Assembly: GCA_030680175.1 (NCBI GenBank)
Contig: JAUXWO010000030.1
Span: 62,001 to 126,000 of the forward strand
Length of the DNA: 64,000 bases
Direction of reading: 5' to 3'
Source: Vicinamibacterales bacterium
GTDB taxonomy: Bacteria > Acidobacteriota > Vicinamibacteria > Vicinamibacterales > UBA2999
Shown in pieces: positions 1 to 64,000 of the stretch (position 1 is the stretch's first letter; each line of letters starts with the position of its first letter). A program made the position numbers and the translations under genes. Below the pieces are notes generated by a model. It had not been told where the DNA came from. It did not search any database and saw only the letters and a list, made by a program, of their open reading frames with translations.

Positions 1-59
1 TCCGGTTCATCGACGGCATCCAGGTCTATCCGGGACCGTCGGTCCGTATCCGGTTCTGA
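1..59 (+). CDS. C-terminal end of an unidentified protein (partial)
   Basis: An open frame enters from the left edge and stops with TGA at 57-59. The 18 visible residues end in QVYPGPSVRIRF. This is too short to assign a family. Codon use (almost every third base G or C) matches the neighbouring genes. The MFS gene starts 28 bases later on the same strand, so the two could be co-transcribed. Confidence 0.45.
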   Translation, partial: RFIDGIQVYPGPSVRIRF

Positions 60-87
60 CGGGGGCGGGACGGGTGGGAGTGACGCG

Positions 88-1305
88 ATGGGCGTGACGG
101 GCGCGCCCGACGTCCGGCCCACCCTGAGCGCTGCCGAGTCGGCGCGCAACGTGCGCGTCTCGGCGGCCGTCAGCTTCGTCGGCTTCACCGGCTTCACGTT
201 CGTGATGCCGTTCCTGCCGCTCTACATCGCGGAACTCGGCGTGACCGACGTCGGCGAGGTCGCGATGTGGACGGGCCTCACCCTGGGGGCCACGCCGGCG
301 GTCACCGCGATCAGCGCGCCCCTCTGGGGCCGCGTGGGCGACCGGTACGGGAGCAAGCTCCTGGTGCTGCGGTCGCTCGGCGCCTTCGTGCTCACCAAGG
401 CGGCGATGGCGTTCGTCACGGCCGCCTGGCAGCTCTTCGCCCTTCGCGCACTGCTCGGCCTCTTCGCCGGGTACGGGGCGCTCACCGTGTCGATGGCGGC
501 CGAGTCGGTGCCGCGCCACGAGATGCCGCGCGCCATCGGGTTCGTGCAGACGGGACAGCGGCTCGGCCCGGCGCTCGGCCCGGTGCTCGGCGGCCTGCTG
601 GCCCCCCTGGTCGGCCTCCGGCGCTCCTTCCTGATTGCCGCGCTCTTTTACGTGGCCGCCATCGTGCTCGTGGCGGTGGCCTACCGGGAGCCACGACGCC
701 GGCACGCCTCCTCCGCCGCCGTGCGCGTGCCCCTCGCCACCGTGCTCCGGCTCGAGCACTTCCCGCTGTTCCTGCTGGTCATCCTCGGCTTCATGATCGT
801 GGACCGCAGCTTCAGCCCGATCCTGCCGATCTACATCGAGCAGTCCGGGGTGCCGGCCGCTCGTGTCCCGATCGTGACGGGCCTGCTGTTCTCGGTCGCC
901 GCGTTCAGCGCGGCCGCCGGCCACCACTTCGCGGGGCGGCTCATCGCGCGCTGGACGACGCGCCGCGTGATCGTGCGGGGCGCGCTCGTCGCGGCCGTGG
1001 CCCTGGTGCCCTTCATGCAGCCGTCGCCGATCTGGCTGCTGGTCGTCGCGACGCTCGTCTTCGGCGTGGTGGTCGGGCTGGCGATGACAGCGGCGTACGC
1101 CGCGGGCGGCGCCCTCATCCCGCCCGAGGCGCACACGACCGGCTTCGGGTTCATGACGAGCGCCTCGCTGGTCGGCCTCGCCGTGAGCCCGATCGCCGCC
1201 GGCTTCGTCGGCGCCCGCAGCCTCACCGCCGTCTTCGTCGTCGATTTCGTCATCATGCTCGGCATGGCCGTCCTCGTGCGACGGCGCCTGAGCGCTGAAC
1301 GCTGA
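88..1305 (+). CDS. MFS transporter, drug-exporter-like
   Basis: A 405-residue integral membrane protein with about 12 hydrophobic segments, the usual size of major facilitator transporters. It would move a small solute across the inner membrane by proton exchange. The loop after the second membrane segment carries GRVGDRYGSK (residues 81-90), matching MFS motif A. The N-terminal half also has a motif-C-like stretch, GQRLGPALGPVLGGL, typical of antiporters such as TetA/Bcr-type exporters. The ATG at 88 is preceded by a GGGTGGGAG purine run. The substrate cannot be read from sequence. It is followed by a heptad-repeat spacer and then hflX. Confidence 0.85.
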   Translation: MGVTGAPDVRPTLSAAESARNVRVSAAVSFVGFTGFTFVMPFLPLYIAELGVTDVGEVAMWTGLTLGATPAVTAISAPLWGRVGDRYGSKLLVLRSLGAFVLTKAAMAFVTAAWQLFALRALLGLFAGYGALTVSMAAESVPRHEMPRAIGFVQTGQRLGPALGPVLGGLLAPLVGLRRSFLIAALFYVAAIVLVAVAYREPRRRHASSAAVRVPLATVLRLEHFPLFLLVILGFMIVDRSFSPILPIYIEQSGVPAARVPIVTGLLFSVAAFSAAAGHHFAGRLIARWTTRRVIVRGALVAAVALVPFMQPSPIWLLVVATLVFGVVVGLAMTAAYAAGGALIPPEAHTTGFGFMTSASLVGLAVSPIAAGFVGARSLTAVFVVDFVIMLGMAVLVRRRLSAER

Positions 1306-1336
1306 CAGCGTGACAGCGGGACAGCGAGACTGCGGA

Positions 1337-1378
1337 GCTGATCGCTGATCGCTGATCGCTGACCGCCGATCGCCGATC
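1337..1378. repeat. 7-bp tandem repeat array (GCTGATC/GCCGATC type)
   Basis: Six consecutive heptamers read GCTGATC three times, GCTGACC once and GCCGATC twice. Just upstream (1306-1329) is a looser 8-bp repeat of the CAGCGTGA type, starting right after the MFS stop codon. The array ends 27 bases before the hflX GTG. I see no coding signal in the spacer. It belongs to the set of heptad arrays found throughout this window. Confidence 0.8.
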
Positions 1379-1405
1379 CCCGGGTGCTAGAATGATCGGA
1401 GTCAC

Positions 1406-2719
1406 GTGTCACGTCCGACTCCGCACCGGCGTTCCGTCCGCCCTGAGCGCGCCGCGCTCGTCGGGCTCATTTCCGGCGGCGCCCGTCGCCTCGATGCGGA
1501 GCACTCGCTGGAAGAGCTGGCGGGGCTCGCCGACGCGGCCGGCGCCGAGGTCGTGCTGCGCGTCCTGCAGGAGCGGCCGAAGCCGGATCCGGCCACCTTC
1601 CTCGGCAGCGGGAAGGTGGACCTCGTCGCCGCCTCGTGCGCGGAGACCGACGTCGACGTCGTCATCTTCGACAACGAGCTCACGCCGGCGCAGCTGCGCG
1701 AGCTGCAGAAGCGGCTCGATCGCACGGTGCTCGACCGCACCCAGCTCATCCTTGACATCTTCGCGCGCCGTGCCCGGACGCGGGAGGGCAAGCTGCAGGT
1801 GGAGCTCGCGCAGCTCCGCTACCTGCTGCCGCGTCTCGTCGGCTCATCGGCCGCCCTGTCACGTCTCGGCGGCGGCATCGGCACCCGTGGCCCCGGCGAG
1901 ACGAAGCTCGAGACCGACCGCCGCCGCATCCGCGTCCGGATCAAGGCCCTTGCCGACGAGATCGAGACCGTGCGGCGCCGCCGCACGCAGCTGCGCGACC
2001 GCCGCCAGAAGACCGCCGTGCCGACCGTCGCGCTCGTCGGCTACACCAACGCAGGCAAGACGACGCTCTTCAACCGCCTGACACGGGCCGACGCCGAGGC
2101 CTCCGACGCGCTCTTCGTCACCCTCGATCCGCTCGTGCGGCGGGTGCGGCTGCCCGACAGCCGGGAGCTGCTCATCTCGGACACGGTCGGGTTCATCGAC
2201 CGGCTGCCGCATGCGCTCGTGGCGGCGTTCCGCGCCACGCTCGAGGAAACGGCCAGCGCCGACCTCATCCTGCACGTGATCGACGCCGCCAACCCCGAGC
2301 GCGAGCGCCACTTCGCGGCCGTCACGCGTGTGCTCGAAGAGGTGGGCGCGACCGAGGTCCCGCGGATCGAGGTCTACAACAAGGCTGACCGGCTCACCCG
2401 CGACGAGCGGCGCCGCCTGCAGGCGCAGGACCCCGGCGCGATGGTGATCGCCGCGGCCACCGGCGACGGGTGCCCGGAACTGCTCGAGGCGGTCGCTGGA
2501 CGGGTGTCGCTCGACCAGCAGCGCGTCACGCTGGAGTTCGACACGTCCGACGCCGAGGATCTCGCGCGGCTGGGCCTCATCTATCGCCACGGCCGCGTGC
2601 ACTCGCACGTGACGATGGGGGACCGGGCGGTGCTGGAAGCGGACGTGCCGCGGCGGCTGCTCGAGCGGCTGACGCCCGCGGCGCCTCCAGCGAGGGACCG
2701 GAGGCGGCGTGGTGCGTAG
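1406..2719 (+). CDS. hflX: GTPase HflX
   Basis: This ribosome-associated GTPase is known to split stalled or hibernating ribosomes. The 437-residue protein has the HflX N-terminal domain with the glycine-rich GGGIGTRGPGETKLE segment (about residues 155-170), then a coiled linker. The G domain follows with P-loop GYTNAGKTT (about 212-220), switch II DTVGFIDRLP and the G4-type NKAD near 330. Length is normal for the family. The GTG at 1406 is chosen because GGAG lies at 1398-1401 and an upstream ATG at 1392 is out of frame. Its end overlaps the next gene by 11 bases, so the two are probably translationally coupled. Confidence 0.93.
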   Translation: MSRPTPHRRSVRPERAALVGLISGGARRLDAEHSLEELAGLADAAGAEVVLRVLQERPKPDPATFLGSGKVDLVAASCAETDVDVVIFDNELTPAQLRELQKRLDRTVLDRTQLILDIFARRARTREGKLQVELAQLRYLLPRLVGSSAALSRLGGGIGTRGPGETKLETDRRRIRVRIKALADEIETVRRRRTQLRDRRQKTAVPTVALVGYTNAGKTTLFNRLTRADAEASDALFVTLDPLVRRVRLPDSRELLISDTVGFIDRLPHALVAAFRATLEETASADLILHVIDAANPERERHFAAVTRVLEEVGATEVPRIEVYNKADRLTRDERRRLQAQDPGAMVIAAATGDGCPELLEAVAGRVSLDQQRVTLEFDTSDAEDLARLGLIYRHGRVHSHVTMGDRAVLEADVPRRLLERLTPAAPPARDRRRRGA

Positions 2720-4079
2720 CGGCCGTGCCGTGTCCCGTGCGCTCGCGCTGGTGGCGGTGGTGCTGACGATGGTGGTCGCGGCCTGCGCCCCGCGCGCCGG
2801 CCTGCCCCCGGCGCCCACGACACCGTGGTATCCGGACTTCGTGTATCCCGCCGTGCCCGACGGCCTCGGCTCCGAGGCCGTGCGCCTGCGCCACGAAGGC
2901 GGATGGCGGTATCTGCAACTCGACAACACGCGCAGCGCCGAGCGCGAGTTCCAGGCCGCCCTCCGGGTGGAGGCCTCGTTCTTCCCGGCCGAGGCCGGGC
3001 TCGGCTGGGTCGCGTTGGCCCGCGAGGACGCCGGCGGGGCCCTCGTGCGCTTCGACCGCGCGCTGGCCGGCGCCGAGGCGTACTCGCCGGCGCTCGTCGG
3101 CCGCGGCCAGGCGCTGCTGGCGCTGGATCGCGAGATCGACGCGCTCGATGCGTTCGAGCGCGCGCTGGCGGCGGACCCGGCGCTCGTCGACGTGGAGCGC
3201 CGCGTGCAGGTGCTGCGCTTCCGCACGCTGCAGACGCGCATCACCCTGGCGGGCGCCGCCGCCGCCGCCGGGCGCTGGGACGAGGCGCGGGCCGCGTACC
3301 GCGCCGCCATTGCCGCGTCGCCGGAGACCGCGTTCCTCCATCGCGACCTGGCCGGCGTGGAGCGCCGCAGCGGGAATGTGGACGAGGCGCTCGTGCATGC
3401 GCGCCGTGCCGTGGCGCTCGACGAGGCGGATGCCGCCGCCTACGTGCTGCTGGGGGACCTGCTCGACGCGCGCGCCGATTACGAAGGGGCGGTGGCGGCG
3501 TACGCGCGCGCGCGGACGCTCGAGGCGTCGCCGTCCATCGAAGCCGCCTGGGAGGCCGCGCGCGCACGCGCCGAGTTCGCGCGCATGCCCGAGGCGTATC
3601 GCTCGATCCCCGACGCCGCGGTCGTGACCCGCGGGGACCTGGCGGCGCTCATCGGCGTGCGCCTGGCGGAGCTCCTCGCGCGGGCGCCGTCCCGCCAGGT
3701 CGTCATCACCGACGTGCGGGGCCACTGGGCACAGGCCTGGATCATGACGGCTGCGCGCACCGGCATCATCGAGGCCTTCCCGAACTACACCTTCCAGCCA
3801 CGCGCGCCCGTGCGGCGCGGGGACCTGGCGGCGATGGTCAGCCGCGTGGCAAGCCGGATCGCGGCGGAGCAGCCGGCGCGTGCGGCCGCGTGGACGAACG
3901 CGCGGCCCGCCGTCCGGGACGTGCCACCGGGCCACCTGAGCTATCCCTCCGTCGCGCTGGCGCTCGCCTCCGGCGCGATGCAGCTGGATGAGACGGGGGC
4001 CTTCCACCTGCTGCGCACCGTGACGGGCCCCGAAGTGATGGCCGTCGTTGCGCGGCTCGAGGCGTTGGCCGCACGGTAG
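2709..4079 (+). CDS. TPR and SLH domain lipoprotein
   Basis: A 456-residue secreted lipoprotein. A short basic N-terminus is followed by a hydrophobic stretch and the lipobox VAAC with Cys26. Alanine-rich helical repeats of about 34 residues (roughly 55-310) read as tetratricopeptide repeats. The C-terminal part holds one clear S-layer-homology-like unit (ITDVRGHWAQAWIMTA, about 335-350) and a weaker second one near 400-450. SLH domains bind cell-wall polymers, so the protein may link the outer membrane to peptidoglycan; that role is inferred. The start is GTG 2709 or the adjacent GTG 2712, overlapping the end of hflX. Confidence 0.75.
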   Translation: MVRSGRAVSRALALVAVVLTMVVAACAPRAGLPPAPTTPWYPDFVYPAVPDGLGSEAVRLRHEGGWRYLQLDNTRSAEREFQAALRVEASFFPAEAGLGWVALAREDAGGALVRFDRALAGAEAYSPALVGRGQALLALDREIDALDAFERALAADPALVDVERRVQVLRFRTLQTRITLAGAAAAAGRWDEARAAYRAAIAASPETAFLHRDLAGVERRSGNVDEALVHARRAVALDEADAAAYVLLGDLLDARADYEGAVAAYARARTLEASPSIEAAWEAARARAEFARMPEAYRSIPDAAVVTRGDLAALIGVRLAELLARAPSRQVVITDVRGHWAQAWIMTAARTGIIEAFPNYTFQPRAPVRRGDLAAMVSRVASRIAAEQPARAAAWTNARPAVRDVPPGHLSYPSVALALASGAMQLDETGAFHLLRTVTGPEVMAVVARLEALAAR

Positions 4080-4095
4080 GCCGCGAGGTCCCCTG

Positions 4096-4653
4096 GTGTC
4101 ACCGATCTTCACCTGGGCGAATCAACTGACGCTGCTCCGGATGCTGCTGATCCCGGCATTCGTGCTGCTCGTGGTCTACGGCGAGTTCGGCTGGGCCCTG
4201 GTCGTCTTCATGATCGCGGGCCTGACCGATGCCTTCGACGGCGTCGTGGCGCGGCTCACCAAGCAGAAGACGGCCCTCGGCGAGTGGCTCGACCCGGCCG
4301 CCGACAAGCTGCTGCTCGTGACGACGTTCATCGTGCTCACGCTGCCGGACATCGGCCTGGTCAACCGCATTCCGATCTGGCTCACCGTGCTCGTCATCAG
4401 CCGCGATGTCGGCATCGTGCTCACCGTCGCGATCGTGAGCCTGGCGGCCGGCCCGCGCACGTTCCGCCCCTCGCTGCTCGGCAAGGCCGCCACGGCGCTC
4501 TTCATCGTGACCTGCGTGGTGGTGATGTTCTTCAACTACCTGGGCCGCCCGTCCCCCGTCGTCGACGTCTTCATCTGGGCCTCGCTCGTCATCACGCTCG
4601 CCTCGGGGATCGATTACATCTTCCGCGTGGCGAAGATCATCAACCAGCACTAG
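4096..4653 (+). CDS. pgsA: CDP-alcohol phosphatidyltransferase, PgsA type
   Basis: This inner-membrane enzyme joins CDP-diacylglycerol to glycerol-3-phosphate in phospholipid synthesis. The 185 residues contain the complete family motif: D48-G49, A52-R53, G62, D66 and D70 with exact spacing. Several transmembrane segments follow. The frame is open from 4048, but GTG at 4096 is preferred because it follows GAGGTC (4085-4090) and gives the usual N-terminus starting just before the first membrane helix. It follows the lipoprotein gene by 16 bases. A substrate other than glycerol-3-phosphate cannot be excluded from the motif alone. Confidence 0.88.
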   Translation: MSPIFTWANQLTLLRMLLIPAFVLLVVYGEFGWALVVFMIAGLTDAFDGVVARLTKQKTALGEWLDPAADKLLLVTTFIVLTLPDIGLVNRIPIWLTVLVISRDVGIVLTVAIVSLAAGPRTFRPSLLGKAATALFIVTCVVVMFFNYLGRPSPVVDVFIWASLVITLASGIDYIFRVAKIINQH

Positions 4654-4660
4654 GCAGACC

Positions 4661-4802
4661 ACGGACAAACACGAGGGCCACGAAGGAACGAAGAACGCAC
4701 GAAGTTACGTACTTCTGGGCCACCCGTGTCGACGGCGGCGTCAGAAAAGAGCGTGTGCTTCGTGCGTCTTCGTGGCCTTCGTGACCTTCGTGTTTGTACG
4801 TC
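4661..4802. repeat. CACGAAG-type inverted-repeat element, copy 1
   Basis: This element fills the space between convergent pgsA and the UDP-glucuronate decarboxylase gene and abuts the latter's stop codon (4803-4805). The left arm (4663-4704) reads ACAAACACGAGGGCCACGAA and onward in roughly 9-bp units. The right arm (about 4756-4802) is the inverted version, ending CTTCGTGTTTGTACGT. The non-repetitive core (4705-4756) resembles the core of copy 2 near 43501-43560 in inverted orientation. It could fold into a long hairpin and act as a two-way terminator, or be a mobile REP-like unit. Confidence 0.8.
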
Positions 4803-5741
4803 TCAGGCGCCGAGCTTCTGCTTGAAGTACGCGATGGTGTCGGTGAGGCCGTCGCTGAGGGCCACCGTGGGCTCCCAGCCGAGGCGCGTGCGGGCGCGGG
4901 TGATGTCGGGGCGGCGGACCTTGGGGTCGTCCTCGGGCAGCGGCTTGTGGACGATGCGGCTGGACGTGCCGGTCATCGTGCGGATGGTCTCGGCCATCTC
5001 GAGGATCGTCATCTCGTGCGGGTTGCCGATGTTGATCGGTTCGTTCTGGTCCGACAGCATCAGGCGGATGATGCCGTCCACCAGGTCGCTGATGTAGCAG
5101 AAGCTGCGCGTCTGGCTGCCGTCACCGAAGACCTCCAGATCCTCGCCCCGCAAGGCGCTCGAGATGAACGCCGGCACCGCGCGGCCGTCGCGCACGCGCA
5201 TGCGCGGGCCGTACGTGTTGAAGATACGGACGATCTTCGCGTCCACCCCGTGGAACCGGTGATACGCCGTCGTCATCGCCTCGGCGAAGCGCTTGGCCTC
5301 GTCGTAGACGCCGCGCGGGCCGATGGGGTTCACGTTGCCCCAGTAGGTTTCCTTCTGCGGATGCTCGAGCGGATCGCCGTAGACCTCGGAGGTGGAGGCG
5401 AGCACGAACCGCGCGCCCTTGGCCTTGGCCAGGCCAAGCGCCTTGTGCGTGCCGAGCGCGCCGACCTTCAGCGTCGGGATGGGGAGTTCGAGGTAGTCGA
5501 TCGGGCTGGCCGGGCTGGCCCAGTGCAGGACGAAGTCCACGGGCCCGTCGATGTAGATGTAGTTGGTGACGTCGTGCTTGATGAACTCGAAGTCGCGGCC
5601 CGCCAGGTGCGCGATGTTCGCGACGTCGCCCGTCAGCAGGTTGTCGACGCCGACGACGGCGTAGCCCCTGTCAAGCAGCGTCTCGGCGAGATGTGATCCG
5701 ATGAAGCCGGCGGCCCCGGTGATGACGACGCGTGGTTTCAT
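4803..5741 (-). CDS. UDP-glucuronate decarboxylase (UDP-xylose synthase), SDR family
   Basis: It converts UDP-glucuronate to UDP-xylose with bound NAD. The 312-residue extended short-chain dehydrogenase has the Rossmann motif GAAGFIG (residues 9-15), a STSEVYGDP segment (116-124) and the catalytic Y146xxxK150. The TSEVYGDP and GPRxxYDEAKR signatures distinguish this family from dTDP-glucose dehydratases and GalE. UDP-glucose dehydrogenase at 13024 would supply its substrate. It is the last gene of the minus-strand polysaccharide run. Confidence 0.9.
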
Positions 5742-5781
5742 GGTGTGTGCCGGGACTCGGAAGGGGAGGCGGCGCCGGCGG

Positions 5782-7224
5782 TCAGGCCGCCGGGCGCGCC
5801 GGGAAGAGGCCGCGCACGAGCGTCAGCCACATGATCTTGATGTCGAGCGAGACGGACCAGTTCTCGATGTAGTAGAGGTCGTATTCGATGCGCTTCTCGA
5901 GTGACGTGTTGCCGCGCCAGCCGTTGACCTGCGCCCAGCCAGTGATGCCCGCCTTCACCTTGTGGCGGAGCATGTACTGCGGGATGCGGTGCTTGAACTG
6001 CTCGACGAAGTAGGGCCGCTCCGGCCGCGGGCCGACGATCGACATCTCGCCCATCAGCACGTTCCAGAACTGCGGCCACTCGTCGAGGTCGTGGTTGCGC
6101 AGCCACCGCCCGACCGGCGTCGCACGCGGGTCGTCCTCGGAGGCCCAGACAGGGCCGCTGCTGTCCTCGGCGTCGAGCGGCATCGTGCGGAACTTGTGGA
6201 CGAGGAACTGCTTGCCATCCAGGCCCATGCGCTCCTGCGTGTAGAAGATCGGGCCGGGCGAGCTGCGCTTGATGAGCCACGCGATCACGAGGCCCGGCAC
6301 GGCCATCACCGCCAGCGCGACGAACGAGACGACGATGTCGAGGCCGCGCTTGAGGAACGCGTTCAGGCCCTGCAGCGGGACGTCGTTGAGGTTGATGACC
6401 GGGATGCCGTCCAGATCCTCGAGCCGCGCGCGCAGCGCGATGAACTGCAGGAGGTCCGGCACGATCTTCACGTCCACGCCCTCGCGGCCCGCCGCTTCCA
6501 CGAGGTCGAGCATCTTGATGTGCTCTTCGAGGGGCAGGGCGACGTAGAGGTGATCGACGTGCTCGCGCACCACGATCTCGGCGCCCTCGGCCAGCGTCCC
6601 GAGGACGGGAAGGCCGCGGTAGCCGATCGTATCGGCGTTGGTCCGGTCGTCGATGAAGCCGACGAGCTGGTAGCCGAGCTCGCGGTGCTCGAGGATCTTG
6701 TCGGCCACCAGGCGGCCGAGCTCGCCGGCGCCCGCCACGAGGATGCGCCGCAGGCCCACGCCCGACGCCCACCGCCGCTCGAACCACTCGCGGACGAGCT
6801 TGCGCGAGACGTAGCCGAAGATGATGTTCAGCCCGAGGAAGAGCGCCCAGACGAGCTGCGAGACCTCGTACGCGCCCACGTCCTTCAACTCGTCCGGCAC
6901 GTAGTACGCCTGGAAGTACAGGGTGCCGACGATGCCGAAGACGACCGCGATGATGCTGCCGACCAGGACGTTGAAGAAGTCGTCGATCCGCGAGCGGCCG
7001 CGCCGCATCCGGTAGAGGCCCTGCAGGTGGAACGCCAGCGGGACGATCAGCGCGATGAAGGGCAGGATGTTGAGGTACTGCTCGAAGGGCGGCTGGCCCT
7101 TGGTGGCCGGGATGACGCCGAGTTCGAATCGCAGCACGTAGGCCAGGACGAAGGCCAGCATGCCGAGCACCGCATCCGCCCCGACGTGCAGGGCGATGAG
7201 CAGCCGGTTGTAGCGCTTCACCAT
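5782..7224 (-). CDS. Undecaprenyl-phosphate sugar-1-phosphate transferase, WcaJ type
   Basis: It starts polysaccharide synthesis by moving a hexose-1-phosphate from a UDP-sugar to undecaprenyl phosphate. The 480 residues have the typical order: four or five N-terminal transmembrane helices, a central CoA-binding-like Rossmann region ([16 protein letters not shown], about 170-185), a hinge membrane helix near 300, and the catalytic bacterial sugar transferase domain. That domain contains [30 protein letters not shown] and the adjacent RPERP. Length is normal. The start overlaps the end of the upstream glycosyltransferase by 7 bases. Confidence 0.9.
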
Positions 7225-8351
7225 CGTTCGGTTCCCGGGGCGCGCAGCGTCTCGTCCACGATGGTCGTCATCTCCGTCAGGAACCGCGTGCGGCCGAAGC
7301 GTTCGGCGTGGGCGCGGATGCGGGCCCGGTCCCAGGCGACGGTCGTCGCGCGCGTGAGCGCCTCGGCCATGGCCGGTTCCGTCGGCGCGTCGAACAGCAG
7401 GCCGGTCTCGCCGTCCACGACCGTTTCGAGCGCGCCCCCGCGGCCGAGTGCCACCACGGGACAGCCCATCGCCTGCGCTTCGAGCGGCACGATCCCGAAG
7501 TCTTCCTCGCCGGGGAACAGCAGGGCGGTGGCCGCCTGGTACCGCGCCCGCAGATCCACGTCCGGCAACCGCCCGGTGAAGGTGATGCCAGGCACCCCCG
7601 TGGCCAGGGCCTCGAGGCGCGGCCGTTCCGGTCCGTCGCCCACAATCGTCAGCGGCACGCCCGCGCGGTGCGCGGCCCCGATGGCCAGGTCGATGCGCTT
7701 GTACGGAACAAGCGCCGACACCACGAGGTAACCGCCAGTCCCCGGGGGAGTGGCGCCGGCCGCGGTGTCGGCGGGCGTGTAGAACTCGGTGTCGACGGGC
7801 GGATACACGACGGTCGACTCCCGATTATAGTACAGGCGGATCCTCCGCGCAACATATTGTGAGATAGCGAGATAGCGGTGTACGCGCCCCGCGGTGGCCC
7901 GGTCCCAGCGCGCCAGGTGGCCGAGCACCGGCCTCAGCAGCGCACTGCCGACGGCCCCCACCCGATCGGGGCCGAAGTAGGCGTCGAACTGGTCCCACGC
8001 GTACCGCATCGGGGTGAGGCAGTAGCAGAGATGCCGCGCGCGCGGGGGCACGACGACGGACTTGGCCACGCAGTGGCTGCAGCTCACCACCAGGTCGAAC
8101 CTGTCGAGATCGAAGAACTCGACCGCGGTCGGGAAGAGCGGCAGGTAGTGGCGGTAGTGGCTGAGGCTCAGCGGGAGGGCCTGGATGGGGGAGCGATGCA
8201 CGGGCCGCCCCTCGATGAGGGCCGAGGTGGAGCCTGGCCGGTGCACGAGGGTGAAGAGCTCGGCCTCGGGAAACAGCGCGCACAGGTCCTCGAGCGCCTT
8301 CTCCCCCCCGCGCATGCCGGTGAGCCAGTCGTGGATGAGGGCAACGCGCAT
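7218..8351 (-). CDS. Glycosyltransferase family 4
   Basis: A 377-residue GT-B retaining glycosyltransferase, predicted to add a sugar to the lipid-linked repeat on the inner face of the inner membrane. It begins MRVALIHDWLTGMRGGEKAL, a typical GT4 N-terminal segment. The C-terminal nucleotide-sugar domain has EEDFGIVPLEAQAMGCPVV, containing the E-x7-E signature. The frame is open to 8450, but the extra 33 residues look non-coding and include bases of an inverted-repeat element, so ATG 8351 is used. Sugar donor and acceptor are unknown. Confidence 0.88.
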   Translation of the reverse strand: MRVALIHDWLTGMRGGEKALEDLCALFPEAELFTLVHRPGSTSALIEGRPVHRSPIQALPLSLSHYRHYLPLFPTAVEFFDLDRFDLVVSCSHCVAKSVVVPPRARHLCYCLTPMRYAWDQFDAYFGPDRVGAVGSALLRPVLGHLARWDRATAGRVHRYLAISQYVARRIRLYYNRESTVVYPPVDTEFYTPADTAAGATPPGTGGYLVVSALVPYKRIDLAIGAAHRAGVPLTIVGDGPERPRLEALATGVPGITFTGRLPDVDLRARYQAATALLFPGEEDFGIVPLEAQAMGCPVVALGRGGALETVVDGETGLLFDAPTEPAMAEALTRATTVAWDRARIRAHAERFGRTRFLTEMTTIVDETLRAPGTERW

Positions 8352-8378
8352 TCGGAGACGATGATAACAGCGGGAGGG

Positions 8379-8502
8379 AGGGGTCTGGCACCGTGACACG
8401 CCAGATGACGCAGTTCCTGCCACGCTCAGCGATTTGCACAGGCCGTCCACAATCGGCGTGGCAAATCTTGCGTCATTTAGCGTGTCACGGTGCCAGACCC
8501 CT
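8379..8502. repeat. Inverted-repeat element with perfect 22-bp ends
   Basis: The left end 8379-8400 (AGGGGTCTGGCACCGTGACA plus CG) is exactly reversed and complemented at 8481-8502. Inside, CAGATGACGCA near 8402-8412 pairs imperfectly with TTGCGTCATTT near 8468-8478, extending the stem. The element is 124 bp long with about 80 bp between the perfect arms. Its right end includes the first base of the next gene's stop triplet. It resembles a REP-like or MITE-like unit; no transposase gene is visible nearby. Confidence 0.85.
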
Positions 8503-9611
8503 CACCGAAGCACATCCATGTAGATCTGCTGCGTCCGTTGCGCGGCGTGTGCCCAGGAGAAGTCGCGGACGCGGGCGTGGCCTTTGGCGATGAGGTCGGT
8601 GCGGAGGGTCTCGTCGGTCACGACGCGGCGGATGCCGTCGGCGATCGCGTCCACATCGTACGGGTCGACGAGCACGGCCGCGCCGCCAGCGACCTCAGGC
8701 AGTGACGACAGGTTCGACGTGACGACCGGGGTGCCGCACGCCATCGCCTCGAGCGGCGGCAGGCCGAAGCCCTCGTACAGCGAGGGGAACACGAACCCGC
8801 GGGCGAGGCGGTAGAACGCAATCAGCGTCGCGGCAGGCTGGAAGCCCAGGAAGCGCACGTGCTTGTCCAGCTTGTGCCGGTGCACCGCCTGGCGCAGCGC
8901 GGGGTAGCGCGACAGCTCGTCGCCGATCACGAGCAGCTTCAGATCGTCGGGGCCCGTCTCCCGCGCGCGCGCGAACGCCGCGATCAGCCGCTCCAGATTC
9001 TTGTGCGGCTTGATGTTGCCGACATACAGGACATACGGGTGATCAAGCTGGTAGCGCTGCCGGACGCGGTCCATGTGCGCCTCATCCGGCGGCTCGCTGA
9101 AGCGCGCATCGAGCGCGTTGTAGATCACCTCGACCCGCTCCGGCGCGACGTGGAAGAACTTCAGGATGTCGCGCTTCGACGCCTCCGACACGGTGAGGAT
9201 GCGATCGGCCTGCCGTGTCGCCGACCACATCGCCGCCCGCGCGTAGTAGGGCGCGAGCCGGTTCGGCAGATACTGCGGGAACATCAGGTGGATGCAGTCG
9301 TGGATCGTCACGACCGAGCGGCAGCGCGTGGCCGGCGGCAGCACGTAGTGCGGCTCATGCAGCAGGTGCACGCGGTCGCGCGCCAGCGCCAGCGGGATCC
9401 GCACCTGCTCGCCCAGGGAGTACGGCCGCGCCGACTCCGCCACACCGCGGAAGTTTTCGCCGAGCCCCGTCGCAAACTCCACGTCTGCCGGCGGCAGCAG
9501 CAACACGTATTCCGTCGTCTCGTCGAGCCGCGCGAGCTGCTCGATCAGGTTGCGGATGTAGGTGCCGATGCCAAAGTCGCGCAGCTTGCGCGCGTCGATC
9601 GCGATGCGCAT
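8502..9611 (-). CDS. Glycosyltransferase family 4
   Basis: A 369-residue GT-B enzyme beginning MRIAIDARKLRDFGIGTYIR, where the Gly-rich loop binds the acceptor phosphate region in this family. A central VLYVGNIKPHKNLERL segment precedes the donor-binding motif EGFGLPPLEAMACGTPVV (E-x7-E). It resembles mannosyl- and glucosyltransferases of capsule and O-antigen loci, but the sugar cannot be assigned. The preceding gene is separated from it by a 137-base GGGTAGT-type repeat array, and its stop codon touches the 124-bp inverted-repeat element. Confidence 0.88.
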   Translation of the reverse strand: MRIAIDARKLRDFGIGTYIRNLIEQLARLDETTEYVLLLPPADVEFATGLGENFRGVAESARPYSLGEQVRIPLALARDRVHLLHEPHYVLPPATRCRSVVTIHDCIHLMFPQYLPNRLAPYYARAAMWSATRQADRILTVSEASKRDILKFFHVAPERVEVIYNALDARFSEPPDEAHMDRVRQRYQLDHPYVLYVGNIKPHKNLERLIAAFARARETGPDDLKLLVIGDELSRYPALRQAVHRHKLDKHVRFLGFQPAATLIAFYRLARGFVFPSLYEGFGLPPLEAMACGTPVVTSNLSSLPEVAGGAAVLVDPYDVDAIADGIRRVVTDETLRTDLIAKGHARVRDFSWAHAAQRTQQIYMDVLR

Positions 9612-9628
9612 GTCATCGGATCATACTC

Positions 9629-9765
9629 GGTAGTGGGAGTGGGAGTGGGAGTGGGAGTGGGTAGTGGGTAGTGGGTAGTGGGTAGTGGATAGTGGGTGGT
9701 GGGGAGTGGGTGGTGGGGAGTGGGGAGTGGGTAGTGGGTGGTGGGTAGTAGGTAGTGGGTGGTGG
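9629..9765. repeat. G-rich short tandem repeat array (GGGAGT then GGGTAGT)
   Basis: The array begins with about five 6-bp GGGAGT units and continues with degenerate 7-bp GGGTAGT, GGGTGGT and GGGGAGT units. It occupies nearly the whole spacer between the ATG of one glycosyltransferase gene (9611) and the stop of the next (9767). The G-runs on the plus strand could form G-quadruplexes. The stretch can be translated without stops in some frames, but the product is a Gly/Trp repeat without protein-like composition, so I treat it as non-coding. Confidence 0.85.
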
Positions 9766-9766
9766 T

Positions 9767-10612
9767 CTAGGAGCGGGGGCCGTCGCGGAGGCGGATCCAC
9801 CAGCGCAGCAGTGGGGCCAGGCGGGGGTAGTGCTTCTCGTAGAAGGCGACGTGGCTCTGGCGCCGGTAGGCGAGCGTTCGGGCGGGGTCGGCGGCGCCGG
9901 CGCGGCCGCGGCGATGGACGATCTGGGCCTGGGGCGCGAAGAGGACGGCCCGTCCGCGGCGACGCACGGTGGCGCAGAGGTCCACGTCCTCCGTATAGAG
10001 GAAGAAGCGCTCGTCAAGCAGGCCGGCCTCCTCGAGATCGCTGCGCCGCGCCAGCAGGCAGGCGCCGGAGACCCAGGCCCGTGGCCCGCCCTCGCGCGTC
10101 CAGAGGTCCACCCGCCGCACGACCCAACGCACGCGCCGGACATACAGCGATAGCACGGCCTTCTGCCACAGCTCGCCGACCGGGTGCAGCATCGGCCCGA
10201 ACGACAGCTCCGGGAAGCCGCGCTCGTCGACAATGCGCGGGCCGGCAATCGCCGCCTCGGGGTGCGTCGCCAGCGCGCGCACGAGCGAGGGGATCGCGCC
10301 CGGCGGCACCAGCGTATCGGGGTTCAACAACAGGACGTAGTCGCTCGACGAGGCGCGGATGCCGAGGTTGTTCGCGCGGGCGAAGCCCAGGTTGCCGCCC
10401 GCCTCGATCAGCCGGACGTCCGGCCACTCCGCGCGCACCATCTCCGGCGTCCCGTCGCTCGACTGGTTGTCGACGACGATCACCTCGGTCGGGAAGGGCG
10501 CGGTATGCCCGAGCACCGTGGGGAGGCACGCCGCCAGGTCCTCGCGCACGTTGTAGCTGACGATGACCACCGCCAGCGTCGGCGGGGCCAGCGGGGAGGC
10601 GTGCTCAGACAC
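9767..10612 (-). CDS. Glycosyltransferase family 2
   Basis: A 281-residue inverting GT-A enzyme, rhamnosyltransferase-like in overall pattern. The N-terminal nucleotide-binding part reads VVIVSYNVREDL, then VVDNQSSDGTPEMV. LLNPDTLVPPG supplies the metal-binding Asp motif. TEDVDLC, near the C-terminal third, matches the ED base motif of the family. It overlaps the upstream GT4 gene by 8 bases, consistent with one operon. A hydrophobic C-terminal anchor is not evident. Confidence 0.88.
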   Translation of the reverse strand: MSEHASPLAPPTLAVVIVSYNVREDLAACLPTVLGHTAPFPTEVIVVDNQSSDGTPEMVRAEWPDVRLIEAGGNLGFARANNLGIRASSSDYVLLLNPDTLVPPGAIPSLVRALATHPEAAIAGPRIVDERGFPELSFGPMLHPVGELWQKAVLSLYVRRVRWVVRRVDLWTREGGPRAWVSGACLLARRSDLEEAGLLDERFFLYTEDVDLCATVRRRGRAVLFAPQAQIVHRRGRAGAADPARTLAYRRQSHVAFYEKHYPRLAPLLRWWIRLRDGPRS

Positions 10613-11690
10613 CGGCCGCCTCCTCGAGCACGTGGAGCGTCGCGCGCGCGGCGTCCCGCCACTGGTAGCGTCCGAGCACGTCGCCGGCGTGCGCCAGCAG
10701 CGCCGCGCGCCCCGGCACGTCGGTCAGCAGATCCGTGAGCGCGTCCGCGATCACGCCGTGCACGGCCGCGACCGGCGGCACGAACCGCGCCGCCGGGCCG
10801 AGCACCTCGCGCGCCACCGGGGTATCGAGCACGACCGGTGCGGCGCCCGCCGCCAGCGCCTCGAGCGGCGTCAACCCGAAGCCCTCGTACGCCGACAGGA
10901 AGACGAACACCGCCGCGCGGTCGTACAGATCACCGAGCGTCGCCTCATCCACATACGAGCGGAGGCTGACCGCCTCGCCGAGTCCGAGCCGGGCTACGAG
11001 GGCGTCGAAGTCGATGTGCGGGCGGGTGCGGTTCTCGCCGACGATCTCGAGCCGCGCCCCCGGCACGCCGGCCCGCACCTGGGCAAACGCGGTGATGAGC
11101 GCGTCCACATGACGCCGCTGGAAGAGCGATCCCACATACAGCACCAGCGGGTCGCGGGCGGCCGTCGCGGGCGAGGCGGGCGGGCGGATGCCCGGATAGA
11201 TCACCTGGATGCGCGCCTCGGGCAGGCCGATGTGCGCCACGATCTCGCGCCGCGAGAACTCCGAGATGGTGATCACCCGGCGCGCGCGGCGCGCGGACCA
11301 GGCAGTAAGGTGCCGGCGCCTGAGGCCCTCCCGCCACCCGAACCACTCGGGGTGGGCGAAGAACGAGACGTCGTGCACCGCGACGACGACCGGTGCGGCC
11401 GCCGTGAGGGGCGCCGTGTAGCCCGGCGCGAAGAACACGCCGGGACGGTCGGCGGCGATTGCGCGCGCCAGGTCGCGCTGCTCCCAGCGCGTGCCGCCCG
11501 CGCCCGGCACGATTCGCACCGACGAGCGGAACGCCTCGGGCAGCCACGCCGGCGTGGCGTGCGTGTACAGCGTGAACGTATGCCGCGCGGCGTCCGGATC
11601 GCCGGCCCACTCCGTCAGCAACTCCACGAGGTAGCGTCCCACCCCCGTCGGGCGGCCGGTCAGCTCGCGCGCGTCGATGCCGATGCGCAT
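10605..11690 (-). CDS. Glycosyltransferase family 4
   Basis: A 361-residue GT-B glycosyltransferase beginning MRIGIDARELTGRPTGVGRY, the GVGRY loop being typical of GT4. The C-terminal domain holds LVLYVGSLFQRRH and the donor motif YEGFGLTPLEALAAGAAPVV. It lies 3 bases downstream of another GT4 gene and overlaps the GT2 gene, so it is part of a tight operon. It is similar in design to the 11694-12851 product, suggesting an old duplication; this was judged by eye only. Confidence 0.88.
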   Translation of the reverse strand: MRIGIDARELTGRPTGVGRYLVELLTEWAGDPDAARHTFTLYTHATPAWLPEAFRSSVRIVPGAGGTRWEQRDLARAIAADRPGVFFAPGYTAPLTAAAPVVVAVHDVSFFAHPEWFGWREGLRRRHLTAWSARRARRVITISEFSRREIVAHIGLPEARIQVIYPGIRPPASPATAARDPLVLYVGSLFQRRHVDALITAFAQVRAGVPGARLEIVGENRTRPHIDFDALVARLGLGEAVSLRSYVDEATLGDLYDRAAVFVFLSAYEGFGLTPLEALAAGAAPVVLDTPVAREVLGPAARFVPPVAAVHGVIADALTDLLTDVPGRAALLAHAGDVLGRYQWRDAARATLHVLEEAAGV

Positions 11691-11693
11691 GCC

Positions 11694-12851
11694 TTACCCC
11701 TGCCTCGCCGCGCGCGTGGCCACGGCCGCCGTGCATGCCCCGTACGCGGCGCGGGCCGCCGCCGCCCAGGTGAATCGCCCCGCTTGCACCCGCCCCCGCG
11801 CGATCGCCGGCACGGCCGCCGCCGGGTCCAGCAGGCGCGCCATCGCGTCCGCCATCGCCTCCACGTCCTCGGGTTCGACGATGGCCCCCGCATCGCCGGC
11901 GACCTCCGGCAACGCCCCCCGGTTCGAGACGACGACGGGCACCTCGCAGGCCATCGCCTCGAGGACGGGGATCCCAAAGCCTTCGTCGTGGGAGGGGAGC
12001 ACGAGGACCACGGCTGCCGCGAGCAGCCGCCGGCGCTCGGCTTCGCTGACATAGCCGCGCACGTCCACGCGGCCGGTCAGCCTCCCGCGCCCGGCGCGCT
12101 CGACCCAGGCGGCTGCCGCCGGCGTGACGCGGCCGGCCAGCACGAGCCGCGGGGCGCCTGGGTGCCGGTCGACGAGCCGTTCGTACGCGTCGAGCAGCGT
12201 GCCGACGTTCTTGCGCGGTTCGAGCGTGCCGAGGAAAAGGATGATGCGGTCGCCCACGCCGGCGCGAGCAGCGATCACCTCCGGCGCCCAAACCGGCGCC
12301 CCCGGGCGGCACAGGTGGAGGCGGCCGGCCGGCAGGCCGAGCTGTCGCGTCGCCTCCCGCGCGGTGTGCTCCGAGATGACGAGCACGGCGTCGGCCCGCG
12401 CCGTGTGCGCATGCACGAGGCGCGGATAGTCGCGCCGCATTTCGGCGTGGGTCCGCTCGGGGTGGGCGAGGAAGTCGAGATCGTTGATCGTCACGACCTG
12501 CGCCGCCCGGCGCGTGGGCACGAGCAGCGGGGTGGGGGAGACGGCCACGTCGCAGGCGCCGGCCAGCCGCTCGATGGGCGGCCACTCGAGATGGTGCCAG
12601 GCCCACGTGAGCGCGCGCACCGGGATCCGGCGGTCCACCACGTGGGCGCGGCCGATCGCGGCCGCCAGCCCGGCGGACGGGCGATCGCGCCGGCTGCTTG
12701 TGAAGAGCGTTAGCGCATCGGCCGGGGCCAGCGGTCCCTCCGGGGCCCCGAGCGCCGCCGCCAGCTCGTGGACGAGCTCGCCGACGCCGGTGCGCTCGAC
12801 GAGCGCCGGCCGGTAATCCACAACGATCCGCACGGACGAGAAGGCTACCAT
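11694..12851 (-). CDS. Glycosyltransferase family 4
   Basis: The first gene of the minus-strand glycosyltransferase run. The 385 residues contain VRIVVDYRPALVERTGVGEL at the N-terminus, IILFLGTLEPRKNVGTLL in the middle and DEGFGIPVLEAMACEVPVVV as the donor site. The frame stays open to 13154 but would then run through the dehydrogenase gene on the other strand. ATG 12851 is preferred because AAGGA precedes it by 11 bases on the coding strand; GTG 12833 is a possible alternative. The 172-base divergent spacer to the UDP-glucose dehydrogenase gene should hold both promoters, but I see no convincing boxes. Confidence 0.86.
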   Translation of the reverse strand: MVAFSSVRIVVDYRPALVERTGVGELVHELAAALGAPEGPLAPADALTLFTSSRRDRPSAGLAAAIGRAHVVDRRIPVRALTWAWHHLEWPPIERLAGACDVAVSPTPLLVPTRRAAQVVTINDLDFLAHPERTHAEMRRDYPRLVHAHTARADAVLVISEHTAREATRQLGLPAGRLHLCRPGAPVWAPEVIAARAGVGDRIILFLGTLEPRKNVGTLLDAYERLVDRHPGAPRLVLAGRVTPAAAAWVERAGRGRLTGRVDVRGYVSEAERRRLLAAAVVLVLPSHDEGFGIPVLEAMACEVPVVVSNRGALPEVAGDAGAIVEPEDVEAMADAMARLLDPAAAVPAIARGRVQAGRFTWAAAARAAYGACTAAVATRAARQG

Positions 12852-13023
12852 GAAACGGCAAGTCCTTGTGGTACAGTATGTTGACTCTTGACTCGCCCCG
12901 GGAACCGCCGGAGGCGCCGGGCCGGTGGCCGCTTGCGCGGGCCGCTCGTGCGGCCGGGTCGGTGGTACTGTGATGGGTTTGAACGCCCCGGACGGCGGGG
13001 CCACGTCGAGAACGGACGGGCGC

Positions 13024-14319
13024 ATGAAGATTGCGGTGGTGGGGACCGGGTACGTCGGGCTGGTGGTGGGCGCCTGCCTCGCCGAGTCGGGCAACGACGT
13101 CATCTGTGTCGATAAGGACGAGGCCAAGGTCCGCATGCTGCGGCGCGGCCGCATTCCGATCTACGAGCCGGGACTCGAGGAAATCGTCCGGCGCAACAAG
13201 ACCGAGGGCCGGCTGCAGTTCACGACGCAGCTGCCGCGCGCCGTCAAGCAGTCCACTATTGTCTTCATCGCCGTGGGCACCCCGCAGGGCGAAGACGGGT
13301 CCGCCGATCTGCAGCACGTCCTGGGCGTGGCCCGCGACGTGGCGCGCGCGATGGACGGCTACCGGGTCATCGTCAACAAGAGCACGGTGCCGGTGGGCAC
13401 CGCGGAACGCGTGCGCGAGGTCGTGCGCCGCGAGACGACGCACCCCTTCAGCGTGGTCAGCAACCCCGAGTTCCTGAAGCAGGGCGCGGCGGTCGACGAT
13501 TTCATGAAGCCCGATCGCGTCGTGATCGGCGCCGAGGATCCGCGCGCCGCCGATCTGATGGTGGCCCTCCACAAGCCCTTCACGCGCACGGGCGCGCCGA
13601 TCATGGTGATGGACTGCGCGAGCGCCGAGCTGGCGAAGTACGCGGCGAACGCGCTGCTGGCGACGCGCATCTCGTTCATGAACGAGGTGGCGAACGTCTG
13701 CGAGGCGGTCGGCGCCGACGTGGAGCACGTGCGCCAGGCCGTCGGGTCCGACCGGCGCATCGGCCCGTCGTTCCTGTTCCCGGGCGTCGGCTACGGCGGC
13801 AGCTGCTTCCCGAAGGACGTGAAGGCGCTCATTCGCTTCTCGGGCGACAAGAAGTACGACTTCAAGACGCTGAAGGCCGTCGAGGCCGTCAACGAGCTGC
13901 AGAAGAAGGTGCTCGTTCGCAAGCTCGAGGCGCACTTCGGCTCGCTCAAGGGCCGCACCATTGCGGCGTGGGGGCTGGCGTTCAAGCCGAAGACCGACGA
14001 TCTCCGCGAGGCGCCGTCCATCACCATCATCCAGGGACTGCTCGAGAAGGGCGCGAAGGTGCAGGCGTACGACCCGGAGGCCATGAAGGTGGCCAAGGGG
14101 ATCTTCGGGAACAAGATCGCCTACGCCGCGAAGGGCTACGATGCGCTCAAGGGCGCCGACGCGCTCGCCATCATCACGGAGTGGCAGGAGTTCCGCGAGC
14201 CCGACTTCGTCAAGATGCGCAAGCTCCTGAAGCAGCCGGTGATCGTCGATGGCCGCAATATCTACGAGCCCGAGCAGATGAAGGCGCTCGGGTTTACCTA
14301 CATTTCGATGGGGAGATGA
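13024..14319 (+). CDS. ugd: UDP-glucose 6-dehydrogenase
   Basis: It oxidises UDP-glucose to UDP-glucuronate with two NAD. The 431-residue protein begins MKIAVVGTGYVGLVVGACLA with the NAD-binding glycine motif. It has VGTPQGEDGSADL, KSTVPVGTA, the catalytic Cys261 in GYGGSCFPKDVKAL, and the C-terminal UDP-binding domain with WGLAFKPKTDDLREAPS. Upstream in-frame starts exist (from 12925), but ATG 13024 gives the family's usual N-terminus. GalE starts one base after its stop. Its product feeds the decarboxylase at 4803-5741. Confidence 0.94.
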   Translation: MKIAVVGTGYVGLVVGACLAESGNDVICVDKDEAKVRMLRRGRIPIYEPGLEEIVRRNKTEGRLQFTTQLPRAVKQSTIVFIAVGTPQGEDGSADLQHVLGVARDVARAMDGYRVIVNKSTVPVGTAERVREVVRRETTHPFSVVSNPEFLKQGAAVDDFMKPDRVVIGAEDPRAADLMVALHKPFTRTGAPIMVMDCASAELAKYAANALLATRISFMNEVANVCEAVGADVEHVRQAVGSDRRIGPSFLFPGVGYGGSCFPKDVKALIRFSGDKKYDFKTLKAVEAVNELQKKVLVRKLEAHFGSLKGRTIAAWGLAFKPKTDDLREAPSITIIQGLLEKGAKVQAYDPEAMKVAKGIFGNKIAYAAKGYDALKGADALAIITEWQEFREPDFVKMRKLLKQPVIVDGRNIYEPEQMKALGFTYISMGR

Positions 14320-14320
14320 C

Positions 14321-15361
14321 GTGTCGCGCGTCCTGGTGACGGGCGGAGCCGGCTATATCGGGAGCCACGCGGTGCAGGCGCTCGGCGCCGCCGGCCATAC
14401 CGTGGTGGTGCTCGACGATCTGTCGCAGGGCCACGCCGAGGCCGTGCCCGGCGTGCCGCTCGTGCGGGCACGTACGCACGACGTCGACGCGGTGCGGCGC
14501 ACGCTGGCCGAGCACCGGATCGACGCGGTGATGCATTTTGCCGCCTGGCTCGCCGTGGGCGAGTCGGTGACCGACCCGAGCGGCTACTACCACAACAACG
14601 TCACCGGTTCGCTCTCGCTGCTCGATGCGATGGCGGCCGAGGGCGTCCGCCACCTCGTGTTCTCGTCCACCTGCGCGGTGTACGGCGAGCCCGAGCGCAC
14701 CCCGATCGACGAGGATCACCCGAAGGCCCCGATCAACGCCTACGGCGAGACCAAGCTCTCCGTCGAGCGCGCGCTGCCGCACTACGCCCGGGCGTACGGG
14801 CTGCGCTTCGTGGCGCTGCGCTACTTCAACGCCGCCGGGTGCGATCCCGGCGGCACGCTCGGGGAGGATCACGACCCCGAGATCCACATCATCCCGCGTG
14901 CCGTCGATGCGGCGCTCGGCCGCGGCGCGCTGCGCGTGTTCGGCGACGACTACCCGACGCCGGACGGCACGTGCCTGCGCGACTACGTGCACGTGGCCGA
15001 CCTGGCCGACGCGCACCTGCGCGCGCTGGCGTCGCTCGAACAGGGCGGCGAGAGCGGCGCGTACAACGTCGGCACCGGCACGCCCTACTCCGTGCGCCAG
15101 GTCATCGACACGGTCGAGGCCATCGTCGGGCAGAAGGTGCCGTGGACGCTCGGCCCGCGCCGCGAGGGCGACCCCGCCGCGCTCTTCGCCGACGGCGCGC
15201 GCATCCGCGCGCGCCTGGGCTGGGCGCCGCAGCACTCGTCGCTCACCGACATCGTGACGCACACCTGGCGCTGGCGCGCCGCCCATCCCCGCGGCTACGA
15301 CGGCGCCGGGGCGGCACACGGCAGCCGGCCCCGCACCGGGAGCACGGCCCCCGCCCGATGA
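14321..15361 (+). CDS. galE: UDP-glucose 4-epimerase
   Basis: It interconverts UDP-glucose and UDP-galactose (or the N-acetyl forms). The 346-residue extended SDR has GGAGYIGSH (8-16), the FSSTCAVYG segment with catalytic Ser/Thr (114-122) and Y141xxxK145. RYFNAAGCDP is diagnostic for GalE. The GTG start lies 1 base after the dehydrogenase stop, and the ATGA at its end overlaps the exporter gene, so the three are co-transcribed. Confidence 0.93.
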   Translation: MSRVLVTGGAGYIGSHAVQALGAAGHTVVVLDDLSQGHAEAVPGVPLVRARTHDVDAVRRTLAEHRIDAVMHFAAWLAVGESVTDPSGYYHNNVTGSLSLLDAMAAEGVRHLVFSSTCAVYGEPERTPIDEDHPKAPINAYGETKLSVERALPHYARAYGLRFVALRYFNAAGCDPGGTLGEDHDPEIHIIPRAVDAALGRGALRVFGDDYPTPDGTCLRDYVHVADLADAHLRALASLEQGGESGAYNVGTGTPYSVRQVIDTVEAIVGQKVPWTLGPRREGDPAALFADGARIRARLGWAPQHSSLTDIVTHTWRWRAAHPRGYDGAGAAHGSRPRTGSTAPAR

Positions 15362-17130
15362 ACGCGTTCCTGCGCCTGCTGGACTACGCCCGGCCGCACC
15401 GCGCCCTGATCGCGGGCGCGTTCGTCGCCATGCTCTTCTACGGCGCGGGGTCCGCGGGCCTGGCCTGGCTCATCAAGCCGATGGTCGACGATGTGCTGGC
15501 GCGACAGGACCAGCTGGCGTGGGTCACCTCGGCGATCCTGCTGACGTATTTCCTGAAGGGCATCGGCGCCTACTTCTCGAGCTACCTGATGGACGACCTG
15601 GGGCACCGGGTCGTGCTCGCGGTCCGCACCGAGCTCTACGGACACCTGCTGGTGCAGTCCGCGGCGTTCTTCGCGCGCCGGACGACGGGACAGCTCCTCT
15701 CGCGCATCAACAACGACGTGAACATGGTGCAGCGCGCCGTGGCCGAGACGGTTGGGGACCTGGCGCGCGAGACGCTCGCGGTGGTGGGGTTTGCGGGCCT
15801 GCTGCTGTATTACGACGCGGGCCTCGCCCTTGTCTGCCTCACGGCGGCGCCGCTCGTCGTCTATCCGCTGGTGCGGCTGGGCGGCCGGCTGCGGCAGGTG
15901 ACGCGCTGGAGCCAGGAGGCGCTCGAGCATATGTCGCACGTGGCGGGCGAGGCCTTCAGCGGCCACCGCATCGTCAAGGCGTTCGGCGCGGAGGGCCGCG
16001 AGGCCGAGCGGTTCGGGCAGGCGGCGCACCGCCTGTACCGGATGAACCTGAAGGTGACGCGGGTGCTGTCGCTGCTCCCGCCGATGATGGAGTTCCTCGG
16101 GGGGCTCGCGGTGGTCGGCGCCATCTGGTACGGCAGCGGTGAGATCGCGGAGGGACGGCTCACGCAGGGGGAGTTCACGTCGTTTGTCGCGGCCCTGATG
16201 CTGATGTACGGGCCGGTGAAGAAGCTGAGCCGCGTGAACGCGAACCTGCAGCAGGCCGTGGCCGCCTCCGAGCGCATCTTCGAGCTCCTGGACATCCACA
16301 CCGAAGTGCAGGACGCGCCGGAGGCGCCCGCCCTGCCGCGCTTCCACGAGGCGATTGAGTTCCGCGACGTCGTCTTCGGCTACGAGGACGGCCACGGCCG
16401 CCACACCCTTCGCGGCGTATCGGTGCGCGTCGAGGCCGGCCAGATGGTGGCCATCGTGGGCCGCAGCGGCGCCGGGAAGACGACGCTCGTGAACCTGCTG
16501 CCGCGCTTCTACGACGTGACGGGGGGCAGCATCCTGATCGACGGCCACGACGTCCGCACGGTGGCGCTGGCCTCGCTGCGCGCGCAGATCGGGATGGTGA
16601 CGCAGGAGACCGTGCTCTTCGACGACACGATCGCCGCCAACATCGCCTACGGCGTGCCCGGCGCGACGACCGAGGCGATCGAGGCCGCGGCCCGCGCGGC
16701 CAACGCCCACGAGTTCATCGTCGGCCAGCCGGACGGGTACGACACGCGGATCGGCGAGCGGGGCCAGCGCCTGTCGGGCGGGCAGCGGCAGCGGCTCGCG
16801 ATTGCGCGCGCGCTGCTCAAGAACTCGCCGATCCTGATCCTGGACGAGGCCACCTCGGCGCTCGATTCCGAGTCGGAGGAGCTGGTGCAGGGGGCGCTGA
16901 TGCGGCTGATGCAGGGGCGCACGTCGCTCGTGATCGCGCATCGGCTCTCGACGATTCGCCGCGCGGATGCGATCATCGTGCTGGACCGCGGACGCGTGGT
17001 CGAGGTGGGGCGCCACGACGAGCTGGTGGCGCGCCCGCGCGGGGTGTATGCGCGGCTGCACGAGATGCAGCTGCTCGAGGAGCGCCCGCGTCCGGGCGCG
17101 ACGGGACAGGAGAGCCAGGCCGTTCGATGA
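15358..17130 (+). CDS. msbA: ABC exporter of the MsbA type
   Basis: A 590-residue half-transporter with an N-terminal six-helix membrane domain and a C-terminal ATPase. Walker A GRSGAGKTT is near residue 367, the signature LSGGQRQRLAIARAL near 472 and Walker B ILILDEATSALD near 490. Proteins of this design flip lipid A core or lipid-linked glycans across the inner membrane. No Wzx flippase is visible in this locus, so it may handle the polysaccharide intermediate; that is inference. The start ATG overlaps the galE stop, and the end overlaps yicC by 4 bases. Confidence 0.9.
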   Translation: MNAFLRLLDYARPHRALIAGAFVAMLFYGAGSAGLAWLIKPMVDDVLARQDQLAWVTSAILLTYFLKGIGAYFSSYLMDDLGHRVVLAVRTELYGHLLVQSAAFFARRTTGQLLSRINNDVNMVQRAVAETVGDLARETLAVVGFAGLLLYYDAGLALVCLTAAPLVVYPLVRLGGRLRQVTRWSQEALEHMSHVAGEAFSGHRIVKAFGAEGREAERFGQAAHRLYRMNLKVTRVLSLLPPMMEFLGGLAVVGAIWYGSGEIAEGRLTQGEFTSFVAALMLMYGPVKKLSRVNANLQQAVAASERIFELLDIHTEVQDAPEAPALPRFHEAIEFRDVVFGYEDGHGRHTLRGVSVRVEAGQMVAIVGRSGAGKTTLVNLLPRFYDVTGGSILIDGHDVRTVALASLRAQIGMVTQETVLFDDTIAANIAYGVPGATTEAIEAAARAANAHEFIVGQPDGYDTRIGERGQRLSGGQRQRLAIARALLKNSPILILDEATSALDSESEELVQGALMRLMQGRTSLVIAHRLSTIRRADAIIVLDRGRVVEVGRHDELVARPRGVYARLHEMQLLEERPRPGATGQESQAVR

Positions 17131-18017
17131 TCAAGAGCATGACGGGCTTCGCGTCCCGCACGCGAGACGACGACCGCGGCAGCCTCAGCGTGACGCTGCG
17201 GGCCGTGAACCACCGGTTCCTCGACCTGCAGGTGCGCCTGCCGGCCCAGCTCGCCGACCTCGAGCCGCAGGTGCGCGCGCAGGTGCAGCGCCGCCTCGCG
17301 CGCGGCCGCGTCGAGGTGGCCGTCTCGCTGCAGCTGCGGCAGGCCCCGGCCCCGCAGGTGGAGATCAACGAGGAGTTCGCCACGGCGCTCGCCGCCGTGG
17401 TCGAACAGGCGCGCGTGCGCGGCATCGTCACCGGGGGCCTGTCGGCCGGCGACCTGCTGCGGCTGCCGCAGGCGCTCGTCATCCGCGAGCGCGCCACCGA
17501 CACCGAGACGCTCGGCCAGGTGATGGCGTCGACGATGGAGGACGCGCTGGGGGCGGCGCTCGAGGAACTGGACGGCATGCGGACGCGGGAGGGCGCGCAC
17601 CTGGCGGCCGACCTCGACGCGCGCCTCGCGGAACTCGGCGCGTTGATCGACCGCGTGGCGGCGGCGGCCGAGGTGGGCCGGGTGCAGCTCGAGGCGCGGC
17701 TGCTCGAGCGCGTGCGCGAGCTGGCCGGGGCCATCCCGGTGGATTCGCAGGCCGTGTCGCAGGAGATCGTGCGCGTGGCGCAGCGGTCGGACATCACGGA
17801 GGAGATCACGCGGTTCCGCGGCCACCTCACCCACTGGACCTCGCTCGTGGCCATGGACGAGCCGTGCGGACGGAAGCTGGACTTCCTCCTGCAGGAGATG
17901 AACCGCGAGGTGAATACCATCGGCGCCAAAGCCGACGGCCTGCAGGTCTCGGAGCACATCATCCAGGCCAAGGCCGAGCTCGAGCGCATGAAGGAGCAGG
18001 TTCAGAATGTCGAGTAG
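17127..18017 (+). CDS. yicC: YicC family endoribonuclease
   Basis: The 296-residue protein starts MIKSMTGFASRTRDD, the hallmark N-terminus of the YicC/YloC family. It ends with the conserved block GRKLDFLLQEMNREVNTIGA followed by KAD. YicC of E. coli has been described as an RNase acting on small RNAs. Position directly before gmk is the usual arrangement in many bacteria. It overlaps msbA by 4 bases and gmk by 11 bases. Confidence 0.92.
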   Translation: MIKSMTGFASRTRDDDRGSLSVTLRAVNHRFLDLQVRLPAQLADLEPQVRAQVQRRLARGRVEVAVSLQLRQAPAPQVEINEEFATALAAVVEQARVRGIVTGGLSAGDLLRLPQALVIRERATDTETLGQVMASTMEDALGAALEELDGMRTREGAHLAADLDARLAELGALIDRVAAAAEVGRVQLEARLLERVRELAGAIPVDSQAVSQEIVRVAQRSDITEEITRFRGHLTHWTSLVAMDEPCGRKLDFLLQEMNREVNTIGAKADGLQVSEHIIQAKAELERMKEQVQNVE

Positions 18018-18642
18018 GCGGGGCCTGCTCTTCATCGTCTCGGCGCCGTCCGGCACGGGCAAGACGACGCTCGTCGAGCGGCTCGTCCAGATCCTGCCGA
18101 ACCTGCGGATGTCGCGGTCCTACACGTCGCGGCCCCTGCGCGCCGGCGAGCGTGACGGCGTCGACTATAATTTCATCAGCCGCGAGGCGTTCCACGCGAT
18201 GGTGGGGCGCCGCGAGTTCCTCGAGTGGGCCGACGTGTTCGGGAACTGCTACGGGACGTCGGCCGTGGATATCGAGCAGCTCCTCGTCGACGGGCAGGAC
18301 GTGGTGCTCGTGATCGACGTGCAGGGCGCGCGGCAGGTACGGCAGCGCGCCGTGGATCACACGGCGATCTTCGTGATGCCGCCCTCGTTCGAGATCCTCG
18401 AGCAACGGCTGCGCGGGCGCAGCAAGGACACCGAGGCGCAGATGCAGCGCCGTCTGGCCACTGCCAGGGCCGAGGTCGGCAGCTACGGCGAGTACGACTA
18501 CGTCGTCGTCAACGACCAGCTCGAGTCGACCGTCGTGCGGCTGCAGGAGATCATCGCGGCGGAACGGTCGCGGACGCACCGCATGCGCGGCGTCGCCGAA
18601 GCCGTCATCCGCACGTTCACGCGGTCGGCGAATCGCGAGTAG
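18007..18642 (+). CDS. gmk: Guanylate kinase
   Basis: It phosphorylates GMP to GDP. The 211 residues have the P-loop SAPSGTGKTTL (12-22), the GMP-binding SRSYTSRPLRAGERDGVDYNF region split by a few residues, and the RQRAVDHTAIFVMPPS segment. The last residues (ANRE) and the stop codon are encoded by the first units of a GCGAACC heptad array, so the C-terminus appears to have been set by the repeat. The rpoZ gene that commonly follows gmk is absent here. Confidence 0.94.
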   Translation: MSSRRGLLFIVSAPSGTGKTTLVERLVQILPNLRMSRSYTSRPLRAGERDGVDYNFISREAFHAMVGRREFLEWADVFGNCYGTSAVDIEQLLVDGQDVVLVIDVQGARQVRQRAVDHTAIFVMPPSFEILEQRLRGRSKDTEAQMQRRLATARAEVGSYGEYDYVVVNDQLESTVVRLQEIIAAERSRTHRMRGVAEAVIRTFTRSANRE

Positions 18643-18676
18643 CGAACCGCGAACCGCGAACCGCGAATAGCGACAA
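18628..18676. repeat. 7-bp tandem repeat array (GCGAACC type)
   Basis: Seven heptamers in a row: GCGAATC, GCGAGTA, GCGAACC three times, GCGAATA and GCGACAA. The gmk stop codon (18640-18642) lies inside the array. Only eight bases separate its end from the coaBC ATG. It shares its unit type with the arrays before sua5 (34229-34353) and fliE (59079-59177). Confidence 0.88.
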
Positions 18677-18684
18677 GGACCACC

Positions 18685-19905
18685 ATGGCTTCCATCGCCC
18701 TCGGCGTTACAGGCGGCATCGGCGCCTACAAGGCCGTCGAAGTGGCGCGCGGCCTGCAGAAGCACGGTCACGAGGTGACCGCGATCATGACGCGGTCGGC
18801 GCGGCGCTTCGTCGGCGAGGCGACGTTCGAGGCGATCACGCGGCGGCGCGTGATCACGAGCCAGTGGACGCCCGGGCTGAACGCCGACATCGAGCACATC
18901 GCGCTGGCGACGAGCATCGACCTGCTGCTCGTGGCGCCGGCCACCGCCAACACGATCGGCAAGTTCGCGCAGGGGCTGGCGGACGATTTTCTGTCGTCGC
19001 TCCACCTGGCGACGCGCGCGCCCGTGCTGATGGCGCCGGCCATGAACACCCACATGTTCGAGCACCCGGCCGTGGTCGAGAACCTGGCCCGCCTCCGGGC
19101 GCGCGGCGTGCAGTTCGTGGATCCCGGCGAGGGCTATCTGGCCTGCGGCTGGGTGGGGAAGGGGCGGCTCGCCGAGCCCGACGCGATCGTCGCGGCGGTG
19201 GAGCGGTTGCTGCGGCCGAAGGCCAGCACGCTGGTGGGGCGGCGCGTGCTCGTCACGGCGGGACCGACCTACGAGGATCTGGACCCGGTGCGCTACGTGG
19301 GCAACCGATCGAGCGGCCGCATGGGCTACGCCGTGGCCGGGGAGGCCGCGCGGCGGGGCGCCGAGGTGACGCTCGTGTCGGGCCCGAGCCGGCTGAGCGC
19401 GCCGCCCGGGACGACGCTGGTGGCCGTGCGGAGTGCGGCCGAGATGCACGAGGCGGTGATGGCACGCGCTGGGGAGGCGGATCTCGTGCTGATGGCGGCG
19501 GCCGTGGCTGATTACACGCCGGCCGCGACTGCGCCGCGCAAGATCGAGAAGCAGGACGGACCGCTGACGGTCACGCTGGTGCGCACGCGCGACATCCTGG
19601 CGGACCTCGGCCGGCTCCCGTCGCGGGCGTCGGGCCGGCCCGTGCTCGTGGGCTTCGCCGCCGAGACGCACGAGGTCGTGACGCGCGCCCAGGCCAAGCT
19701 CGCCAGAAAGGGCGCCGATCTGATCGTGGCCAACGACGTGTCGCGCGCCGACGCCGGGTTCGACGTCGAGACCAACGCCGTGACGCTCGTCGGCACGGAC
19801 GGCGTGGACGAGGTGCCGCTCCAGAGCAAGGCGGCCGTGGCCGCGCGCATCCTCGATCGCGTCGAGCTGCTCCTGGCCACGCCGTCGCTCGAGCCGCGGT
19901 CATGA
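18685..19905 (+). CDS. coaBC: Bifunctional phosphopantothenoylcysteine decarboxylase/synthetase
   Basis: It performs two coenzyme A steps. The N-terminal flavoprotein CoaC part has GVTGGIGAYKAVE (8-20), the PAMNTHMFEHP substrate segment and the catalytic Cys in GYLACGWVGKGRLAEPD. The C-terminal CoaB part has VLVTAGPTYEDLDPVRYV and NRSSGRMGYAVA. The 406-residue length is normal. CAAGGACCACC lies just before ATG 18685, giving a usable ribosome site beside the repeat array. The ATGA at its end overlaps the uracil-DNA glycosylase gene. Confidence 0.94.
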   Translation: MASIALGVTGGIGAYKAVEVARGLQKHGHEVTAIMTRSARRFVGEATFEAITRRRVITSQWTPGLNADIEHIALATSIDLLLVAPATANTIGKFAQGLADDFLSSLHLATRAPVLMAPAMNTHMFEHPAVVENLARLRARGVQFVDPGEGYLACGWVGKGRLAEPDAIVAAVERLLRPKASTLVGRRVLVTAGPTYEDLDPVRYVGNRSSGRMGYAVAGEAARRGAEVTLVSGPSRLSAPPGTTLVAVRSAAEMHEAVMARAGEADLVLMAAAVADYTPAATAPRKIEKQDGPLTVTLVRTRDILADLGRLPSRASGRPVLVGFAAETHEVVTRAQAKLARKGADLIVANDVSRADAGFDVETNAVTLVGTDGVDEVPLQSKAAVAARILDRVELLLATPSLEPRS

Positions 19906-20648
19906 GCGACCGCGACGACCTGGCGGCGCATCTCGACTACTTCGGGGCGCTCGGCGTGGCCGGCGTCAGCCGCGACCCGGCGTGGCGTACGCGCGCCCTC
20001 GAACCCGCACGCGCCGCCGCCCCTCCATCAGATCAGGACGCCATGCCCACGCCCGTCTCCAGCCTGCCCGAGCACGCGGCCTCGTCGCCACAGGCCGCGC
20101 TCGACGCCCTCCGCGAGGACATCGGCCCCGCCTGCACCCGCTGCAAGCTGCACACGCTCGGCCGCAGCCAGGTGGTGTTCGGCGTCGGGCACCCCAAGGC
20201 GCGGCTCATGTTCGTGGGCGAGGCGCCCGGCGAGGAAGAAGACAAGCGGGGCGAGCCGTTCGTGGGCCGCGCCGGGCAGTTGCTGACGCGCATCATCGAG
20301 GCCATCGGCCTCACGCGCGACCAGGTCTACATCGCCAACGTCATCAAGTGCCGGCCGCCGGGCAACCGCAACCCCGAGCCCGACGAGGTGGCGACGTGCG
20401 AGCCGTACCTGTTCCGGCAGATCGATGCCATCCAGCCGCGCGTGGTCGTGGCGCTCGGCAAGTTCGCCGCGCAGTCGCTGCTGCGCTCGGTCGAGCCCAT
20501 CTCGAAGATCCGCGGGCACGAGTTCGACTTCCGCGGCGCGACGCTCATCCCCACGTATCACCCCGCGTACCTGCTTCGGAACCCCTCGGCCAAGCGCGAG
20601 GTGTGGGACGACATGAAGAAGGTGCGGGCGATCCTGCAGGACGCCTGA
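19902..20648 (+). CDS. Uracil-DNA glycosylase, family 4 (iron-sulfur type)
   Basis: It removes uracil from DNA as the first step of base excision repair. Four cysteines (C78, C81, C150, C166) have the spacing of the 4Fe-4S-binding family. [20 protein letters not shown] (106-125) is the active-site motif 1, and [10 protein letters not shown] near the C-terminus is motif 2. About 45 N-terminal residues ([20 protein letters not shown]) precede the catalytic domain, a small helical extension. ATG 20043 would give a protein without it. The ATGA overlap with coaBC supports the longer form. Confidence 0.9.
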
Positions 20649-20706
20649 GCATGAGGCGGCCGGCTTTCGGTTTTCAGCGTCCAGCTGGACGGCCCGCCGA
20701 GCGCCA

Positions 20707-23004
20707 GTGAGCGAGTCCCTGTTCGGCGACGCGCCGGCACGCCTGGTCTCGGTGGCGGTGCCCGTGCCCGCCCTCGCGCTCCTGACGTACCGCGTGCCCG
20801 AGGCGTGGCCGATGCCCGCGGTCGGCGCGCGCGTCCGCGCGCCGCTCGGCCCGCGCACGGTGACGGGCATCGTGATGGCCCTCAGTCCCCCGGCGCCGGA
20901 GGGCGTCGCGCTGCGCGCGCTCACGGAGCTGCTGGACCCCGAACCCTTCCTGCCCGCCTCGGTCGTGTCGCTCGCGCAGTGGGTGGCGGAGTACTACCTG
21001 TCGGGTCCGGGCGAGGCGCTGCAGGCGGCGATGCCGCCGCGCGGCCTCACGAGCCAGCCCGCGGTGTTCCGCACGGTGCGTGTCGTGGCGCTCACGGCGC
21101 AGGGGCATGACGTGGCGGATCAGAGCGAAGCCGGCCCGCGGTGCGTGAGCGACGAGGACAAGGGCGGCATGAAGCTCGGGGCGCGGCAGCGGGAGGCGCT
21201 GCTGATCCTGCGCGGCGCGCCGCAGGGGCTCCCGGCCCCGGCGCTGGCCGACCGCGGCGTCTCGTCGAGCGTCGTCAGCCGGCTGGCGGCGCTGGGCCTC
21301 GTGAGCGTACGGCAGGAGGCCGTGGATCGCGATCCGTTCGCGGGCACGGGCGTCGTGCTGGGCGGCGTGACGCACGACCCGGCGCGCGCGCTGACCGGGG
21401 AGCAGACGGACGGGCTGGCCACGCTCACCGCGCAGGCGGACATCGGCGGCTTCCAGGTGACGCTGCTGCACGGGGTGACGGGCAGCGGCAAGACGGAGAT
21501 CTACCTGCGGCTGGCGGCGCATGTCCGCGCGCAGGGGCGCGGCGTGCTGCTGCTCGTGCCCGAGATTGCGCTGACGCCGGCGGTGGCGGCGCTCTTCCGG
21601 TCGCGGTTCGGCGCAAGCGTGGCGATCCAGCACAGCGGGCTCTCCGACGGCGAGCGCCACGATCAGTGGCACCGCATCCGCCAGGGCCAGGTCGACATCG
21701 TCGTCGGCACGCGGTCGGCGGTGTTCACGCCGATCAGGAACCTGGGGCTGCTGATCGTCGACGAGGAGCACGACACCTCGTACAAGCAGGAGGAGAGCCC
21801 GCGGTATCACGGGCGCGACGTGGCGGTGATGCGCGGCAAGATCGAGGGTGCGCTGGTGGTGCTAGGGTCGGCCACGCCGTCGATGGAGTCGTATCAGAAC
21901 GCGAAGGCCGGGCGCTATGCGCGCGTGACGCTCGAGCGGCGCGTGCTCGATCGCCCGCTGGCCCGCGTGTCGGTCGTGGACATGAAGACCGAGTACGCCG
22001 AGCGCGGGCCCGACGTCGTGATCAGCCGCGCGCTGGCCGAGGCGCTCGAGGCGCGGATGGCGCGGCAGGAGCAGGCGCTCGTGCTGCTGAATCGCCGCGG
22101 CTATGCGGCGGCCGTCTTCTGCCGGCAGTGCGGCGGGTCGATGGACTGCCCGAACTGCAGCGTCTCGCTGACGGTGCACACGGCGCGGCAGGACTGGCGG
22201 GCGCGGTGCCACTACTGCAACTATACGCGGCTCGTGCCGAAGACGTGCCCGACGTGCGCGGCGCCCTACATGGAGCACATCGGCTTCGGGACCGAGCGGG
22301 TCGAAGCGGAGCTGCGTCAGCTGCTGCCCGAGGCGCGCCTCGCCCGGATCGATCGCGACAGCATCCGCAAGAAGGGGAGCCTGACGGACTTGCTCGGCCG
22401 CTTCGCGCGGCGCGAGCTCGACGTGCTGGTGGGCACGCAGATGATCGCCAAGGGCCACGACTTCCCGGAGGTGACGCTGGTGGGCGTCATCTCGGCGGAT
22501 GTCGGCCTCGGCCTCGCGGACTTCCGGGCGGCGGAGCGGACGTTTCAGCTGCTGACGCAGGTGGCGGGCCGCGCCGGGCGCGGCACGCAGCAGGGCGAGG
22601 CGATCATCCAGACGATCTACCCCGACCACTACAGCATCCGGCTGGCGTGCGTGCAGGAGTACGCGGGCTTCTTCGATCGCGAGATCGAGTTCCGCACCGC
22701 GATGCGGTATCCGCCGCTCGTGGCGATGGTGAACGTGCTGACGCGCGGGCCGAGCCTGGAGAGCGCGCTCGAAGCGGCGGGGGAGCTGGCGCGCCGCGTC
22801 CGTGCCGGCGCGCGCGAGGGGTTCGTCGTCCTGGGACCGGCGGTGGCGCCGATGACGCGGCTGCGTGGCGAGTACCGGGTGCAGTTCTTCCTGAAGGGCC
22901 GGCACCGCGGCCAGATGCGCGAGGCCCTGGCGGCCGCGCTGGCCACGCTGCCGGAACTGGCCCGGCGCGTGACGGTGGACGTGGACCCGCTGAGCGTCCT
23001 GTAG
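20707..23004 (+). CDS. priA: Primosomal protein N' (replication restart helicase PriA)
   Basis: It reloads the replisome at stalled forks. The 765-residue protein has the N-terminal DNA-binding domain and Walker A GVTGSGKTEIYLR (about 257-269). The DEEH box lies in DEEHDTSYKQEESPRYHGRD. A paired zinc-binding region holds eight cysteines between about 470 and 520 (CRQCGGSMDCPNC, CHYCNY, CPTC). The helicase C-terminal motif QVAGRAGRG follows. GTG 20707 gives the usual N-terminus. The 58-base gap from the glycosylase gene holds nothing recognisable. Confidence 0.94.
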   Translation: MSESLFGDAPARLVSVAVPVPALALLTYRVPEAWPMPAVGARVRAPLGPRTVTGIVMALSPPAPEGVALRALTELLDPEPFLPASVVSLAQWVAEYYLSGPGEALQAAMPPRGLTSQPAVFRTVRVVALTAQGHDVADQSEAGPRCVSDEDKGGMKLGARQREALLILRGAPQGLPAPALADRGVSSSVVSRLAALGLVSVRQEAVDRDPFAGTGVVLGGVTHDPARALTGEQTDGLATLTAQADIGGFQVTLLHGVTGSGKTEIYLRLAAHVRAQGRGVLLLVPEIALTPAVAALFRSRFGASVAIQHSGLSDGERHDQWHRIRQGQVDIVVGTRSAVFTPIRNLGLLIVDEEHDTSYKQEESPRYHGRDVAVMRGKIEGALVVLGSATPSMESYQNAKAGRYARVTLERRVLDRPLARVSVVDMKTEYAERGPDVVISRALAEALEARMARQEQALVLLNRRGYAAAVFCRQCGGSMDCPNCSVSLTVHTARQDWRARCHYCNYTRLVPKTCPTCAAPYMEHIGFGTERVEAELRQLLPEARLARIDRDSIRKKGSLTDLLGRFARRELDVLVGTQMIAKGHDFPEVTLVGVISADVGLGLADFRAAERTFQLLTQVAGRAGRGTQQGEAIIQTIYPDHYSIRLACVQEYAGFFDREIEFRTAMRYPPLVAMVNVLTRGPSLESALEAAGELARRVRAGAREGFVVLGPAVAPMTRLRGEYRVQFFLKGRHRGQMREALAAALATLPELARRVTVDVDPLSVL

Positions 23005-23032
23005 CCGACGAAGCGCGAGGCGCCGCTGAGGT

Positions 23033-23218
23033 CTAGCTGGGGGCCGCTTCCTCAATCAGCTCGCGATTTGCCTGCAGCACCATCTCAACGGCTTCCTGAA
23101 GGTTGGCGCGGGCTTCCTCGAGCGTCGCTCCTTGAGTATTCGCACCAGGAAGTTCTTCGACGAACCCAATGTAGCCTTCGGGCACTTTGCGAAAGACTGC
23201 CGTGAAGTGGAGGTCCAT
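23033..23218 (-). CDS. HicB-like protein, no HicA partner visible
   Basis: A 61-residue protein beginning MDLHFTAVFRKVPEGYIGFV, then EELPGANTQGATLEEARANL. This is the compact HicB/UPF0150 fold found in antitoxins that neutralise the HicA mRNA interferase. The frame is open farther upstream (to 23407), but the added part looks non-coding and would overlap the next gene. No HicA-like ORF (about 60-80 residues with a double-stranded-RNA-binding fold) is adjacent on either side. It may be a solitary regulator or the remnant of a toxin-antitoxin pair. Confidence 0.72.
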   Translation of the reverse strand: MDLHFTAVFRKVPEGYIGFVEELPGANTQGATLEEARANLQEAVEMVLQANRELIEEAAPS

Positions 23219-23363
23219 GCCGCCATGGTACGCCCCATTGGCAACGAGGCCTGCCATGGCTTGCAGCCGGCCGCGGTGCGGGCGACAATGGGCCGCCTCG
23301 GCGGCCGCCTGGGCGGCACCGCACGGCAGAAGCCGTGACACATGAGACACGAAAGGCGCACAG

Positions 23364-23717
23364 ATGACCGCGCGTGAGGTTCTCGAGGAGTGGATTCGGC
23401 GGTTCAACGCCGCGGACCCGGACGGGCTCGCTCAGCTCTACCATGAGGATGCGGTGAACCATCAGGTCACCACGGACCCGATTCGGGGCCGGGACGCCAT
23501 CCGCGCGATGTTTGCCCGAGAGTTCGCGGCGGCGACGATGGTGTGCATTCCGGAGGCCATCCACGAGGCGGGTGAGGTCATCGCCCTTGAATGGCGGGAT
23601 CCCCTCGGCTTGCGGGGATGCGGCTTCTTCACGATCAGAGACGGCCTGATTGTCTTTCAGCGAGGCTACTGGGACAGGCTGTCGTTCCTGAAGATGCACG
23701 GCCTTCCCATCGAGTAG
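23364..23717 (+). CDS. SnoaL-like / nuclear transport factor 2 family protein
   Basis: A 117-residue cone-shaped-barrel protein. It starts TAREVLEEWIRRFNAADPDG and has LYHEDAVNHQVTTDPIRGRD followed by FAREF, the standard layout of small NTF2-like proteins. Such proteins bind or isomerise small hydrophobic molecules, but the family is too diverse to name a substrate. The ending FQRGYWDRLSFLKMHGLPIE resembles stand-alone SnoaL-like proteins. It sits alone between hicB and PAP2, in a patch of accessory genes. Confidence 0.75.
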   Translation: MTAREVLEEWIRRFNAADPDGLAQLYHEDAVNHQVTTDPIRGRDAIRAMFAREFAAATMVCIPEAIHEAGEVIALEWRDPLGLRGCGFFTIRDGLIVFQRGYWDRLSFLKMHGLPIE

Positions 23718-23771
23718 CGGACACTGAGCGAGCCTCCACGCCACCCCATCGTCGCCGTCCTCGACTGGGAT

Positions 23772-24518
23772 ATGGTCGCCCGGTCCCTGGCGCAGCCATA
23801 CCGGGTGCCCCTCTCGATGATCCTGCTCTTCGGGTTGGTGCCCCTCTACATCCTGGTTCCGGCGTTCTTTCCGCCCGCGACGCGGCACGTGCCCGCACTG
23901 GCCCTCGATCGCGCCCTGCCTCTGGTCCCATCCTGGGCCCTTGTGTATGGCGCGCTCTACCTGTTCCTGATTCTGCTTCCCGTGTTCGTCGTGCGGCAGG
24001 ACGCGCTCATCCGGCGCACCTTCCAGGCCTATCTGCTGATCTGGATCACGGCATACGTCTGCTTCTTCGTGGTCTATCCGACGGTGGCACCTCGGCCCGA
24101 CCTCGTGAGCGGGACAGGATTCGGCGTGTGGGGTCTGCGTACCCTCTACGCCGCCGACCCTCCCTACAACTGCTTTCCGTCGCTCCACGTCGCGCATTCC
24201 TTCGTGTCTGCGCTCGCGTGTGCCCGGGTGCATCGCCGGCTGGGACTCATCGCGCTGATCGCCGCGACGCTCGTGGCCCTCTCGACGCTGTTCACCAAGC
24301 AGCACTACGTGCTGGATGTGGTGGCGGGTGTCGCCCTCGCCTGCGTGGCCTCCAGCATCTTTCTGCGCGGTGGCGCCACCGATCACGTGTCCGAGTTCGA
24401 CAGGCAGGCGGCCCCCGCCCTCGCGCTGGCGGTCAGCGCCGTCGTCGCTGCCGGGCTCGCGGTCGCATGGCTGGCCTACGCCTGGGGCGGCGAGACGCAG
24501 TTCACCTTCGGCCCCTGA
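23772..24518 (+). CDS. PAP2 superfamily membrane phosphatase or phosphotransferase
   Basis: A 248-residue protein with about six transmembrane segments. CFPSLHVAHSF (about residues 136-146) matches the central PSxH motif, and TKQHYVLDVVAG (about 176-187) matches the third motif with the catalytic His and Asp. The PSLHV form and the spacing resemble the inositol-phosphotransferase Aur1/Ipt1 branch rather than classical phosphatidic acid phosphatase. It probably acts on a lipid phosphate at the inner membrane. The substrate is unknown. Confidence 0.82.
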   Translation: MVARSLAQPYRVPLSMILLFGLVPLYILVPAFFPPATRHVPALALDRALPLVPSWALVYGALYLFLILLPVFVVRQDALIRRTFQAYLLIWITAYVCFFVVYPTVAPRPDLVSGTGFGVWGLRTLYAADPPYNCFPSLHVAHSFVSALACARVHRRLGLIALIAATLVALSTLFTKQHYVLDVVAGVALACVASSIFLRGGATDHVSEFDRQAAPALALAVSAVVAAGLAVAWLAYAWGGETQFTFGP

Positions 24519-24633
24519 GCGTCACGTCGGCGGAACCGTCGACGTGCCGCCCACACCCGGCGGCACCGGGCTCTTGCGCGACCTGCCGCTCACGGGTAAG
24601 GTGACACGCGGCAAACGCCGAAAGGGGAGCAGC

Positions 24634-24687
24634 ATGACCACCGCTGACACCCGAGGCTGCTTCCACGCGCGGCAGTGTTGTTTTTGA
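24634..24687 (+). CDS. Possible 17-residue Cys-rich leader peptide
   Basis: An ATG at 24634 follows a strong purine run (AAAGGGGAGCAGC). The reading MTTADTRGCFHARQCCF ends with TGA at 24685-24687. The stop overlaps the GAGGT that serves as ribosome site of the cupin gene, so translation of the two would be coupled. Three of the last nine residues are Cys, with a CysCys pair near the end. Cys-rich upstream peptides that sense cysteine supply are known in mycobacteria; applying that here is inference. It is too short for homology. Confidence 0.4.
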   Translation: MTTADTRGCFHARQCCF

Positions 24688-24697
24688 GGTGACCCCC

Positions 24698-25300
24698 GTG
24701 ATTCAAGTTGGCTTCGAGACGACGGACCCCTTCACGCAAACGCGATCGGTGATCATCAAGGGGGCGACGGAGACGGGCGGGCGAGGCTGGGTCATCGAGG
24801 TCCACTGCCCTGACGGAGCACCGCCCGTGGTTCTGGAGCACGTCCACCTCACGTGGTCCGAGACGTTCGAGATCCTCCAGGGGACCGCCGCGTACACGCT
24901 CGGCGGTGAGCAACATGCCCTGAAGGCAGGGGAGACCGTCCTCATGCCTCCCGGTGTCTCCCACATTCATCCCTGGAACACTGGCGCCGGGGTCATGGTG
25001 TATCGCCAGACCACCGACTTCGGAGAGGCCACCCCGGGCGCCGTACAGGACGTATTGGGGGCGTTCGCGACGATCAACGGGCTGGCTCGAGAAGGCCGAA
25101 TCGGGAAGAAAGGGCTCCCGAAGAACCCCCTGCAGTTTGCAGCAACCCTCCGAACCCTGACGAAGTACGGCGGCTTCGACGCCGCGGTGCCCATCCCCAT
25201 TCAGCGTGTGCTGAGCGCAACGTTGGGTCGCGTGGCCGAGGCCGTTGGCTACCGGGGCGTCTATGAGCGCTACTTGCAGCCGCCGCCCGGCAGTGGCTGA
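24698..25300 (+). CDS. Cupin-domain protein
   Basis: A protein of about 200 residues with a cupin_2 barrel in its first half. The barrel includes VHLTWSETFEILQGTAAYTL and then AGETVLMPPGVSHIHPWNTG, which supplies His residues of a metal site. The C-terminal half is helical and unassigned. GTG 24698 is favoured over the in-frame GTG 24689 because GAGGT lies 7 bases before it. It may bind a metal and a small ligand; the reaction is unknown. The start is embedded in the end of a possible Cys-rich leader ORF. Confidence 0.75.
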   Translation: MIQVGFETTDPFTQTRSVIIKGATETGGRGWVIEVHCPDGAPPVVLEHVHLTWSETFEILQGTAAYTLGGEQHALKAGETVLMPPGVSHIHPWNTGAGVMVYRQTTDFGEATPGAVQDVLGAFATINGLAREGRIGKKGLPKNPLQFAATLRTLTKYGGFDAAVPIPIQRVLSATLGRVAEAVGYRGVYERYLQPPPGSG

Positions 25301-25315
25301 TACCGAGGCCGGTGT

Positions 25316-25414
25316 GAGGGAGCCGTGCTCGTCACGAGGCTGGCGCGGGGCAAGGCCATCCTCCCCGAGCGTCCCCGCACACGCGTCACTCCGCCCTGAG
25401 AGCGCCACCGCGGG
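25316..25414 (+). pseudogene. Duplicated fragment: 3' end of a YdeI-like gene with its flank
   Basis: The reading LVTRLARGKAILPERPRTRV, then TPP and stop at 25397-25399, nearly matches the C-terminus of the intact YdeI-family gene ending at 26794 (LVAMLARGETIIPERPRTRV, TPP). The similarity continues past the stop codon into GCGCCACCGCGGG, which in the intact copy encodes the end of the convergent permease gene. In this copy two extra bases after the stop break that frame. So about 85 bp spanning a convergent gene junction has been copied here and decayed. Confidence 0.75.
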
Positions 25415-25416
25415 CC

Positions 25417-25521
25417 GTCGTCGACAGCGCGTGCGGGTACGCGGCGCTCAGCCTCATGGAGCCCGGGGCGGCGGTGCTGAGTGTCGAATTCAAGGTGCAC
25501 CTCCTGGCGCCCGCGCGCGGT
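25417..25521 (+). pseudogene. Fragment of a PaaI-like (hotdog) thioesterase
   Basis: The frame from 25417 reads VVDSACGYAALSLMEPGAAV, then LSVEFKVHLLAPARGD. This resembles the core helix and strand of PaaI-family thioesterases (DSACGYAALTLM... and EFKINLLAPARG-like). No start, N-terminal part or C-terminal strand remains; after ARGD the frame reads non-protein-like sequence. It directly abuts the YdeI-like fragment, so the region is a patchwork of gene pieces. Confidence 0.6.
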
Positions 25522-25567
25522 GACGTGTGCCGGCTGACCGGCCAGGAAGGCGCGGTGCACGCTCAGT

Positions 25568-25699
25568 GTACGGAAGCTGAAAGCGCTTGGGCTCGAGAGC
25601 CGTGGCATCGGATACCGACTGTCGCGGCGCGGAGAGACGCTCCTGAGCGCCATGCCGACGAGGCGCCGGAGCCGTCACGTCGTGATCACGGGGAGTGAG
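25568..25699 (+). pseudogene. Fragment resembling a winged-helix C-terminus
   Basis: The reading VRKLKALGLESRGIGYRLSR, then RGETLLSAM, looks like the recognition helix and wing of a winged-helix DNA-binding protein. YRLSxRGExLL is a frequent ending of such domains. It has no start codon or upstream domain. The frame continues without a stop into the DUF1801 gene at 25700, but that gene has its own ribosome site, so I treat this as a remnant. Confidence 0.4.
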
Positions 25700-26092
25700 A
25701 TGCACCCAGACATCCTGAAGTACAACACGCAGCAGGAACCCGGACTAAGGAAGGTCTGTGACGTCCTGGCGCAGACGATCGACACGCACCTGCCTGGCGC
25801 GGAGTGCAAGATCTGGCACGCGCATCCGGTCTGGTTCCTCGATGGCAACCCCACGGTCGGGTACAGCAAGCAGAAACCGGGCATCCGCCTGATGTTCTGG
25901 AGCGGCGCCGACTTCGACGAACCCGGGTTGAACGTCGTCGGCAAGAAGTTCAAGGACGCCTCGGTGTTCTTCACGGATGCGTCAGAGGTGAGGCCGTCCG
26001 TCCTGCGGCGATGGTTGAAGAAGGCGCGGGAGATTCAGTGGGACTACAGGAATCTGGTCCGGCGGAGAGGCCGGTTCGAACGGCTGACGTAG
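25700..26092 (+). CDS. DUF1801-domain protein
   Basis: A 130-residue protein beginning MHPDILKYNTQQEPGLRKVC. It contains IWHAHPVWFLDGNPTVGYSK and RLMFWSGADFDEPGL, typical of the YdhG/DUF1801 fold whose function is not established. The ATG at 25700 follows GGGGAGTGAG, a good ribosome site, so the longer in-frame extension from 25652 is not used. Base composition here is visibly lower in G+C than in the housekeeping genes nearby, which hints at recent acquisition. Confidence 0.78.
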   Translation: MHPDILKYNTQQEPGLRKVCDVLAQTIDTHLPGAECKIWHAHPVWFLDGNPTVGYSKQKPGIRLMFWSGADFDEPGLNVVGKKFKDASVFFTDASEVRPSVLRRWLKKAREIQWDYRNLVRRRGRFERLT

Positions 26093-26167
26093 CGCACGAG
26101 GCCGTCACGCCGCGGGCATGCGGGGTGATCTTCGACCAGGCGCATGCGGTAGCATGGGCGCCGTGCC

Positions 26168-26794
26168 ATGCCCCCTGTGATTCCGGATCCCCGCAAGATC
26201 AAGCCGTTCCGCAGCGAGGCCGCGTTCGAGCGCTGGTTGTCCGCGAACCACGCGCGCGAGACCGAACTCTGGCTCCGCATCTACAAGAAGCACTCCGGCG
26301 TGGCGACCGTCACCTACGCCGAGGCGCTGGACGTCGCGCTCTGCTGGGGCTGGATCGACGGCTTGCGCAAGGCGTTCGACGCGGCGTCGTTCCTGCAGCG
26401 CTTCACGCCGCGGCGGCCGAAGAGCATCTGGAGCCAGGTGAACATCGGCCACGTGGCGCGGCTCACCGCCGCAGGCCGGATGACCGCGCACGGGCAGCGG
26501 CAGGTGGACGCCGCGAAGGCCGACGGACGCTGGGACGCCGCCTACGCGCCGATGCGGGAGGCGACCCACGACACGGTGCCCGCCGACCTGCGCGCGGCCA
26601 TCGAGCGCAACGCCCGCGCGCGCAAGACGTTCCGCACGCTGGGCCGCCAGAACCTGTCCGCGCTGGCCTTCCGCACCAACGCCATGCGCACGCCTGCGGG
26701 GCGCGCGAAGAAGATTGCCGCGCTGGTCGCGATGCTGGCGCGCGGCGAGACCATCATTCCCGAGCGTCCCCGCACACGCGTCACTCCGCCCTGA
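26168..26794 (+). CDS. YdeI/OmpD-associated family protein
   Basis: A 208-residue soluble protein with KPFRSEAAFERWLSANHARE at the start. The family blocks are ALDVALCWGWIDGLRKAFD, FTPRRPKSIWSQVNIGHVAR and a C-terminal RKTFRTLGRQNLSALAFRTN. Families of this type are annotated as YdeI/OmpD-associated or bacteriocin-protection proteins; the biochemical role is unclear. It overlaps the convergent permease gene by 14 bases. A decayed copy of its 3' end lies at 25316-25414. Confidence 0.82.
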   Translation: MPPVIPDPRKIKPFRSEAAFERWLSANHARETELWLRIYKKHSGVATVTYAEALDVALCWGWIDGLRKAFDAASFLQRFTPRRPKSIWSQVNIGHVARLTAAGRMTAHGQRQVDAAKADGRWDAAYAPMREATHDTVPADLRAAIERNARARKTFRTLGRQNLSALAFRTNAMRTPAGRAKKIAALVAMLARGETIIPERPRTRVTPP

Positions 26795-29240
26795 GCGCCA
26801 CCGCGGGATCCGTCGTCGCCGCCCGGCGCGCCGGCGCCCAGCTCGCCGCCGTCAGGACGCCCGCGAACAGCAAGGCCGTGGCGCCGACCGAGAGCGGGTC
26901 GATCGGCGGCACGCCGACCAGCAAGCTCTGCATCAGGACGCCCAGCCCGCTGGCGAGCACGATCCCCACGCCCGCGCCGGCCACGCCGAGCCGCGCGGCC
27001 TGGCCCATCACCATGCGCTGCATGTCCTCGCGCGAGGCGCCGAGCGCCATGCGGATCGCGATCTCGCGTGTCCGCTGCGCGACCAGGAACGCCATCAGGC
27101 CATAGAGCCCGAGCGCCGCCAGGAAGATCCCCACCGACCCGACGCTGCCGGCAACCCACGCGGCCAGGCGCTGCGGCAGCAGGCCGAGTGCCGTTGCCTC
27201 CTCGAACGACTGAAGAAAGAGCACGGGCACGCCCGGCTCCACCTGCGCGAGGGCCGTGCGCACCTCCGCGCCGACCGCGCGATCCCCGGCATGACGGATG
27301 AAGAAGGTGGTATCGGTGATCGGCTGCTGCGCCAGCGGCACGAAGACGAACGACGCCGGTTCCTCGCTGATGTAGCGGTATTTCGCGTCGGCGACGACGC
27401 CGACGACTTCCACCGGCCGATCCTCGCCGTCTCCGGGGGCGCTGCCTTGCAGGAAGCGCTGGCCCACCGCCAGCTGGCCGGGCCACGCCGTGCGGGCGAA
27501 TGTCTCGTTCACCACCGCGACCATCGTGCCGCCCGCGCGATCGGCTGCCGTGAACGCGCGGCCTTCGACGATGCGGATGCCGAGGGTGGTGAAGTACTCG
27601 GGTGAGATCACGTTCCAGTCGGCGTCGAGGGTGTCGTCGCCGCGTGGGCTCACACGGCCCTGGATGCGGATGCGGCCGAGTCCGAACCCGCTGCCCTGCA
27701 GCGGAATCATGCGTGCCGCCGCCACCGACTCCACGCCGCCGACCGCGCTCAGCCGCGACTGCATGCGCTCAATGAGCGCCACGGCCTGCGGGCCCCGGAA
27801 CCCGGACAGTCCGACGTCCACGCTGGCGAGGGTGATGTTGGCGGTCTGGAATCCAGGATCCATCTCGGCGGCATTCTGCAGCGTGCGCACGAACATGAAC
27901 GCCGTCACGACGAGCATCAGCGACAACGCGACCTGTGCCGTCACGAGCACGTTGCGCAGGCGGAAGCGGCGGCGGTCGGCCGTCGCGTACGCGCCGTGCA
28001 GCGAGGGGGCGAGGTCGCCGCCCACCGCCTGACGCGCCGGCGCCAGGCCGAAGACGAGGGCCGCGATGAAGGCGAGGCCGAGCGCGAAGGCCACGACGCG
28101 CGCGTTGACCGCAAGGTCCATGTTCAGCGGGATCGGCAGTGCCGGCAGGAAGCCCGTGAGCAGGCCGACGAACGCGTACGTCAGCGGCAGCGCGACGAGG
28201 CCCGCAAGGGCGAAGAGGACGACGGTCTCGGTCAGCAGTTGCCCGACGATCCGTCCGCGGCTCGCACCGATGGCGAGCCGTGTGGCGATCTCGCGCCGGC
28301 GGGCGGCGGCCCGCGCGAGCATCATGCCCGCCACGTTGCTGCAGGCAATCGCGAGCAGCGCACCCGTCAGCGCGAACAGGAAGCCGACGAACGCCGTGAA
28401 CGGCAGGCGCACCGGACCGGGCACGCGGCTGAGCGACGCCACCGTGATGCCGTGGGTGGGGTTCGCGCGGGGCTCCGAGGCCTTGAAGGCCTCCATCAGC
28501 GTATTGAGTTCCGCCTGCGCCTGCTCGCGGCTGACGCCGGGCTTCAGCCGGCCCGCGGCGACGTGCCAGACGGCGCGGGGCTCGTCCAGCATGGCGGAGG
28601 TGGCCCGGCCCCGCACCGTCGCCACCATCGCCATCGTCGTCCACGCATCGGCGCCGACGAGCGAGGTGCCGGTGAAGCCCGCCCCGGTGACGCCGATCAC
28701 CGTGAAGTCCACGTTGTTGAGCCGAAGGCGGGTGCCGACCACGGCCGGATCGCCGGCGAAGCGGCGCGTCCAGAACTCGTGGGTGAGCACGACCACGGGG
28801 TGCTCGCCGGGCACGCGCTCCTCGTCGGGGTGGAAGAAGCGGCCGAGGGCGGGACGCGCGCCGAGCAGGTCGAAGTAGTTGGCCGACGCCATGCGCGCGA
28901 AGATGCGCTCGCTCGACCGGCCGTCGCTCAGGCTCATCGGGCCGCCGCTGAAGTCGAGCGCGGCCATCGCCTCCAGCGTCTGCGTGTGGTCGCGCAGATA
29001 CCGGAACGCCGGGTGCGACATGTTGTCGAACCCGCTCCCGCCGCTCGATCGGCCGATGTCGACGACGCGGCCCGGGTCGCGCACGCCCGGGGGCGGCGCG
29101 AGGAGCAGGGCATCGGTCAGGCTGAAGATCGTGCTGCTGGCCGCCACGCCCAGGGCGAGCGACAGGGTCGCGGTGACCGTGAAGACGGGGCTGCGGCCGA
29201 GCAGCCGGACGGCGTGGCGCAGGTCGTTCAGGATCGACAT
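26781..29240 (-). CDS. ADOP-type ABC transporter permease (MacB/FtsX family)
   Basis: An 819-residue membrane protein with the tandem MacB_PCD plus FtsX layout. It starts SILNDLRHAVRLLGRSPVFT, then TATLSLALGVAASSTIF, the typical N-terminus of the acidobacterial duplicated orphan permeases (ADOP). A large periplasmic domain (about 50-260) is followed by FtsX helices near 270-400, a second periplasmic part and a second FtsX block ending VALRAE. No ATPase is adjacent, as usual for the orphan family. These proteins are thought to work with MacB-like ATPases in macrolide or lipoprotein export; the partner is unknown. Confidence 0.88.
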   Translation of the reverse strand: MSILNDLRHAVRLLGRSPVFTVTATLSLALGVAASSTIFSLTDALLLAPPPGVRDPGRVVDIGRSSGGSGFDNMSHPAFRYLRDHTQTLEAMAALDFSGGPMSLSDGRSSERIFARMASANYFDLLGARPALGRFFHPDEERVPGEHPVVVLTHEFWTRRFAGDPAVVGTRLRLNNVDFTVIGVTGAGFTGTSLVGADAWTTMAMVATVRGRATSAMLDEPRAVWHVAAGRLKPGVSREQAQAELNTLMEAFKASEPRANPTHGITVASLSRVPGPVRLPFTAFVGFLFALTGALLAIACSNVAGMMLARAAARRREIATRLAIGASRGRIVGQLLTETVVLFALAGLVALPLTYAFVGLLTGFLPALPIPLNMDLAVNARVVAFALGLAFIAALVFGLAPARQAVGGDLAPSLHGAYATADRRRFRLRNVLVTAQVALSLMLVVTAFMFVRTLQNAAEMDPGFQTANITLASVDVGLSGFRGPQAVALIERMQSRLSAVGGVESVAAARMIPLQGSGFGLGRIRIQGRVSPRGDDTLDADWNVISPEYFTTLGIRIVEGRAFTAADRAGGTMVAVVNETFARTAWPGQLAVGQRFLQGSAPGDGEDRPVEVVGVVADAKYRYISEEPASFVFVPLAQQPITDTTFFIRHAGDRAVGAEVRTALAQVEPGVPVLFLQSFEEATALGLLPQRLAAWVAGSVGSVGIFLAALGLYGLMAFLVAQRTREIAIRMALGASREDMQRMVMGQAARLGVAGAGVGIVLASGLGVLMQSLLVGVPPIDPLSVGATALLFAGVLTAASWAPARRAATTDPAVALRAE

Positions 29241-29312
29241 GCCCCACTAGACCACGGACGGGGGTGGTTTGTTTCAGGCCCGTCCCCGCCCGGTGGGGGA
29301 CGGCAGACGAGG

Positions 29313-30392
29313 CTACCGCGGACGGATGATCTCGAGCGGCTCGATGGGCGCGGGGGTGAAGCAGATGATGAAGATGACGGCCGCGACGAGCGCCAGCGTG
29401 ACGCGCGTCCGGTCCACGGGCGTCACGTCGTCGAGCGTCGCCGGGTGATGCGGGCCGAAGGCGACGAGCATGCCGATCATCAGCACCGTCCACACCAGCC
29501 AGCTCAGGGAGAAGACGGTGAGCCCGATGGCGATCACGATCATGCCGATCGTGATGAGGCTCGACCGCCGGCCGAGCACCGCATAGGCGATGTGCCCGCC
29601 ATCGAGCTGGCCGACGGGAAACAGGTTGAGCGCCGTGGCGAGCAGGCCGAACCAGGCGGCAAACGCCATCGGGTGCAGGTTGAGCGAGTAGCCGTCGGCG
29701 ATCGGCCCGAAGAGGAGCCACGCGGCGGCGCGGAAGAGCAGCGGCTCACCCAGCTCGAAGCCGACGAACTCGTCCGGCAGGGCGACGACCCGCGACATCG
29801 CCACGCCGACGAAGAGCGCCGGCACCGCCACGACGAAGCCGGCCAGGGGGCCGGCGATGCCGATGTCGAAGAGCGCCTGCTTGGTCGGGATGCGCTCGCG
29901 GATCCGGATGAAGGCGCCGAGCGTGCCGGTCAGGACCGGCGCCGGCAGGAAGTAGGGGAGCGTTGCGCTCACGCGGTAGTACCGGCACGCGAGGTAGTGC
30001 CCCATCTCGTGGCAGCCGAGGATGGCGAGGATGGTCAGGCTGTACCAGAGGCCGCCCGTCCAGAACTGGCCGGTGCTGACGACGGGGGCGTCGGCGCCGA
30101 AGTCGAACAGGAAGCCCACGTAGTGGAAGCCGCCGAAGTAGGTCGTGCTGACCAGCGTCAGTGCCAGCAGCACGGCATGCCGGACCCAGCGTTCGCGGGG
30201 CGGCGGTGTCAGGGTGAAGACGTCCTCGTCGGAGGGGCCCGCGAGCCGGGGCATCGGCGCCCGGTCCAGCGCGGCCGGCGACCAGTCGGTCAGAGGCTCC
30301 GGGGGGGGCGCCGGGCGCCAGGGCAGGGGCAGGGGATCCTTGGGGTCGTTCGACACGCGCGTTTCAACCCGGCTGGGCAGCGGCCAGGGCAC
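29313..30392 (-). CDS. Site-2 protease family (M50) zinc metalloprotease
   Basis: A 359-residue membrane protease with a long proline-rich cytoplasmic N-terminus (1-65). H128-E129-x2-H132 in ILGCHEMGHYL is the zinc-binding motif, and NLFPVGQLDGGH supplies the third ligand Asp in a later helix. Proteins of this family cut transmembrane segments such as anti-sigma factors. The GTG at 30392 lies 0-2 bases from the HU stop; GTG 30356 (reading VSNDPKDPLPLP) is an equally possible start. A GC stem without a U-tract (29280-29303) lies just after its stop. Confidence 0.85.
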   Translation of the reverse strand: MPWPLPSRVETRVSNDPKDPLPLPWRPAPPPEPLTDWSPAALDRAPMPRLAGPSDEDVFTLTPPPRERWVRHAVLLALTLVSTTYFGGFHYVGFLFDFGADAPVVSTGQFWTGGLWYSLTILAILGCHEMGHYLACRYYRVSATLPYFLPAPVLTGTLGAFIRIRERIPTKQALFDIGIAGPLAGFVVAVPALFVGVAMSRVVALPDEFVGFELGEPLLFRAAAWLLFGPIADGYSLNLHPMAFAAWFGLLATALNLFPVGQLDGGHIAYAVLGRRSSLITIGMIVIAIGLTVFSLSWLVWTVLMIGMLVAFGPHHPATLDDVTPVDRTRVTLALVAAVIFIICFTPAPIEPLEIIRPR

Positions 30393-30662
30393 TTACCCGA
30401 TGTTCTGCAGTTCTTTGCCGGGCTTGAAGCGGATGGTCCGGCCGGGCGGAATGCGCACTTCCTTGCCGGTGCGGGGGTTGCGGCCGATGCCGCGCTTTCG
30501 GGGCTTCACCTGAAATACGCCAAACCCTCGAAGCTCAATACGTTCGCCTCGCTGCATCGAGTGGCGCATGGCTTCGAAGACCGCGTCCACGGCCAGCTCC
30601 GCCTTGACCTTGGTAATCTCGGCCACGCGCGAAACTTCGTTGACGATGTCGACCTTGATCAT
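30393..30662 (-). CDS. HU/IHF family DNA-binding protein
   Basis: An 89-residue nucleoid protein with MIKVDIVNEVSRVAEITKVK at the N-terminus. The beta-arm region reads RGFGVFQVKPRKRGIGRNPR, where IGRNPRTG corresponds to the DNA-bending arm tip. PPGRTIRFKPGKEL closes the domain. It should bind DNA as a dimer and bend it. An AT-rich promoter (30694-30723) lies upstream, and the protease gene follows at once. Confidence 0.93.
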   Translation of the reverse strand: MIKVDIVNEVSRVAEITKVKAELAVDAVFEAMRHSMQRGERIELRGFGVFQVKPRKRGIGRNPRTGKEVRIPPGRTIRFKPGKELQNIG

Positions 30663-30693
30663 GGCGGAGGCGGCTCCTCGGAAGCGTGTAAAT

Positions 30694-30723
30694 AGAATAA
30701 GGATAAAGACTTACGATTGTCAA
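30694..30723 (-). promoter_or_regulatory. Sigma-70-type promoter of the HU gene
   Basis: Read on the minus strand, a perfect TTGACA (30718-30723) is followed by an 18-base spacer and TATTCT (30694-30699). The region is AT-rich against a very GC-rich background and ends 32 bases before the HU ATG. I infer that it drives HU and probably the downstream protease. Confidence 0.65.
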
Positions 30724-30814
30724 TCGGTGAGCGCCTCCTGACGCGGCACACCATTGCACGCCGTTGCCCGCCCCGACAGGCGGATCGAAGGGGCGCTACA
30801 CTAGGGAACACCCC

Positions 30815-32245
30815 GTGACCACCTCCCGCCTCCCCTCCGTCGTTCTGGTCGGACGCCCCAATGTGGGTAAGTCCACGCTGTTCAATCGGATGACCGGCAC
30901 CCGCCGCTCGATCGTGGCGCCCGTGGCCGGCACCACGCGTGATGTCATCACCCACGCCGTCGTCTCGGACGAGATCGGGTTCATGCTCACGGATACAGGG
31001 GGGATGTTCGGCGCCAGCCAGGACCCGCTCCACGAGCTGGTGGTGGCCCGCGGCCGCCGGGCGCTGGCCGAGGCCGAACTCCTGATCTTCGTGACGGATG
31101 GCCGCGAGGGCCTGGCGCACGGCGACGAGGACATCGCCCGGGCGGTGCGCGAGGCCGGGGTCCCAACGATCCTCGTCATCAACAAGGTGGACGACCGCCG
31201 CGCGGAGGCGGGGACGCTCGAGCTGCACCGGCTGGGCTTCGACCCGGTCTTCGAGGTCAGCGCCGAGCACGGCCGTGGCGTCGGCGAGGTCATCGAGGAG
31301 ATCGTCCGCCGGATCCCGCGTGTGGTGCGGACCACCACGGAAGCGGAGGCCATCCGCGACCCGCACGCCGAGACCTCCCGGCGGGGCGGACCCGCCGAGG
31401 CGCCCGATGAAGTCGCCGTGGCCATCGTCGGCCGGCCGAACGCCGGCAAGTCGTCGCTCGTCAATCGGCTGCTCCGCGAGGAGCGGATGATCGTGTCGGA
31501 GATGCCCGGTACGACGCGTGATGCCGTGGACGCGGTGCTGACCTGGCACCGCCGCAAGTTCCGGATCGTCGATACCGCCGGCATCCGGAAGGCGGGCCGT
31601 GTGGCCCGGAGCGGCGCCGTCGAGATGGTCAGCGTGCTGCTGGCCCGTCGTGCCATCGAGCAGGCCGACATCGTCGTGCTCGTGGTCGATGCGACGGAGG
31701 GCGTCACGGATCAGGACGCCGCGATCGTCGGCGAGGCCCAGAAGGCCGGCCGCGGCATCATCCTCTGCGCGAACAAGTGGGACCTGATGAAGGATCAGGG
31801 GCCCGATACGGCCAAGGCCTGGGACGAGAAGGCGCGTTACCAGCTCAAGTTCCTGGACTACGCGCCCATCCTCCACGTCTCGGCCGCGACCGGGGAGCGC
31901 ACGCCGAAGCTGCTGCAGACCGTCGATCGGATCTCGACGGTGCGGCACCGGCGGGTGCCGACCCCGGCGCTGAACAAGTTCATCGAGCGCATCACCTCGG
32001 CGCACCTGCCGGTGACCCCGGGACAGCGGCGCGTGCGCGTGCTGTATGCGGCGCAGACCGGCGTCGCGCCGCCGACGTTCGTGCTGTTCACCAACATCGC
32101 CACGACGCTGCACTTCTCGTACGAGCGCTTCCTGGAGAACCAGCTGCGGGCGGAGTACGGGTTCGAGGGGACGCCGATCCGGATTCACGTCCGGCGGCGC
32201 GGCAAGGAGCGGGAGCGGGCGAAGGCCGGCCCGCGAACGCGGTGA
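30815..32245 (+). CDS. der: Ribosome biogenesis GTPase Der
   Basis: An essential double GTPase needed for 50S subunit assembly. The 476 residues contain two G domains, with GRPNVGKSTLFN and DTGGMFG in the first and GRPNAGKSSLVN and DTAGIRKAGR in the second. A KH-like domain follows (about 370-465). A basic tail, RRRGKERERAKAGPRTR, closes the protein. GTG 30815 is preferred because AGGGA lies 7 bases before it; the frame is open from 30764 but that start lacks a ribosome site. Confidence 0.93.
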   Translation: MTTSRLPSVVLVGRPNVGKSTLFNRMTGTRRSIVAPVAGTTRDVITHAVVSDEIGFMLTDTGGMFGASQDPLHELVVARGRRALAEAELLIFVTDGREGLAHGDEDIARAVREAGVPTILVINKVDDRRAEAGTLELHRLGFDPVFEVSAEHGRGVGEVIEEIVRRIPRVVRTTTEAEAIRDPHAETSRRGGPAEAPDEVAVAIVGRPNAGKSSLVNRLLREERMIVSEMPGTTRDAVDAVLTWHRRKFRIVDTAGIRKAGRVARSGAVEMVSVLLARRAIEQADIVVLVVDATEGVTDQDAAIVGEAQKAGRGIILCANKWDLMKDQGPDTAKAWDEKARYQLKFLDYAPILHVSAATGERTPKLLQTVDRISTVRHRRVPTPALNKFIERITSAHLPVTPGQRRVRVLYAAQTGVAPPTFVLFTNIATTLHFSYERFLENQLRAEYGFEGTPIRIHVRRRGKERERAKAGPRTR

Positions 32246-32348
32246 TCCCTCATGCTATACTCCTAAGCTCGGCATGCTTCCCGGGCCGGATGGCTGCCCC
32301 TTGGGGGCGCCGGCGCCGGCACGGACGAGGGGCCAGGGAACGCAACTG

Positions 32349-32828
32349 ATGGCGGCGCCCAAACGCGAACTGTTCAAGTCCGCGGATGTCTGCGAGATGG
32401 CGCAGGTGCAGCCCTACGTGCTGCGCTCCTGGGAAGCGGAGTTCCCGGGCCTCGGGCAGGAAGCGGCGGGCGGGGGTCCTCGGACCTATCGCCGTGCCGA
32501 CGTCGAACTCGTGCTGCAGATCAAGCAGCTCGTCTTCGGCGAAGGGCTCACCCTGGCGGGCGCGCGGCGCCGGTTGGGCGAGCTGGCGACCGACGAGCCG
32601 CCCGTTGGGGCGATGGCCGTCGAGCAGGCGCTCGACGACGTGGCGCGCGAACGGCTTCGGTCGATCGAGCGCGGCCTGCGGTCGATTCTGGAATTGCTCG
32701 GTGATGGCGGGCCAACCGTGCCGCCGGAACTGACACTGGTGTCTCCCTCGTCCCCGCGAGGGGCGCGCACCGCGCGCACGGAGACCCAAACGCCCGCCCC
32801 TTCCAAGCGGCGGCGGGCGTCCGCGTAG
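32349..32828 (+). CDS. MerR-family transcriptional regulator
   Basis: A 159-residue protein with an N-terminal winged-helix domain. ELFKSADVCEMAQVQPYVLR then SWEAEF forms the HTH, and GPRTYRRADVELVLQIKQLV the second half. EGLTLAGARRRLGEL marks the start of the dimerisation helix. The C-terminal 50 residues are low-complexity and basic. The AGGGAA at 32335-32340 supports ATG 32349. No cofactor-binding Cys cluster is present, so it is not a metal sensor of the classic type. The tRNA-Pro gene follows by 7 bases. Confidence 0.82.
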   Translation: MAAPKRELFKSADVCEMAQVQPYVLRSWEAEFPGLGQEAAGGGPRTYRRADVELVLQIKQLVFGEGLTLAGARRRLGELATDEPPVGAMAVEQALDDVARERLRSIERGLRSILELLGDGGPTVPPELTLVSPSSPRGARTARTETQTPAPSKRRRASA

Positions 32829-32835
32829 TTCGTAT

Positions 32836-32912
32836 CGGGATGTAGCGCAGCCTGGTAGCGCGCCTGCTTGGGGTGCAGGAGGTCCCGGGTTCGAGTCCCG
32901 GCATCCCGACCA
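32836..32912 (+). tRNA. tRNA-Pro (anticodon GGG)
   Basis: The 77-base gene folds as a complete cloverleaf. The acceptor stem CGGGATG pairs with CATCCCG, the D arm includes AGCGCAGCCTGGTAGCGC, and the anticodon stem CCTGC/GCAGG encloses loop TTGGGGT with anticodon GGG at 32870-32872. The T arm reads CCCGGGTTCGAGTCCCGGG-like sequence, and CCA is encoded at 32910-32912. A strong GC hairpin follows within 7 bases. Confidence 0.96.
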
Positions 32913-32918
32913 ACCCCT

Positions 32919-32947
32919 ACCGGGAGCCCCGCCGACGGGCTCCCGGT
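32919..32947 (+). terminator. GC hairpin after tRNA-Pro
   Basis: An 11-bp perfect stem (ACCGGGAGCCC paired with GGGCTCCCGGT) encloses a 7-base loop. No U-tract follows, which is common for terminators in GC-rich genomes. Its place directly after the tRNA 3' end suggests it ends that transcript. Confidence 0.65.
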
Positions 32948-33013
32948 GGCTCCCAGCCATCGGCTGTCGGCTGCCGGCGGACTGTCGGCCACACGTGGCA
33001 GCTGCGAGCCGAA

Positions 33014-33055
33014 GCCGAGAGCTGAGAGTGATCGCTGACAGCTGAGAGCTGACAG
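33014..33055. repeat. 7-bp tandem repeat array (GCTGAGA/GCTGACA type)
   Basis: Units read GCCGAGA, GCTGAGA, a 6-base GTGATC, GCTGACA, GCTGAGA and GCTGACA. The array ends 17 bases before the GTG of the DUF3810 gene. Looser CGGCTGT-like repeats lie upstream (about 32960-32990). No coding signal is seen between the terminator and this array. Confidence 0.75.
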
Positions 33056-33072
33056 CCTCGAGCATCGTCCCT

Positions 33073-34164
33073 GTGGCCACCTCGCGCCGCTCCAGCCGTT
33101 CCAAGTCCCGTCGCCCGGCGCCCCGCGCGGCGCCGTTGCTGCAACTCGCCCTCGTGCTCACCGCCGGCGCGCTCCTCATCACACCGCCGCCCGCGGCGTG
33201 GGTGGAGCGGTGGTATGCCGCCGCGTTCTATCCCGCCCTTCAGGCCGCGCTCACCACGCTCTCGAACCTCGTGCCGATTGCGGTGTTCGATGTCGTGCTC
33301 GTGCTGCTCGTGGCGGGGCTCCTCTTCGTCTGGGTGCGTGCCGTGCGTGCGGCGCGGCGCGACCGCAGCGCGTGGCCCGTCGCCGGCGCGCTGACGACGA
33401 CGGTGGTGCTGGCGGCGACGGTGTACCTCTGGTTCCTGCTGGCCTGGGGGCTGAACTACGCGCGGCCCCCGCTCGAGGTGCGGCTCGACCTGCGCGATGT
33501 GGAGGTGACGACCGAGGAGGTGCGGGCGCTGGCCATGCAGGCCGTGACGATGGCGAACGAGACGCATCAGGCGGCGCACCGCGCGGGCTTTCCCGGCGTG
33601 ATCGACCGGCCCGCGTCGCTTGCCGAGGCGCTCGCGGCGGTCGAGCAGGAGCAGGGGCGCCCGCGCGCGACGGTGCCGGCGCACCCCAAGCGGACGCTGC
33701 TTGGCTGGTTCTTCCAGGCGGCCGGCGTGGACGGCATGCTCGCGCCGTTTGCGCTCGAGACGCTCGTGCATACCGGCGTGACCGGGCCCGAGCGTCCGTT
33801 CCTGATCGCCCACGAGTGGGCGCACCTGTCCGGCTACGCCGACGAAGCGGACGCCAACCTGATCGCGTGGCTCGTGACGACACGCGCCGACGTGGCCTCG
33901 CTCTACAGCGCCTGGCTGTATGTCGCGATGGCGGCCGCGGCGCAGTTGCCGGCGGCGGATCGCGCGGAGGTGCTGGCCGCCGTCGGCCCCGGGCCGCAGG
34001 CCGATCTGGACGCGATCACGGCGCGTCTGTCCGAGCGCATCGACGTGGTGCAGCGGGCCAGCCTGGACGTGTACGATCAATACCTCCGCACGCAAGGCGT
34101 GCAGGACGGCGTCCGCAGCTACTCGCGCGGCATCTCGCTCATCGTGCGCTACGGCGCGCGCTAG
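33073..34164 (+). CDS. DUF3810 membrane protein with a metallopeptidase-like motif
   Basis: The 363 residues start with a basic segment and three hydrophobic helices (about 22-40, 66-92 and 108-125), matching the DUF3810 membrane part. The C-terminal soluble region has FLIAHEWAHLSGYADEADAN. Here HEWAH (HExxH) and the downstream EADAN place two His and an acidic residue as in gluzincin peptidases. Whether it is an active protease is unknown. GTG 33073 is the first in-frame start after the repeat array. A second array begins 7 bases after its stop. Confidence 0.78.
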   Translation: MATSRRSSRSKSRRPAPRAAPLLQLALVLTAGALLITPPPAAWVERWYAAAFYPALQAALTTLSNLVPIAVFDVVLVLLVAGLLFVWVRAVRAARRDRSAWPVAGALTTTVVLAATVYLWFLLAWGLNYARPPLEVRLDLRDVEVTTEEVRALAMQAVTMANETHQAAHRAGFPGVIDRPASLAEALAAVEQEQGRPRATVPAHPKRTLLGWFFQAAGVDGMLAPFALETLVHTGVTGPERPFLIAHEWAHLSGYADEADANLIAWLVTTRADVASLYSAWLYVAMAAAAQLPAADRAEVLAAVGPGPQADLDAITARLSERIDVVQRASLDVYDQYLRTQGVQDGVRSYSRGISLIVRYGAR

Positions 34165-34170
34165 AGGGAG

Positions 34171-34353
34171 TTGCAGATTGCAGATTGCAGATTGCAGATT
34201 GCAGATTGCGGAAAGCGGACGACGAGCGGCGAATTGCGAACAGCGAATTGCGAATTGCGAACAGCGAACGGCGAACAGCGAACGGCGAACAGCGAACAGC
34301 GAATTGCGAATTGCGAACAGCGAATTGCGAACAGCGAATTGCGAACAGCGACC
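34171..34353. repeat. Two adjacent 7-bp tandem repeat arrays (TTGCAGA, then GCGAATT/GCGAACA)
   Basis: Five perfect TTGCAGA units and one TTGCGGA occupy 34171-34212. A 16-base gap follows, then 17 uninterrupted heptamers (34229-34347) alternate among GCGAATT, GCGAACA and GCGAACG. A final partial unit GCGACC runs directly into the sua5 ATG at 34354. There is no purine-rich ribosome site between array and start codon. Confidence 0.9.
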
Positions 34354-35445
34354 ATGCCCCCCACCCGCGTCCTGATCGTCGATCCCGTCGCGCCTGACGG
34401 CGCGGCCGTGGCCGAGGCAGCGGCGGTGCTGCGGGCGGGAGGACTCGTGGTGTTTCCCACCGAAACGGTCTACGGTCTCGGGGCCTCGGCGCTCGATGCC
34501 GCGGCCATCGCCGGGATCTTCCGCGCAAAGGAGCGGCCCTCCACCGATCCGTTGATCGTGCATGTCGCGTCCCTCGCCGAGGTGTCGGACGTGGCGCGCG
34601 AGATACCGGCGGTCGCCGCCGTGCTGGCCGCGCGATTCTGGCCGGGGCCGCTCACGCTGATCCTGCCGAAGCGGGAGGAGGTGCCGGCGTCGGTGACCGC
34701 CGGGCTCGACTCCGTCGGTGTGCGAGTCCCCGCGCATCCGGTCGCGCTGGCGCTGCTCCGCGCGGCGGGGGTGCCCGTGGCGGCGCCGAGCGCCAACCGC
34801 TTCTCCCGCCCGAGCCCGACGCGCGCGGCCCACGTGCTCGAGGACCTCGAGGGGCGCGTGGACCTCGTGCTCGATGCCGGCGCGACCGACATCGGCGTGG
34901 AATCCACCGTGCTCGACCTGACCGTCGATCCCCCGCTCGTGCGCCGGCCCGGCGGCGTCTCGCTCGAGGCGCTCCGCGAGGTGCTGCCGGAGGTGGCGAT
35001 CGTCGACCGCGTGGCGGACGCCGCCGTGGCGCAGGAGGCGCCGGGGCAGTTGCTGCGCCACTACGCCCCCCGCGCGCCGCTCACGTGCTACGACGGAGCA
35101 CCCGCGCTCGTCGTCACGCGGCTGGCCGCCGAGGCACGGGCGCAGGTGGGGGCGGGACTGCGCATCGGCATCCTGGCGTCCGAGGAAGACCTGCTGGCGC
35201 TGGCGCCGATGGTGGCCGCACTGGGCGCGCGAGGCCGCGTGGAGACCCGCGCGTATGGGTCGCGCCGCGACCCGGCGCGCGCCGCGCGCGAGCTGTTCGA
35301 GGCCCTGCGCGGACTCGATGCCACCGGGGTGGACCGGATGCTCGCGGCGATGCCGGCGACCGGGGGCATCGGGCGCGCGATGCGCGACCGGCTGATGCGC
35401 GCGGCAGAGGGCAGGGTCGTCCCGGTGCGAGGTCCCGCGTCCTAA
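34354..35445 (+). CDS. Threonylcarbamoyl-AMP synthase (Sua5 type)
   Basis: It makes threonylcarbamoyl-AMP from threonine, bicarbonate and ATP for the t6A tRNA modification. The N-terminal YrdC domain (about 10-200) has VFPTETVYGLGASA, FRAKERPSTDPLIVHV, FWPGPLTLIL and VAAPSANRFSRPSPTRA. A linker with APGQLLRHYAPRAPL leads to the C-terminal Sua5 domain (about 250-363), which distinguishes it from the short TsaC. The 363-residue length is normal. The ATG directly abuts a GCGAACA heptad array with no Shine-Dalgarno sequence, so initiation may be unusual or coupled to upstream translation. Confidence 0.92.
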   Translation: MPPTRVLIVDPVAPDGAAVAEAAAVLRAGGLVVFPTETVYGLGASALDAAAIAGIFRAKERPSTDPLIVHVASLAEVSDVAREIPAVAAVLAARFWPGPLTLILPKREEVPASVTAGLDSVGVRVPAHPVALALLRAAGVPVAAPSANRFSRPSPTRAAHVLEDLEGRVDLVLDAGATDIGVESTVLDLTVDPPLVRRPGGVSLEALREVLPEVAIVDRVADAAVAQEAPGQLLRHYAPRAPLTCYDGAPALVVTRLAAEARAQVGAGLRIGILASEEDLLALAPMVAALGARGRVETRAYGSRRDPARAARELFEALRGLDATGVDRMLAAMPATGGIGRAMRDRLMRAAEGRVVPVRGPAS

Positions 35446-35553
35446 TCCCAGAAGGCACTTGAGTTGCCGTCGCTCCGGCCTCCGGGAGCGCGCGCTCGCA
35501 ACCTGCGCCTCCGTGCGCGAGCGCTTTCGTGCTGACGCCCATCGCGCGCCTCC

Positions 35554-35664
35554 CTGGTGGAGTGTATCGACTGAAGAGGTACTACCAGCGCCTCTGCTCA
35601 GCCGCGATTCTGCGGGCCGCCCAGCGGGCGGCCCGGTAGTAGACCGTCAACGACACCCCACTAG
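35554..35664. repeat. 111-bp terminal-inverted-repeat element, copy 1
   Basis: The ends CTGGTGGAGTGT and ACACCCCACTAG are imperfect inverted repeats. The interior holds a strong hairpin, GGGCCGCCC-AGC-GGGCGGCCC (about 35614-35634). The whole unit matches the reverse complement of 52910-53020 over the same length, with about 13 differences by hand alignment (about 88 %). The rest of the 375-base spacer between sua5 and the reductase gene shows no gene or other signal that I can support. Confidence 0.85.
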
Positions 35665-35820
35665 TCGGCCCTCCGCGACGCCAGCTCAAGTGCCGCTCGG
35701 GATAGGGACGGCGTCCACGGGCACGCCGGGGCCCGGTTGCCGGGGGCGAAACGCTCAGCTACACTGCGGCAAGGTTCGGTGCCGCCCGCCCCGCCTCAAT
35801 CTGGCGTATCGTCAGTAGTC

Positions 35821-36393
35821 ATGACCACCGCACACATCCTCGCGTTCGCCGGCAGCGCGCGCCGTGAATCCTGGAACCGCAAGGTGCTGGCGGTGGCCGT
35901 CGCCGGGGCGCGTGCGGCCGGTGCCGAGGTGACCGTCGTCAACCTCGGGGACTATCCGATGCCCCTCTACCACGCGGACTGGCACGAGGAGCACGGCGTG
36001 CCGGAGGCGATGCGCGCGCTGCGGACGCTGATGATGGCCGCGAATGGCCTGCTGGTCGCGAGCCCCGAGTACAACACGTCCATCACGCCGCTGCTGAAGA
36101 ACACCATCGACTGGCTGTCGCAGGACGTGGACGGCGAGAGCGGACGCGCGCCGTTCGAAGGCAAGGTCGGGGGCCTGATGGGCGCCTCCAATGGGGCGTT
36201 CGGCACCATCCGTGCGCTGCCCCACGTGTCGTCGATCTTGTCCAACCTCGGCGTGCTCATGCTGCCGATCGTCGCGGTGCCCGGCGTGGCGAAGGCGTTC
36301 GACGCCTCGGGCCGTATGACCAACGAGCGGCTCGAGCAGCGGCTGTCCGCGCTCGGCACACGCGTGGCGGCCACCATCGTCAAGCTGGGCTAG
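35821..36393 (+). CDS. NAD(P)H-dependent FMN reductase
   Basis: A 190-residue flavodoxin-fold protein. FAGSARRESWNRKVLAVAV binds the FMN phosphate, and ASPEYNTSITPLLKNTIDWL is the signature that contacts the isoalloxazine ring. VGGLMGASNGAFGTIRALPH lies in the C-terminal part. It should reduce FMN, quinones or other acceptors with NAD(P)H. The frame is open upstream to 35737, but ATG 35821 gives the usual N-terminus. The methyltransferase gene begins 5 bases after its stop. Confidence 0.87.
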   Translation: MTTAHILAFAGSARRESWNRKVLAVAVAGARAAGAEVTVVNLGDYPMPLYHADWHEEHGVPEAMRALRTLMMAANGLLVASPEYNTSITPLLKNTIDWLSQDVDGESGRAPFEGKVGGLMGASNGAFGTIRALPHVSSILSNLGVLMLPIVAVPGVAKAFDASGRMTNERLEQRLSALGTRVAATIVKLG

Positions 36394-36397
36394 TGCA

Positions 36398-37180
36398 GTG
36401 TCCGTCATCAGCGAATACGACAGCTTCGCCGACATCTACGAGGTGTGGACCGACACGGCGGCGTCGACGGGGGCCAACCTGGCGTTCTACGTGGACGCCT
36501 ACGTGAACGCGGCGGGCCCGGTCGTGGAACTCGGTGTCGGCGATGGCCGTATTGCCGTGGCGGCGGCAGCCAGGGGACGATCCGTGATCGGCGTCGATCT
36601 CTCGACGGCCATGCTCGAGCGGTGCCGTCGTCGCGCGGAGAGCGCCGGCGTCGGCGGCCGGCTCACGCTCCTGCACGCCGATTTCCGGCATTTTGAGCTC
36701 GCGGCCCCCGCGGGCTTGATCGCCTTGCCTTACCACAGCCTCGGCCACCTGACGTCGGTGGACGACAAGCGTCACGCCCTCGCGCACGTGTTCTCGCAGC
36801 TTCGGCCCGGCGGGCGCTTCGTCTTCGACGATTTCCTGATGACGCCGGCCCTCATCGACCACATGCGGCGGGTCCAGCTGCGCGCGGAGTATCGTTCGAC
36901 CGCAGGCGTCGACACGCTGTTGTGGGTCACCTCCCTGGTGGATCCGGCGTCTCAGTCGATCAAGGTGGTGACATGGGAGGATCAACTCGACACGGAAGGG
37001 ACACTCTGCCAGAGACGGTATCGCCGGCTGAGCCTCAGCTGGCTCGAGCCGTCGCAGGCGCGCACGCTCCTCACCGATGCCGGGTTCGTGGTCGAGGCGT
37101 GCTTCGGGGATTTCGCCGGCACGCCGTTCTCGGACGCCACGGCGCACGAGCAGGTCTGGATCGCCCGCAGGCCTCTGTAA
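36398..37180 (+). CDS. Class I SAM-dependent methyltransferase
   Basis: A 260-residue Rossmann methyltransferase. The SAM motif I VVELGVGDGRIAVAAAARG is near residues 42-60. Acidic loop VIGVDLSTAMLERC, motif LLHADFRHFEL and the AHVFSQLRPGGRFVFDDFLM segment follow in the expected order. The substrate cannot be predicted. It begins with GTG 36398, 5 bases after the reductase, and is followed at 14 bases by folB, so it may belong to the same transcript. Confidence 0.85.
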   Translation: MSVISEYDSFADIYEVWTDTAASTGANLAFYVDAYVNAAGPVVELGVGDGRIAVAAAARGRSVIGVDLSTAMLERCRRRAESAGVGGRLTLLHADFRHFELAAPAGLIALPYHSLGHLTSVDDKRHALAHVFSQLRPGGRFVFDDFLMTPALIDHMRRVQLRAEYRSTAGVDTLLWVTSLVDPASQSIKVVTWEDQLDTEGTLCQRRYRRLSLSWLEPSQARTLLTDAGFVVEACFGDFAGTPFSDATAHEQVWIARRPL

Positions 37181-37193
37181 GGGAGCACACGTC

Positions 37194-37553
37194 ATGATCG
37201 GCACGACCGGCCTGCAGGGCCTTCAGGTGGACTGCATCGTTGGCATCCACCCGCACGAGCGGGAAGCACCCCAGTCGGTGATTCTTGATATCGAGATGGA
37301 CTACGATTTCGCGGCGGCGGCGGCGGCCGACACGATCGACGATGCGGTCGACTACGCCGGGGCGGCCAGCCTGGTGACGGCGCTTGCCGTCGGCCGCGGG
37401 TTCCAGCTGATCGAGACGATGGCCGAGGAGACGGCCGCGATGCTGCTCGCGCGGTTTCCGCCGGTGCGGTGCGTCCGGATCGAGATCCGCAAGCCCGCCG
37501 CCGTCCCGGCGGCCGCGTGTGCGTTCGTGCGCGTGGAGCGCGCGCGATCATGA
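37194..37553 (+). CDS. folB: Dihydroneopterin aldolase
   Basis: It cleaves dihydroneopterin to hydroxymethyl-dihydropterin in folate synthesis. The 119 residues have GLQVDCIVGIHPHEREAPQS (with the conserved Glu), a DAVDYAGAASLVTAL segment, and GRGFQLIETMAEETAAMLL with the pterin-binding Glu. The catalytic Lys lies in IRKPAAVPAA. AGGGAG lies upstream of ATG 37194. Its ATGA end overlaps a pteridine-reductase-like SDR gene, so pterin metabolism is the likely shared role. Confidence 0.92.
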   Translation: MIGTTGLQGLQVDCIVGIHPHEREAPQSVILDIEMDYDFAAAAAADTIDDAVDYAGAASLVTALAVGRGFQLIETMAEETAAMLLARFPPVRCVRIEIRKPAAVPAAACAFVRVERARS

Positions 37554-38275
37554 GTGGGCAGGCGCCTGTCGCCGTCGTGACCGGCGGCGCACGCCGGCTT
37601 GGCCGGCACCTGTGCCTGCGGCTCGCGGCCCGTGGGTACGACGTCGTGATCCTCTACCGGCGCTCTGACGAGGCCGCCCGTGCGCTCGAGCAGGAGATCG
37701 CCAGCACCGGGCGGCGCGCCAGGGCGCGGGCGGTGGACGTCGGGGTCGAACCGCAGGTCGCCGAGGCCTTCGCGGAGATCGCGCGTGCGGAGGGCCGCGT
37801 CGATCTGCTGGTGAACAATGTGGGCAACTACAACCCGCAACCGATCACGCGCCTGACGCCGGCGGTGTGGGATGCGACGCTGGCGGCCAACCTCTCGGGC
37901 GCCTACTACTGCTCGTTTCACGCGCTTCCGCTGATGCCGGCGCACGGCAGCATCATCAACATCGGGATGGCCGGTCTCGAGGGCATCCGCGCCAACGTGC
38001 GGGGCGCCGACTACTACGTCAGCAAGACGGGCCTGCTCTCGCTGACCCGGTCGCTGGCGGTCGCGTACGCCGACCGGCACATCCGGGTGAACATGGTGTC
38101 GCCGGGCCAGCTCGATAACTCCGTCGACCTGCCGCCGCCAGACCAGATCGGGGAGACGGTGCCGCTCGGCAGGGCGGGCGAACTGCAGGATGTCGCGCAG
38201 GCGGTGGAGTACCTGCTCGACGCCAGTTACGTCACCGGCGCCAACATCGACGTGGCAGGCGGCTACCGGCTCTAG
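37550..38275 (+). CDS. SDR oxidoreductase, pteridine-reductase-like (FolM type)
   Basis: A 241-residue short-chain dehydrogenase. TGGARRLG (11-18) is the TGxxxRxG form of the NADPH loop seen in pteridine reductases (PTR1, FolM), rather than the common TGxxxGxG. Catalytic Y155xxxK159 is present. The usual Ser is missing (INIGMAGLEG), as also happens in PTR1-like enzymes. Overlap with folB supports a role in reducing dihydropterins or dihydrofolate; this is inference from motif and context. It ends with TAG sharing a base with the next gene's GTG. Confidence 0.82.
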   Translation: MSGQAPVAVVTGGARRLGRHLCLRLAARGYDVVILYRRSDEAARALEQEIASTGRRARARAVDVGVEPQVAEAFAEIARAEGRVDLLVNNVGNYNPQPITRLTPAVWDATLAANLSGAYYCSFHALPLMPAHGSIINIGMAGLEGIRANVRGADYYVSKTGLLSLTRSLAVAYADRHIRVNMVSPGQLDNSVDLPPPDQIGETVPLGRAGELQDVAQAVEYLLDASYVTGANIDVAGGYRL

Positions 38276-39453
38276 TGGAGGGTCCCGACTCGCGGCCGAT
38301 GGTCACCAGCGCCTCCGCGCTTCTGCCGCTCTGGAACCGCGCCGACGAATGGGCGCGCCGCCTGGCGATGGTCAGAGACGCGCGGTCGTTCCTGTACCTG
38401 TCCACCTACTACGTCGAACACGATCCCTACGGCGCCGGGCTGCTGACGGAACTCATCGCGGCCCAGCGTCGTGGCGTGGCGGTCAACCTCCTCATCGACG
38501 GCTTCGGGCAGCGCCTGGGCGGGGTGCTGATGTCGCGCGAAGAGAGGGCGTCACTGGCCGCGATGCTGGACGACCTGCGCGGCGCAGGGGCGGTCGTCGC
38601 GACCTACCAGCCGGTGCGGGCGGTGCAGCGATGGCTCGGCGGCGGCCAGCACGTGAAGATCCAGTTGTCCGAGGCGGGGGAGGCGCTGTTCGGCAGCAGC
38701 AACCTGAGCCGCTCGTCCTTCGAGGGCTGGAACGAGTACGCCGTGGCGCTGCGCGGCCCCGTCGTCCGGACGCTCCTCGAGAGCTACCGTGAGATTGGTG
38801 GCGCCGTCGTCGAGTCGCATCTCCGCGACCTGGACGAGGTGGCGGAGGCCGGCGCCGCGGACCACCGCCTCGAGTACTGGCTCTGCAACCCGAACCACGC
38901 ACAGGGGCCGGCGGGCCCGCTCGGCTGGCGCGGCCGCAACGTGGTGACCGACGTCCTGGTCGAACAGCTGTCGGCCGCGCGGCGGTCCATCGCGATCACC
39001 AGCTTCTACTTCAAGCCGGTGGAGTCCCTGCTGGCGGCCCTGGTCGACGCGGCGCGGCGGGGCGTCCACGTCGAGGTGCACCATTCGCACCGCGAGGCGC
39101 TGCCGGCCACCGACCTGGCGTGGATCGCGGCGGCCACGCACTACAATCGCCTCCTGGAGGCGGGTGTGCACGTCTACGAGAACCGCCGCGGCGAGCACTC
39201 GAAGATTGTGCTGGTGGACGACGCGTGGGTGGCGTTCGGGAGCTACAACTTCGAACACGCGGCCCACGATCGCCTGGCCGAGGCCATGCTCGTCAGCCGC
39301 GATGCGCGGGCGACGCAGCCGGCCGCGGCGATCTTCGGCCAACTGCGCCGGCATCCGGACAACGCACGGGTCACACCGCACAGTGTGGCCAGTTGGCCCG
39401 CACGGCTCAAGGCCCGGCGCTGGCTCTACGGAGGATTCAGGCGGTGGATGTAA
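38275..39453 (+). CDS. Phospholipase D-like (HKD) protein
   Basis: The 392 residues hold two HKD-type motifs. The second, HSKIVLVDDAWVAFGSYNFE (about 304-323), is canonical HxKx4D with the downstream GSxN. The first, HVKIQLSEAGEALFGSSNLS (about 125-144), has Glu in place of the Asp. Cardiolipin synthases and related phosphatidyltransferases have this two-domain layout, but no membrane segment is obvious, so the substrate is open. GTG 38275 overlaps the previous stop; ATG 38299 is a possible start. Confidence 0.82.
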   Translation: MEGPDSRPMVTSASALLPLWNRADEWARRLAMVRDARSFLYLSTYYVEHDPYGAGLLTELIAAQRRGVAVNLLIDGFGQRLGGVLMSREERASLAAMLDDLRGAGAVVATYQPVRAVQRWLGGGQHVKIQLSEAGEALFGSSNLSRSSFEGWNEYAVALRGPVVRTLLESYREIGGAVVESHLRDLDEVAEAGAADHRLEYWLCNPNHAQGPAGPLGWRGRNVVTDVLVEQLSAARRSIAITSFYFKPVESLLAALVDAARRGVHVEVHHSHREALPATDLAWIAAATHYNRLLEAGVHVYENRRGEHSKIVLVDDAWVAFGSYNFEHAAHDRLAEAMLVSRDARATQPAAAIFGQLRRHPDNARVTPHSVASWPARLKARRWLYGGFRRWM

Positions 39454-40094
39454 CGCGCGGGGGCGCGCACGGGAGCCCGAGTGTGCCGGCAGACGAGCTG
39501 CGCTTCACCGAGATCGAGCACAAGTACGTCCTCGACGAGGGGTTCGACCTGGCGCGCTTTCGTCAGGCCGTCTCGGCCCTGGGCCCCATCCGGACGAGCA
39601 CCGTTGACGTCCGCGACCGGTACTTCCTGACGGAGGCGGGGCGCGCGCGCGGCTTCCTCCTGCGGCATCGCTACGATGCCGAACTGCACCACCTGACGGT
39701 CAAGGCCCTCGAGTCCGACACAGAGGTCCGTGTCGAGGTCAACCTGGACCTCGGGCATCATGCCGGCGACCAGGCGGCGCAGGTCGACGCGTTCGCGAAC
39801 CAGCTCGGGGTGCTCTGGCGCGGCTCGCTGCACAAGACGCTGGAGGTGTGGTACTTCCCCGACTGCGAAGTCGTGTACTACGAAGCGTCGACGCCGGCAC
39901 GCGCCGTGCGCTGCATCGAGTTCGAGGCCACGCGCAAGGGCTCGCTGGAGGAGGCGCGGGCGACGCTTGAACGCTTCGAGCGCGCCACCGGTGTGGCCGG
40001 CATGGCCAGATCGCGACGGTCGCTCCCGCAACTCCTGTTCCCCGAGCTGGACGATCTCTGTTCCCGCGGCGGAGTGGGGGGTGTCCTGCTATGA
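39444..40094 (+). CDS. CYTH-domain protein (triphosphate tunnel metalloenzyme)
   Basis: A protein of about 216 residues. ExExK is present as FTEIEHKY (E23, E25, K27), the metal- and triphosphate-binding start of the CYTH tunnel. RDRYFLTEAGRARGFLLRHR, HHLTVKALES and RCIEFEATRKGSLEEA supply further tunnel strands. Relatives hydrolyse tripolyphosphate or thiamine triphosphate, or cyclise ATP. GTG 39444 is chosen because GGAGG at 39430-39434 precedes it; it overlaps the end of the PLD gene. Inorganic pyrophosphatase follows 9 bases later, consistent with phosphate metabolism. Confidence 0.82.
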   Translation: MDVTRGGAHGSPSVPADELRFTEIEHKYVLDEGFDLARFRQAVSALGPIRTSTVDVRDRYFLTEAGRARGFLLRHRYDAELHHLTVKALESDTEVRVEVNLDLGHHAGDQAAQVDAFANQLGVLWRGSLHKTLEVWYFPDCEVVYYEASTPARAVRCIEFEATRKGSLEEARATLERFERATGVAGMARSRRSLPQLLFPELDDLCSRGGVGGVLL

Positions 40095-40103
40095 TCGAGG
40101 CAT

Positions 40104-40649
40104 ATGCACGCCTGGCACGACATCTACGTTGACGACCACCTGATTGACAATGCGTTCCCTGTCGTCATCGAAGTGCCGATGGGCAGCAAGAACAAGTACG
40201 AGCTTGACAAGGAGACGGGGCTGCTGCGGCTCGATCGCGTCCTGCACAGCGCCGTGCACTACCCGGCCAACTACGGGTTCATTCCCCGCACGTTCTGTGA
40301 CGACTGGGATCCGCTCGATGCGCTGGTGCTCGGGCAGGAGCCCGTGGACCCGCTGACGATTGTCGAAGCCCGCGCCATCGGCGTGATGCGGATGCGCGAC
40401 GAGAAGGGCATCGACGACAAGATCATCGCCGTCTCGGTGAAGGATCCGGCCGTCACCGACTACTACGCCCACCAGCACCTGCCGCAGTACCTGCTCCGCG
40501 AGATCCGCCGCTTCTTCGAGGACTACAAGACACTCGAGAACAAGCAGGTGATCGTCGAGGACTTCCTGGGCATCGAGGAGGCCATGAAGATCATCCGCGC
40601 CGCACTCGAGATGTACCGCCAGTTGAGGCGAGGGGAGCTCAAGAACTAG
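40104..40649 (+). CDS. ppa: Inorganic pyrophosphatase, family I
   Basis: It hydrolyses pyrophosphate to two phosphates, driving biosynthetic reactions. The 181 residues have [38 protein letters not shown] with the signature D67-x-D69-P-x-D72, and the third metal site in KDP and [10 protein letters not shown] regions. Length is normal for the bacterial hexameric type. It lies 9 bases after the CYTH gene. A heptad repeat array begins 4 bases after its stop codon. Confidence 0.95.
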
Positions 40650-40653
40650 ACGG

Positions 40654-40740
40654 GGGATCGGGGATCAGGGATCGGGGATCGGGGGCCGCGCCGAGAGCCG
40701 AAAGCTGATCGCCGATCGCTGACCGCCGATAGCCGACAGC
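40654..40740. repeat. Two 7-bp tandem repeat arrays (GGGATCG; GCCGATC/GCTGATC)
   Basis: Four GGGATCG/GGGATCA units fill 40654-40681. After an 8-base gap, seven units (GCCGAGA, GCCGAAA, GCTGATC, GCCGATC, GCTGACC, GCCGATA, GCCGACA) fill 40690-40738. They lie between the ppa stop and the frameshifted tail of the protease on the other strand, a convergent junction. Confidence 0.85.
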
Positions 40741-40774
40741 GGCGCGAGCCGCGAGCCTCCTGGCGAGCGCCCTT

Positions 40775-40998
40775 CTACTGCCCCCAGTCCATGCGGTGCG
40801 TGCGCAGGACGTCGCGGACCACTCCGGGCAGGACGCCCGCGCGGCGTTGCAGGACTGCTTGAAGCGTGCCCAGTACTCGTCCACCTGGTCCGCGCGGCGC
40901 GCCCGGCGCCTGGCTGACCTGCGCGAAGGCCCGCGCCCCCTGCTCGCGGCGTGCGTCGGTCTCGCTCGGTGCGGATCCGTCGGCGGTCGGATGGGCCG
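40775..40998 (-). pseudogene. Frameshifted C-terminal extension of the trypsin-like protease
   Basis: After the in-frame stop of the protease (40999-41001), codon-like sequence continues. In another frame it reads GSAAPSGPLTAHPTADGSAP then SETDARREQGARAFAQVSQ. It returns to the protease frame as ADQVDEYWARFKQSCNA and then switches again to GVLPGVVRDVLRTHRMDWGQ, with stop at 40775-40777. Every piece has almost only G or C in third positions, as real genes here do. This suggests an extended tail broken by about three indels, from true decay or sequencing error. Confidence 0.5.
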
Positions 40999-42033
40999 TC
41001 AGCGGGCCGGAGGGCGCCGCGGATCCCACGACGCATCCAGCGGCCGGCCATCGATGAGCGCCTGCACGTGGTCGATCGCCACCGCGAAGCCGAGCGACTC
41101 GGCGTCACCCTGCTTCAGGGTGGCCACCCCGATGACGCGGCCCTGACGATCGAGGAGGGGACCGCCGCTGTTCCCGGGGTTGATGGCGGCGTCGGTCTGC
41201 ACGAGCAGCACGCCGCTCGCGTTGCGCAGCGCCGAGACGATGCCGCGCGTCACCGTGTTGCGCAGGCCGAGCGGCGACCCGATGACGATCACTTCCTGTC
41301 CGGCCCGCAGGCCGCGCGACGAGCCCAGGGGCAGCACGGCGCTCGCGGGCCGCGGGGACGGCACGCGCAGCAGCGCCAGATCCGTTTCCGTCGACAGCCG
41401 CTCGACCCGCGCGGCCATCGTGGCGCCGCCCTCGAGCCGCAGCGTCACGCTGGCGTGCTGGCCGACGACGTGCGCGGTGGTGATGGCGAGGGTGGGCGCA
41501 ACGAAGAAGCCGGTGCCGCGGCTCTGGCCGGCTTCGACCATCACGACCGCGTCGATCGCGCCGGCCACGAGATCCTCCACCGCCCGCGGGGTCTCGCCCG
41601 AGAGCACCAGCGGCTCGGCCGCGGGCAGCGGCACCACCGTGGTGTCGGTGGTGGCCGACTCGCCGATGATGACCTCGTCCTCGATGGCGACGGCGCCGTC
41701 CTCGTCCTCGTCCGCGAGGTGATCTGCGAGAGGCGCCTCGAGGGCGGGTGGGGACGAGGGCGGCAGCTCCGCCGGGCGCGCGACCCACAGGCCGATCAGG
41801 AGGCCGAGTCCGACGAGGCCTGGCGCGCCCCACCACCAGAGGCGGCTGGGCATCGCGGGGGTGGCCATCGCCTCGGCCGCCGTCTCCGGCATCTCCGCCG
41901 GCCCCTCGTCGAGCGCCAGCGTGGGGGAGGGCGCGAGCGCCCCGCAGCGGCACTGCGCGATGCGCCCGGGCACCTTCCGCCCGCACGACGCACACACCCA
42001 CGGCTCGCCCGGCTGGAGCGGCAACTCGCCCAT
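40999..42033 (-). CDS. Membrane-anchored trypsin-like (S1C) serine protease with zinc ribbon
   Basis: The 344 residues begin with a cytoplasmic zinc-ribbon-like segment (C14, C17, C28, C30), then one transmembrane helix (about 66-85) and an acidic linker. A DegP-like protease domain follows with catalytic H188 (ITTAHVV), D218 (TETDLALLRV) and S289 (NPGNSGGPLL). No PDZ domain is present in this frame. It should be a periplasmic protease tethered to the inner membrane. The natural C-terminus was probably longer (see 40775-40998). Confidence 0.85.
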   Translation of the reverse strand: MGELPLQPGEPWVCASCGRKVPGRIAQCRCGALAPSPTLALDEGPAEMPETAAEAMATPAMPSRLWWWGAPGLVGLGLLIGLWVARPAELPPSSPPALEAPLADHLADEDEDGAVAIEDEVIIGESATTDTTVVPLPAAEPLVLSGETPRAVEDLVAGAIDAVVMVEAGQSRGTGFFVAPTLAITTAHVVGQHASVTLRLEGGATMAARVERLSTETDLALLRVPSPRPASAVLPLGSSRGLRAGQEVIVIGSPLGLRNTVTRGIVSALRNASGVLLVQTDAAINPGNSGGPLLDRQGRVIGVATLKQGDAESLGFAVAIDHVQALIDGRPLDASWDPRRPPAR

Positions 42034-42107
42034 GGCCTGAGTCTACGGGAGTCCCGGCACGCAGGGAAGTACCCGTTCAGGGGGGCAGCCCGGCGCGAAG
42101 GGGTCGC

Positions 42108-43424
42108 CTACAGTGGCAGCGTCAGCGTGGCGCGGCAGCCCGGGCGGTCCTGCCGGTTCTCGAGGCGGAGCGTGCCGTCGTGGGCCTCCGCGATCTGCCG
42201 GCACAGGACGAGACCGATGCCCGACCCGCCGGGCTTGGTCGTGAAGAACGGCACGAACAGGTTGGCCGTGTTCGCCAGGCCGGGTCCCTCGTCGTCCACC
42301 CAGATCTCCAGGCCGTGGCGCGTGGTGCGCCACCCGAGCGTGACCTCGCCCGCGCCGGTCTCGAGACACGCCTCGACGGCGTTGCGCACGAGGTTGATCA
42401 GCAACTGCTCGAGCTGATCCGCGTCGGCCGACACCGTGACGTCGGGCCCGGGCCGGACGTGCACGGGCACGCGGGTGTCGAGGCCGGCCACGCGCTGCGC
42501 GAGCGGCTTGAGGACGACGGGAGCGAGTCGCGGCGCCGGCAGCCGGGCCAGGCGCGCGTAGGCCGCCGTGAAGCGCGAGAGCGCGTCGGTACGCGACGCA
42601 ATCACCTGGAGGCCGCGTTCCACGTCCTCGCGCCAGTCGTCGGGGAGCGGGTCGCGATGGAGCATCGCCTCGAGGCTGCCCGCGATGGACTTGATGGGAC
42701 CGAGTGAGTTGCCGAGCTCGTGACCGATCACGCGAATCAGGCGCTGCCACGCCTGCCGCTCCTGATCGCGGAGCGGGCGGCTGACGTCCGACAGCACCAG
42801 CAGCGTGTGCGCCTGGCCTTCCAGCCGGAAGCGCGTCCGCCGCACCTCCCACCGCCCGTTGGTGCCGGCGAGCGTCACGTCGACGACCCGCGGGGAATCG
42901 GCGAACCAGCCGGTGATGTCGAGGGCCTCGGCGGTCCGTCCGAGCATCTGCTCCTTGGGGCGTCCCATCAGCCGTTCGCCGGTCCGGTTGACGAGCCGCA
43001 GGTGCTGGCCGGGGTCGAACGCGAAGATCGCGACATCGATCTGCTCCATCACCGTGCGGAGCAGCGCCGTGGCCTCGACGGCGCCGAGCCGCTGCTGGTG
43101 CAGGGTCTCGGCCAGTGCGTTGACCTCGACCATCACGGCGCCGAGCGGGTCGTCGCGATCGGGGGTGCGGCCGCGAATCGAGAAGTCGTCCTCGCGCATG
43201 GCCGCGAGCAGATTCGCGAGCGTCTGCAGTGGCAGGATGACGCGTCCGCGCAGCGACGCGGCAAAGCCCACGAGGCAGGTGACGATGAGGACGGTGAGCG
43301 TCCACTGCACCTTGGCGGTGTAGCCGCCGGTCCAGAGGATGACCAGGGAGGTGATCGCGCCGGGCAGGCCCGCGCCGAGCGCGAGGACGAGAATCTGCTG
43401 ATCGTGGGTCAGGCGGCGCAGCAC
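42108..43424 (-). CDS. Membrane sensor histidine kinase (NtrY-like)
   Basis: A 438-residue kinase. Two N-terminal transmembrane segments (about 10-31 and 42-58) with almost no periplasmic loop are followed by a HAMP-like helix pair, a PAS domain (about 120-215) and the phospho-acceptor H235 in VIGHELGNSLGPI. The ATPase domain has NLVRNAVEA, DDEGPGL and GSGIGLVLCRQI. A membrane or cytoplasmic signal is likely. It is downstream of a sigma-54 response regulator gene and probably phosphorylates it. A repeat element separates the two genes. Confidence 0.9.
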   Translation of the reverse strand: MLRRLTHDQQILVLALGAGLPGAITSLVILWTGGYTAKVQWTLTVLIVTCLVGFAASLRGRVILPLQTLANLLAAMREDDFSIRGRTPDRDDPLGAVMVEVNALAETLHQQRLGAVEATALLRTVMEQIDVAIFAFDPGQHLRLVNRTGERLMGRPKEQMLGRTAEALDITGWFADSPRVVDVTLAGTNGRWEVRRTRFRLEGQAHTLLVLSDVSRPLRDQERQAWQRLIRVIGHELGNSLGPIKSIAGSLEAMLHRDPLPDDWREDVERGLQVIASRTDALSRFTAAYARLARLPAPRLAPVVLKPLAQRVAGLDTRVPVHVRPGPDVTVSADADQLEQLLINLVRNAVEACLETGAGEVTLGWRTTRHGLEIWVDDEGPGLANTANLFVPFFTTKPGGSGIGLVLCRQIAEAHDGTLRLENRQDRPGCRATLTLPL

Positions 43425-43452
43425 AGGGGGATTCTACGCGGGGAACGGGTGA

Positions 43453-43672
43453 CGACGTACAAACACGAAGGTCACGAAGGCCACGAAGACGCACGAAAAA
43501 CGCTCTTCTCTGACCCGGTCTTCGAAACGGGTGGCCCCGAAGTACCTTTCTTCGTGCGTCCTTCGTTTCTTCCCGCCTCCGCTCGCCTTAGTATCGTGCG
43601 AGCTTCGGCGAGGTCACGCCGTAGCGGCCTTCGGCCGCGGAGGCGGACGTGTCCTTCGTGTTTGTCCGTGCC
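43453..43672. repeat. CACGAAG-type inverted-repeat element, copy 2 (with 78-bp module)
   Basis: The left arm (43454-43499) reads ACGTACAAACACGAAGGTCA and continues in CACGAAGGC units. The right arm ends CCTTCGTGTTTGTCCGTG just before the regulator's stop codon (43673-43675). The core 43501-43560 resembles copy 1 in inverted orientation. A 78-bp module (43572-43649) bounded by CCCGCCTC and GAGGCGGACG matches 51214-51291 inverted, with 8 differences by hand count. No gene is visible in this 248-base spacer. Confidence 0.82.
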
Positions 43673-45023
<1,351 letters not shown>

Positions 45024-45034
<11 letters not shown>

Positions 45035-45692
45035 CGACGACCCAGCCGTCCTTCAGTCGAATGACCCGCCGGCCGAACGCGGCGTTGGCCTCGGAGTGCG
45101 TCACCTGGACGATGGTGGTGCCGGCGTCGTTGAGGCGGGCGAAAAGCTCCATGATCTCGCGGCCCTGGTCCGAGTGCAGGTTGCCCGTGGGCTCGTCGGC
45201 GAGGATCAGGCTGGGCTTCGCCACGACCGCGCGGGCAATCGCCACGAGCTGCTGCTGCCCGCCCGAGAGCTGGTTCGGGTAGAGGTCCTTCTTGCCGACG
45301 ATGTTGAAGCGGTCGAGGATGTCGGCGACCATGCCCTCGCGCTCGGCCTTCTTCACATCGCGGTACGACAGCGGCAGGTCGATGTTCTCGTAGACCGTCA
45401 GGTTGTCGAGCAGGTGATAGCTCTGGAAGACGAAGCCGATGTGCTGCTTCTGCAGCTTCATCCGGTCCTTGGCCGAGAGCTGGTGGACGGGGTGCTCCGC
45501 CAGCCAGTACTCGCCGTTCCAGGCGCTGTCGTGCATCCCCATGATGTGGAGCAGGGTGCTCTTGCCGGCCCCCGAGGGCCCCATGATGGACACGAACTCG
45601 CCCGGCTGGATGTCCACGTTGACGCGGCGCAGCACGAACGTCTGGCTCAGGCCGTGGCGATAGGACTTCTCGATGTTGCGCAGCTTGATCAT
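45024..45692 (-). CDS. ABC transporter ATPase, MacB/LolD type
   Basis: A 222-residue stand-alone ATPase. Walker A is GPSGAGKST (38-46), the signature LSGGQQQLVAIARAVV and Walker [17 protein letters not shown], where GNLHS is typical of MacB/LolD ATPases. It would power an FtsX-type permease exporting lipoproteins or toxic compounds. No permease gene is adjacent. It overlaps the regulator gene downstream, while the 310-base upstream spacer is filled mostly by repeats. Confidence 0.9.
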
Positions 45693-45717
45693 GGGGTGGG
45701 CGGGGGGCGTGGGTCGT

Positions 45718-45801
45718 GGGTAGTAGGTAGTGGGTAGTAGGTAGTAGGTAGTAGGTAGTGGGTAGTGGGTAGTGGGTAGTGGGTAGTAGGTAGTAGGTAG
45801 T
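45718..45801. repeat. 7-bp tandem repeat array (GGGTAGT/AGGTAGT type)
   Basis: Twelve uninterrupted heptamers alternate GGGTAGT and AGGTAGT, starting 25 bases upstream of the ATPase ATG on the other strand. Together with 45954-46002 it occupies the 310-base spacer between the two ATPase genes. The bases between the arrays (about 45805-45950) contain no supported gene. The unit matches the later part of the 9629-9765 array. Confidence 0.9.
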
Positions 45802-45953
45802 GGGGCGTGGCTGTGAGTCGGGGGTGGAGGACTCCTGGGTCACGGCTGGGGGTGGGCCGGCCGTGAGGAGGCGATCATACCCGAAGGCACCGGAACGGCT
45901 CCACCCGGCGCGCGCCTCCGCCCGATCCCCACGGACCGGGCGTCAGACGCACC

Positions 45954-46002
45954 ACCCACGACCCACGACCCACGACCCACGACCCACCACCCACCACCCA
46001 CC
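45954..46002. repeat. 7-bp tandem repeat array (ACCCACG/ACCCACC type)
   Basis: Four ACCCACG and three ACCCACC units end exactly at the stop codon (CTA, 46003-46005 on the plus strand) of the upstream ATPase gene. Read on the other strand the unit is CGTGGGT, close to the GTGGGTCGTGGG that precedes the 45718 array. The two arrays are therefore partly inverted copies and could pair. Confidence 0.88.
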
Positions 46003-46704
<702 letters not shown>

Positions 46705-46741
46705 CGTGGCTCCCTCAGTGATGTTCCGGTGATGTTCCCGA

Positions 46742-48010
46742 CTACCGCAGGCGGACGCGGTCGAACGCGTCCCAGGCTGACATGTCCGACAACACGACCT
46801 GGTCGCCCTCGGCCAGGCCGGTCATGATCTCGATGGTGTTCACGGAGCTGCGTCCGAGCTGGACCTGCACGCGCATCGCTTCGCCCGTCTGCGGGTCGAG
46901 GCGGAAGAGGCCGACGGTGCTCTGTTCCTGGCCGAACGCGGGCCGCCCGACGTTCAGCACGTTGTCGAGGCGCTCGAGTTCGATGGTGCCGTCGACGCTC
47001 AGGTCGGGGCGGGCGCCGCGCGGCAGATCGCCCGTCAGCTCGATGTCCACCGTGACGGTGCCGGCCTGCGCCGCCGGGTCGATGCGCGACACGCGGCCGG
47101 GGATGATGCCGTTGCGGGTGTCGACCTGCGCCATCTGGCCGATCGTCAGGTCGCGCGCCTGCGTTTCCGCGATGCGCAGTTCGGCCTTGAGCCGCGTCGG
47201 GTCGGCCACCCGGGCGAGGTTGGTGCCCGGCGCCACCTGCTGGCCGACCGCGACCGAGACCTGCTCCAGCACGCCGTGCATGCCGGCCCGGACGCGGAGC
47301 TGATCCACCTGCGAGCGGCGCAGGTTGTAGAGCGAGCGCATCTGATCGATGCGCGCGCGCTGGGCGCGCAGCTGCGCTTCCACGGATTCCTCGGAGACCT
47401 GCACGCGCTGCTGCTCAAGCTTGTGACGCGTGGCCAGCGACTCGGCGCGGACGGTGGACTGACGGGCGACCAGGCTGGAGACGAGCCCGTCCTTGGCCAG
47501 GTCCTCGTTCACCTCGCGTTCGAGCTGCGCCTGCTGGTAGTCGGCTTCGACCGCGGCCGCGACGCCGCGTTGGGTGAGCCGGTCGGTCTGCAGCCGCGCC
47601 TCGAGGCCGGCGTAGTCGGCCTCGGCGCCGCGCAGCTGCTGCTCGGCGTCCGACAGCTGCTGCTGCAGCTGCTGGTCGCTCAGCTCGAGGATGATGGAGT
47701 CGGGCTCGACGACGGCGCCCGGGCGGAGCACGATGCGCTCGACCTGCCCCTGCGAGACGGCGGGGATCTGCCGCCGGGCCTCGTCGACCGGCACCAGCGT
47801 GCCGAGGCCGCGCACCTGGCGCAGCATGTCGCCGCGCTTGACGGTGTCAATCCAGACGGTGGCGCGATCCACCGTCGGGGCCGCCGGCTGCAGGCGGGCG
47901 AGCACGACCGAGACCAGACCAACGACGAGCACGCCGACGACCGCAAACGCGATCTGGCGCATTTTCTTCTGCCGGGCGACCGAGGCGGGGCGCTGAATGT
48001 CCATTGCCAT
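46742..48010 (-). CDS. Periplasmic adaptor (MacA/HlyD family)
   Basis: A 422-residue membrane fusion protein. One N-terminal transmembrane helix (about 20-40) anchors it. A lipoyl-like half-motif surrounds a long alpha-hairpin (about 100-215: QQLQQQLSDAEQQLRGAEAD and later heptads). The beta-barrel and membrane-proximal domains follow (VDTRNGIIPGRVSRIDPAAQ). It should bridge an inner-membrane ABC permease to an outer-membrane channel. It is the first gene of the efflux operon, ahead of two ATPase genes. Confidence 0.88.
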   Translation of the reverse strand: MAMDIQRPASVARQKKMRQIAFAVVGVLVVGLVSVVLARLQPAAPTVDRATVWIDTVKRGDMLRQVRGLGTLVPVDEARRQIPAVSQGQVERIVLRPGAVVEPDSIILELSDQQLQQQLSDAEQQLRGAEADYAGLEARLQTDRLTQRGVAAAVEADYQQAQLEREVNEDLAKDGLVSSLVARQSTVRAESLATRHKLEQQRVQVSEESVEAQLRAQRARIDQMRSLYNLRRSQVDQLRVRAGMHGVLEQVSVAVGQQVAPGTNLARVADPTRLKAELRIAETQARDLTIGQMAQVDTRNGIIPGRVSRIDPAAQAGTVTVDIELTGDLPRGARPDLSVDGTIELERLDNVLNVGRPAFGQEQSTVGLFRLDPQTGEAMRVQVQLGRSSVNTIEIMTGLAEGDQVVLSDMSAWDAFDRVRLR

Positions 48011-48076
48011 AACGTTGTTCGTTGCTTAGACGAGAGTGACGGCCCAAAAAGATGACATGCGGTTCGGTGAAGCTAT

Positions 48077-48092
48077 CTCAAAGCCCGTGCCA
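48077..48092 (-). promoter_or_regulatory. Weak sigma-54-like promoter candidate before the adaptor gene
   Basis: On the minus strand TGGCACG (48086-48092) matches the -24 box exactly. The 4-base spacer is correct, but the -12 box reads TTGAG instead of TTGCA/TTGCT. A start near 48066 would leave about 55 bases of leader. The operon encodes a sigma-54 activator, which makes the match more interesting, but the -12 mismatch keeps it uncertain. The remainder of the 320-base spacer holds an inverted repeat (48201-48226) and no gene. Confidence 0.3.
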
Positions 48093-48200
48093 CGAGACTG
48101 CTCACTGCAACTGACTGATATAACGATGGTTGGCGCTGCGAGGTTCCGTGGGTTCACGGCGGCGTGTGTTCGATTACGGGACGCCACGACCGCGAGCGGA

Positions 48201-48226
48201 ACACGGCCGGTTCCGTTTGGCCGTGT
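48201..48226. promoter_or_regulatory. Inverted repeat ACACGGCC-N10-GGCCGTGT
   Basis: Perfect 8-bp arms (48201-48208 and 48219-48226) lie about 110 bases upstream of the possible -24 box. This is a distance typical of enhancer sites for NtrC-type activators. It could equally serve as an operator for the divergent region or form a hairpin. Confidence 0.35.
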
Positions 48227-48330
48227 GACCGAAATGTTACGCCCAGGTCGCCCGTTCGTCACGTCGCCCCCCTAATCCTCCGGCACCGGCCGCGCCGATG
48301 GCGCTGGCGCTCGGAGGCGACGCGGGGCGG

Positions 48331-49443
48331 CTACGCCCGTGGGCCGACGACCTCCCGGAAGAGTGCCGGTTCGGTCACGCCCTCCGAGATGATGGCCAGG
48401 GCCCGTGTCGCGGGGGAGATCGCGAGGGCCGCGCGCACGCCGGCCAGCGCGGCGTCCTCGCCGAGCGCCAGAAGCGCCCCGACCCCGGCGGCGCCCGAGG
48501 GGCCCGCCTCGATCGTCGGGTCCGCGCCCGGCGGACGCGCCAGCCGCCGCATCGCTTCGCACGCCCACCCGTCGTCGATCGCGAGGTAGGCATCGAACGA
48601 CGAGGCCACCACCGGGAACGCCGTCGTCGACACCTCGCCGCAGCGCAGGCCGCCCATGATCGTGTCGAGCGGTCCCGCAATGGCCACCGGGCGGCCGTGG
48701 CGGACGGACTGCTGCAGGCAGGCGGCGTCGAGCGGCTCCACGCAGACGAGGCGCGGACGCGGGAGGTCCTGCCTCAGCGCCCACCAGCTCGCGACCGCGC
48801 CGGCGAGTCCCCCGACGCCGCCCTGCACGACCACCAGGTCGGGCGGCGCCTCGCCCCACGCGGACGCGCATTCGTCCATCATGCGGGTGTAGCCCTGCAT
48901 GATGAGCCGCGGGATCTCGTCGTAGCCGGCCCAGCCGGTGTCGGACACCACCAGCCATCCGTGCCGCGCGGCCTCCTCGGCCGCGACGCGGACGGCATCG
49001 TCGTAGCTCCCGTTGATGCGGACGATGGTCGCGCCCTCACCGGCGATGGCGTCGGCACGCGCCTGGGCGACGCGTGCGCCGACGTAGACGCGCGCGGCGA
49101 GGCCCGCCTCGCGTGCCGCCCGGGCCACGGCGCGGCCGTGGTTGCCCTCGCTCGCGCAGACGATCGTGGTCCCCGCCTGCAGCCGGCCGGCGCGGGCGAG
49201 GGCGGCGAGGGCAAAGGGTGCGCCGAGGCCCTTGAACGCGGGCAGGCCGAAGCGCGCGGTCTCGTCCTTGAGCCAGAGCCCCCCGAGCCCGAGGGCCGCC
49301 CCAAGCGCCGGGGCGTCGCGGAGCGGCGTCGGCGGCAGGTCGGGCCGCCCCTCGAAGTACGCGCGGACGGCGGCCAGTTCCTCGCGGCTGAAGAGGCCGC
49401 GGGGCGCGAGGGGGGCGACGAGATGGGGGAGGCTTGGGCGCAT
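48331..49443 (-). CDS. Diaminopropionate ammonia-lyase
   Basis: A PLP enzyme that splits 2,3-diaminopropionate (D or L) into pyruvate and two ammonia. The 370 residues have the PLP Lys71 in PAFKGLGAP, the glycine loop SEGNHGRAVARAA, VVQGGVGGLAGAVASWW and the C-terminal GPSGAAGVGALL. These match the YgeX/DpaL branch of the tryptophan-synthase-beta family rather than threonine synthase. ATG 49443 is divergent from an N-acyl-D-amino-acid deacylase-like gene only 57 bases away, so the pair may share regulation. Confidence 0.87.
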   Translation of the reverse strand: MRPSLPHLVAPLAPRGLFSREELAAVRAYFEGRPDLPPTPLRDAPALGAALGLGGLWLKDETARFGLPAFKGLGAPFALAALARAGRLQAGTTIVCASEGNHGRAVARAAREAGLAARVYVGARVAQARADAIAGEGATIVRINGSYDDAVRVAAEEAARHGWLVVSDTGWAGYDEIPRLIMQGYTRMMDECASAWGEAPPDLVVVQGGVGGLAGAVASWWALRQDLPRPRLVCVEPLDAACLQQSVRHGRPVAIAGPLDTIMGGLRCGEVSTTAFPVVASSFDAYLAIDDGWACEAMRRLARPPGADPTIEAGPSGAAGVGALLALGEDAALAGVRAALAISPATRALAIISEGVTEPALFREVVGPRA

Positions 49444-49500
49444 GCGTCTGGGGTGATTGTGAGGACGGCTCTGCCGGGAACGAATTATAGTGGCCTTCGG

Positions 49501-51186
49501 ATGAGCCTGACCGTTCGCGCACGGCGTGTGGGTTCCTGCCTGCTGCTCTGGCTGCTGGCGGGCGTGGCGTGCCAGCCGCCGGTGCGCTACGACCTCGTCG
49601 TGCGCGGCGGCGCCCTCATCGACGGCACCGGCGCCGCGGCGCGGCCCGCCGACATCGGCATCCGCGGCGACCGTATCGTCGCGATCGGAGATCTGGGTGC
49701 GGTGCCCGCCGGCCAGACGATCAACGCCGCGGGCTTCGTCGTCGCCCCCGGCTTCATCGACGTGCAGGGCCAGTCGGGCACGACGCTGCTGCTCGATGGG
49801 CACGGCGAGAGCCATCTGCGACAGGGCATCACGAGCGAGGTGATCGGCGAGGCGAGTTCGCCGGCGTTCTGGACGCCGGAGACGGCGGACGCCGACCAGC
49901 TGCGCGCGTTCGGCCTCACGCACGACTGGACCGATCTGGACGGCTACTTCCGCCGCCTCGAGGAGCGCGGCATCGCCATTAACCTCGCCACGCTCGTGCC
50001 GGCGACGATGGCGCGCCGGCAGGTGATGGGGCTCGAGAACCGCGCGGCCACCGCCGAGGAACTGGCGGCGATGGAGGCGTTTGTCGACCAGGCGATGCGC
50101 GCCGGTGCGGTCGGGCTGTCGAGCGCGCTCATCTACCCGCCGGGATCGTTTGCGTCGACCGAGGAACTGATTGCGCTGGCCCGCGTCGCGGCGCGCCATC
50201 GCGGCATCTACGCCACGCACATCAGGGGCGAGAGCTTCAACCTGTTCGAGGCGCTCGACGAAGCGTTCCTGATCGGCCGCGAGGCGGCCGTGCCGGTCGT
50301 CATCTTTCACCTCAAGGTCGCGGCGCAGCGGAACTGGGGACGGATGGGCGAGGTGCTGGCGAAGTTCCGCGAGGCGGACACCGCCGGCCAGCGCGTCTCG
50401 GCGACGATGTATCCCTATACGGCCGGGGGCACGGGCCTGGCCGCCGCGCTGCCGCTCTGGGTGCAGGAGGGCGGGCGCGAGGCCATGATGGCGCGGCTTG
50501 CGGACCCCGGGGTGCGGACCCGGGCGCGCGCGGAGATCGAAACGACGATCGACGGCTGGGAGAACCTGATCCTCGCGTCGACGTTCGAGGGGATCCAGGT
50601 GGCGTCGGTGCCGCGCGAATCCGACGGGAGCGTGGTGGGGAAGCGCATCGCCGAGGTCGCGCGCGAGCGCGGCGAGGATCCCTGGGACACGTTCTTCGGG
50701 TTGCTCCTCTCCACGGGCGGGCGCGTCGGCGCGCTGTACCACATGATGAGCGAGGAGGACGTCGCGGCGGGGCTGCGTCTGGCCTCGGTCTCCATCGGCA
50801 CCGACGCGGCGGCGCTGCGCGCCGAGGGCGCGCTGGCGCAAGGGCAACCGCATCCGCGTGCGTATGGGACGTTCCCGCGCGTCCTCGGCAAGTATGTCCG
50901 CGAGGACGGCGTCCTCCACCTCGAGGAAGCGATCCGCCGGATGACGAGCGTCGCGGCCACGCAGTTCGGCCTCGTTCGTCGCGGGATCGTGCGGGAGGGG
51001 TACTTCGCGGACCTGGTCGTCTTCGATCCCGCGACCGTGGCCGATCGCGCCACGTTCGAGCGGCCCCATCAGTACCCCGTCGGGATCCACCACGTGATCG
51101 TCAACGGCGTGCCGGTGCTGACGCCGGAAGGCCTGACGGGCGCCCGCCCGGGCCGGGGCCTCTACGGCCGCGGCCGCGGCCGTTGA
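49501..51186 (+). CDS. N-acyl-D-amino-acid deacylase-like amidohydrolase, exported
   Basis: A 561-residue amidohydrolase of the D-aminoacylase type. A hydrophobic N-terminus ends at Cys24 (LLAGVACQPP), suggesting a lipoprotein, though the lipobox is not ideal. The barrel starts at APGFIDVQGQSGTTL. Here the usual HxH metal motif is replaced by Q89-G-Q91, as in a known GQS-type subgroup. The lysine strand (VVIFHLKVAAQRNWG), the Tyr-rich ATMYPYTAGGTGLAA and a late ADLVVFDP are present. It may deacylate D-amino-acid derivatives. ATG 49501 is divergent from the lyase gene. Confidence 0.82.
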   Translation: MSLTVRARRVGSCLLLWLLAGVACQPPVRYDLVVRGGALIDGTGAAARPADIGIRGDRIVAIGDLGAVPAGQTINAAGFVVAPGFIDVQGQSGTTLLLDGHGESHLRQGITSEVIGEASSPAFWTPETADADQLRAFGLTHDWTDLDGYFRRLEERGIAINLATLVPATMARRQVMGLENRAATAEELAAMEAFVDQAMRAGAVGLSSALIYPPGSFASTEELIALARVAARHRGIYATHIRGESFNLFEALDEAFLIGREAAVPVVIFHLKVAAQRNWGRMGEVLAKFREADTAGQRVSATMYPYTAGGTGLAAALPLWVQEGGREAMMARLADPGVRTRARAEIETTIDGWENLILASTFEGIQVASVPRESDGSVVGKRIAEVARERGEDPWDTFFGLLLSTGGRVGALYHMMSEEDVAAGLRLASVSIGTDAAALRAEGALAQGQPHPRAYGTFPRVLGKYVREDGVLHLEEAIRRMTSVAATQFGLVRRGIVREGYFADLVVFDPATVADRATFERPHQYPVGIHHVIVNGVPVLTPEGLTGARPGRGLYGRGRGR

Positions 51187-51192
51187 ACGCGT

Positions 51193-51330
51193 CACGTACA
51201 AACACGAAGGACACGTCCGCCTCTGCGGCCAGAGGCCGCTACGGCGTGACCTCGCCGAAGCTCGCCTGATACCGAGGCGAGCCGAGGCGGGAAGGCCAGA
51301 AAGACGCACGAAAAGCCATTCTCAACGTTC
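51193..51330. repeat. CACGAAG-type element, copy 3 (with 78-bp module)
   Basis: Starting 6 bases after the deacylase stop, CACGTACAAACACGAAGGAC is followed directly by the 78-bp module (51214-51291: CGTCCGCCTC to GAGGCGGG). CACGAAAAGCC-like sequence then follows. The module sits inside the CACGAAG arm, as in copy 2. Together with copy 4 it fills the 384-base convergent spacer, where no gene is visible. Confidence 0.78.
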
Positions 51331-51351
51331 GCAGCGACGGCGCCCGCTGAT

Positions 51352-51570
51352 CACGTACGCACAAACACGAAGGACACGAAGGCCACGAAGACCGACGAGA
51401 GGTTCATTTCGACGATCCGGTCTTCAACAAGATCCTGAAACGCAGTGACTCCTCGCGCGGGCCTTCCGGTCGCTTCGAACGTATCAATCCGGGGATCACG
51501 GTCCCGAACCGGATCGTTGAGAAGAAACGTCGTCGTGCGCCTTCGTGTCCTTCGTGTTTGTACGTGTCAG
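51352..51570. repeat. CACGAAG-type inverted-repeat element, copy 4
   Basis: The left arm (51361-51395) reads ACAAACACGAAGGACACGAA then GGCCACGAAGACC. The right arm (51537-51567) reads CGCCTTCGTGTCCTTCGTGT then TTGTACGTG and ends next to the amidohydrolase stop codon. The core of about 140 bases differs from copies 1 and 2 except for a short CCGGTCTTC similarity. It probably forms a long stem between two convergent genes. Confidence 0.78.
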
Positions 51571-52857
51571 TCAGCGCACGACGCGGACGCCGCCGATCCA
51601 GACGCTGTCGATCGCCCGCAGGTGCCGGATGTCGTCGAGCGGGTTGCGGTCGAGGACGATCAGGTCGGCGGTCACGCCGGGTTCGATGCTGCCGAGCTGT
51701 CCCGCCTTGTCCCAGCAGCGCGCCGCATCGCCCGTGGCCGAGACGATCGCCTGCATCGGGGTGAGGCCGGCTTCCACCATCATCTCGAGCTCGAGGTGCT
51801 CGAAGAATCCCTGGAAGCGCGCCGGCGGCCCGCTGTCGGTGCCGAAGGCGATGCGCACCCCGGCATCGGCGAGCCGCTTCAGGTTGCGCGTGGCCACGGC
51901 GAGCCCCGCCTTGTACTGCTGGCCCATCGCCGAGGCGGGGCTGGCCCGCAGCGCGGCCTGGCGCGCCGGGTCCGCGAGCTGCCGCGCGACCTCGCCGTCC
52001 ACGCCCTTCAGGAAGAACGGGTCGTTCACCCAGGGCGGCGTGCTGTCGTAGATGAACGTCGAGAGCTCGCGCGTGAGCGTGGGGCAGTAGCAGACGTCAC
52101 GCGCCTTCAGGTCACGGATGAAGCGGTCGTCGACGGGCACGTCGCGCACGCTGTGCCCGATGAACGCCGCGCCTGCGTCGAGCAGCGCCTGCGCGTCGGC
52201 GAGATAGAAGATGTGCACGGCGAGCGGCAGCCCGTGCGCGTTGGCGCGCTGCAGCACGGCGCGCCACGCCTCCGGCGGCATCTTCGGCGAGCGGCCGAGG
52301 TTGTCGTCGACGCGAATCTTGAGCAGGTCCGGTTTCCACGCGGCCACGCGGTCGGCGTGCGCGCCGGCCTCCTCGGCGGTGCGGCCCGTGATCACCTCGC
52401 CGCCGACGAACAGCCGCGCCCGGTTGAGCGTGGCGCCGCCCTGCTCGTTGCGGAGCACGAACCCGGCCTCGCGGTCGTCGCCGAGGCTGAACACGGTCGT
52501 CACGCCGTAGTCGGCGTAGGTGCGCAGCTGCCGTTCGAGGTTCTCGCGCGTGTAGAACGCCGGGTTCGACTGCAGGCCGTCGGTGGCCGCGACGTGCCCG
52601 TGGGCGTTGATGAGCCCCGGCATCAGCGTCTTGCCGGTCAGGTCGATCCGCGTGGCGCCTTCAGGGACGGGCACGGCGGCGGCGGCGCCGACGGTGCGGA
52701 TCTGCCCGTCGCGCACGATGACCGTGGCGTTCTCGAGCACGCGGCCGGTGCCGTCGATCACGCGGCCGCCGACGAAGGCCGTGGTCTGCGCGCCGGCCGG
52801 CGCGGCGATGCCGGCGGCCACGAGGAAGGCGAGGAGGACGTTCAGACGCATCTGCAT
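51571..52857 (-). CDS. Exported amidohydrolase (imidazolonepropionase-like)
   Basis: The 428-residue protein has a cleavable signal peptide (LLAFLVAAGIAAPAGA, cut near residue 23). The metal barrel includes the HxH site in MPGLINAHGHVAA (H86, H88), a central KIRVDDN segment, later His in GLPLAVHIFYL and FIGHSVRD, and the Asp in IAFGTDSGPP. It should hydrolyse a cyclic amide or peptide-like bond in the periplasm; the substrate is unknown. ATG 52857 or 52851 fits the signal peptide better than the longer open frame. Confidence 0.85.
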   Translation of the reverse strand: MQMRLNVLLAFLVAAGIAAPAGAQTTAFVGGRVIDGTGRVLENATVIVRDGQIRTVGAAAAVPVPEGATRIDLTGKTLMPGLINAHGHVAATDGLQSNPAFYTRENLERQLRTYADYGVTTVFSLGDDREAGFVLRNEQGGATLNRARLFVGGEVITGRTAEEAGAHADRVAAWKPDLLKIRVDDNLGRSPKMPPEAWRAVLQRANAHGLPLAVHIFYLADAQALLDAGAAFIGHSVRDVPVDDRFIRDLKARDVCYCPTLTRELSTFIYDSTPPWVNDPFFLKGVDGEVARQLADPARQAALRASPASAMGQQYKAGLAVATRNLKRLADAGVRIAFGTDSGPPARFQGFFEHLELEMMVEAGLTPMQAIVSATGDAARCWDKAGQLGSIEPGVTADLIVLDRNPLDDIRHLRAIDSVWIGGVRVVR

Positions 52858-52909
52858 GGGCCGAAGCGTAGCATCCGGGACGTGGCGTTGTCGCGGGGGC
52901 CGCACCTGC

Positions 52910-53020
52910 CTGGTGGAGTGTCGTCGACGATCCACGACCGGGCCTTCCGTTGGGCGGCCCGCGGAATCGCGGTTGAGCAGAGGCGCTGGTAGTACCTCTT
53001 CAGTCGAGACACTCCACTAG
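52910..53020. repeat. 111-bp terminal-inverted-repeat element, copy 2
   Basis: The unit starts CTGGTGGAGTGTCGTCGACG and ends TCGAGACACTCCACTAG. Its reverse complement aligns over the full 111 bp with 35554-35664 and about 13 differences. The final CTAG provides the stop codon (53017-53019) of the HDOD gene. The two copies are in opposite orientation. Confidence 0.85.
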
Positions 53021-53868
53021 TTCAGCAGCTGGCGCGCGACGTCGAAGAGGCCCGGGGCGTGCTGGTCCGTGCCGGCCAGCCACGCCTCGTCGAGTCCGAG
53101 CGCCTGGGCGGACGGGTCGTCGAGGAACGGGGCGTCGCTGGCCGTGCAGCCGAAGCCGTAGCGATGCGCGAGGCGGCTGGCGAGGGCCGTCACCATGGCG
53201 CGCCGCTGGAACCGCGGCGCGGTGTCCGGGGTGTGATGCCAGCGGACCGCCTCGCAGATCTCCTCGGGCAGCTCCCACCGGGCGAGAGCGTCGGCGCCGA
53301 CGGCGGCGTGCAGCTCGGCGATGAGCGCCTCGAGGGCTGCGTGGTCGGGCACCGGCCGTCCGGTCCGCGCGAGATCGTGCACCCGCTTCAGGATGACGAG
53401 CTTGCCCAGATCGTGCAGCAACCCGCAGAGGAAGGCCTCGTCGGCGTTGACGCCGGCGCGCTCGGCGACGAGGCGGGCCAGGTACGCGGCGCCGAGGCCA
53501 TGTTCGACGATCGACCGCCCCTGCCGTCCGTACACGAGCGGGTCGTGCAGGCGTGAGGCCACGCAGACGGTCACGACCAGGTTGCGCACGGCCGCCGTCC
53601 CCATGCGGACGATGGCCTCCTGCACCGTGCTGATGGGGTGCAGGGGCGCGCAGTAGGCCGAGTTGGCGAGGCCGAGCAGCCGCGCCGCGAGCACCTGATC
53701 CTTCGACGCCAGCGAGGCGATCTGCCAGACCGGCGTGTTGCCGCCGGCCACGGCCGCGATCACGCGCTGCGCCAGCGCCGGCAGCATCGGGATGCCGGCA
53801 TCAGGCGCTGCGAGCAGGGCGCGCAGGGCATCCGTGCCGTCGCCGGTCTCAGGAGCAGGTGCCGGCAC
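53017..53868 (-). CDS. HDOD-domain signalling protein
   Basis: A 283-residue protein occupied by an HDOD domain (about 20-225), related to HD phosphohydrolases but without the full metal site. Features are IASLASKDQVLAARLLGLAN, EAIVRMGTAAVRNLVV and FLCGLLHDLGKLVILKRV. HDOD proteins usually act in signalling with chemotaxis and motility systems. The CheX and CheY genes follow its upstream side on the same strand, in keeping with that. The last codon and stop lie inside the 111-bp repeat element. Confidence 0.87.
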   Translation of the reverse strand: MPAPAPETGDGTDALRALLAAPDAGIPMLPALAQRVIAAVAGGNTPVWQIASLASKDQVLAARLLGLANSAYCAPLHPISTVQEAIVRMGTAAVRNLVVTVCVASRLHDPLVYGRQGRSIVEHGLGAAYLARLVAERAGVNADEAFLCGLLHDLGKLVILKRVHDLARTGRPVPDHAALEALIAELHAAVGADALARWELPEEICEAVRWHHTPDTAPRFQRRAMVTALASRLAHRYGFGCTASDAPFLDDPSAQALGLDEAWLAGTDQHAPGLFDVARQLLN

Positions 53869-53877
53869 GGGGCCCTC

Positions 53878-54348
53878 CTACGTCTTCATCAGGATCAGTT
53901 CGACGTAGAGCGGGCTGTCCTTCATGTGGAAGGGCAGCAGCACGCGCTCCGCCTGGAACACGTATTTGGTGTAGAAGTCCGACCCGACCGTGACGGTCGG
54001 CACCGAGATGGCCCACGGGTCGCCGTGCGCCGCCATCTTCGTGCGGAACGACCCGGCGATCATGTTGGTGACCTCGCCGATCGCGTCCGGCATCTCGCCG
54101 TTGACCTCGTGGGCTTCCATCCCGAGCATCGCGGCGGCGATCTCGTTGGCCGCGTCCAGGGTGCTGTAGAAGGCCACGAGACCCTTTTCGGATCCCGTGA
54201 ACCCGACCGTGCCGACCACGTTCGACTTCGGCCGCAGCGCGTCGCCGACGATCGGCGCTTCCTCGCTCAGTTCGCGGGCCACCATCGTGTTGAACACCTC
54301 GTGGGTGGCCTCCACCAGGGTGCTGACCATCAAGTCCTGCATCATCAT
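53878..54348 (-). CDS. cheX: Chemotaxis phosphatase CheX
   Basis: A 156-residue CheX-family protein that removes phosphate from CheY. The active-site ExxN motif is present as GEVTNMIAG with E92 and N95. VGTVGFTGSEKGLVAFYSTL and PTVTVGSDFYTKYVF belong to the family fold. Only one ExxN motif is visible, as in dimeric CheX. The cheY gene lies 18 bases upstream, so the enzyme sits next to its likely substrate. Confidence 0.88.
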   Translation of the reverse strand: MMMQDLMVSTLVEATHEVFNTMVARELSEEAPIVGDALRPKSNVVGTVGFTGSEKGLVAFYSTLDAANEIAAAMLGMEAHEVNGEMPDAIGEVTNMIAGSFRTKMAAHGDPWAISVPTVTVGSDFYTKYVFQAERVLLPFHMKDSPLYVELILMKT

Positions 54349-54366
54349 GTCCTTTGCACACCGTTC

Positions 54367-54732
54367 CTACTTGGGAATCGCCGCTTCGATCTTTTCCTTG
54401 AAGGTGTCCGGGGTGAAGGGCTTCACGATGTAGTTGTTCACGCCCGCGCGCAGCGCCTCGACGATGTCGTCCTTGGCGGCGTTGGTCGTGACCATCAGCA
54501 CCGGCAGGTTCTTGACCTTGTCGACGGTCCGCAGGGCCCGGATGAACTCGATGCCGCTCATCTCGGGCATGTTCCAGTCCGTGATGACCATGTCGACGTC
54601 CGAGGCATTGAGGCGCTCCATGCCCTCGCGTCCGTTCGAGGCCTCGAGGATCTCCTGGTGCCCCAGTTTGTTCAGTGTGTTGATGATGATGCGGCGCATC
54701 GTCGACGAATCATCCACGACCAGAAAGCGCAT
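54367..54732 (-). CDS. cheY: CheY-like single-domain response regulator
   Basis: A 121-residue receiver domain. It has the acidic pair D7-D8, phospho-acceptor D52 in TDWNMPEMSG, the conserved Thr in LMVTTNAAKDD and Lys in NNYIVKPFTPDTF. It matches CheY proteins that bind the flagellar switch. ATG 54732 follows GGAGACGGAG, so the longer open frame to 54810 is not used. It is divergent from the kinase gene at 54942. A TGGCGCG-like box near 54767 is too poor to call a promoter. Confidence 0.92.
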   Translation of the reverse strand: MRFLVVDDSSTMRRIIINTLNKLGHQEILEASNGREGMERLNASDVDMVITDWNMPEMSGIEFIRALRTVDKVKNLPVLMVTTNAAKDDIVEALRAGVNNYIVKPFTPDTFKEKIEAAIPK

Positions 54733-54889
54733 AGCCGCTCCGTCTCCACTAGTGTCATACTGTCGCGCCACACGCGACGGTGTTCTGGGGCCTGCGAGGC
54801 GGCGGCGCACCGCCGCCGCTCCCGCGTCGCCACCGGACCGGCTCCGGCGGGATGCTTACCTAATCGGCGAGCCCCCGCGCGAACTTGAA

Positions 54890-54905
54890 CGGCGCGAACC
54901 TTGCA
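54890..54905 (+). promoter_or_regulatory. Sigma-54 promoter of the histidine kinase gene
   Basis: CGGCGCG-AACC-TTGCA has the -24 GG and -12 GC separated by exactly 10 bases, with a perfect TTGCA box. The expected start is near 54916, which leaves ATG 54942 with a 26-base leader and makes ATG 54921 unlikely. A sigma-54 activator gene lies 1 kb downstream. Confidence 0.65.
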
Positions 54906-54941
54906 CCGCAATCCGCCACTATGGCTGTGACCCATTCCGCT

Positions 54942-55688
54942 ATGACTGAGACCCCGACGCCCGCACCCGCCACGCTCACGTCCGACGAGGCCGACCGCCT
55001 CTACATCACCCTGAACCGGCTGTCGCTCTCGGGGCTGTTCGTCTCGGGCCTCGCGCACGAGCTGAACAATCCGCTGCAGGTCGTCAACGGCACAGTGGAG
55101 CTGCTGCTGGCCCGCCCGGACCTGCCCGCCGACATCGTGACGAAGCTGCAGCGCGTCGCGGCCCAGGTGGATCGGGCCAGCGGCACCCTCCAGGAGGTGC
55201 TGGCGTTCGTGCGCGACCGCACGTACACCGCCGTGCCCATCGACCTCCGCCGGCTGATCGAGCAGGCGGTGGGCCTGCGGCGCTATCCGCTCGCACGCGC
55301 CGGCATCACGGCCATCGTCGAGCCGCCGCCGCCCGGGGTGGCGATGCTGCACGTGCGGCCCACCGACATCGTGCAGGCCTTCCTGAACCTGATCATCAAC
55401 GCCGAGGCCGCGATGGCCGGGCGCCAGGGGGCGGAACTGCACGTGCAGTGCGAGGTCGGCGGGGAGGTGGCGCGGGTGCGGGTGTCGGACAACGGACCGG
55501 GCCTGCCGGCCGAGTCGCAGGAGCGGCTGTTCACCCCGTTCTTCTCGACGCACGGCGTCGAGTGCTCAGGGGGCCTCGGCCTGCCCGCCGCCGCCGCGAT
55601 CATCCGAAGGGCGGGCGGCCGCCTCTGGGCCGAAGACGTGCCGGCGGGGGCGAGCTTCGTCGTCGAGTTGCCGATCAAGGGGCGGTGA
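54942..55688 (+). CDS. Soluble sensor histidine kinase
   Basis: A kinase of about 248 residues without transmembrane segments or a clear sensor domain. Phospho-acceptor H39 lies in SGLAHELNNPLQVVNGTVEL. The ATPase domain has NLIINAEAAMAG (N box), VSDNGPGLPA (G1) and GGLGLPAAAAIIRRAGG (G2). Such minimal kinases control flagellar sigma-54 regulators (FlrB, FleS). It is convergent with an NtrC-type activator gene, its likely partner. ATG 54942 is chosen over 54921 from the sigma-54 promoter position. Its stop codon lies inside a heptad array. Confidence 0.87.
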   Translation: MTETPTPAPATLTSDEADRLYITLNRLSLSGLFVSGLAHELNNPLQVVNGTVELLLARPDLPADIVTKLQRVAAQVDRASGTLQEVLAFVRDRTYTAVPIDLRRLIEQAVGLRRYPLARAGITAIVEPPPPGVAMLHVRPTDIVQAFLNLIINAEAAMAGRQGAELHVQCEVGGEVARVRVSDNGPGLPAESQERLFTPFFSTHGVECSGGLGLPAAAAIIRRAGGRLWAEDVPAGASFVVELPIKGR

Positions 55689-55821
55689 GCGGTGGACGGT
55701 GGGCGGTGAACGGTGAACGGTGGACGGTGCATGCTCGTGCACGGTCCCGGGCATTCGGTACTAAGTGAACGGTTCACCGTTCACCGCCCACCGCCCACCG
55801 CCCACCGTGGACCGTCCACCG
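55683..55821. repeat. Convergent inverted pair of 7-bp arrays (CGGTGAA / TTCACCG)
   Basis: Seven heptamers of the CGGTGAA/CGGTGGA type (55683-55731) face seven of the TTCACCG/CCCACCG type (55773-55821). The units are reverse complements, so the two arrays can pair across a 41-base loop. The first heptamer contains the kinase stop codon (55686-55688), and the second array ends 9 bases from the regulator's stop. It fills this convergent junction and may terminate both transcripts. Confidence 0.9.
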
Positions 55822-55830
55822 TCGCCCGCG

Positions 55831-57297
55831 CTAGTGCATCGCCTGCATGTTCGGCGCGTCGATGTCGAGGCGGTGAATCTTGTCGATGAGCGTGGTGCGG
55901 CTCAGCCCGAGCAGGCGGGCGGCCTGGCGCTTGTTGCCTCGGGTCTTCTCGAGTCCCTTCAGGATCAGGTCGCGCTCGAGCTGTGAGACGACCGACACGA
56001 AGCTGATGCCTTCGTCGGGGATGTTCACCGGCGTGCGCATGCCGGCGCGCTCGGGGGTCGTCATGTCGTCGGGCAGCACCGACAGGGCGATCTCGGGCTC
56101 GCGGCCCGACATGGCGACGGCGTGTTCGATCGCGTTCTCGAGCTGGCGGATGTTGCCGGGCCACGCGAAGCCCATCAGGCACCGCAGCGCCTCCTGCGAA
56201 ATCGTCTTGTGGGCCAGGCCGTTCGACTTGCAGGACTTCTGCACGAAATGGCGCGCCAGCAGCGCGATGTCCTCCTTGCGGTCGCGCAGCGGCGGCAGCG
56301 TGATCGGAATCACGTTCAGGCGGTAATAGAGGTCCTCGCGGAACGTCCCGTCCTGGACCAGCTTCTTGAGGTCGCAGTTCGAGGCCGCGATGACGCGCGT
56401 GTCGAACTTGATGGGCTTGGATCCCCCGACCCGCTCGATCTCGCGTTCCTGCAGCGCGCGCAGCAGCTTGGTCTGCAGCGACATCGGCATCAGCGCCACT
56501 TCGTCGATGAAGAGCGTGCCGCGGTGGGCCTGCTCGAAGCGGCCCATCCGGTCGTTGATGGCGCCGGTGAACGCCCCCTTCGTGTGGCCGAACATCTCGG
56601 CCTCGGCGAGGCCATCCGGGATCGCCGCGGCATTGAAGGCCACGAACCGCTCGCTCGCGCGCGCGCTGTTGTGGTGCAGCGTCCGGGCGATCAGCTCCTT
56701 GCCGGTGCCGGTCTCGCCGTGAATCATCACGGTGCTGTTCATCGGCGCGACGAGCTCGAGCGTCTGGAAGATCTGCTGCATCGGTCCGCTCTGCCCGATG
56801 ATGTTGTCGAAGCGGTACCGCTCGCGCAGCTGGGCGCGGAGTTCGGCGTTCTCGGCGCGCAGGCGCGGCTCGTTGACGAAGGCGCGCAGCTCCTGGGTCA
56901 GCACCGACAGCTGGAACGGCTTCAGCAGGAAGTTCTTGGCGCCGCGCCGGATGGCCGACACCGCCTCCTGCACCCCGCCAAATCCGGTGATGACAATCGC
57001 GGCGATCTGGGGGTATCGTTCAAGCGCCGCGTCGAGCACCTCCATGCCGTCCCCATCCGGCAGGCGGAGGTCGACGACGATGGCGTCATAGGCGAAGCCC
57101 TTGATGCGTTCGTGCGCTTCCGCGGCCGTCGGCGCCTGGGCCACGGCAAACCCGCCCGCTTCGAGCGACTCGGCGATCGTCAACCGCAGGTCTTCCTCGT
57201 CTTCGATCACCAGCACGCAGGGCTGTCCGCGTCGGCTGGTCGACACACGGGACGCGAACGTCGCGCTTGTCTCGTCGGGCTGGGGGAGCGTCGCCAT
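55831..57297 (-). CDS. Sigma-54-dependent response regulator (FlrC/NtrC type)
   Basis: A 488-residue activator. The receiver domain carries phospho-acceptor D76 (AIVVDLRLPDGDG). The AAA+ domain has Walker A HGETGTGKELIA and a canonical loop GHTKGAFTGAINDRMGRF. A Fis-type HTH closes the protein (RQAARLLGLSRTTLIDKIHR). It probably activates sigma-54 promoters of the flagellar genes (flgB candidate at 58147-58162) with the kinase encoded next to it. ATG 57297 is used; TTG 57303 is in frame. Confidence 0.92.
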   Translation of the reverse strand: MATLPQPDETSATFASRVSTSRRGQPCVLVIEDEEDLRLTIAESLEAGGFAVAQAPTAAEAHERIKGFAYDAIVVDLRLPDGDGMEVLDAALERYPQIAAIVITGFGGVQEAVSAIRRGAKNFLLKPFQLSVLTQELRAFVNEPRLRAENAELRAQLRERYRFDNIIGQSGPMQQIFQTLELVAPMNSTVMIHGETGTGKELIARTLHHNSARASERFVAFNAAAIPDGLAEAEMFGHTKGAFTGAINDRMGRFEQAHRGTLFIDEVALMPMSLQTKLLRALQEREIERVGGSKPIKFDTRVIAASNCDLKKLVQDGTFREDLYYRLNVIPITLPPLRDRKEDIALLARHFVQKSCKSNGLAHKTISQEALRCLMGFAWPGNIRQLENAIEHAVAMSGREPEIALSVLPDDMTTPERAGMRTPVNIPDEGISFVSVVSQLERDLILKGLEKTRGNKRQAARLLGLSRTTLIDKIHRLDIDAPNMQAMH

Positions 57298-57323
57298 AGT
57301 CAAGGATTCTCTCGAGTTCGGTT

Positions 57324-57336
57324 CACGAAGTTCGTG
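57324..57336. promoter_or_regulatory. Palindrome CACGAAGTTCGTG between divergent regulator genes
   Basis: A 13-bp palindrome with 6-bp arms lies in the 77-base spacer between the sigma-54 regulator (minus) and the response regulator (plus). It may be an operator for one of them. It also shares the CACGAAG string of the dispersed repeat family, so it could be a small remnant of that. Confidence 0.4.
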
Positions 57337-57374
57337 GGTGTTGCCGATTACCAGGTGACGGCCGGCCGTCTTGT

Positions 57375-57953
57375 GTGACCCTCACAGCAACCCATATGCC
57401 ACCGACGGATCTGTCATCGCCGCCGTTCGAGGTTCTCGTCGTGGACGACGAACCGGACATCCGGGAACTGCTCACCGAGTACTTCCGGGAGCGGCACTAT
57501 ACCGTATCCACCGCCGCCGACGGCCGCGCGGCGATTGCGGCCATCGAACGGGCGCCGACCCGCTATGGCCTGGTGTTGACCGACCTGCAGTTGCCCGGCG
57601 CCGACGGCCTGGCCGTGCTCTCCGCCGCCAAGGCCGCCAATCCTTCCGTCTACGTCGTCATCGTCACCGGCTTTGCATCGCTCGATTCGGCGATTCAAGC
57701 CGTCCGCCTCGGCGCCTACGACTACCTGACCAAGCCGTTCTCACTCGGACAGATTGAGGTCGTTACCCGGCGCATCTTAGATCGGCTGGCGCTCGACGCG
57801 GAGAACCGCCAGCTGACGAGGCAGGTCGGCGGCCGCGGCGGCGGGGACGTGGCGGGATCGCTCGCGACGCGACTCGATGTGATCGAGGCACGCCTCGCTC
57901 GGATCGAAGGCACGTTGCGGGAACTCGCCCAGCGTCCGCCGCAAGGCCGCTGA
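57375..57953 (+). CDS. Response regulator with helical C-terminus
   Basis: The 192 residues contain a receiver domain (D24, D25, phospho-acceptor D70 in LVLTDLQLPGADGL, Lys in YDYLTKPFSLGQ). About 60 C-terminal residues predicted as helix/coiled coil follow (TRLDVIEARLARIEGTLREL), with no DNA-binding domain. It may signal through protein contact. The start is GTG 57375 or ATG 57396. It is divergent from the sigma-54 regulator gene and precedes the flgB leader region. Confidence 0.85.
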   Translation: MTLTATHMPPTDLSSPPFEVLVVDDEPDIRELLTEYFRERHYTVSTAADGRAAIAAIERAPTRYGLVLTDLQLPGADGLAVLSAAKAANPSVYVVIVTGFASLDSAIQAVRLGAYDYLTKPFSLGQIEVVTRRILDRLALDAENRQLTRQVGGRGGGDVAGSLATRLDVIEARLARIEGTLRELAQRPPQGR

Positions 57954-57996
57954 GAATCGTAGGTCATCTCACCAACCAAGACAACCCGCCGTCATC

Positions 57997-58016
57997 GATG
58001 TCGGCCTGGCGACATC
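57997..58016. promoter_or_regulatory. Inverted repeat GATGTCG-N6-CGACATC upstream of flgB
   Basis: Perfect 7-bp arms lie about 130-150 bases upstream of the flgB sigma-54 promoter candidate. Spacing and symmetry suit an activator-binding site of the NtrC type. It could also be the terminator hairpin of the preceding response regulator gene, whose stop is 44 bases away. The rest of the 282-base spacer shows no gene. Confidence 0.45.
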
Positions 58017-58146
58017 CGGGCCGCGTGTGAGATCGTCCGACCGTGTGACGCCCCTCCGACGCCCGGTCTCCGCGCCGTCGCTCGCGTGAACCGCCCGTCC
58101 GACCCGTTTCCCGCGACAGCACCCGCATTCCCGCATGGATCCGCCA

Positions 58147-58162
58147 GGGCACCGATCTTGCT
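58147..58162 (+). promoter_or_regulatory. Sigma-54 promoter of the flagellar flgB operon
   Basis: GGGCACC-GATC-TTGCT matches the sigma-54 consensus with GG and GC exactly 10 bases apart and a perfect TTGCT box. The expected start is near 58173, leaving about 62 bases of leader before the flgB ATG. Sigma-54 control of middle flagellar genes is common, and a FlrC-like activator is encoded next door. Confidence 0.7.
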
Positions 58163-58235
58163 CTCCTGCTGTGCGGACCGCGCCCCCACGAGCAATCGAC
58201 ATCCTGGGGCCACGCGTGAATTCACGGGTGAGCAC

Positions 58236-58628
58236 ATGAGTGAAATCAGCGACGCGAGTTTGATTGCCGCTCTGCGGCGGACGTTGGCGAGTTCGGTGGC
58301 GCGTCAGAACGTGGCCGCGGGCAACCTGGCGAATCTGAACACCCCGGGCTACAAGGCTCGTGAGTCGCGCTTCGACGATGCCCTGCAGGAGCAGTTGACG
58401 GCGGGCGCGCGGCTGAAGGCCACCGACGCCGAGCACCTGAAGGGCACCCAGCCAGGCATTCCAACCGAGGAGGTCCGCGGCCTGCCGACGCGGCGTGATG
58501 GCAACAACGTCCAGCTTGACCGCGAGCTGCTGCAGATGACGAGCGCGTCCGGCGAGTTCCAGCGCGCGCAGACCGCGCTCTCGGCGAAGTTCCGCCTGGT
58601 GCGTTACGCCATCAGCGAAGGGAGATAG
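58236..58628 (+). CDS. flgB: Flagellar basal-body rod protein FlgB
   Basis: A 130-residue proximal rod subunit. The conserved N-terminus RQNVAAGNLANLNTPGYKAR (with the ANxxTPGY-like signature) and the C-terminal helix DRELLQMTSASGEFQRAQTA form the coiled coil of the rod. ATG 58236 follows GGGTGAGC; longer in-frame extensions look non-coding. It is exported by the flagellar type III system. flgC begins 3 bases after its stop. Confidence 0.92.
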   Translation: MSEISDASLIAALRRTLASSVARQNVAAGNLANLNTPGYKARESRFDDALQEQLTAGARLKATDAEHLKGTQPGIPTEEVRGLPTRRDGNNVQLDRELLQMTSASGEFQRAQTALSAKFRLVRYAISEGR

Positions 58629-58631
58629 GCG

Positions 58632-59063
58632 ATGTCGACCCTGTCAGCCGCCGTCAGCGCCGCCGCGAGCGCGCTCAACGCCGAGCGCACGCGCATCGAA
58701 GCGGCCGTCTCGAACATCGCCAACGCCGAGTCCACGCGCGGACCGGATGGCACCACCTATCGCCGGCGCGACGTCGTGCTCGGCGCCGACAGCGGCACGT
58801 CCTTCGAATCGGCGCTCGGCCGGGCCACGGCCACCGGGGTCAAGGTGGTGGCCGTCCTCGAGGACCAGGAAGCCCCGCGGATGCGGTTCGAACCGCAGCA
58901 TCCGGATGCCGACGAGGAGGGGTACGTGGCGATGCCGAACGTGGACCCGGCGCAGGAAACCGTGGACATGCTGAGCGCGGCGCGTGCCTACCAGGCCAAT
59001 CTCACCGCCATCGGCCTGCTGCGCGACCTGCTGCAGCGGTCGCTCGAGCTCGGCAGGGGCTAG
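58632..59063 (+). CDS. flgC: Flagellar basal-body rod protein FlgC
   Basis: A 143-residue rod subunit. RIEAAVSNIANAESTRGPDG at the N-terminus and EGYVAMPNVDPAQETVDMLS then AARAYQANLTAIG at the C-terminus are the family signatures. The length is normal. It follows flgB by 3 bases. The next spacer, before fliE, consists almost entirely of GCGAACA heptads. Confidence 0.92.
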   Translation: MSTLSAAVSAAASALNAERTRIEAAVSNIANAESTRGPDGTTYRRRDVVLGADSGTSFESALGRATATGVKVVAVLEDQEAPRMRFEPQHPDADEEGYVAMPNVDPAQETVDMLSAARAYQANLTAIGLLRDLLQRSLELGRG

Positions 59064-59078
59064 GGTCCTGGAACCGTA

Positions 59079-59177
59079 GCGAACCGCGAACAGCGAATAG
59101 CGAACCGCGAACAGCGAATAGCGAACAGCGAACAGCGAATCAGCGAACAGCGAATAGCGAACAGCGAACAGCGAACC
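59079..59177. repeat. 7-bp tandem repeat array (GCGAACA/GCGAATA type) abutting the fliE ATG
   Basis: Fourteen units of GCGAACC, GCGAACA or GCGAATA occupy the spacer, with one 8-base unit (GCGAATCA at 59135-59142). The last unit GCGAACC touches the fliE ATG at 59178. There is no purine-rich ribosome site. The unit is the same as that before sua5 (34229-34353). Confidence 0.92.
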
Positions 59178-59483
59178 ATGGCGATTGAACAGATTGGGCG
59201 GAGCGGGCCTGGGGTGCCGGGTGCCGGGAAGGCTGGCGGGACCGGGGGCGTCACCGGGGGCGGCGAGGGCGGGTTCGAGTCGTCGCTGAAGCGGCTCGTC
59301 GAGAGCGCCGCCGCGTCGGGTGCCGAGGCCAATACGGCCGTGAGCGACATGCTCTCGGGCACCGGCGAGGTCCACGACGCGATGATCGCCCTCCAGCGCG
59401 CGGAACTCACGCTGCAGCTGACCATGCAGGTGCGCAACAAGCTGGTCAACGCCTACGCCGAGATCATGCGGATGCCGGTCTGA
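59178..59483 (+). CDS. fliE: Flagellar hook-basal body protein FliE
   Basis: A 101-residue protein linking the MS ring to the rod. The first 35 residues are Gly-rich and variable. The conserved C-terminal part reads EVHDAMIALQRAELTLQLTM then QVRNKLVNAYAEIMRMPV. The ATG directly follows a heptad array without a Shine-Dalgarno sequence, although the protein is essential for the rod. Translation may rely on coupling from flgC, whose stop is 115 bases upstream, or on an unstructured leader. Confidence 0.9.
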   Translation: MAIEQIGRSGPGVPGAGKAGGTGGVTGGGEGGFESSLKRLVESAAASGAEANTAVSDMLSGTGEVHDAMIALQRAELTLQLTMQVRNKLVNAYAEIMRMPV

Positions 59484-59547
59484 TGACGCGCCATCCTGAC
59501 GCCCCCCTGACGCCCCGGCCGGTTGCCAGCCTGCGAGGACCCCGCGC

Positions 59548-61206
59548 GTGAATCCGGAGCACCTGCTCGACAAGGGGAAGGCCGCGCTCGGCGGGCTCTC
59601 CACGCCGCAACTGGCGACGCTCGCCGCGACGTTCGTGCTCGTCGTGAGCCTCGTCATCGGCGGCGCCTACTACATGGGGGCGCCGGCGTGGGCGCTGCTG
59701 TTCTCCGACATGGAGCCCGATGCGGCCGCCCATGTCGTCGAGCAGCTGAAGGCGCAGAAGGTCGAGTACCGGATCGACGGCGGCGGGCGGTCGATTCGTG
59801 TGCCGGCCGACCGCGTCGATGAACTGCGGCTGCAGTTCGCCTCGACGGGCCTGCCGAGCTCGGGGCGCATCGGGTTCGAGATCTTCGACCGGACGCAGTT
59901 TGGCGCGACCGAGTTCCTCGAACAGGTGAACTACCGGCGCGCCCTCGAAGGCGAGATCGCGCGCACCATCACCTCCATCCAGGAAGTCGAGAACGCGCGT
60001 GTGCATATCGCCATGGCCAAGGACTCGCTGTTCACCGAACGCGAGCAGCCGGCCAAGGCCTCCGTCATCCTGAAGCTGCGGTCGAACCGGCCGCTGGCGT
60101 CCCTCACCGTCACCGGCATCACCAATCTCGTGGCCGCCGCCGTCGAAGGCCTTCGTCCCGACGCCGTCGTCGTGCTCGACACCGAGGGGCGGCCGCTGGC
60201 GCGGCCGACCGAGGATGGCGACGAGCCACTCGGCAGCGCGCAGAACGAGCGGCAGCAGAAGCTCGAGAAAGAACTGTCCACCCGCGTCGTGGCGCTGCTC
60301 GAGCCGGTCGTCGGCTTCGAGCGCGTGAAGGTGAATGTCGCGCTGCGGCTGCGGTCCGAGAGCGAGGAAGCGACCGAGGAGCGGTGGGATCCCGAGAACC
60401 CCGTCGTCCGCAGCCGCCAGATCACGAGCGACCTTGGGCCGGGACTCGCCGCGGGCGGCGTCGCCGGGGCGCGTGGCAACCTGCCGCCGCCGGCCGCGCA
60501 GCCCGGTGACGATCCGCCCCCGCCCCCACCGGCCGCCCTGGCTGCCACGGCCCAGGCCTCGCGGTCGGCCGAGACGGTCAATTACGAGATCAGCAAGGTC
60601 GTGCGGCACACCCTCCGCCCGCGCGGCGACGTCGCGCGGATGACGGTGGCCGTGATGCTCGATCACCAGTCGGTGCGCGAGACCGCGGAGGATGGGACCG
60701 TGACGACCGTGGCGCGGCCCCGCCCCGCGCAGGAACTGCGGAAGATCGAGGGCCTGGTGGCCGCGGCCGTGGGCCTCGACACCACGCGGGGCGACCTGCT
60801 GACGGTGGAGACCATCCCGTTCTCGTCGCCGTTTGACGAAGAGATGGCGCCGCCGACGGTGCTCGAGCGTGTGACGCCGCATGTCAAGGACGCGAGCCGG
60901 ATCCTGGGCGTCCTGCTGCTGGCGCTGCTGGCGGTGTTCGGCGTGGTCCGGCCGGTCATGCGCCGGTCGCTCGGACCCGCGAGCAGTGCGCCTGAACCGG
61001 TGCTGCCCACCGTGGCGACGCTGCCGAAGACCGTCGAGCAGCTCGAGGGCGAGATCGAAGCGCAGCTGCTCGCCGATGCCCAGGACGCGATGGGCGACAA
61101 GCGGCGCGTCCCGGTGCTCACCAAGCACTTGAGCGGCCTCACGGCCAAGGACCCCGAGGGCGCGGCCCGTCTGATCCGGACGTGGCTCGCGGAGGAGCGG
61201 AAGTAG
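59548..61206 (+). CDS. fliF: Flagellar MS-ring protein FliF
   Basis: A 552-residue ring protein with an N-terminal membrane helix (about 24-46), the ring-building PRK-like domains (ALLFSDMEPDAAAHVVEQLK, then FASTGLPSSGRIGFEIFDRT), and a low-complexity Pro/Ala loop near 310-335. A second transmembrane helix lies at about 449-467. The cytoplasmic tail should bind FliG. GTG 59548 starts the frame 64 bases after fliE. Length is typical. Confidence 0.93.
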   Translation: MNPEHLLDKGKAALGGLSTPQLATLAATFVLVVSLVIGGAYYMGAPAWALLFSDMEPDAAAHVVEQLKAQKVEYRIDGGGRSIRVPADRVDELRLQFASTGLPSSGRIGFEIFDRTQFGATEFLEQVNYRRALEGEIARTITSIQEVENARVHIAMAKDSLFTEREQPAKASVILKLRSNRPLASLTVTGITNLVAAAVEGLRPDAVVVLDTEGRPLARPTEDGDEPLGSAQNERQQKLEKELSTRVVALLEPVVGFERVKVNVALRLRSESEEATEERWDPENPVVRSRQITSDLGPGLAAGGVAGARGNLPPPAAQPGDDPPPPPPAALAATAQASRSAETVNYEISKVVRHTLRPRGDVARMTVAVMLDHQSVRETAEDGTVTTVARPRPAQELRKIEGLVAAAVGLDTTRGDLLTVETIPFSSPFDEEMAPPTVLERVTPHVKDASRILGVLLLALLAVFGVVRPVMRRSLGPASSAPEPVLPTVATLPKTVEQLEGEIEAQLLADAQDAMGDKRRVPVLTKHLSGLTAKDPEGAARLIRTWLAEERK

Positions 61207-61208
61207 CC

Positions 61209-62231
61209 ATGGCCGTTCTCACCAGCCCGGCCGGCCTGTCCGGCGCCCGGAAGGCGGCCATCATCGCCGTCATGCTCGGCAACGAGGCATCGTCACAGAT
61301 CTTCAAGCACCTGCGCGAGGACGAGATCGAGCACGTGGCCCGCGAGATGGCCAGCCTCGGCGCCGTGCCCGTCGAGATGAGCGAGCAGGTGCTCGACGAG
61401 TTCCACCAGATGGTGCTCGCCAGCGGCTACATGGCCTCGGGCGGCGTCGAGTACGCGCGGCAGGTGCTGGACAAGTCGCTCGGGCCGGATTCGGCGCGCC
61501 GCATCCTCGACCGCGTGATGCGGTCATTCGAGTCGACGATCGGCTTCACGGCGCTCGAGAAAGCCGACCCGCAGCAGCTGTCGAAGTTCATCCTGTCGGA
61601 GCACCCGCAGACGATCGCGCTGATTCTCGCGCACCTGCAGTCGAACAACGCCGCGCAGCTCATCACGCTGCTGCCCGATGAGCTGCGTGCCGACGTGCTC
61701 CAGCGCATGGCCCGGCTCGACGAGATCTCCCCCGACGTCATCCGGCGCATCTCATCGGTGATCGAACAGCGCCTGAAGAACCTGGGCGGCGGACAGCACG
61801 AGTCCTACGGCGGTGTGCGGGCCGTGGCGGAACTCCTGAACCGGCTGGAGCGCACCGTGAGTCAGCCCGTCCTCGATACCATCGAGGGCGAGCAGCCCGA
61901 CCTGGCCGTCTCGATTCGGAACCTGATGTTCGTCTTCGACGACCTGGCCCAGGTGGACGACAACGGCCTGCGCGAGATCATCCAGCGCGCCGACAAGAAG
62001 GCCCTGGTCATCGCGCTCAAGGGCGCGACCGAGCAGATTCGCGGGCGCTTCTTCCAGAACATGTCCAAGCGCGCGGGCGACATGCTCCGCGAGGAGATGG
62101 ACGTGCTCGGCGCCGTCCGGCTGCGCGACGTGGAGAAGGCGCAGCAGGAGGTGGTGGCCATCGCGCGCAAGCTCGAGGAAGAGGGCGTCATCGTGACCGG
62201 GGCGGCCGCGGGCGAGGCCTATGTCGTCTAG
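61209..62231 (+). CDS. fliG: Flagellar motor switch protein FliG
   Basis: A 340-residue switch protein that couples torque to rotation direction. The N-terminal part binds FliF. The EHPQ motif lies in LSEHPQTIALILAHLQSNNA in the middle domain. The C-terminal domain has the charged torque helix region (DDNGLREIIQRADKKALVIA, then LKGATEQIRGRFFQNMSKRA). ATG 61209 lies 2 bases after the fliF stop. The end overlaps fliH by 11 bases. Confidence 0.95.
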   Translation: MAVLTSPAGLSGARKAAIIAVMLGNEASSQIFKHLREDEIEHVAREMASLGAVPVEMSEQVLDEFHQMVLASGYMASGGVEYARQVLDKSLGPDSARRILDRVMRSFESTIGFTALEKADPQQLSKFILSEHPQTIALILAHLQSNNAAQLITLLPDELRADVLQRMARLDEISPDVIRRISSVIEQRLKNLGGGQHESYGGVRAVAELLNRLERTVSQPVLDTIEGEQPDLAVSIRNLMFVFDDLAQVDDNGLREIIQRADKKALVIALKGATEQIRGRFFQNMSKRAGDMLREEMDVLGAVRLRDVEKAQQEVVAIARKLEEEGVIVTGAAAGEAYVV

Positions 62232-63003
62232 CCAGTTCACGCGGGCCACCCGCTTCAGCGCCCCGGACCACATCGAGGTGCTGGGCTTCGACTGGGGCGG
62301 GGTGGTGATGCCGCCGCGTCCGCCCGTCGTGGACGCCACCGGCGCCGCCCGCCCGCCCGCGGTGACGGGGGTGCCCGCCGTCGAGCACCACCTGGCCCAC
62401 GGGGACGCACGGCCGGGAGGCGAGCCGGCGCCGCCGGGGGACGCGGCGCCCGGGGGCGCGGGCGACCCGGCGCATCTCGCCGCGCTCGAACGGGACGCCT
62501 TTGCCAAGGGCTACGCGCAGGGCGAGAGGGCCGGCCTCGAAGCCGGCCGCACGCGCGCCGACGCGATGCTGCGCCGCATGGCCGCCACGCTCGACGAGTT
62601 GGGCACGCTGCGGGCCTCGATGATCCACGCCACCGAGCAGCAGATGGTGCAGCTCGCCCTGGCGATCGCCCGCCGCATCCTGCGCCGCGAGGCCACCCTC
62701 GACGGCGACCTCGTCGTCGCGATGGCGCGGGTTGCGCTGGACCGGCTGGGCGAGCGCACGCCGGCGACCGTCCGGCTCAACCCCGAGGATCTCGCCGGCA
62801 CGGGCGCCGAGGAGGGCGCGCTCGGCAGTTCGTTCGTGACCGTCGTCGCCGATGCGAGCCTGAGCCGCGGCCAGTGCAAGGTCGAATCCGAGTTCGGCTT
62901 CATCGACGCGGGTGTCGACGCGCAGTTCGAGCAGATCGCGCACGCCCTGGTGGGGGAGACGACGCCGGCGCCCGAGATGGCCGTGGTGCCGCATGCCCGC
63001 TGA
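62221..63003 (+). CDS. fliH: Flagellar assembly protein FliH
   Basis: A 260-residue regulator of the export ATPase FliI. It has a proline/glycine-rich N-terminus (about 25-85), then a helical stretch with Gly-spaced residues ([20 protein letters not shown]) like the GxxxG repeats of FliH. The C-terminal domain includes [20 protein letters not shown] and [20 protein letters not shown]. It overlaps fliG by 11 bases and fliI by 11 bases, which suggests coupled translation. Confidence 0.87.
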
Positions 63004-64000
63004 GGTCGAGACGCCGGTCGAGTTCTCGCTCGACCGCTACACGGCGCGCCTGAACCGCGCCGAGCCGCTCCCGGTGATGGGGCAGGTCGTGCGCACGGTG
63101 GGCCTCATCGTCGAGTCCAAGGGGCCGCGCGCGCGGGTCGGCGAACTGTGCGAGCTCATCGGCGGCCCGACGCCGCTGCCGCTCGAGGTGGTGGGCTTCC
63201 GTGACGGCCACCTGCTGAGCGTGCCGCTCGGGACGACGTCCGGCATCCGCCCCGGCGACCGGCTGGTCGCGCGCGGCTCGGTCGCCACGATGGCGGTGGG
63301 GAAGAAGCTGCTCGGCCGCGTGCTGGACGGACTCGGCCGTCCCATCGATGACCGCGGGCCCCTCGAGACCGTCGCGGACTACCCGCTCCATCCGCCGCCG
63401 ATGAACCCCATGGCACGGCAGCCGATCGCGTCGCCCCTCGGCACCGGCGTGCGCGCCATCGATGGCCTGCTCACGTGCGGCCGCGGCCAGCGGCTGGGCC
63501 TGTTCGGCGGCAGCGGCGTCGGCAAGAGCACACTGCTCGGCATGATGGCCAAGTCCACGGCGGCAGATGTCGCCGTCATCGCGCTTGTTGGCGAGCGCGG
63601 ACGCGAGGTGCGCTCGTTCATCGAGCACGACCTCGGCCCCGAGGGCCTGGCGCGTGCCGTCGTGATCGTGTCGACGTCCGACAACCCCGCGCTGATGCGT
63701 ATTCGTGCCGCATACGCCGCGACGGCCGTCGCCGAGTACTTCCGCGACCAGGGCCTGAACGTCCTGCTGATGATGGATTCGGTCACGCGCTTCGCGATGG
63801 CGCAGCGCGAGGTGGGCCTGGCCGCCGGCGAGCCGCCCACCGCCAAAGGCTATCCGCCGTCGGTGTTCGCGCTGCTGCCGAGCCTGCTCGAGCGCGCGGG
63901 CAACGTGGAGGGCCGCGGCAGCATCACGGCGCTCTACACCGTGCTCGTCGAGGGCGACGATCACACCGAGCCGATCGCCGACACGGTCCGCTCGATTCTC
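62993..64000 (+). CDS. fliI: Flagellar export ATPase FliI (partial, runs off the window)
   Basis: The frame from ATG 62993 remains open to the window end, giving 336 residues of an expected 430-450. It has the N-terminal beta-barrel region, Walker [10 protein letters not shown] (about 172-180), [20 protein letters not shown], the Walker B region [20 protein letters not shown], and [20 protein letters not shown], where the subunit-interface Glu is conserved. It should energise export of flagellar proteins. The C-terminal third lies outside the window. Confidence 0.94.

Follow-up and report, generated by a model that had tools for sequence, protein, structure and literature searches.

Two tandem arrays of a seven-base unit face each other, as reverse complements, between a histidine kinase gene and a sigma-54 regulator gene of a Vicinamibacterales bacterium, and this raises the question of how such a pair arose and whether it ends the transcripts that run toward each other there. 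In the window (the whole stretch of 64,000 nucleotides analyzed), the kinase gene (HisKA and HATPase_c domains) occupies positions 54942 to 55688 on the plus strand, with its longest open reading frame starting at 54885, and it faces the gene for an NtrC-type sigma-54 response regulator (Response_reg, Sigma54_activat, and HTH_8) at 55831 to 57216 on the minus strand, whose longest open reading frame extends to 57303; gene ends were taken from an ad hoc gene finder. The kinase stop codon, TGA at 55686 to 55688, lies inside the first heptad, and the second array stops 7 bp short of the regulator gene; the junction is thus convergent, in agreement with an earlier, sequence-only reading. The arms begin at or near the stop codons of the flanking genes, placing a stable predicted hairpin downstream of the stop.

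Period-7 array calls placed 6.7 copies at 55682/55683 to 55729 and 7.0 copies at 55772/55775 to 55823. Array 1 (55682 to 55729, plus strand), which overlaps the kinase stop codon and forms the 5′ arm of the hairpin, consists of CGGTGRA-type units reading CGGTGAG, CGGTGGA, CGGTGGG, CGGTGAA, CGGTGAA, CGGTGGA, and CGGTGca. Array 2 (55772 to 55823), the 3′ arm, carries the unit of array 1 on the minus strand, where it reads CGGTGGA, CGGTCCA, three times CGGTGGG, and twice CGGTGAA. The seven plus seven units claimed earlier are thus right in copy number but not in exact identity, since the units are degenerate and strict CGGTGRA or TTCACCG copies number fewer than seven per side. Without gaps, 55683 to 55721 pairs with 55769 to 55807 over 39 nt, at 92% complementarity and with 47 nt between, and longer arms of 52 and 47 nt are 81% paired; the loop between the arrays (55730 to 55771) is partly foldable itself, and its right end prolongs the pairing of arm 2. 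The predicted RNA fold of the junction reaches −104.6 kcal/mol on the plus strand (z = −6.4) and −105.7 kcal/mol on the minus strand (z = −7.5), and none of 200 shuffles was equally stable in either case. Array calls, the 39-nt pairing, and the folds of both strands together confirmed the two facing inverted arrays proposed at 55683 to 55821, and with both RNA strands folding far better than shuffles, the long hairpin is possible as well. A search of 54500 to 57500 against Rfam returned four matches only, all of them microRNA models lying on the hairpin with scores far below gathering, and a known RNA was rejected as an explanation.

The focal arrays are no solitary device but one of many repeat-built intergenic hairpins in this bacterium. 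The window holds 12 period-7 arrays, versus none in each of 20 first-order random sequences, and the other periods from 4 to 15 gave 0 to 2 arrays each, except for 10 at the multiple 14. Sixty stretches of the 4.98-Mb genome, a draft of 143 contigs, amounted to 1.241 Mb and contained 128 period-7 arrays, along with 33 period-8 and 47 period-9 arrays and 0 to 3 for periods 4, 5, 6, 10, and 11. A count at a lower threshold, which covered the first 864 kb, placed 90 of 96 arrays in classified intergenic gaps, 3 in genes, and 3 at stretch edges. Five unit families, GTGGGTA, GTGAACG (the focal one), GCGAACA, GCCGATA, and GGGGATC, make up most arrays, and 5 of the 118 array entries in gaps belong to other units. 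Of 149 genomes from the order, 3 contained the pattern CGGTGRACGGTGRACGGTG, with 43 matches here and 7 in the other two together, and this distribution marks the repeat class as lineage specific. Apart from these counts, period-8 arrays numbered 1 and 0 in two sampled relatives, against the 33 found here.

Elsewhere in the window, GTGGGTA-family arrays at 45698 to 45801 (plus) and 45950 to 46002 (minus) are the left and right arms of an inverted pair between two minus-strand genes, the right arm abutting the next gene. The remaining arrays, all on the plus strand, include a GTGGGTA-family array at 9629 to 9765 that abuts a gene end, a GCTGATC array at 1337 to 1382, a GCGAACC array at 18642 to 18667 starting at a gene end, two neighboring arrays of TTGCAGA and GCGAACA units at 34171 to 34345, and a GGGGATC array at 40653 to 40684, 3 bp past a gene end. 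At 59079 to 59176, a GCGAACA-family array (listed as two adjacent ones) fills the gap between a flgC-like gene and fliE; it has a single orientation and lies within a flagellar gene run.

In this genome, long inverted repeats are concentrated where genes converge. We scored each intergenic gap of 25 to 400 bp by its best ungapped inverted repeat and took a score of at least 16 as long. In the 1.241-Mb sample, this score was reached in 26 of the 86 gaps between convergent genes, in 22 of 358 between co-directional genes, and in 1 of 102 between divergent genes (26/86 convergent versus 23/460 for all other gaps; Fisher P = 1.3 × 10−10), and in none of the randomized gaps (0/258, 0/1074, and 0/306, or 0/1638 in total). 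When gaps were restricted to 80 to 250 bp, the corresponding counts were 19/46, 16/188, and 0/60. Among heptad-bearing gaps, 10 of 15 convergent ones scored at least 16, compared with 9 of 75 others (P = 2.8 × 10−5), and with the exception of locus L062, all of these 10 convergent gaps had the stem on their heptads. Facing heptad arrays were present in 6 of 65 convergent gaps of at least 60 bp, where about 1 would be expected if gene ends were independent. Inverted pairs fell in convergent gaps in 6 of 9 cases for GTGGGTA, 1 of 1 for GTGAACG (the focal pair), 1 of 3 for GGGGATC, and 1 of 8 for GCCGATA; GTGGGTA and GTGAACG combined gave 7 of 10, the focal pair among them. Pooled relatives reached a score of 16 in 3 of 50 convergent, 5 of 175 co-directional, and 2 of 60 divergent gaps, and a family-wide rule was rejected, as the samples of G034 and G008 (220 kb each) lacked significance, with 0/17 and 2/15 convergent gaps. 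The convergent preference is therefore specific to this genome and to some unit families.

The convergent stems are made of differing repeats, namely heptads, a nonamer (CACGAAGG), and others. The nonamer, which comes chiefly in inverted pairs where genes converge, was seen at 4653 to 4802 and 51365 to 51557 of the window and at L062, L076, L087, L093, L202, and L216; where a gap bears it, both orientations are present in 11 of 12 convergent, 5 of 12 co-directional, and 0 of 1 divergent gaps, and a stem like its pairs also occurs in another genus (L101). It is possibly a sharper case of the heptad phenomenon.

The facing arrays had been held to require either inversion of one array or retention for pairing, a choice that proved too narrow. 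Four of the five unit families have same-family inverted pairs, and polarity is constant within each: one polarity is shared by 9 of 9 GTGGGTA, 3 of 3 GGGGATC, and 1 of 1 GTGAACG pairs, and the opposite one by 8 of 8 GCCGATA pairs. These counts use unit families, an earlier orientation by base composition having been ambiguous for GCCGATA-type units. Where a single gene edge lay no more than 15 nt from an array, the array was scored as pointing away from or toward the gene, with ratios of 15:1 for GTGGGTA, 6:0 for GGGGATC, 2:1 for GTGAACG, and 6:16 for GCCGATA, and no clear direction rule for GCGAACA (6:9). A sense-strand rule, in which the unit would always be sense behind its gene, was rejected, as co-directional gaps held 44 sense versus 33 antisense arrays, with orientation set by base composition in this count. 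Unit order was not shared by the two arms beyond shuffles in 23 pairs (1 with P < 0.05; combined P = 0.45), nor in the focal pair (P = 0.35, shuffle test). Since the arms share no unit order, a recent simple inversion is unsupported as their source, and one polarity per family disfavors simple inversion further; selection for pairing alone does not predict a fixed polarity either, since a hairpin works either way round.

Relatives were compared at the kinase orthologues of six genomes, with 39 to 51% identity; a related-locus search with the kinase alignment gave mainly distant relatives and served only for clade placement. The orthologous junction of G027, a member of another genus, carries an inverted heptad pair, but the whole unit differs, being GTTGACA; this was the outcome there of the check in relatives that the earlier reading had proposed. 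The kinase 3′ junction of G028 has a hairpin with a 15-bp stem, that of G036 a long hairpin beside a different neighbor gene, and the orthologous junctions of G030, G022, and G015, with gaps of 3, 41, and 17 bp, have no notable hairpin. The G036 hairpin (L117, about 1415 to 1532) is nearly perfect, separates the kinase orthologue from the gene that converges on it, and has a TCCGGCTTTAGCCGGA-type core, similar to a core in the convergent stem of L236.

Among 194 syntenic gene pairs, neither genome had an array in 174, one had it in 18, and both had it in 2, the latter with differing units. The array-bearing gap was the longer in 17 of those 18 comparisons, by a median of 73 bp, but the 18 represent about 12 distinct junctions, and the G027 loci had been picked for their arrays. 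Array-free pairs whose longer gap was at least 42 bp (n = 101) likewise exceeded their partners by a median of 70 bp, so the length excess is not special to arrays and does not prove insertion.

G027 was surveyed by a search for the GTTGACA pattern, followed by analysis of 21 loci, one per contig with a match (L271 to L290 and L119); the reversed-pattern control carried no information, since reversing GTTGACA yields a rotation of the same unit. GTTGACA heptads come mainly as facing pairs between adjacent genes, and these loci contain 17 close inverted GTTGACA pairs in a single orientation with loops of 11 to 44 nt, and an eighteenth (L287) was seen in pattern matches only. Ten pairs are co-directional (for one of them, at L281, the left neighbor gene is 1.4 kb off), 3 are convergent, and 4 are unclassifiable, and most of the classified pairs have a gene no more than about 30 bp from the arms on either side. 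Loop similarity is weak but above five mononucleotide shuffles (mean, 6.27 versus 5.39 to 5.71), with 16 loop pairs scoring at least 9 versus 1 to 6 in the shuffles.

The reading that best joins these observations, which we put forward tentatively and at slightly less than even chances, is that of a lineage-specific, heptad-armed hairpin repeat that is kept at convergent ends as a transcript-end barrier without a U tract. The focal hairpin would belong to a dispersed class of hairpins built from two tandem arrays of a 7-base unit in inverted orientation, and it would have come to this junction after the split from the sampled relatives, probably as added DNA, its arms then lengthening, shortening, and drifting one unit at a time. 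The repeat would spread for reasons of its own, not as a terminator, with the paired form kept or gained above chance at the convergent junctions of this genome. Because same-family arrays pair in many registers, the stem would outlast changes in copy number. The transcript of either strand would present a 5′ array-loop-3′ array stem beginning at the stop codon, and its most likely job would be to slow read-through toward the opposing gene, as a sequence-tolerant barrier, while Rho, which is encoded in this genome, or a block to 3′ exonuclease would do the rest. Rho has two full-length matches here that exceed the cut-off of its family (G000:C69:39065-40306 and C98:77625-78857), and G008 also has two.

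It is possible, if somewhat unlikely, that the repeat is neutral, with slippage expanding heptads in free sequence and inverted pairs being tolerated at convergent ends and purged from operons and promoters. Divergent gaps are indeed poor in arrays per kilobase and in inverted repeats, arm unit order shows no co-evolution, and array-bearing gaps gain no more length than array-free ones. Polymerase slippage has also been suggested for the heptamer excess known in bacteria, in an account that offers it only as a hypothesis and describes the functional role as still to be elucidated (PMC4692102). However, arrays of any kind are equally common in convergent (15/86) and co-directional (64/358) gaps, so that pairs look gained at convergent ends, not purged elsewhere, and slippage by itself leaves polarity unfixed.

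The earlier reading took the hairpin for a two-way terminator, and in the strict sense of an inverted pair selected at this junction to stop RNA polymerase from both sides, we regard this as unlikely. The folds of both strands and the convergent enrichment speak for that part of the claim, as do the sizeable hairpins of differing sequence at 4 of 7 kinase 3′ junctions examined (window, G027, G028, and G036), against which stand the three orthologous junctions without one. No intrinsic-terminator T-tract directly follows the focal stem on either strand, and a T-rich flank, defined as at least 5 T in the 9 bases right after the stem, accompanied 1 of 38 convergent stems of score at least 12 on the plus side and 1 of 38 on the minus side. 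Terminator-like sites in 44001 to 64000 numbered 2, versus 4.9 in shuffles. A U-less stem may still act as a terminator, since an RNA-seq study of 13 genomes holds, in its account, that poly-U is not necessary (PMC8355165). The co-directional pairs of G027 weigh against the claim more generally. At five loci examined there, the flanks include a nuoG-like and a DsbD_TM gene, a FlgK-like gene with one that has a flagellin domain, and both subunits of exonuclease VII; the genes of the first pair are separated by 0 and 12 bp in two relatives, and those of the second by 3 bp in this genome. Because flgK-flgL and xseA-xseB are usual operons and a strong terminator between such co-directional genes of G027 would be harmful, the repeat is unlikely to be a terminator everywhere.

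We consider it very unlikely that the hairpin is a REPIN-like mobile element that depends on a Y1 (RAYT-like) transposase acting in trans. Its inverted arms, dispersed intergenic copies, and fixed polarity would suit such an element, and Y1_Tnp genes exist, with 3 copies here and 1 in G027, but in the flanking sequence examined, heptad arrays are near neither the former (L291, L209, and L078) nor the latter (L294), and other repeats adjoin the three genes of this genome, two of them having GGGGTCAG beside them and the third being flanked by GGCACCGTG on either side. Heptad arrays were also absent beside one Y1_Tnp gene each of G034 and G008 (L292 and L293; G008 has 6). REPINs as described by Bertels and Rainey (2011; PMC3116915) are likewise dispersed inverted pairs that form hairpins, but each of their arms is a palindromic REP sequence, identified as a 16-mer next to RAYT genes, whereas the arms here consist of degenerate 7-mers in tandem, vary in copy number, and lie away from the Y1_Tnp genes checked, with loops that are mostly unlike. 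As a separate observation, GGGGTCAG or GGCACCGTG with Y1_Tnp forms REP/RAYT-like pairings at L291, L209 (17392 to 18430), and L078 (18179 to 18963).

A repair scar analogous to head-to-head telomere fusions, in which a templated or slipping end-extension activity would have added 7-base repeats to both 3′ ends of an intergenic break before joining, would account, if true, for the period of 7 shared by unlike units, for a polarity that is fixed in each family, for arms that start at the gene edges of both sides regardless of gene direction, and for loops that differ and a unit order that the arms do not share, but we hold it to be extremely improbable given the lack of an RVT_1 match in this genome, the several coexisting unit families, and a length gain not above that of array-free gaps. 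RVT_1 reverse transcriptases numbered 0 in this genome, 1 in G027, 2 in G034, and 0 in G008, and a reverse-transcriptase origin of the arrays was rejected.

The heptad-armed repeat with its proposed barrier role has precedents in two known systems, one for its layout, clearly so, and one for its co-option. The layout is that of the GGGNATC heptamers of Xanthomonas and Nostoc as described by Rehm et al. (2015; PMC4692102), who report for Xanthomonas inverted pairs "with convergent orientation" that number 70 in Xcc and 75 in Xac, and arrays lying nearer the ORF on their own 5′ side irrespective of gene strand. Like those, the present repeats have a period of 7, are mostly intergenic and dispersed, are scarce between divergent ORFs, and form pairs of a single orientation with arrays pointing away from the nearest ORF (GTGGGTA and GGGGATC; GCCGATA is opposite). 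They differ from that description in that the focal unit is CGGTGRA, with GGGGATC arrays elsewhere in the genome, that several unit families coexist, one of opposite polarity, that stems are enriched at convergent genes, and that another genus has a different unit at the orthologous junction.

The precedent for co-option was described by Kingsford et al. (2007; PMC1852404), in whose account inverted pairs of DNA uptake sequences act as terminators in Neisseria and Pasteurellaceae; an abundant short repeat is likewise used there as inverted pairs in one preferred configuration. Those pairs are described as enriched in tail-to-tail gaps of Neisseria meningitidis, and heptad pairs show the same in this genome but not in G027, where 3 of 13 classifiable pairs lie in such gaps. 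The uptake-sequence configuration supplies A/T tails around a fixed motif of about 9 to 11 nt in the published description, whereas the present arms are tandem heptad arrays, and T-tracts are nearly absent. TAACTGA direct repeats of Beggiatoaceae, Cyanobacteria, and Bacteroidetes (MacGregor, 2015; PMC4679880) resemble the arrays as many-copy intergenic heptamer tandem repeats, but they are described as one unit, mostly just upstream of start codons in the main genome, with a single indirect repeat. Our literature search, in its wider part judged by the titles of 15 of 99 papers, found no paper on intergenic heptamer tandem repeats in Acidobacteria.

Whatever produced the arrays, the fixed polarity of each family is a constraint on any model. 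With several unit families in this genome, a unit of its own in G027, and junctions both with and without arrays, the origin of the repeat and its use can be tested apart from each other.
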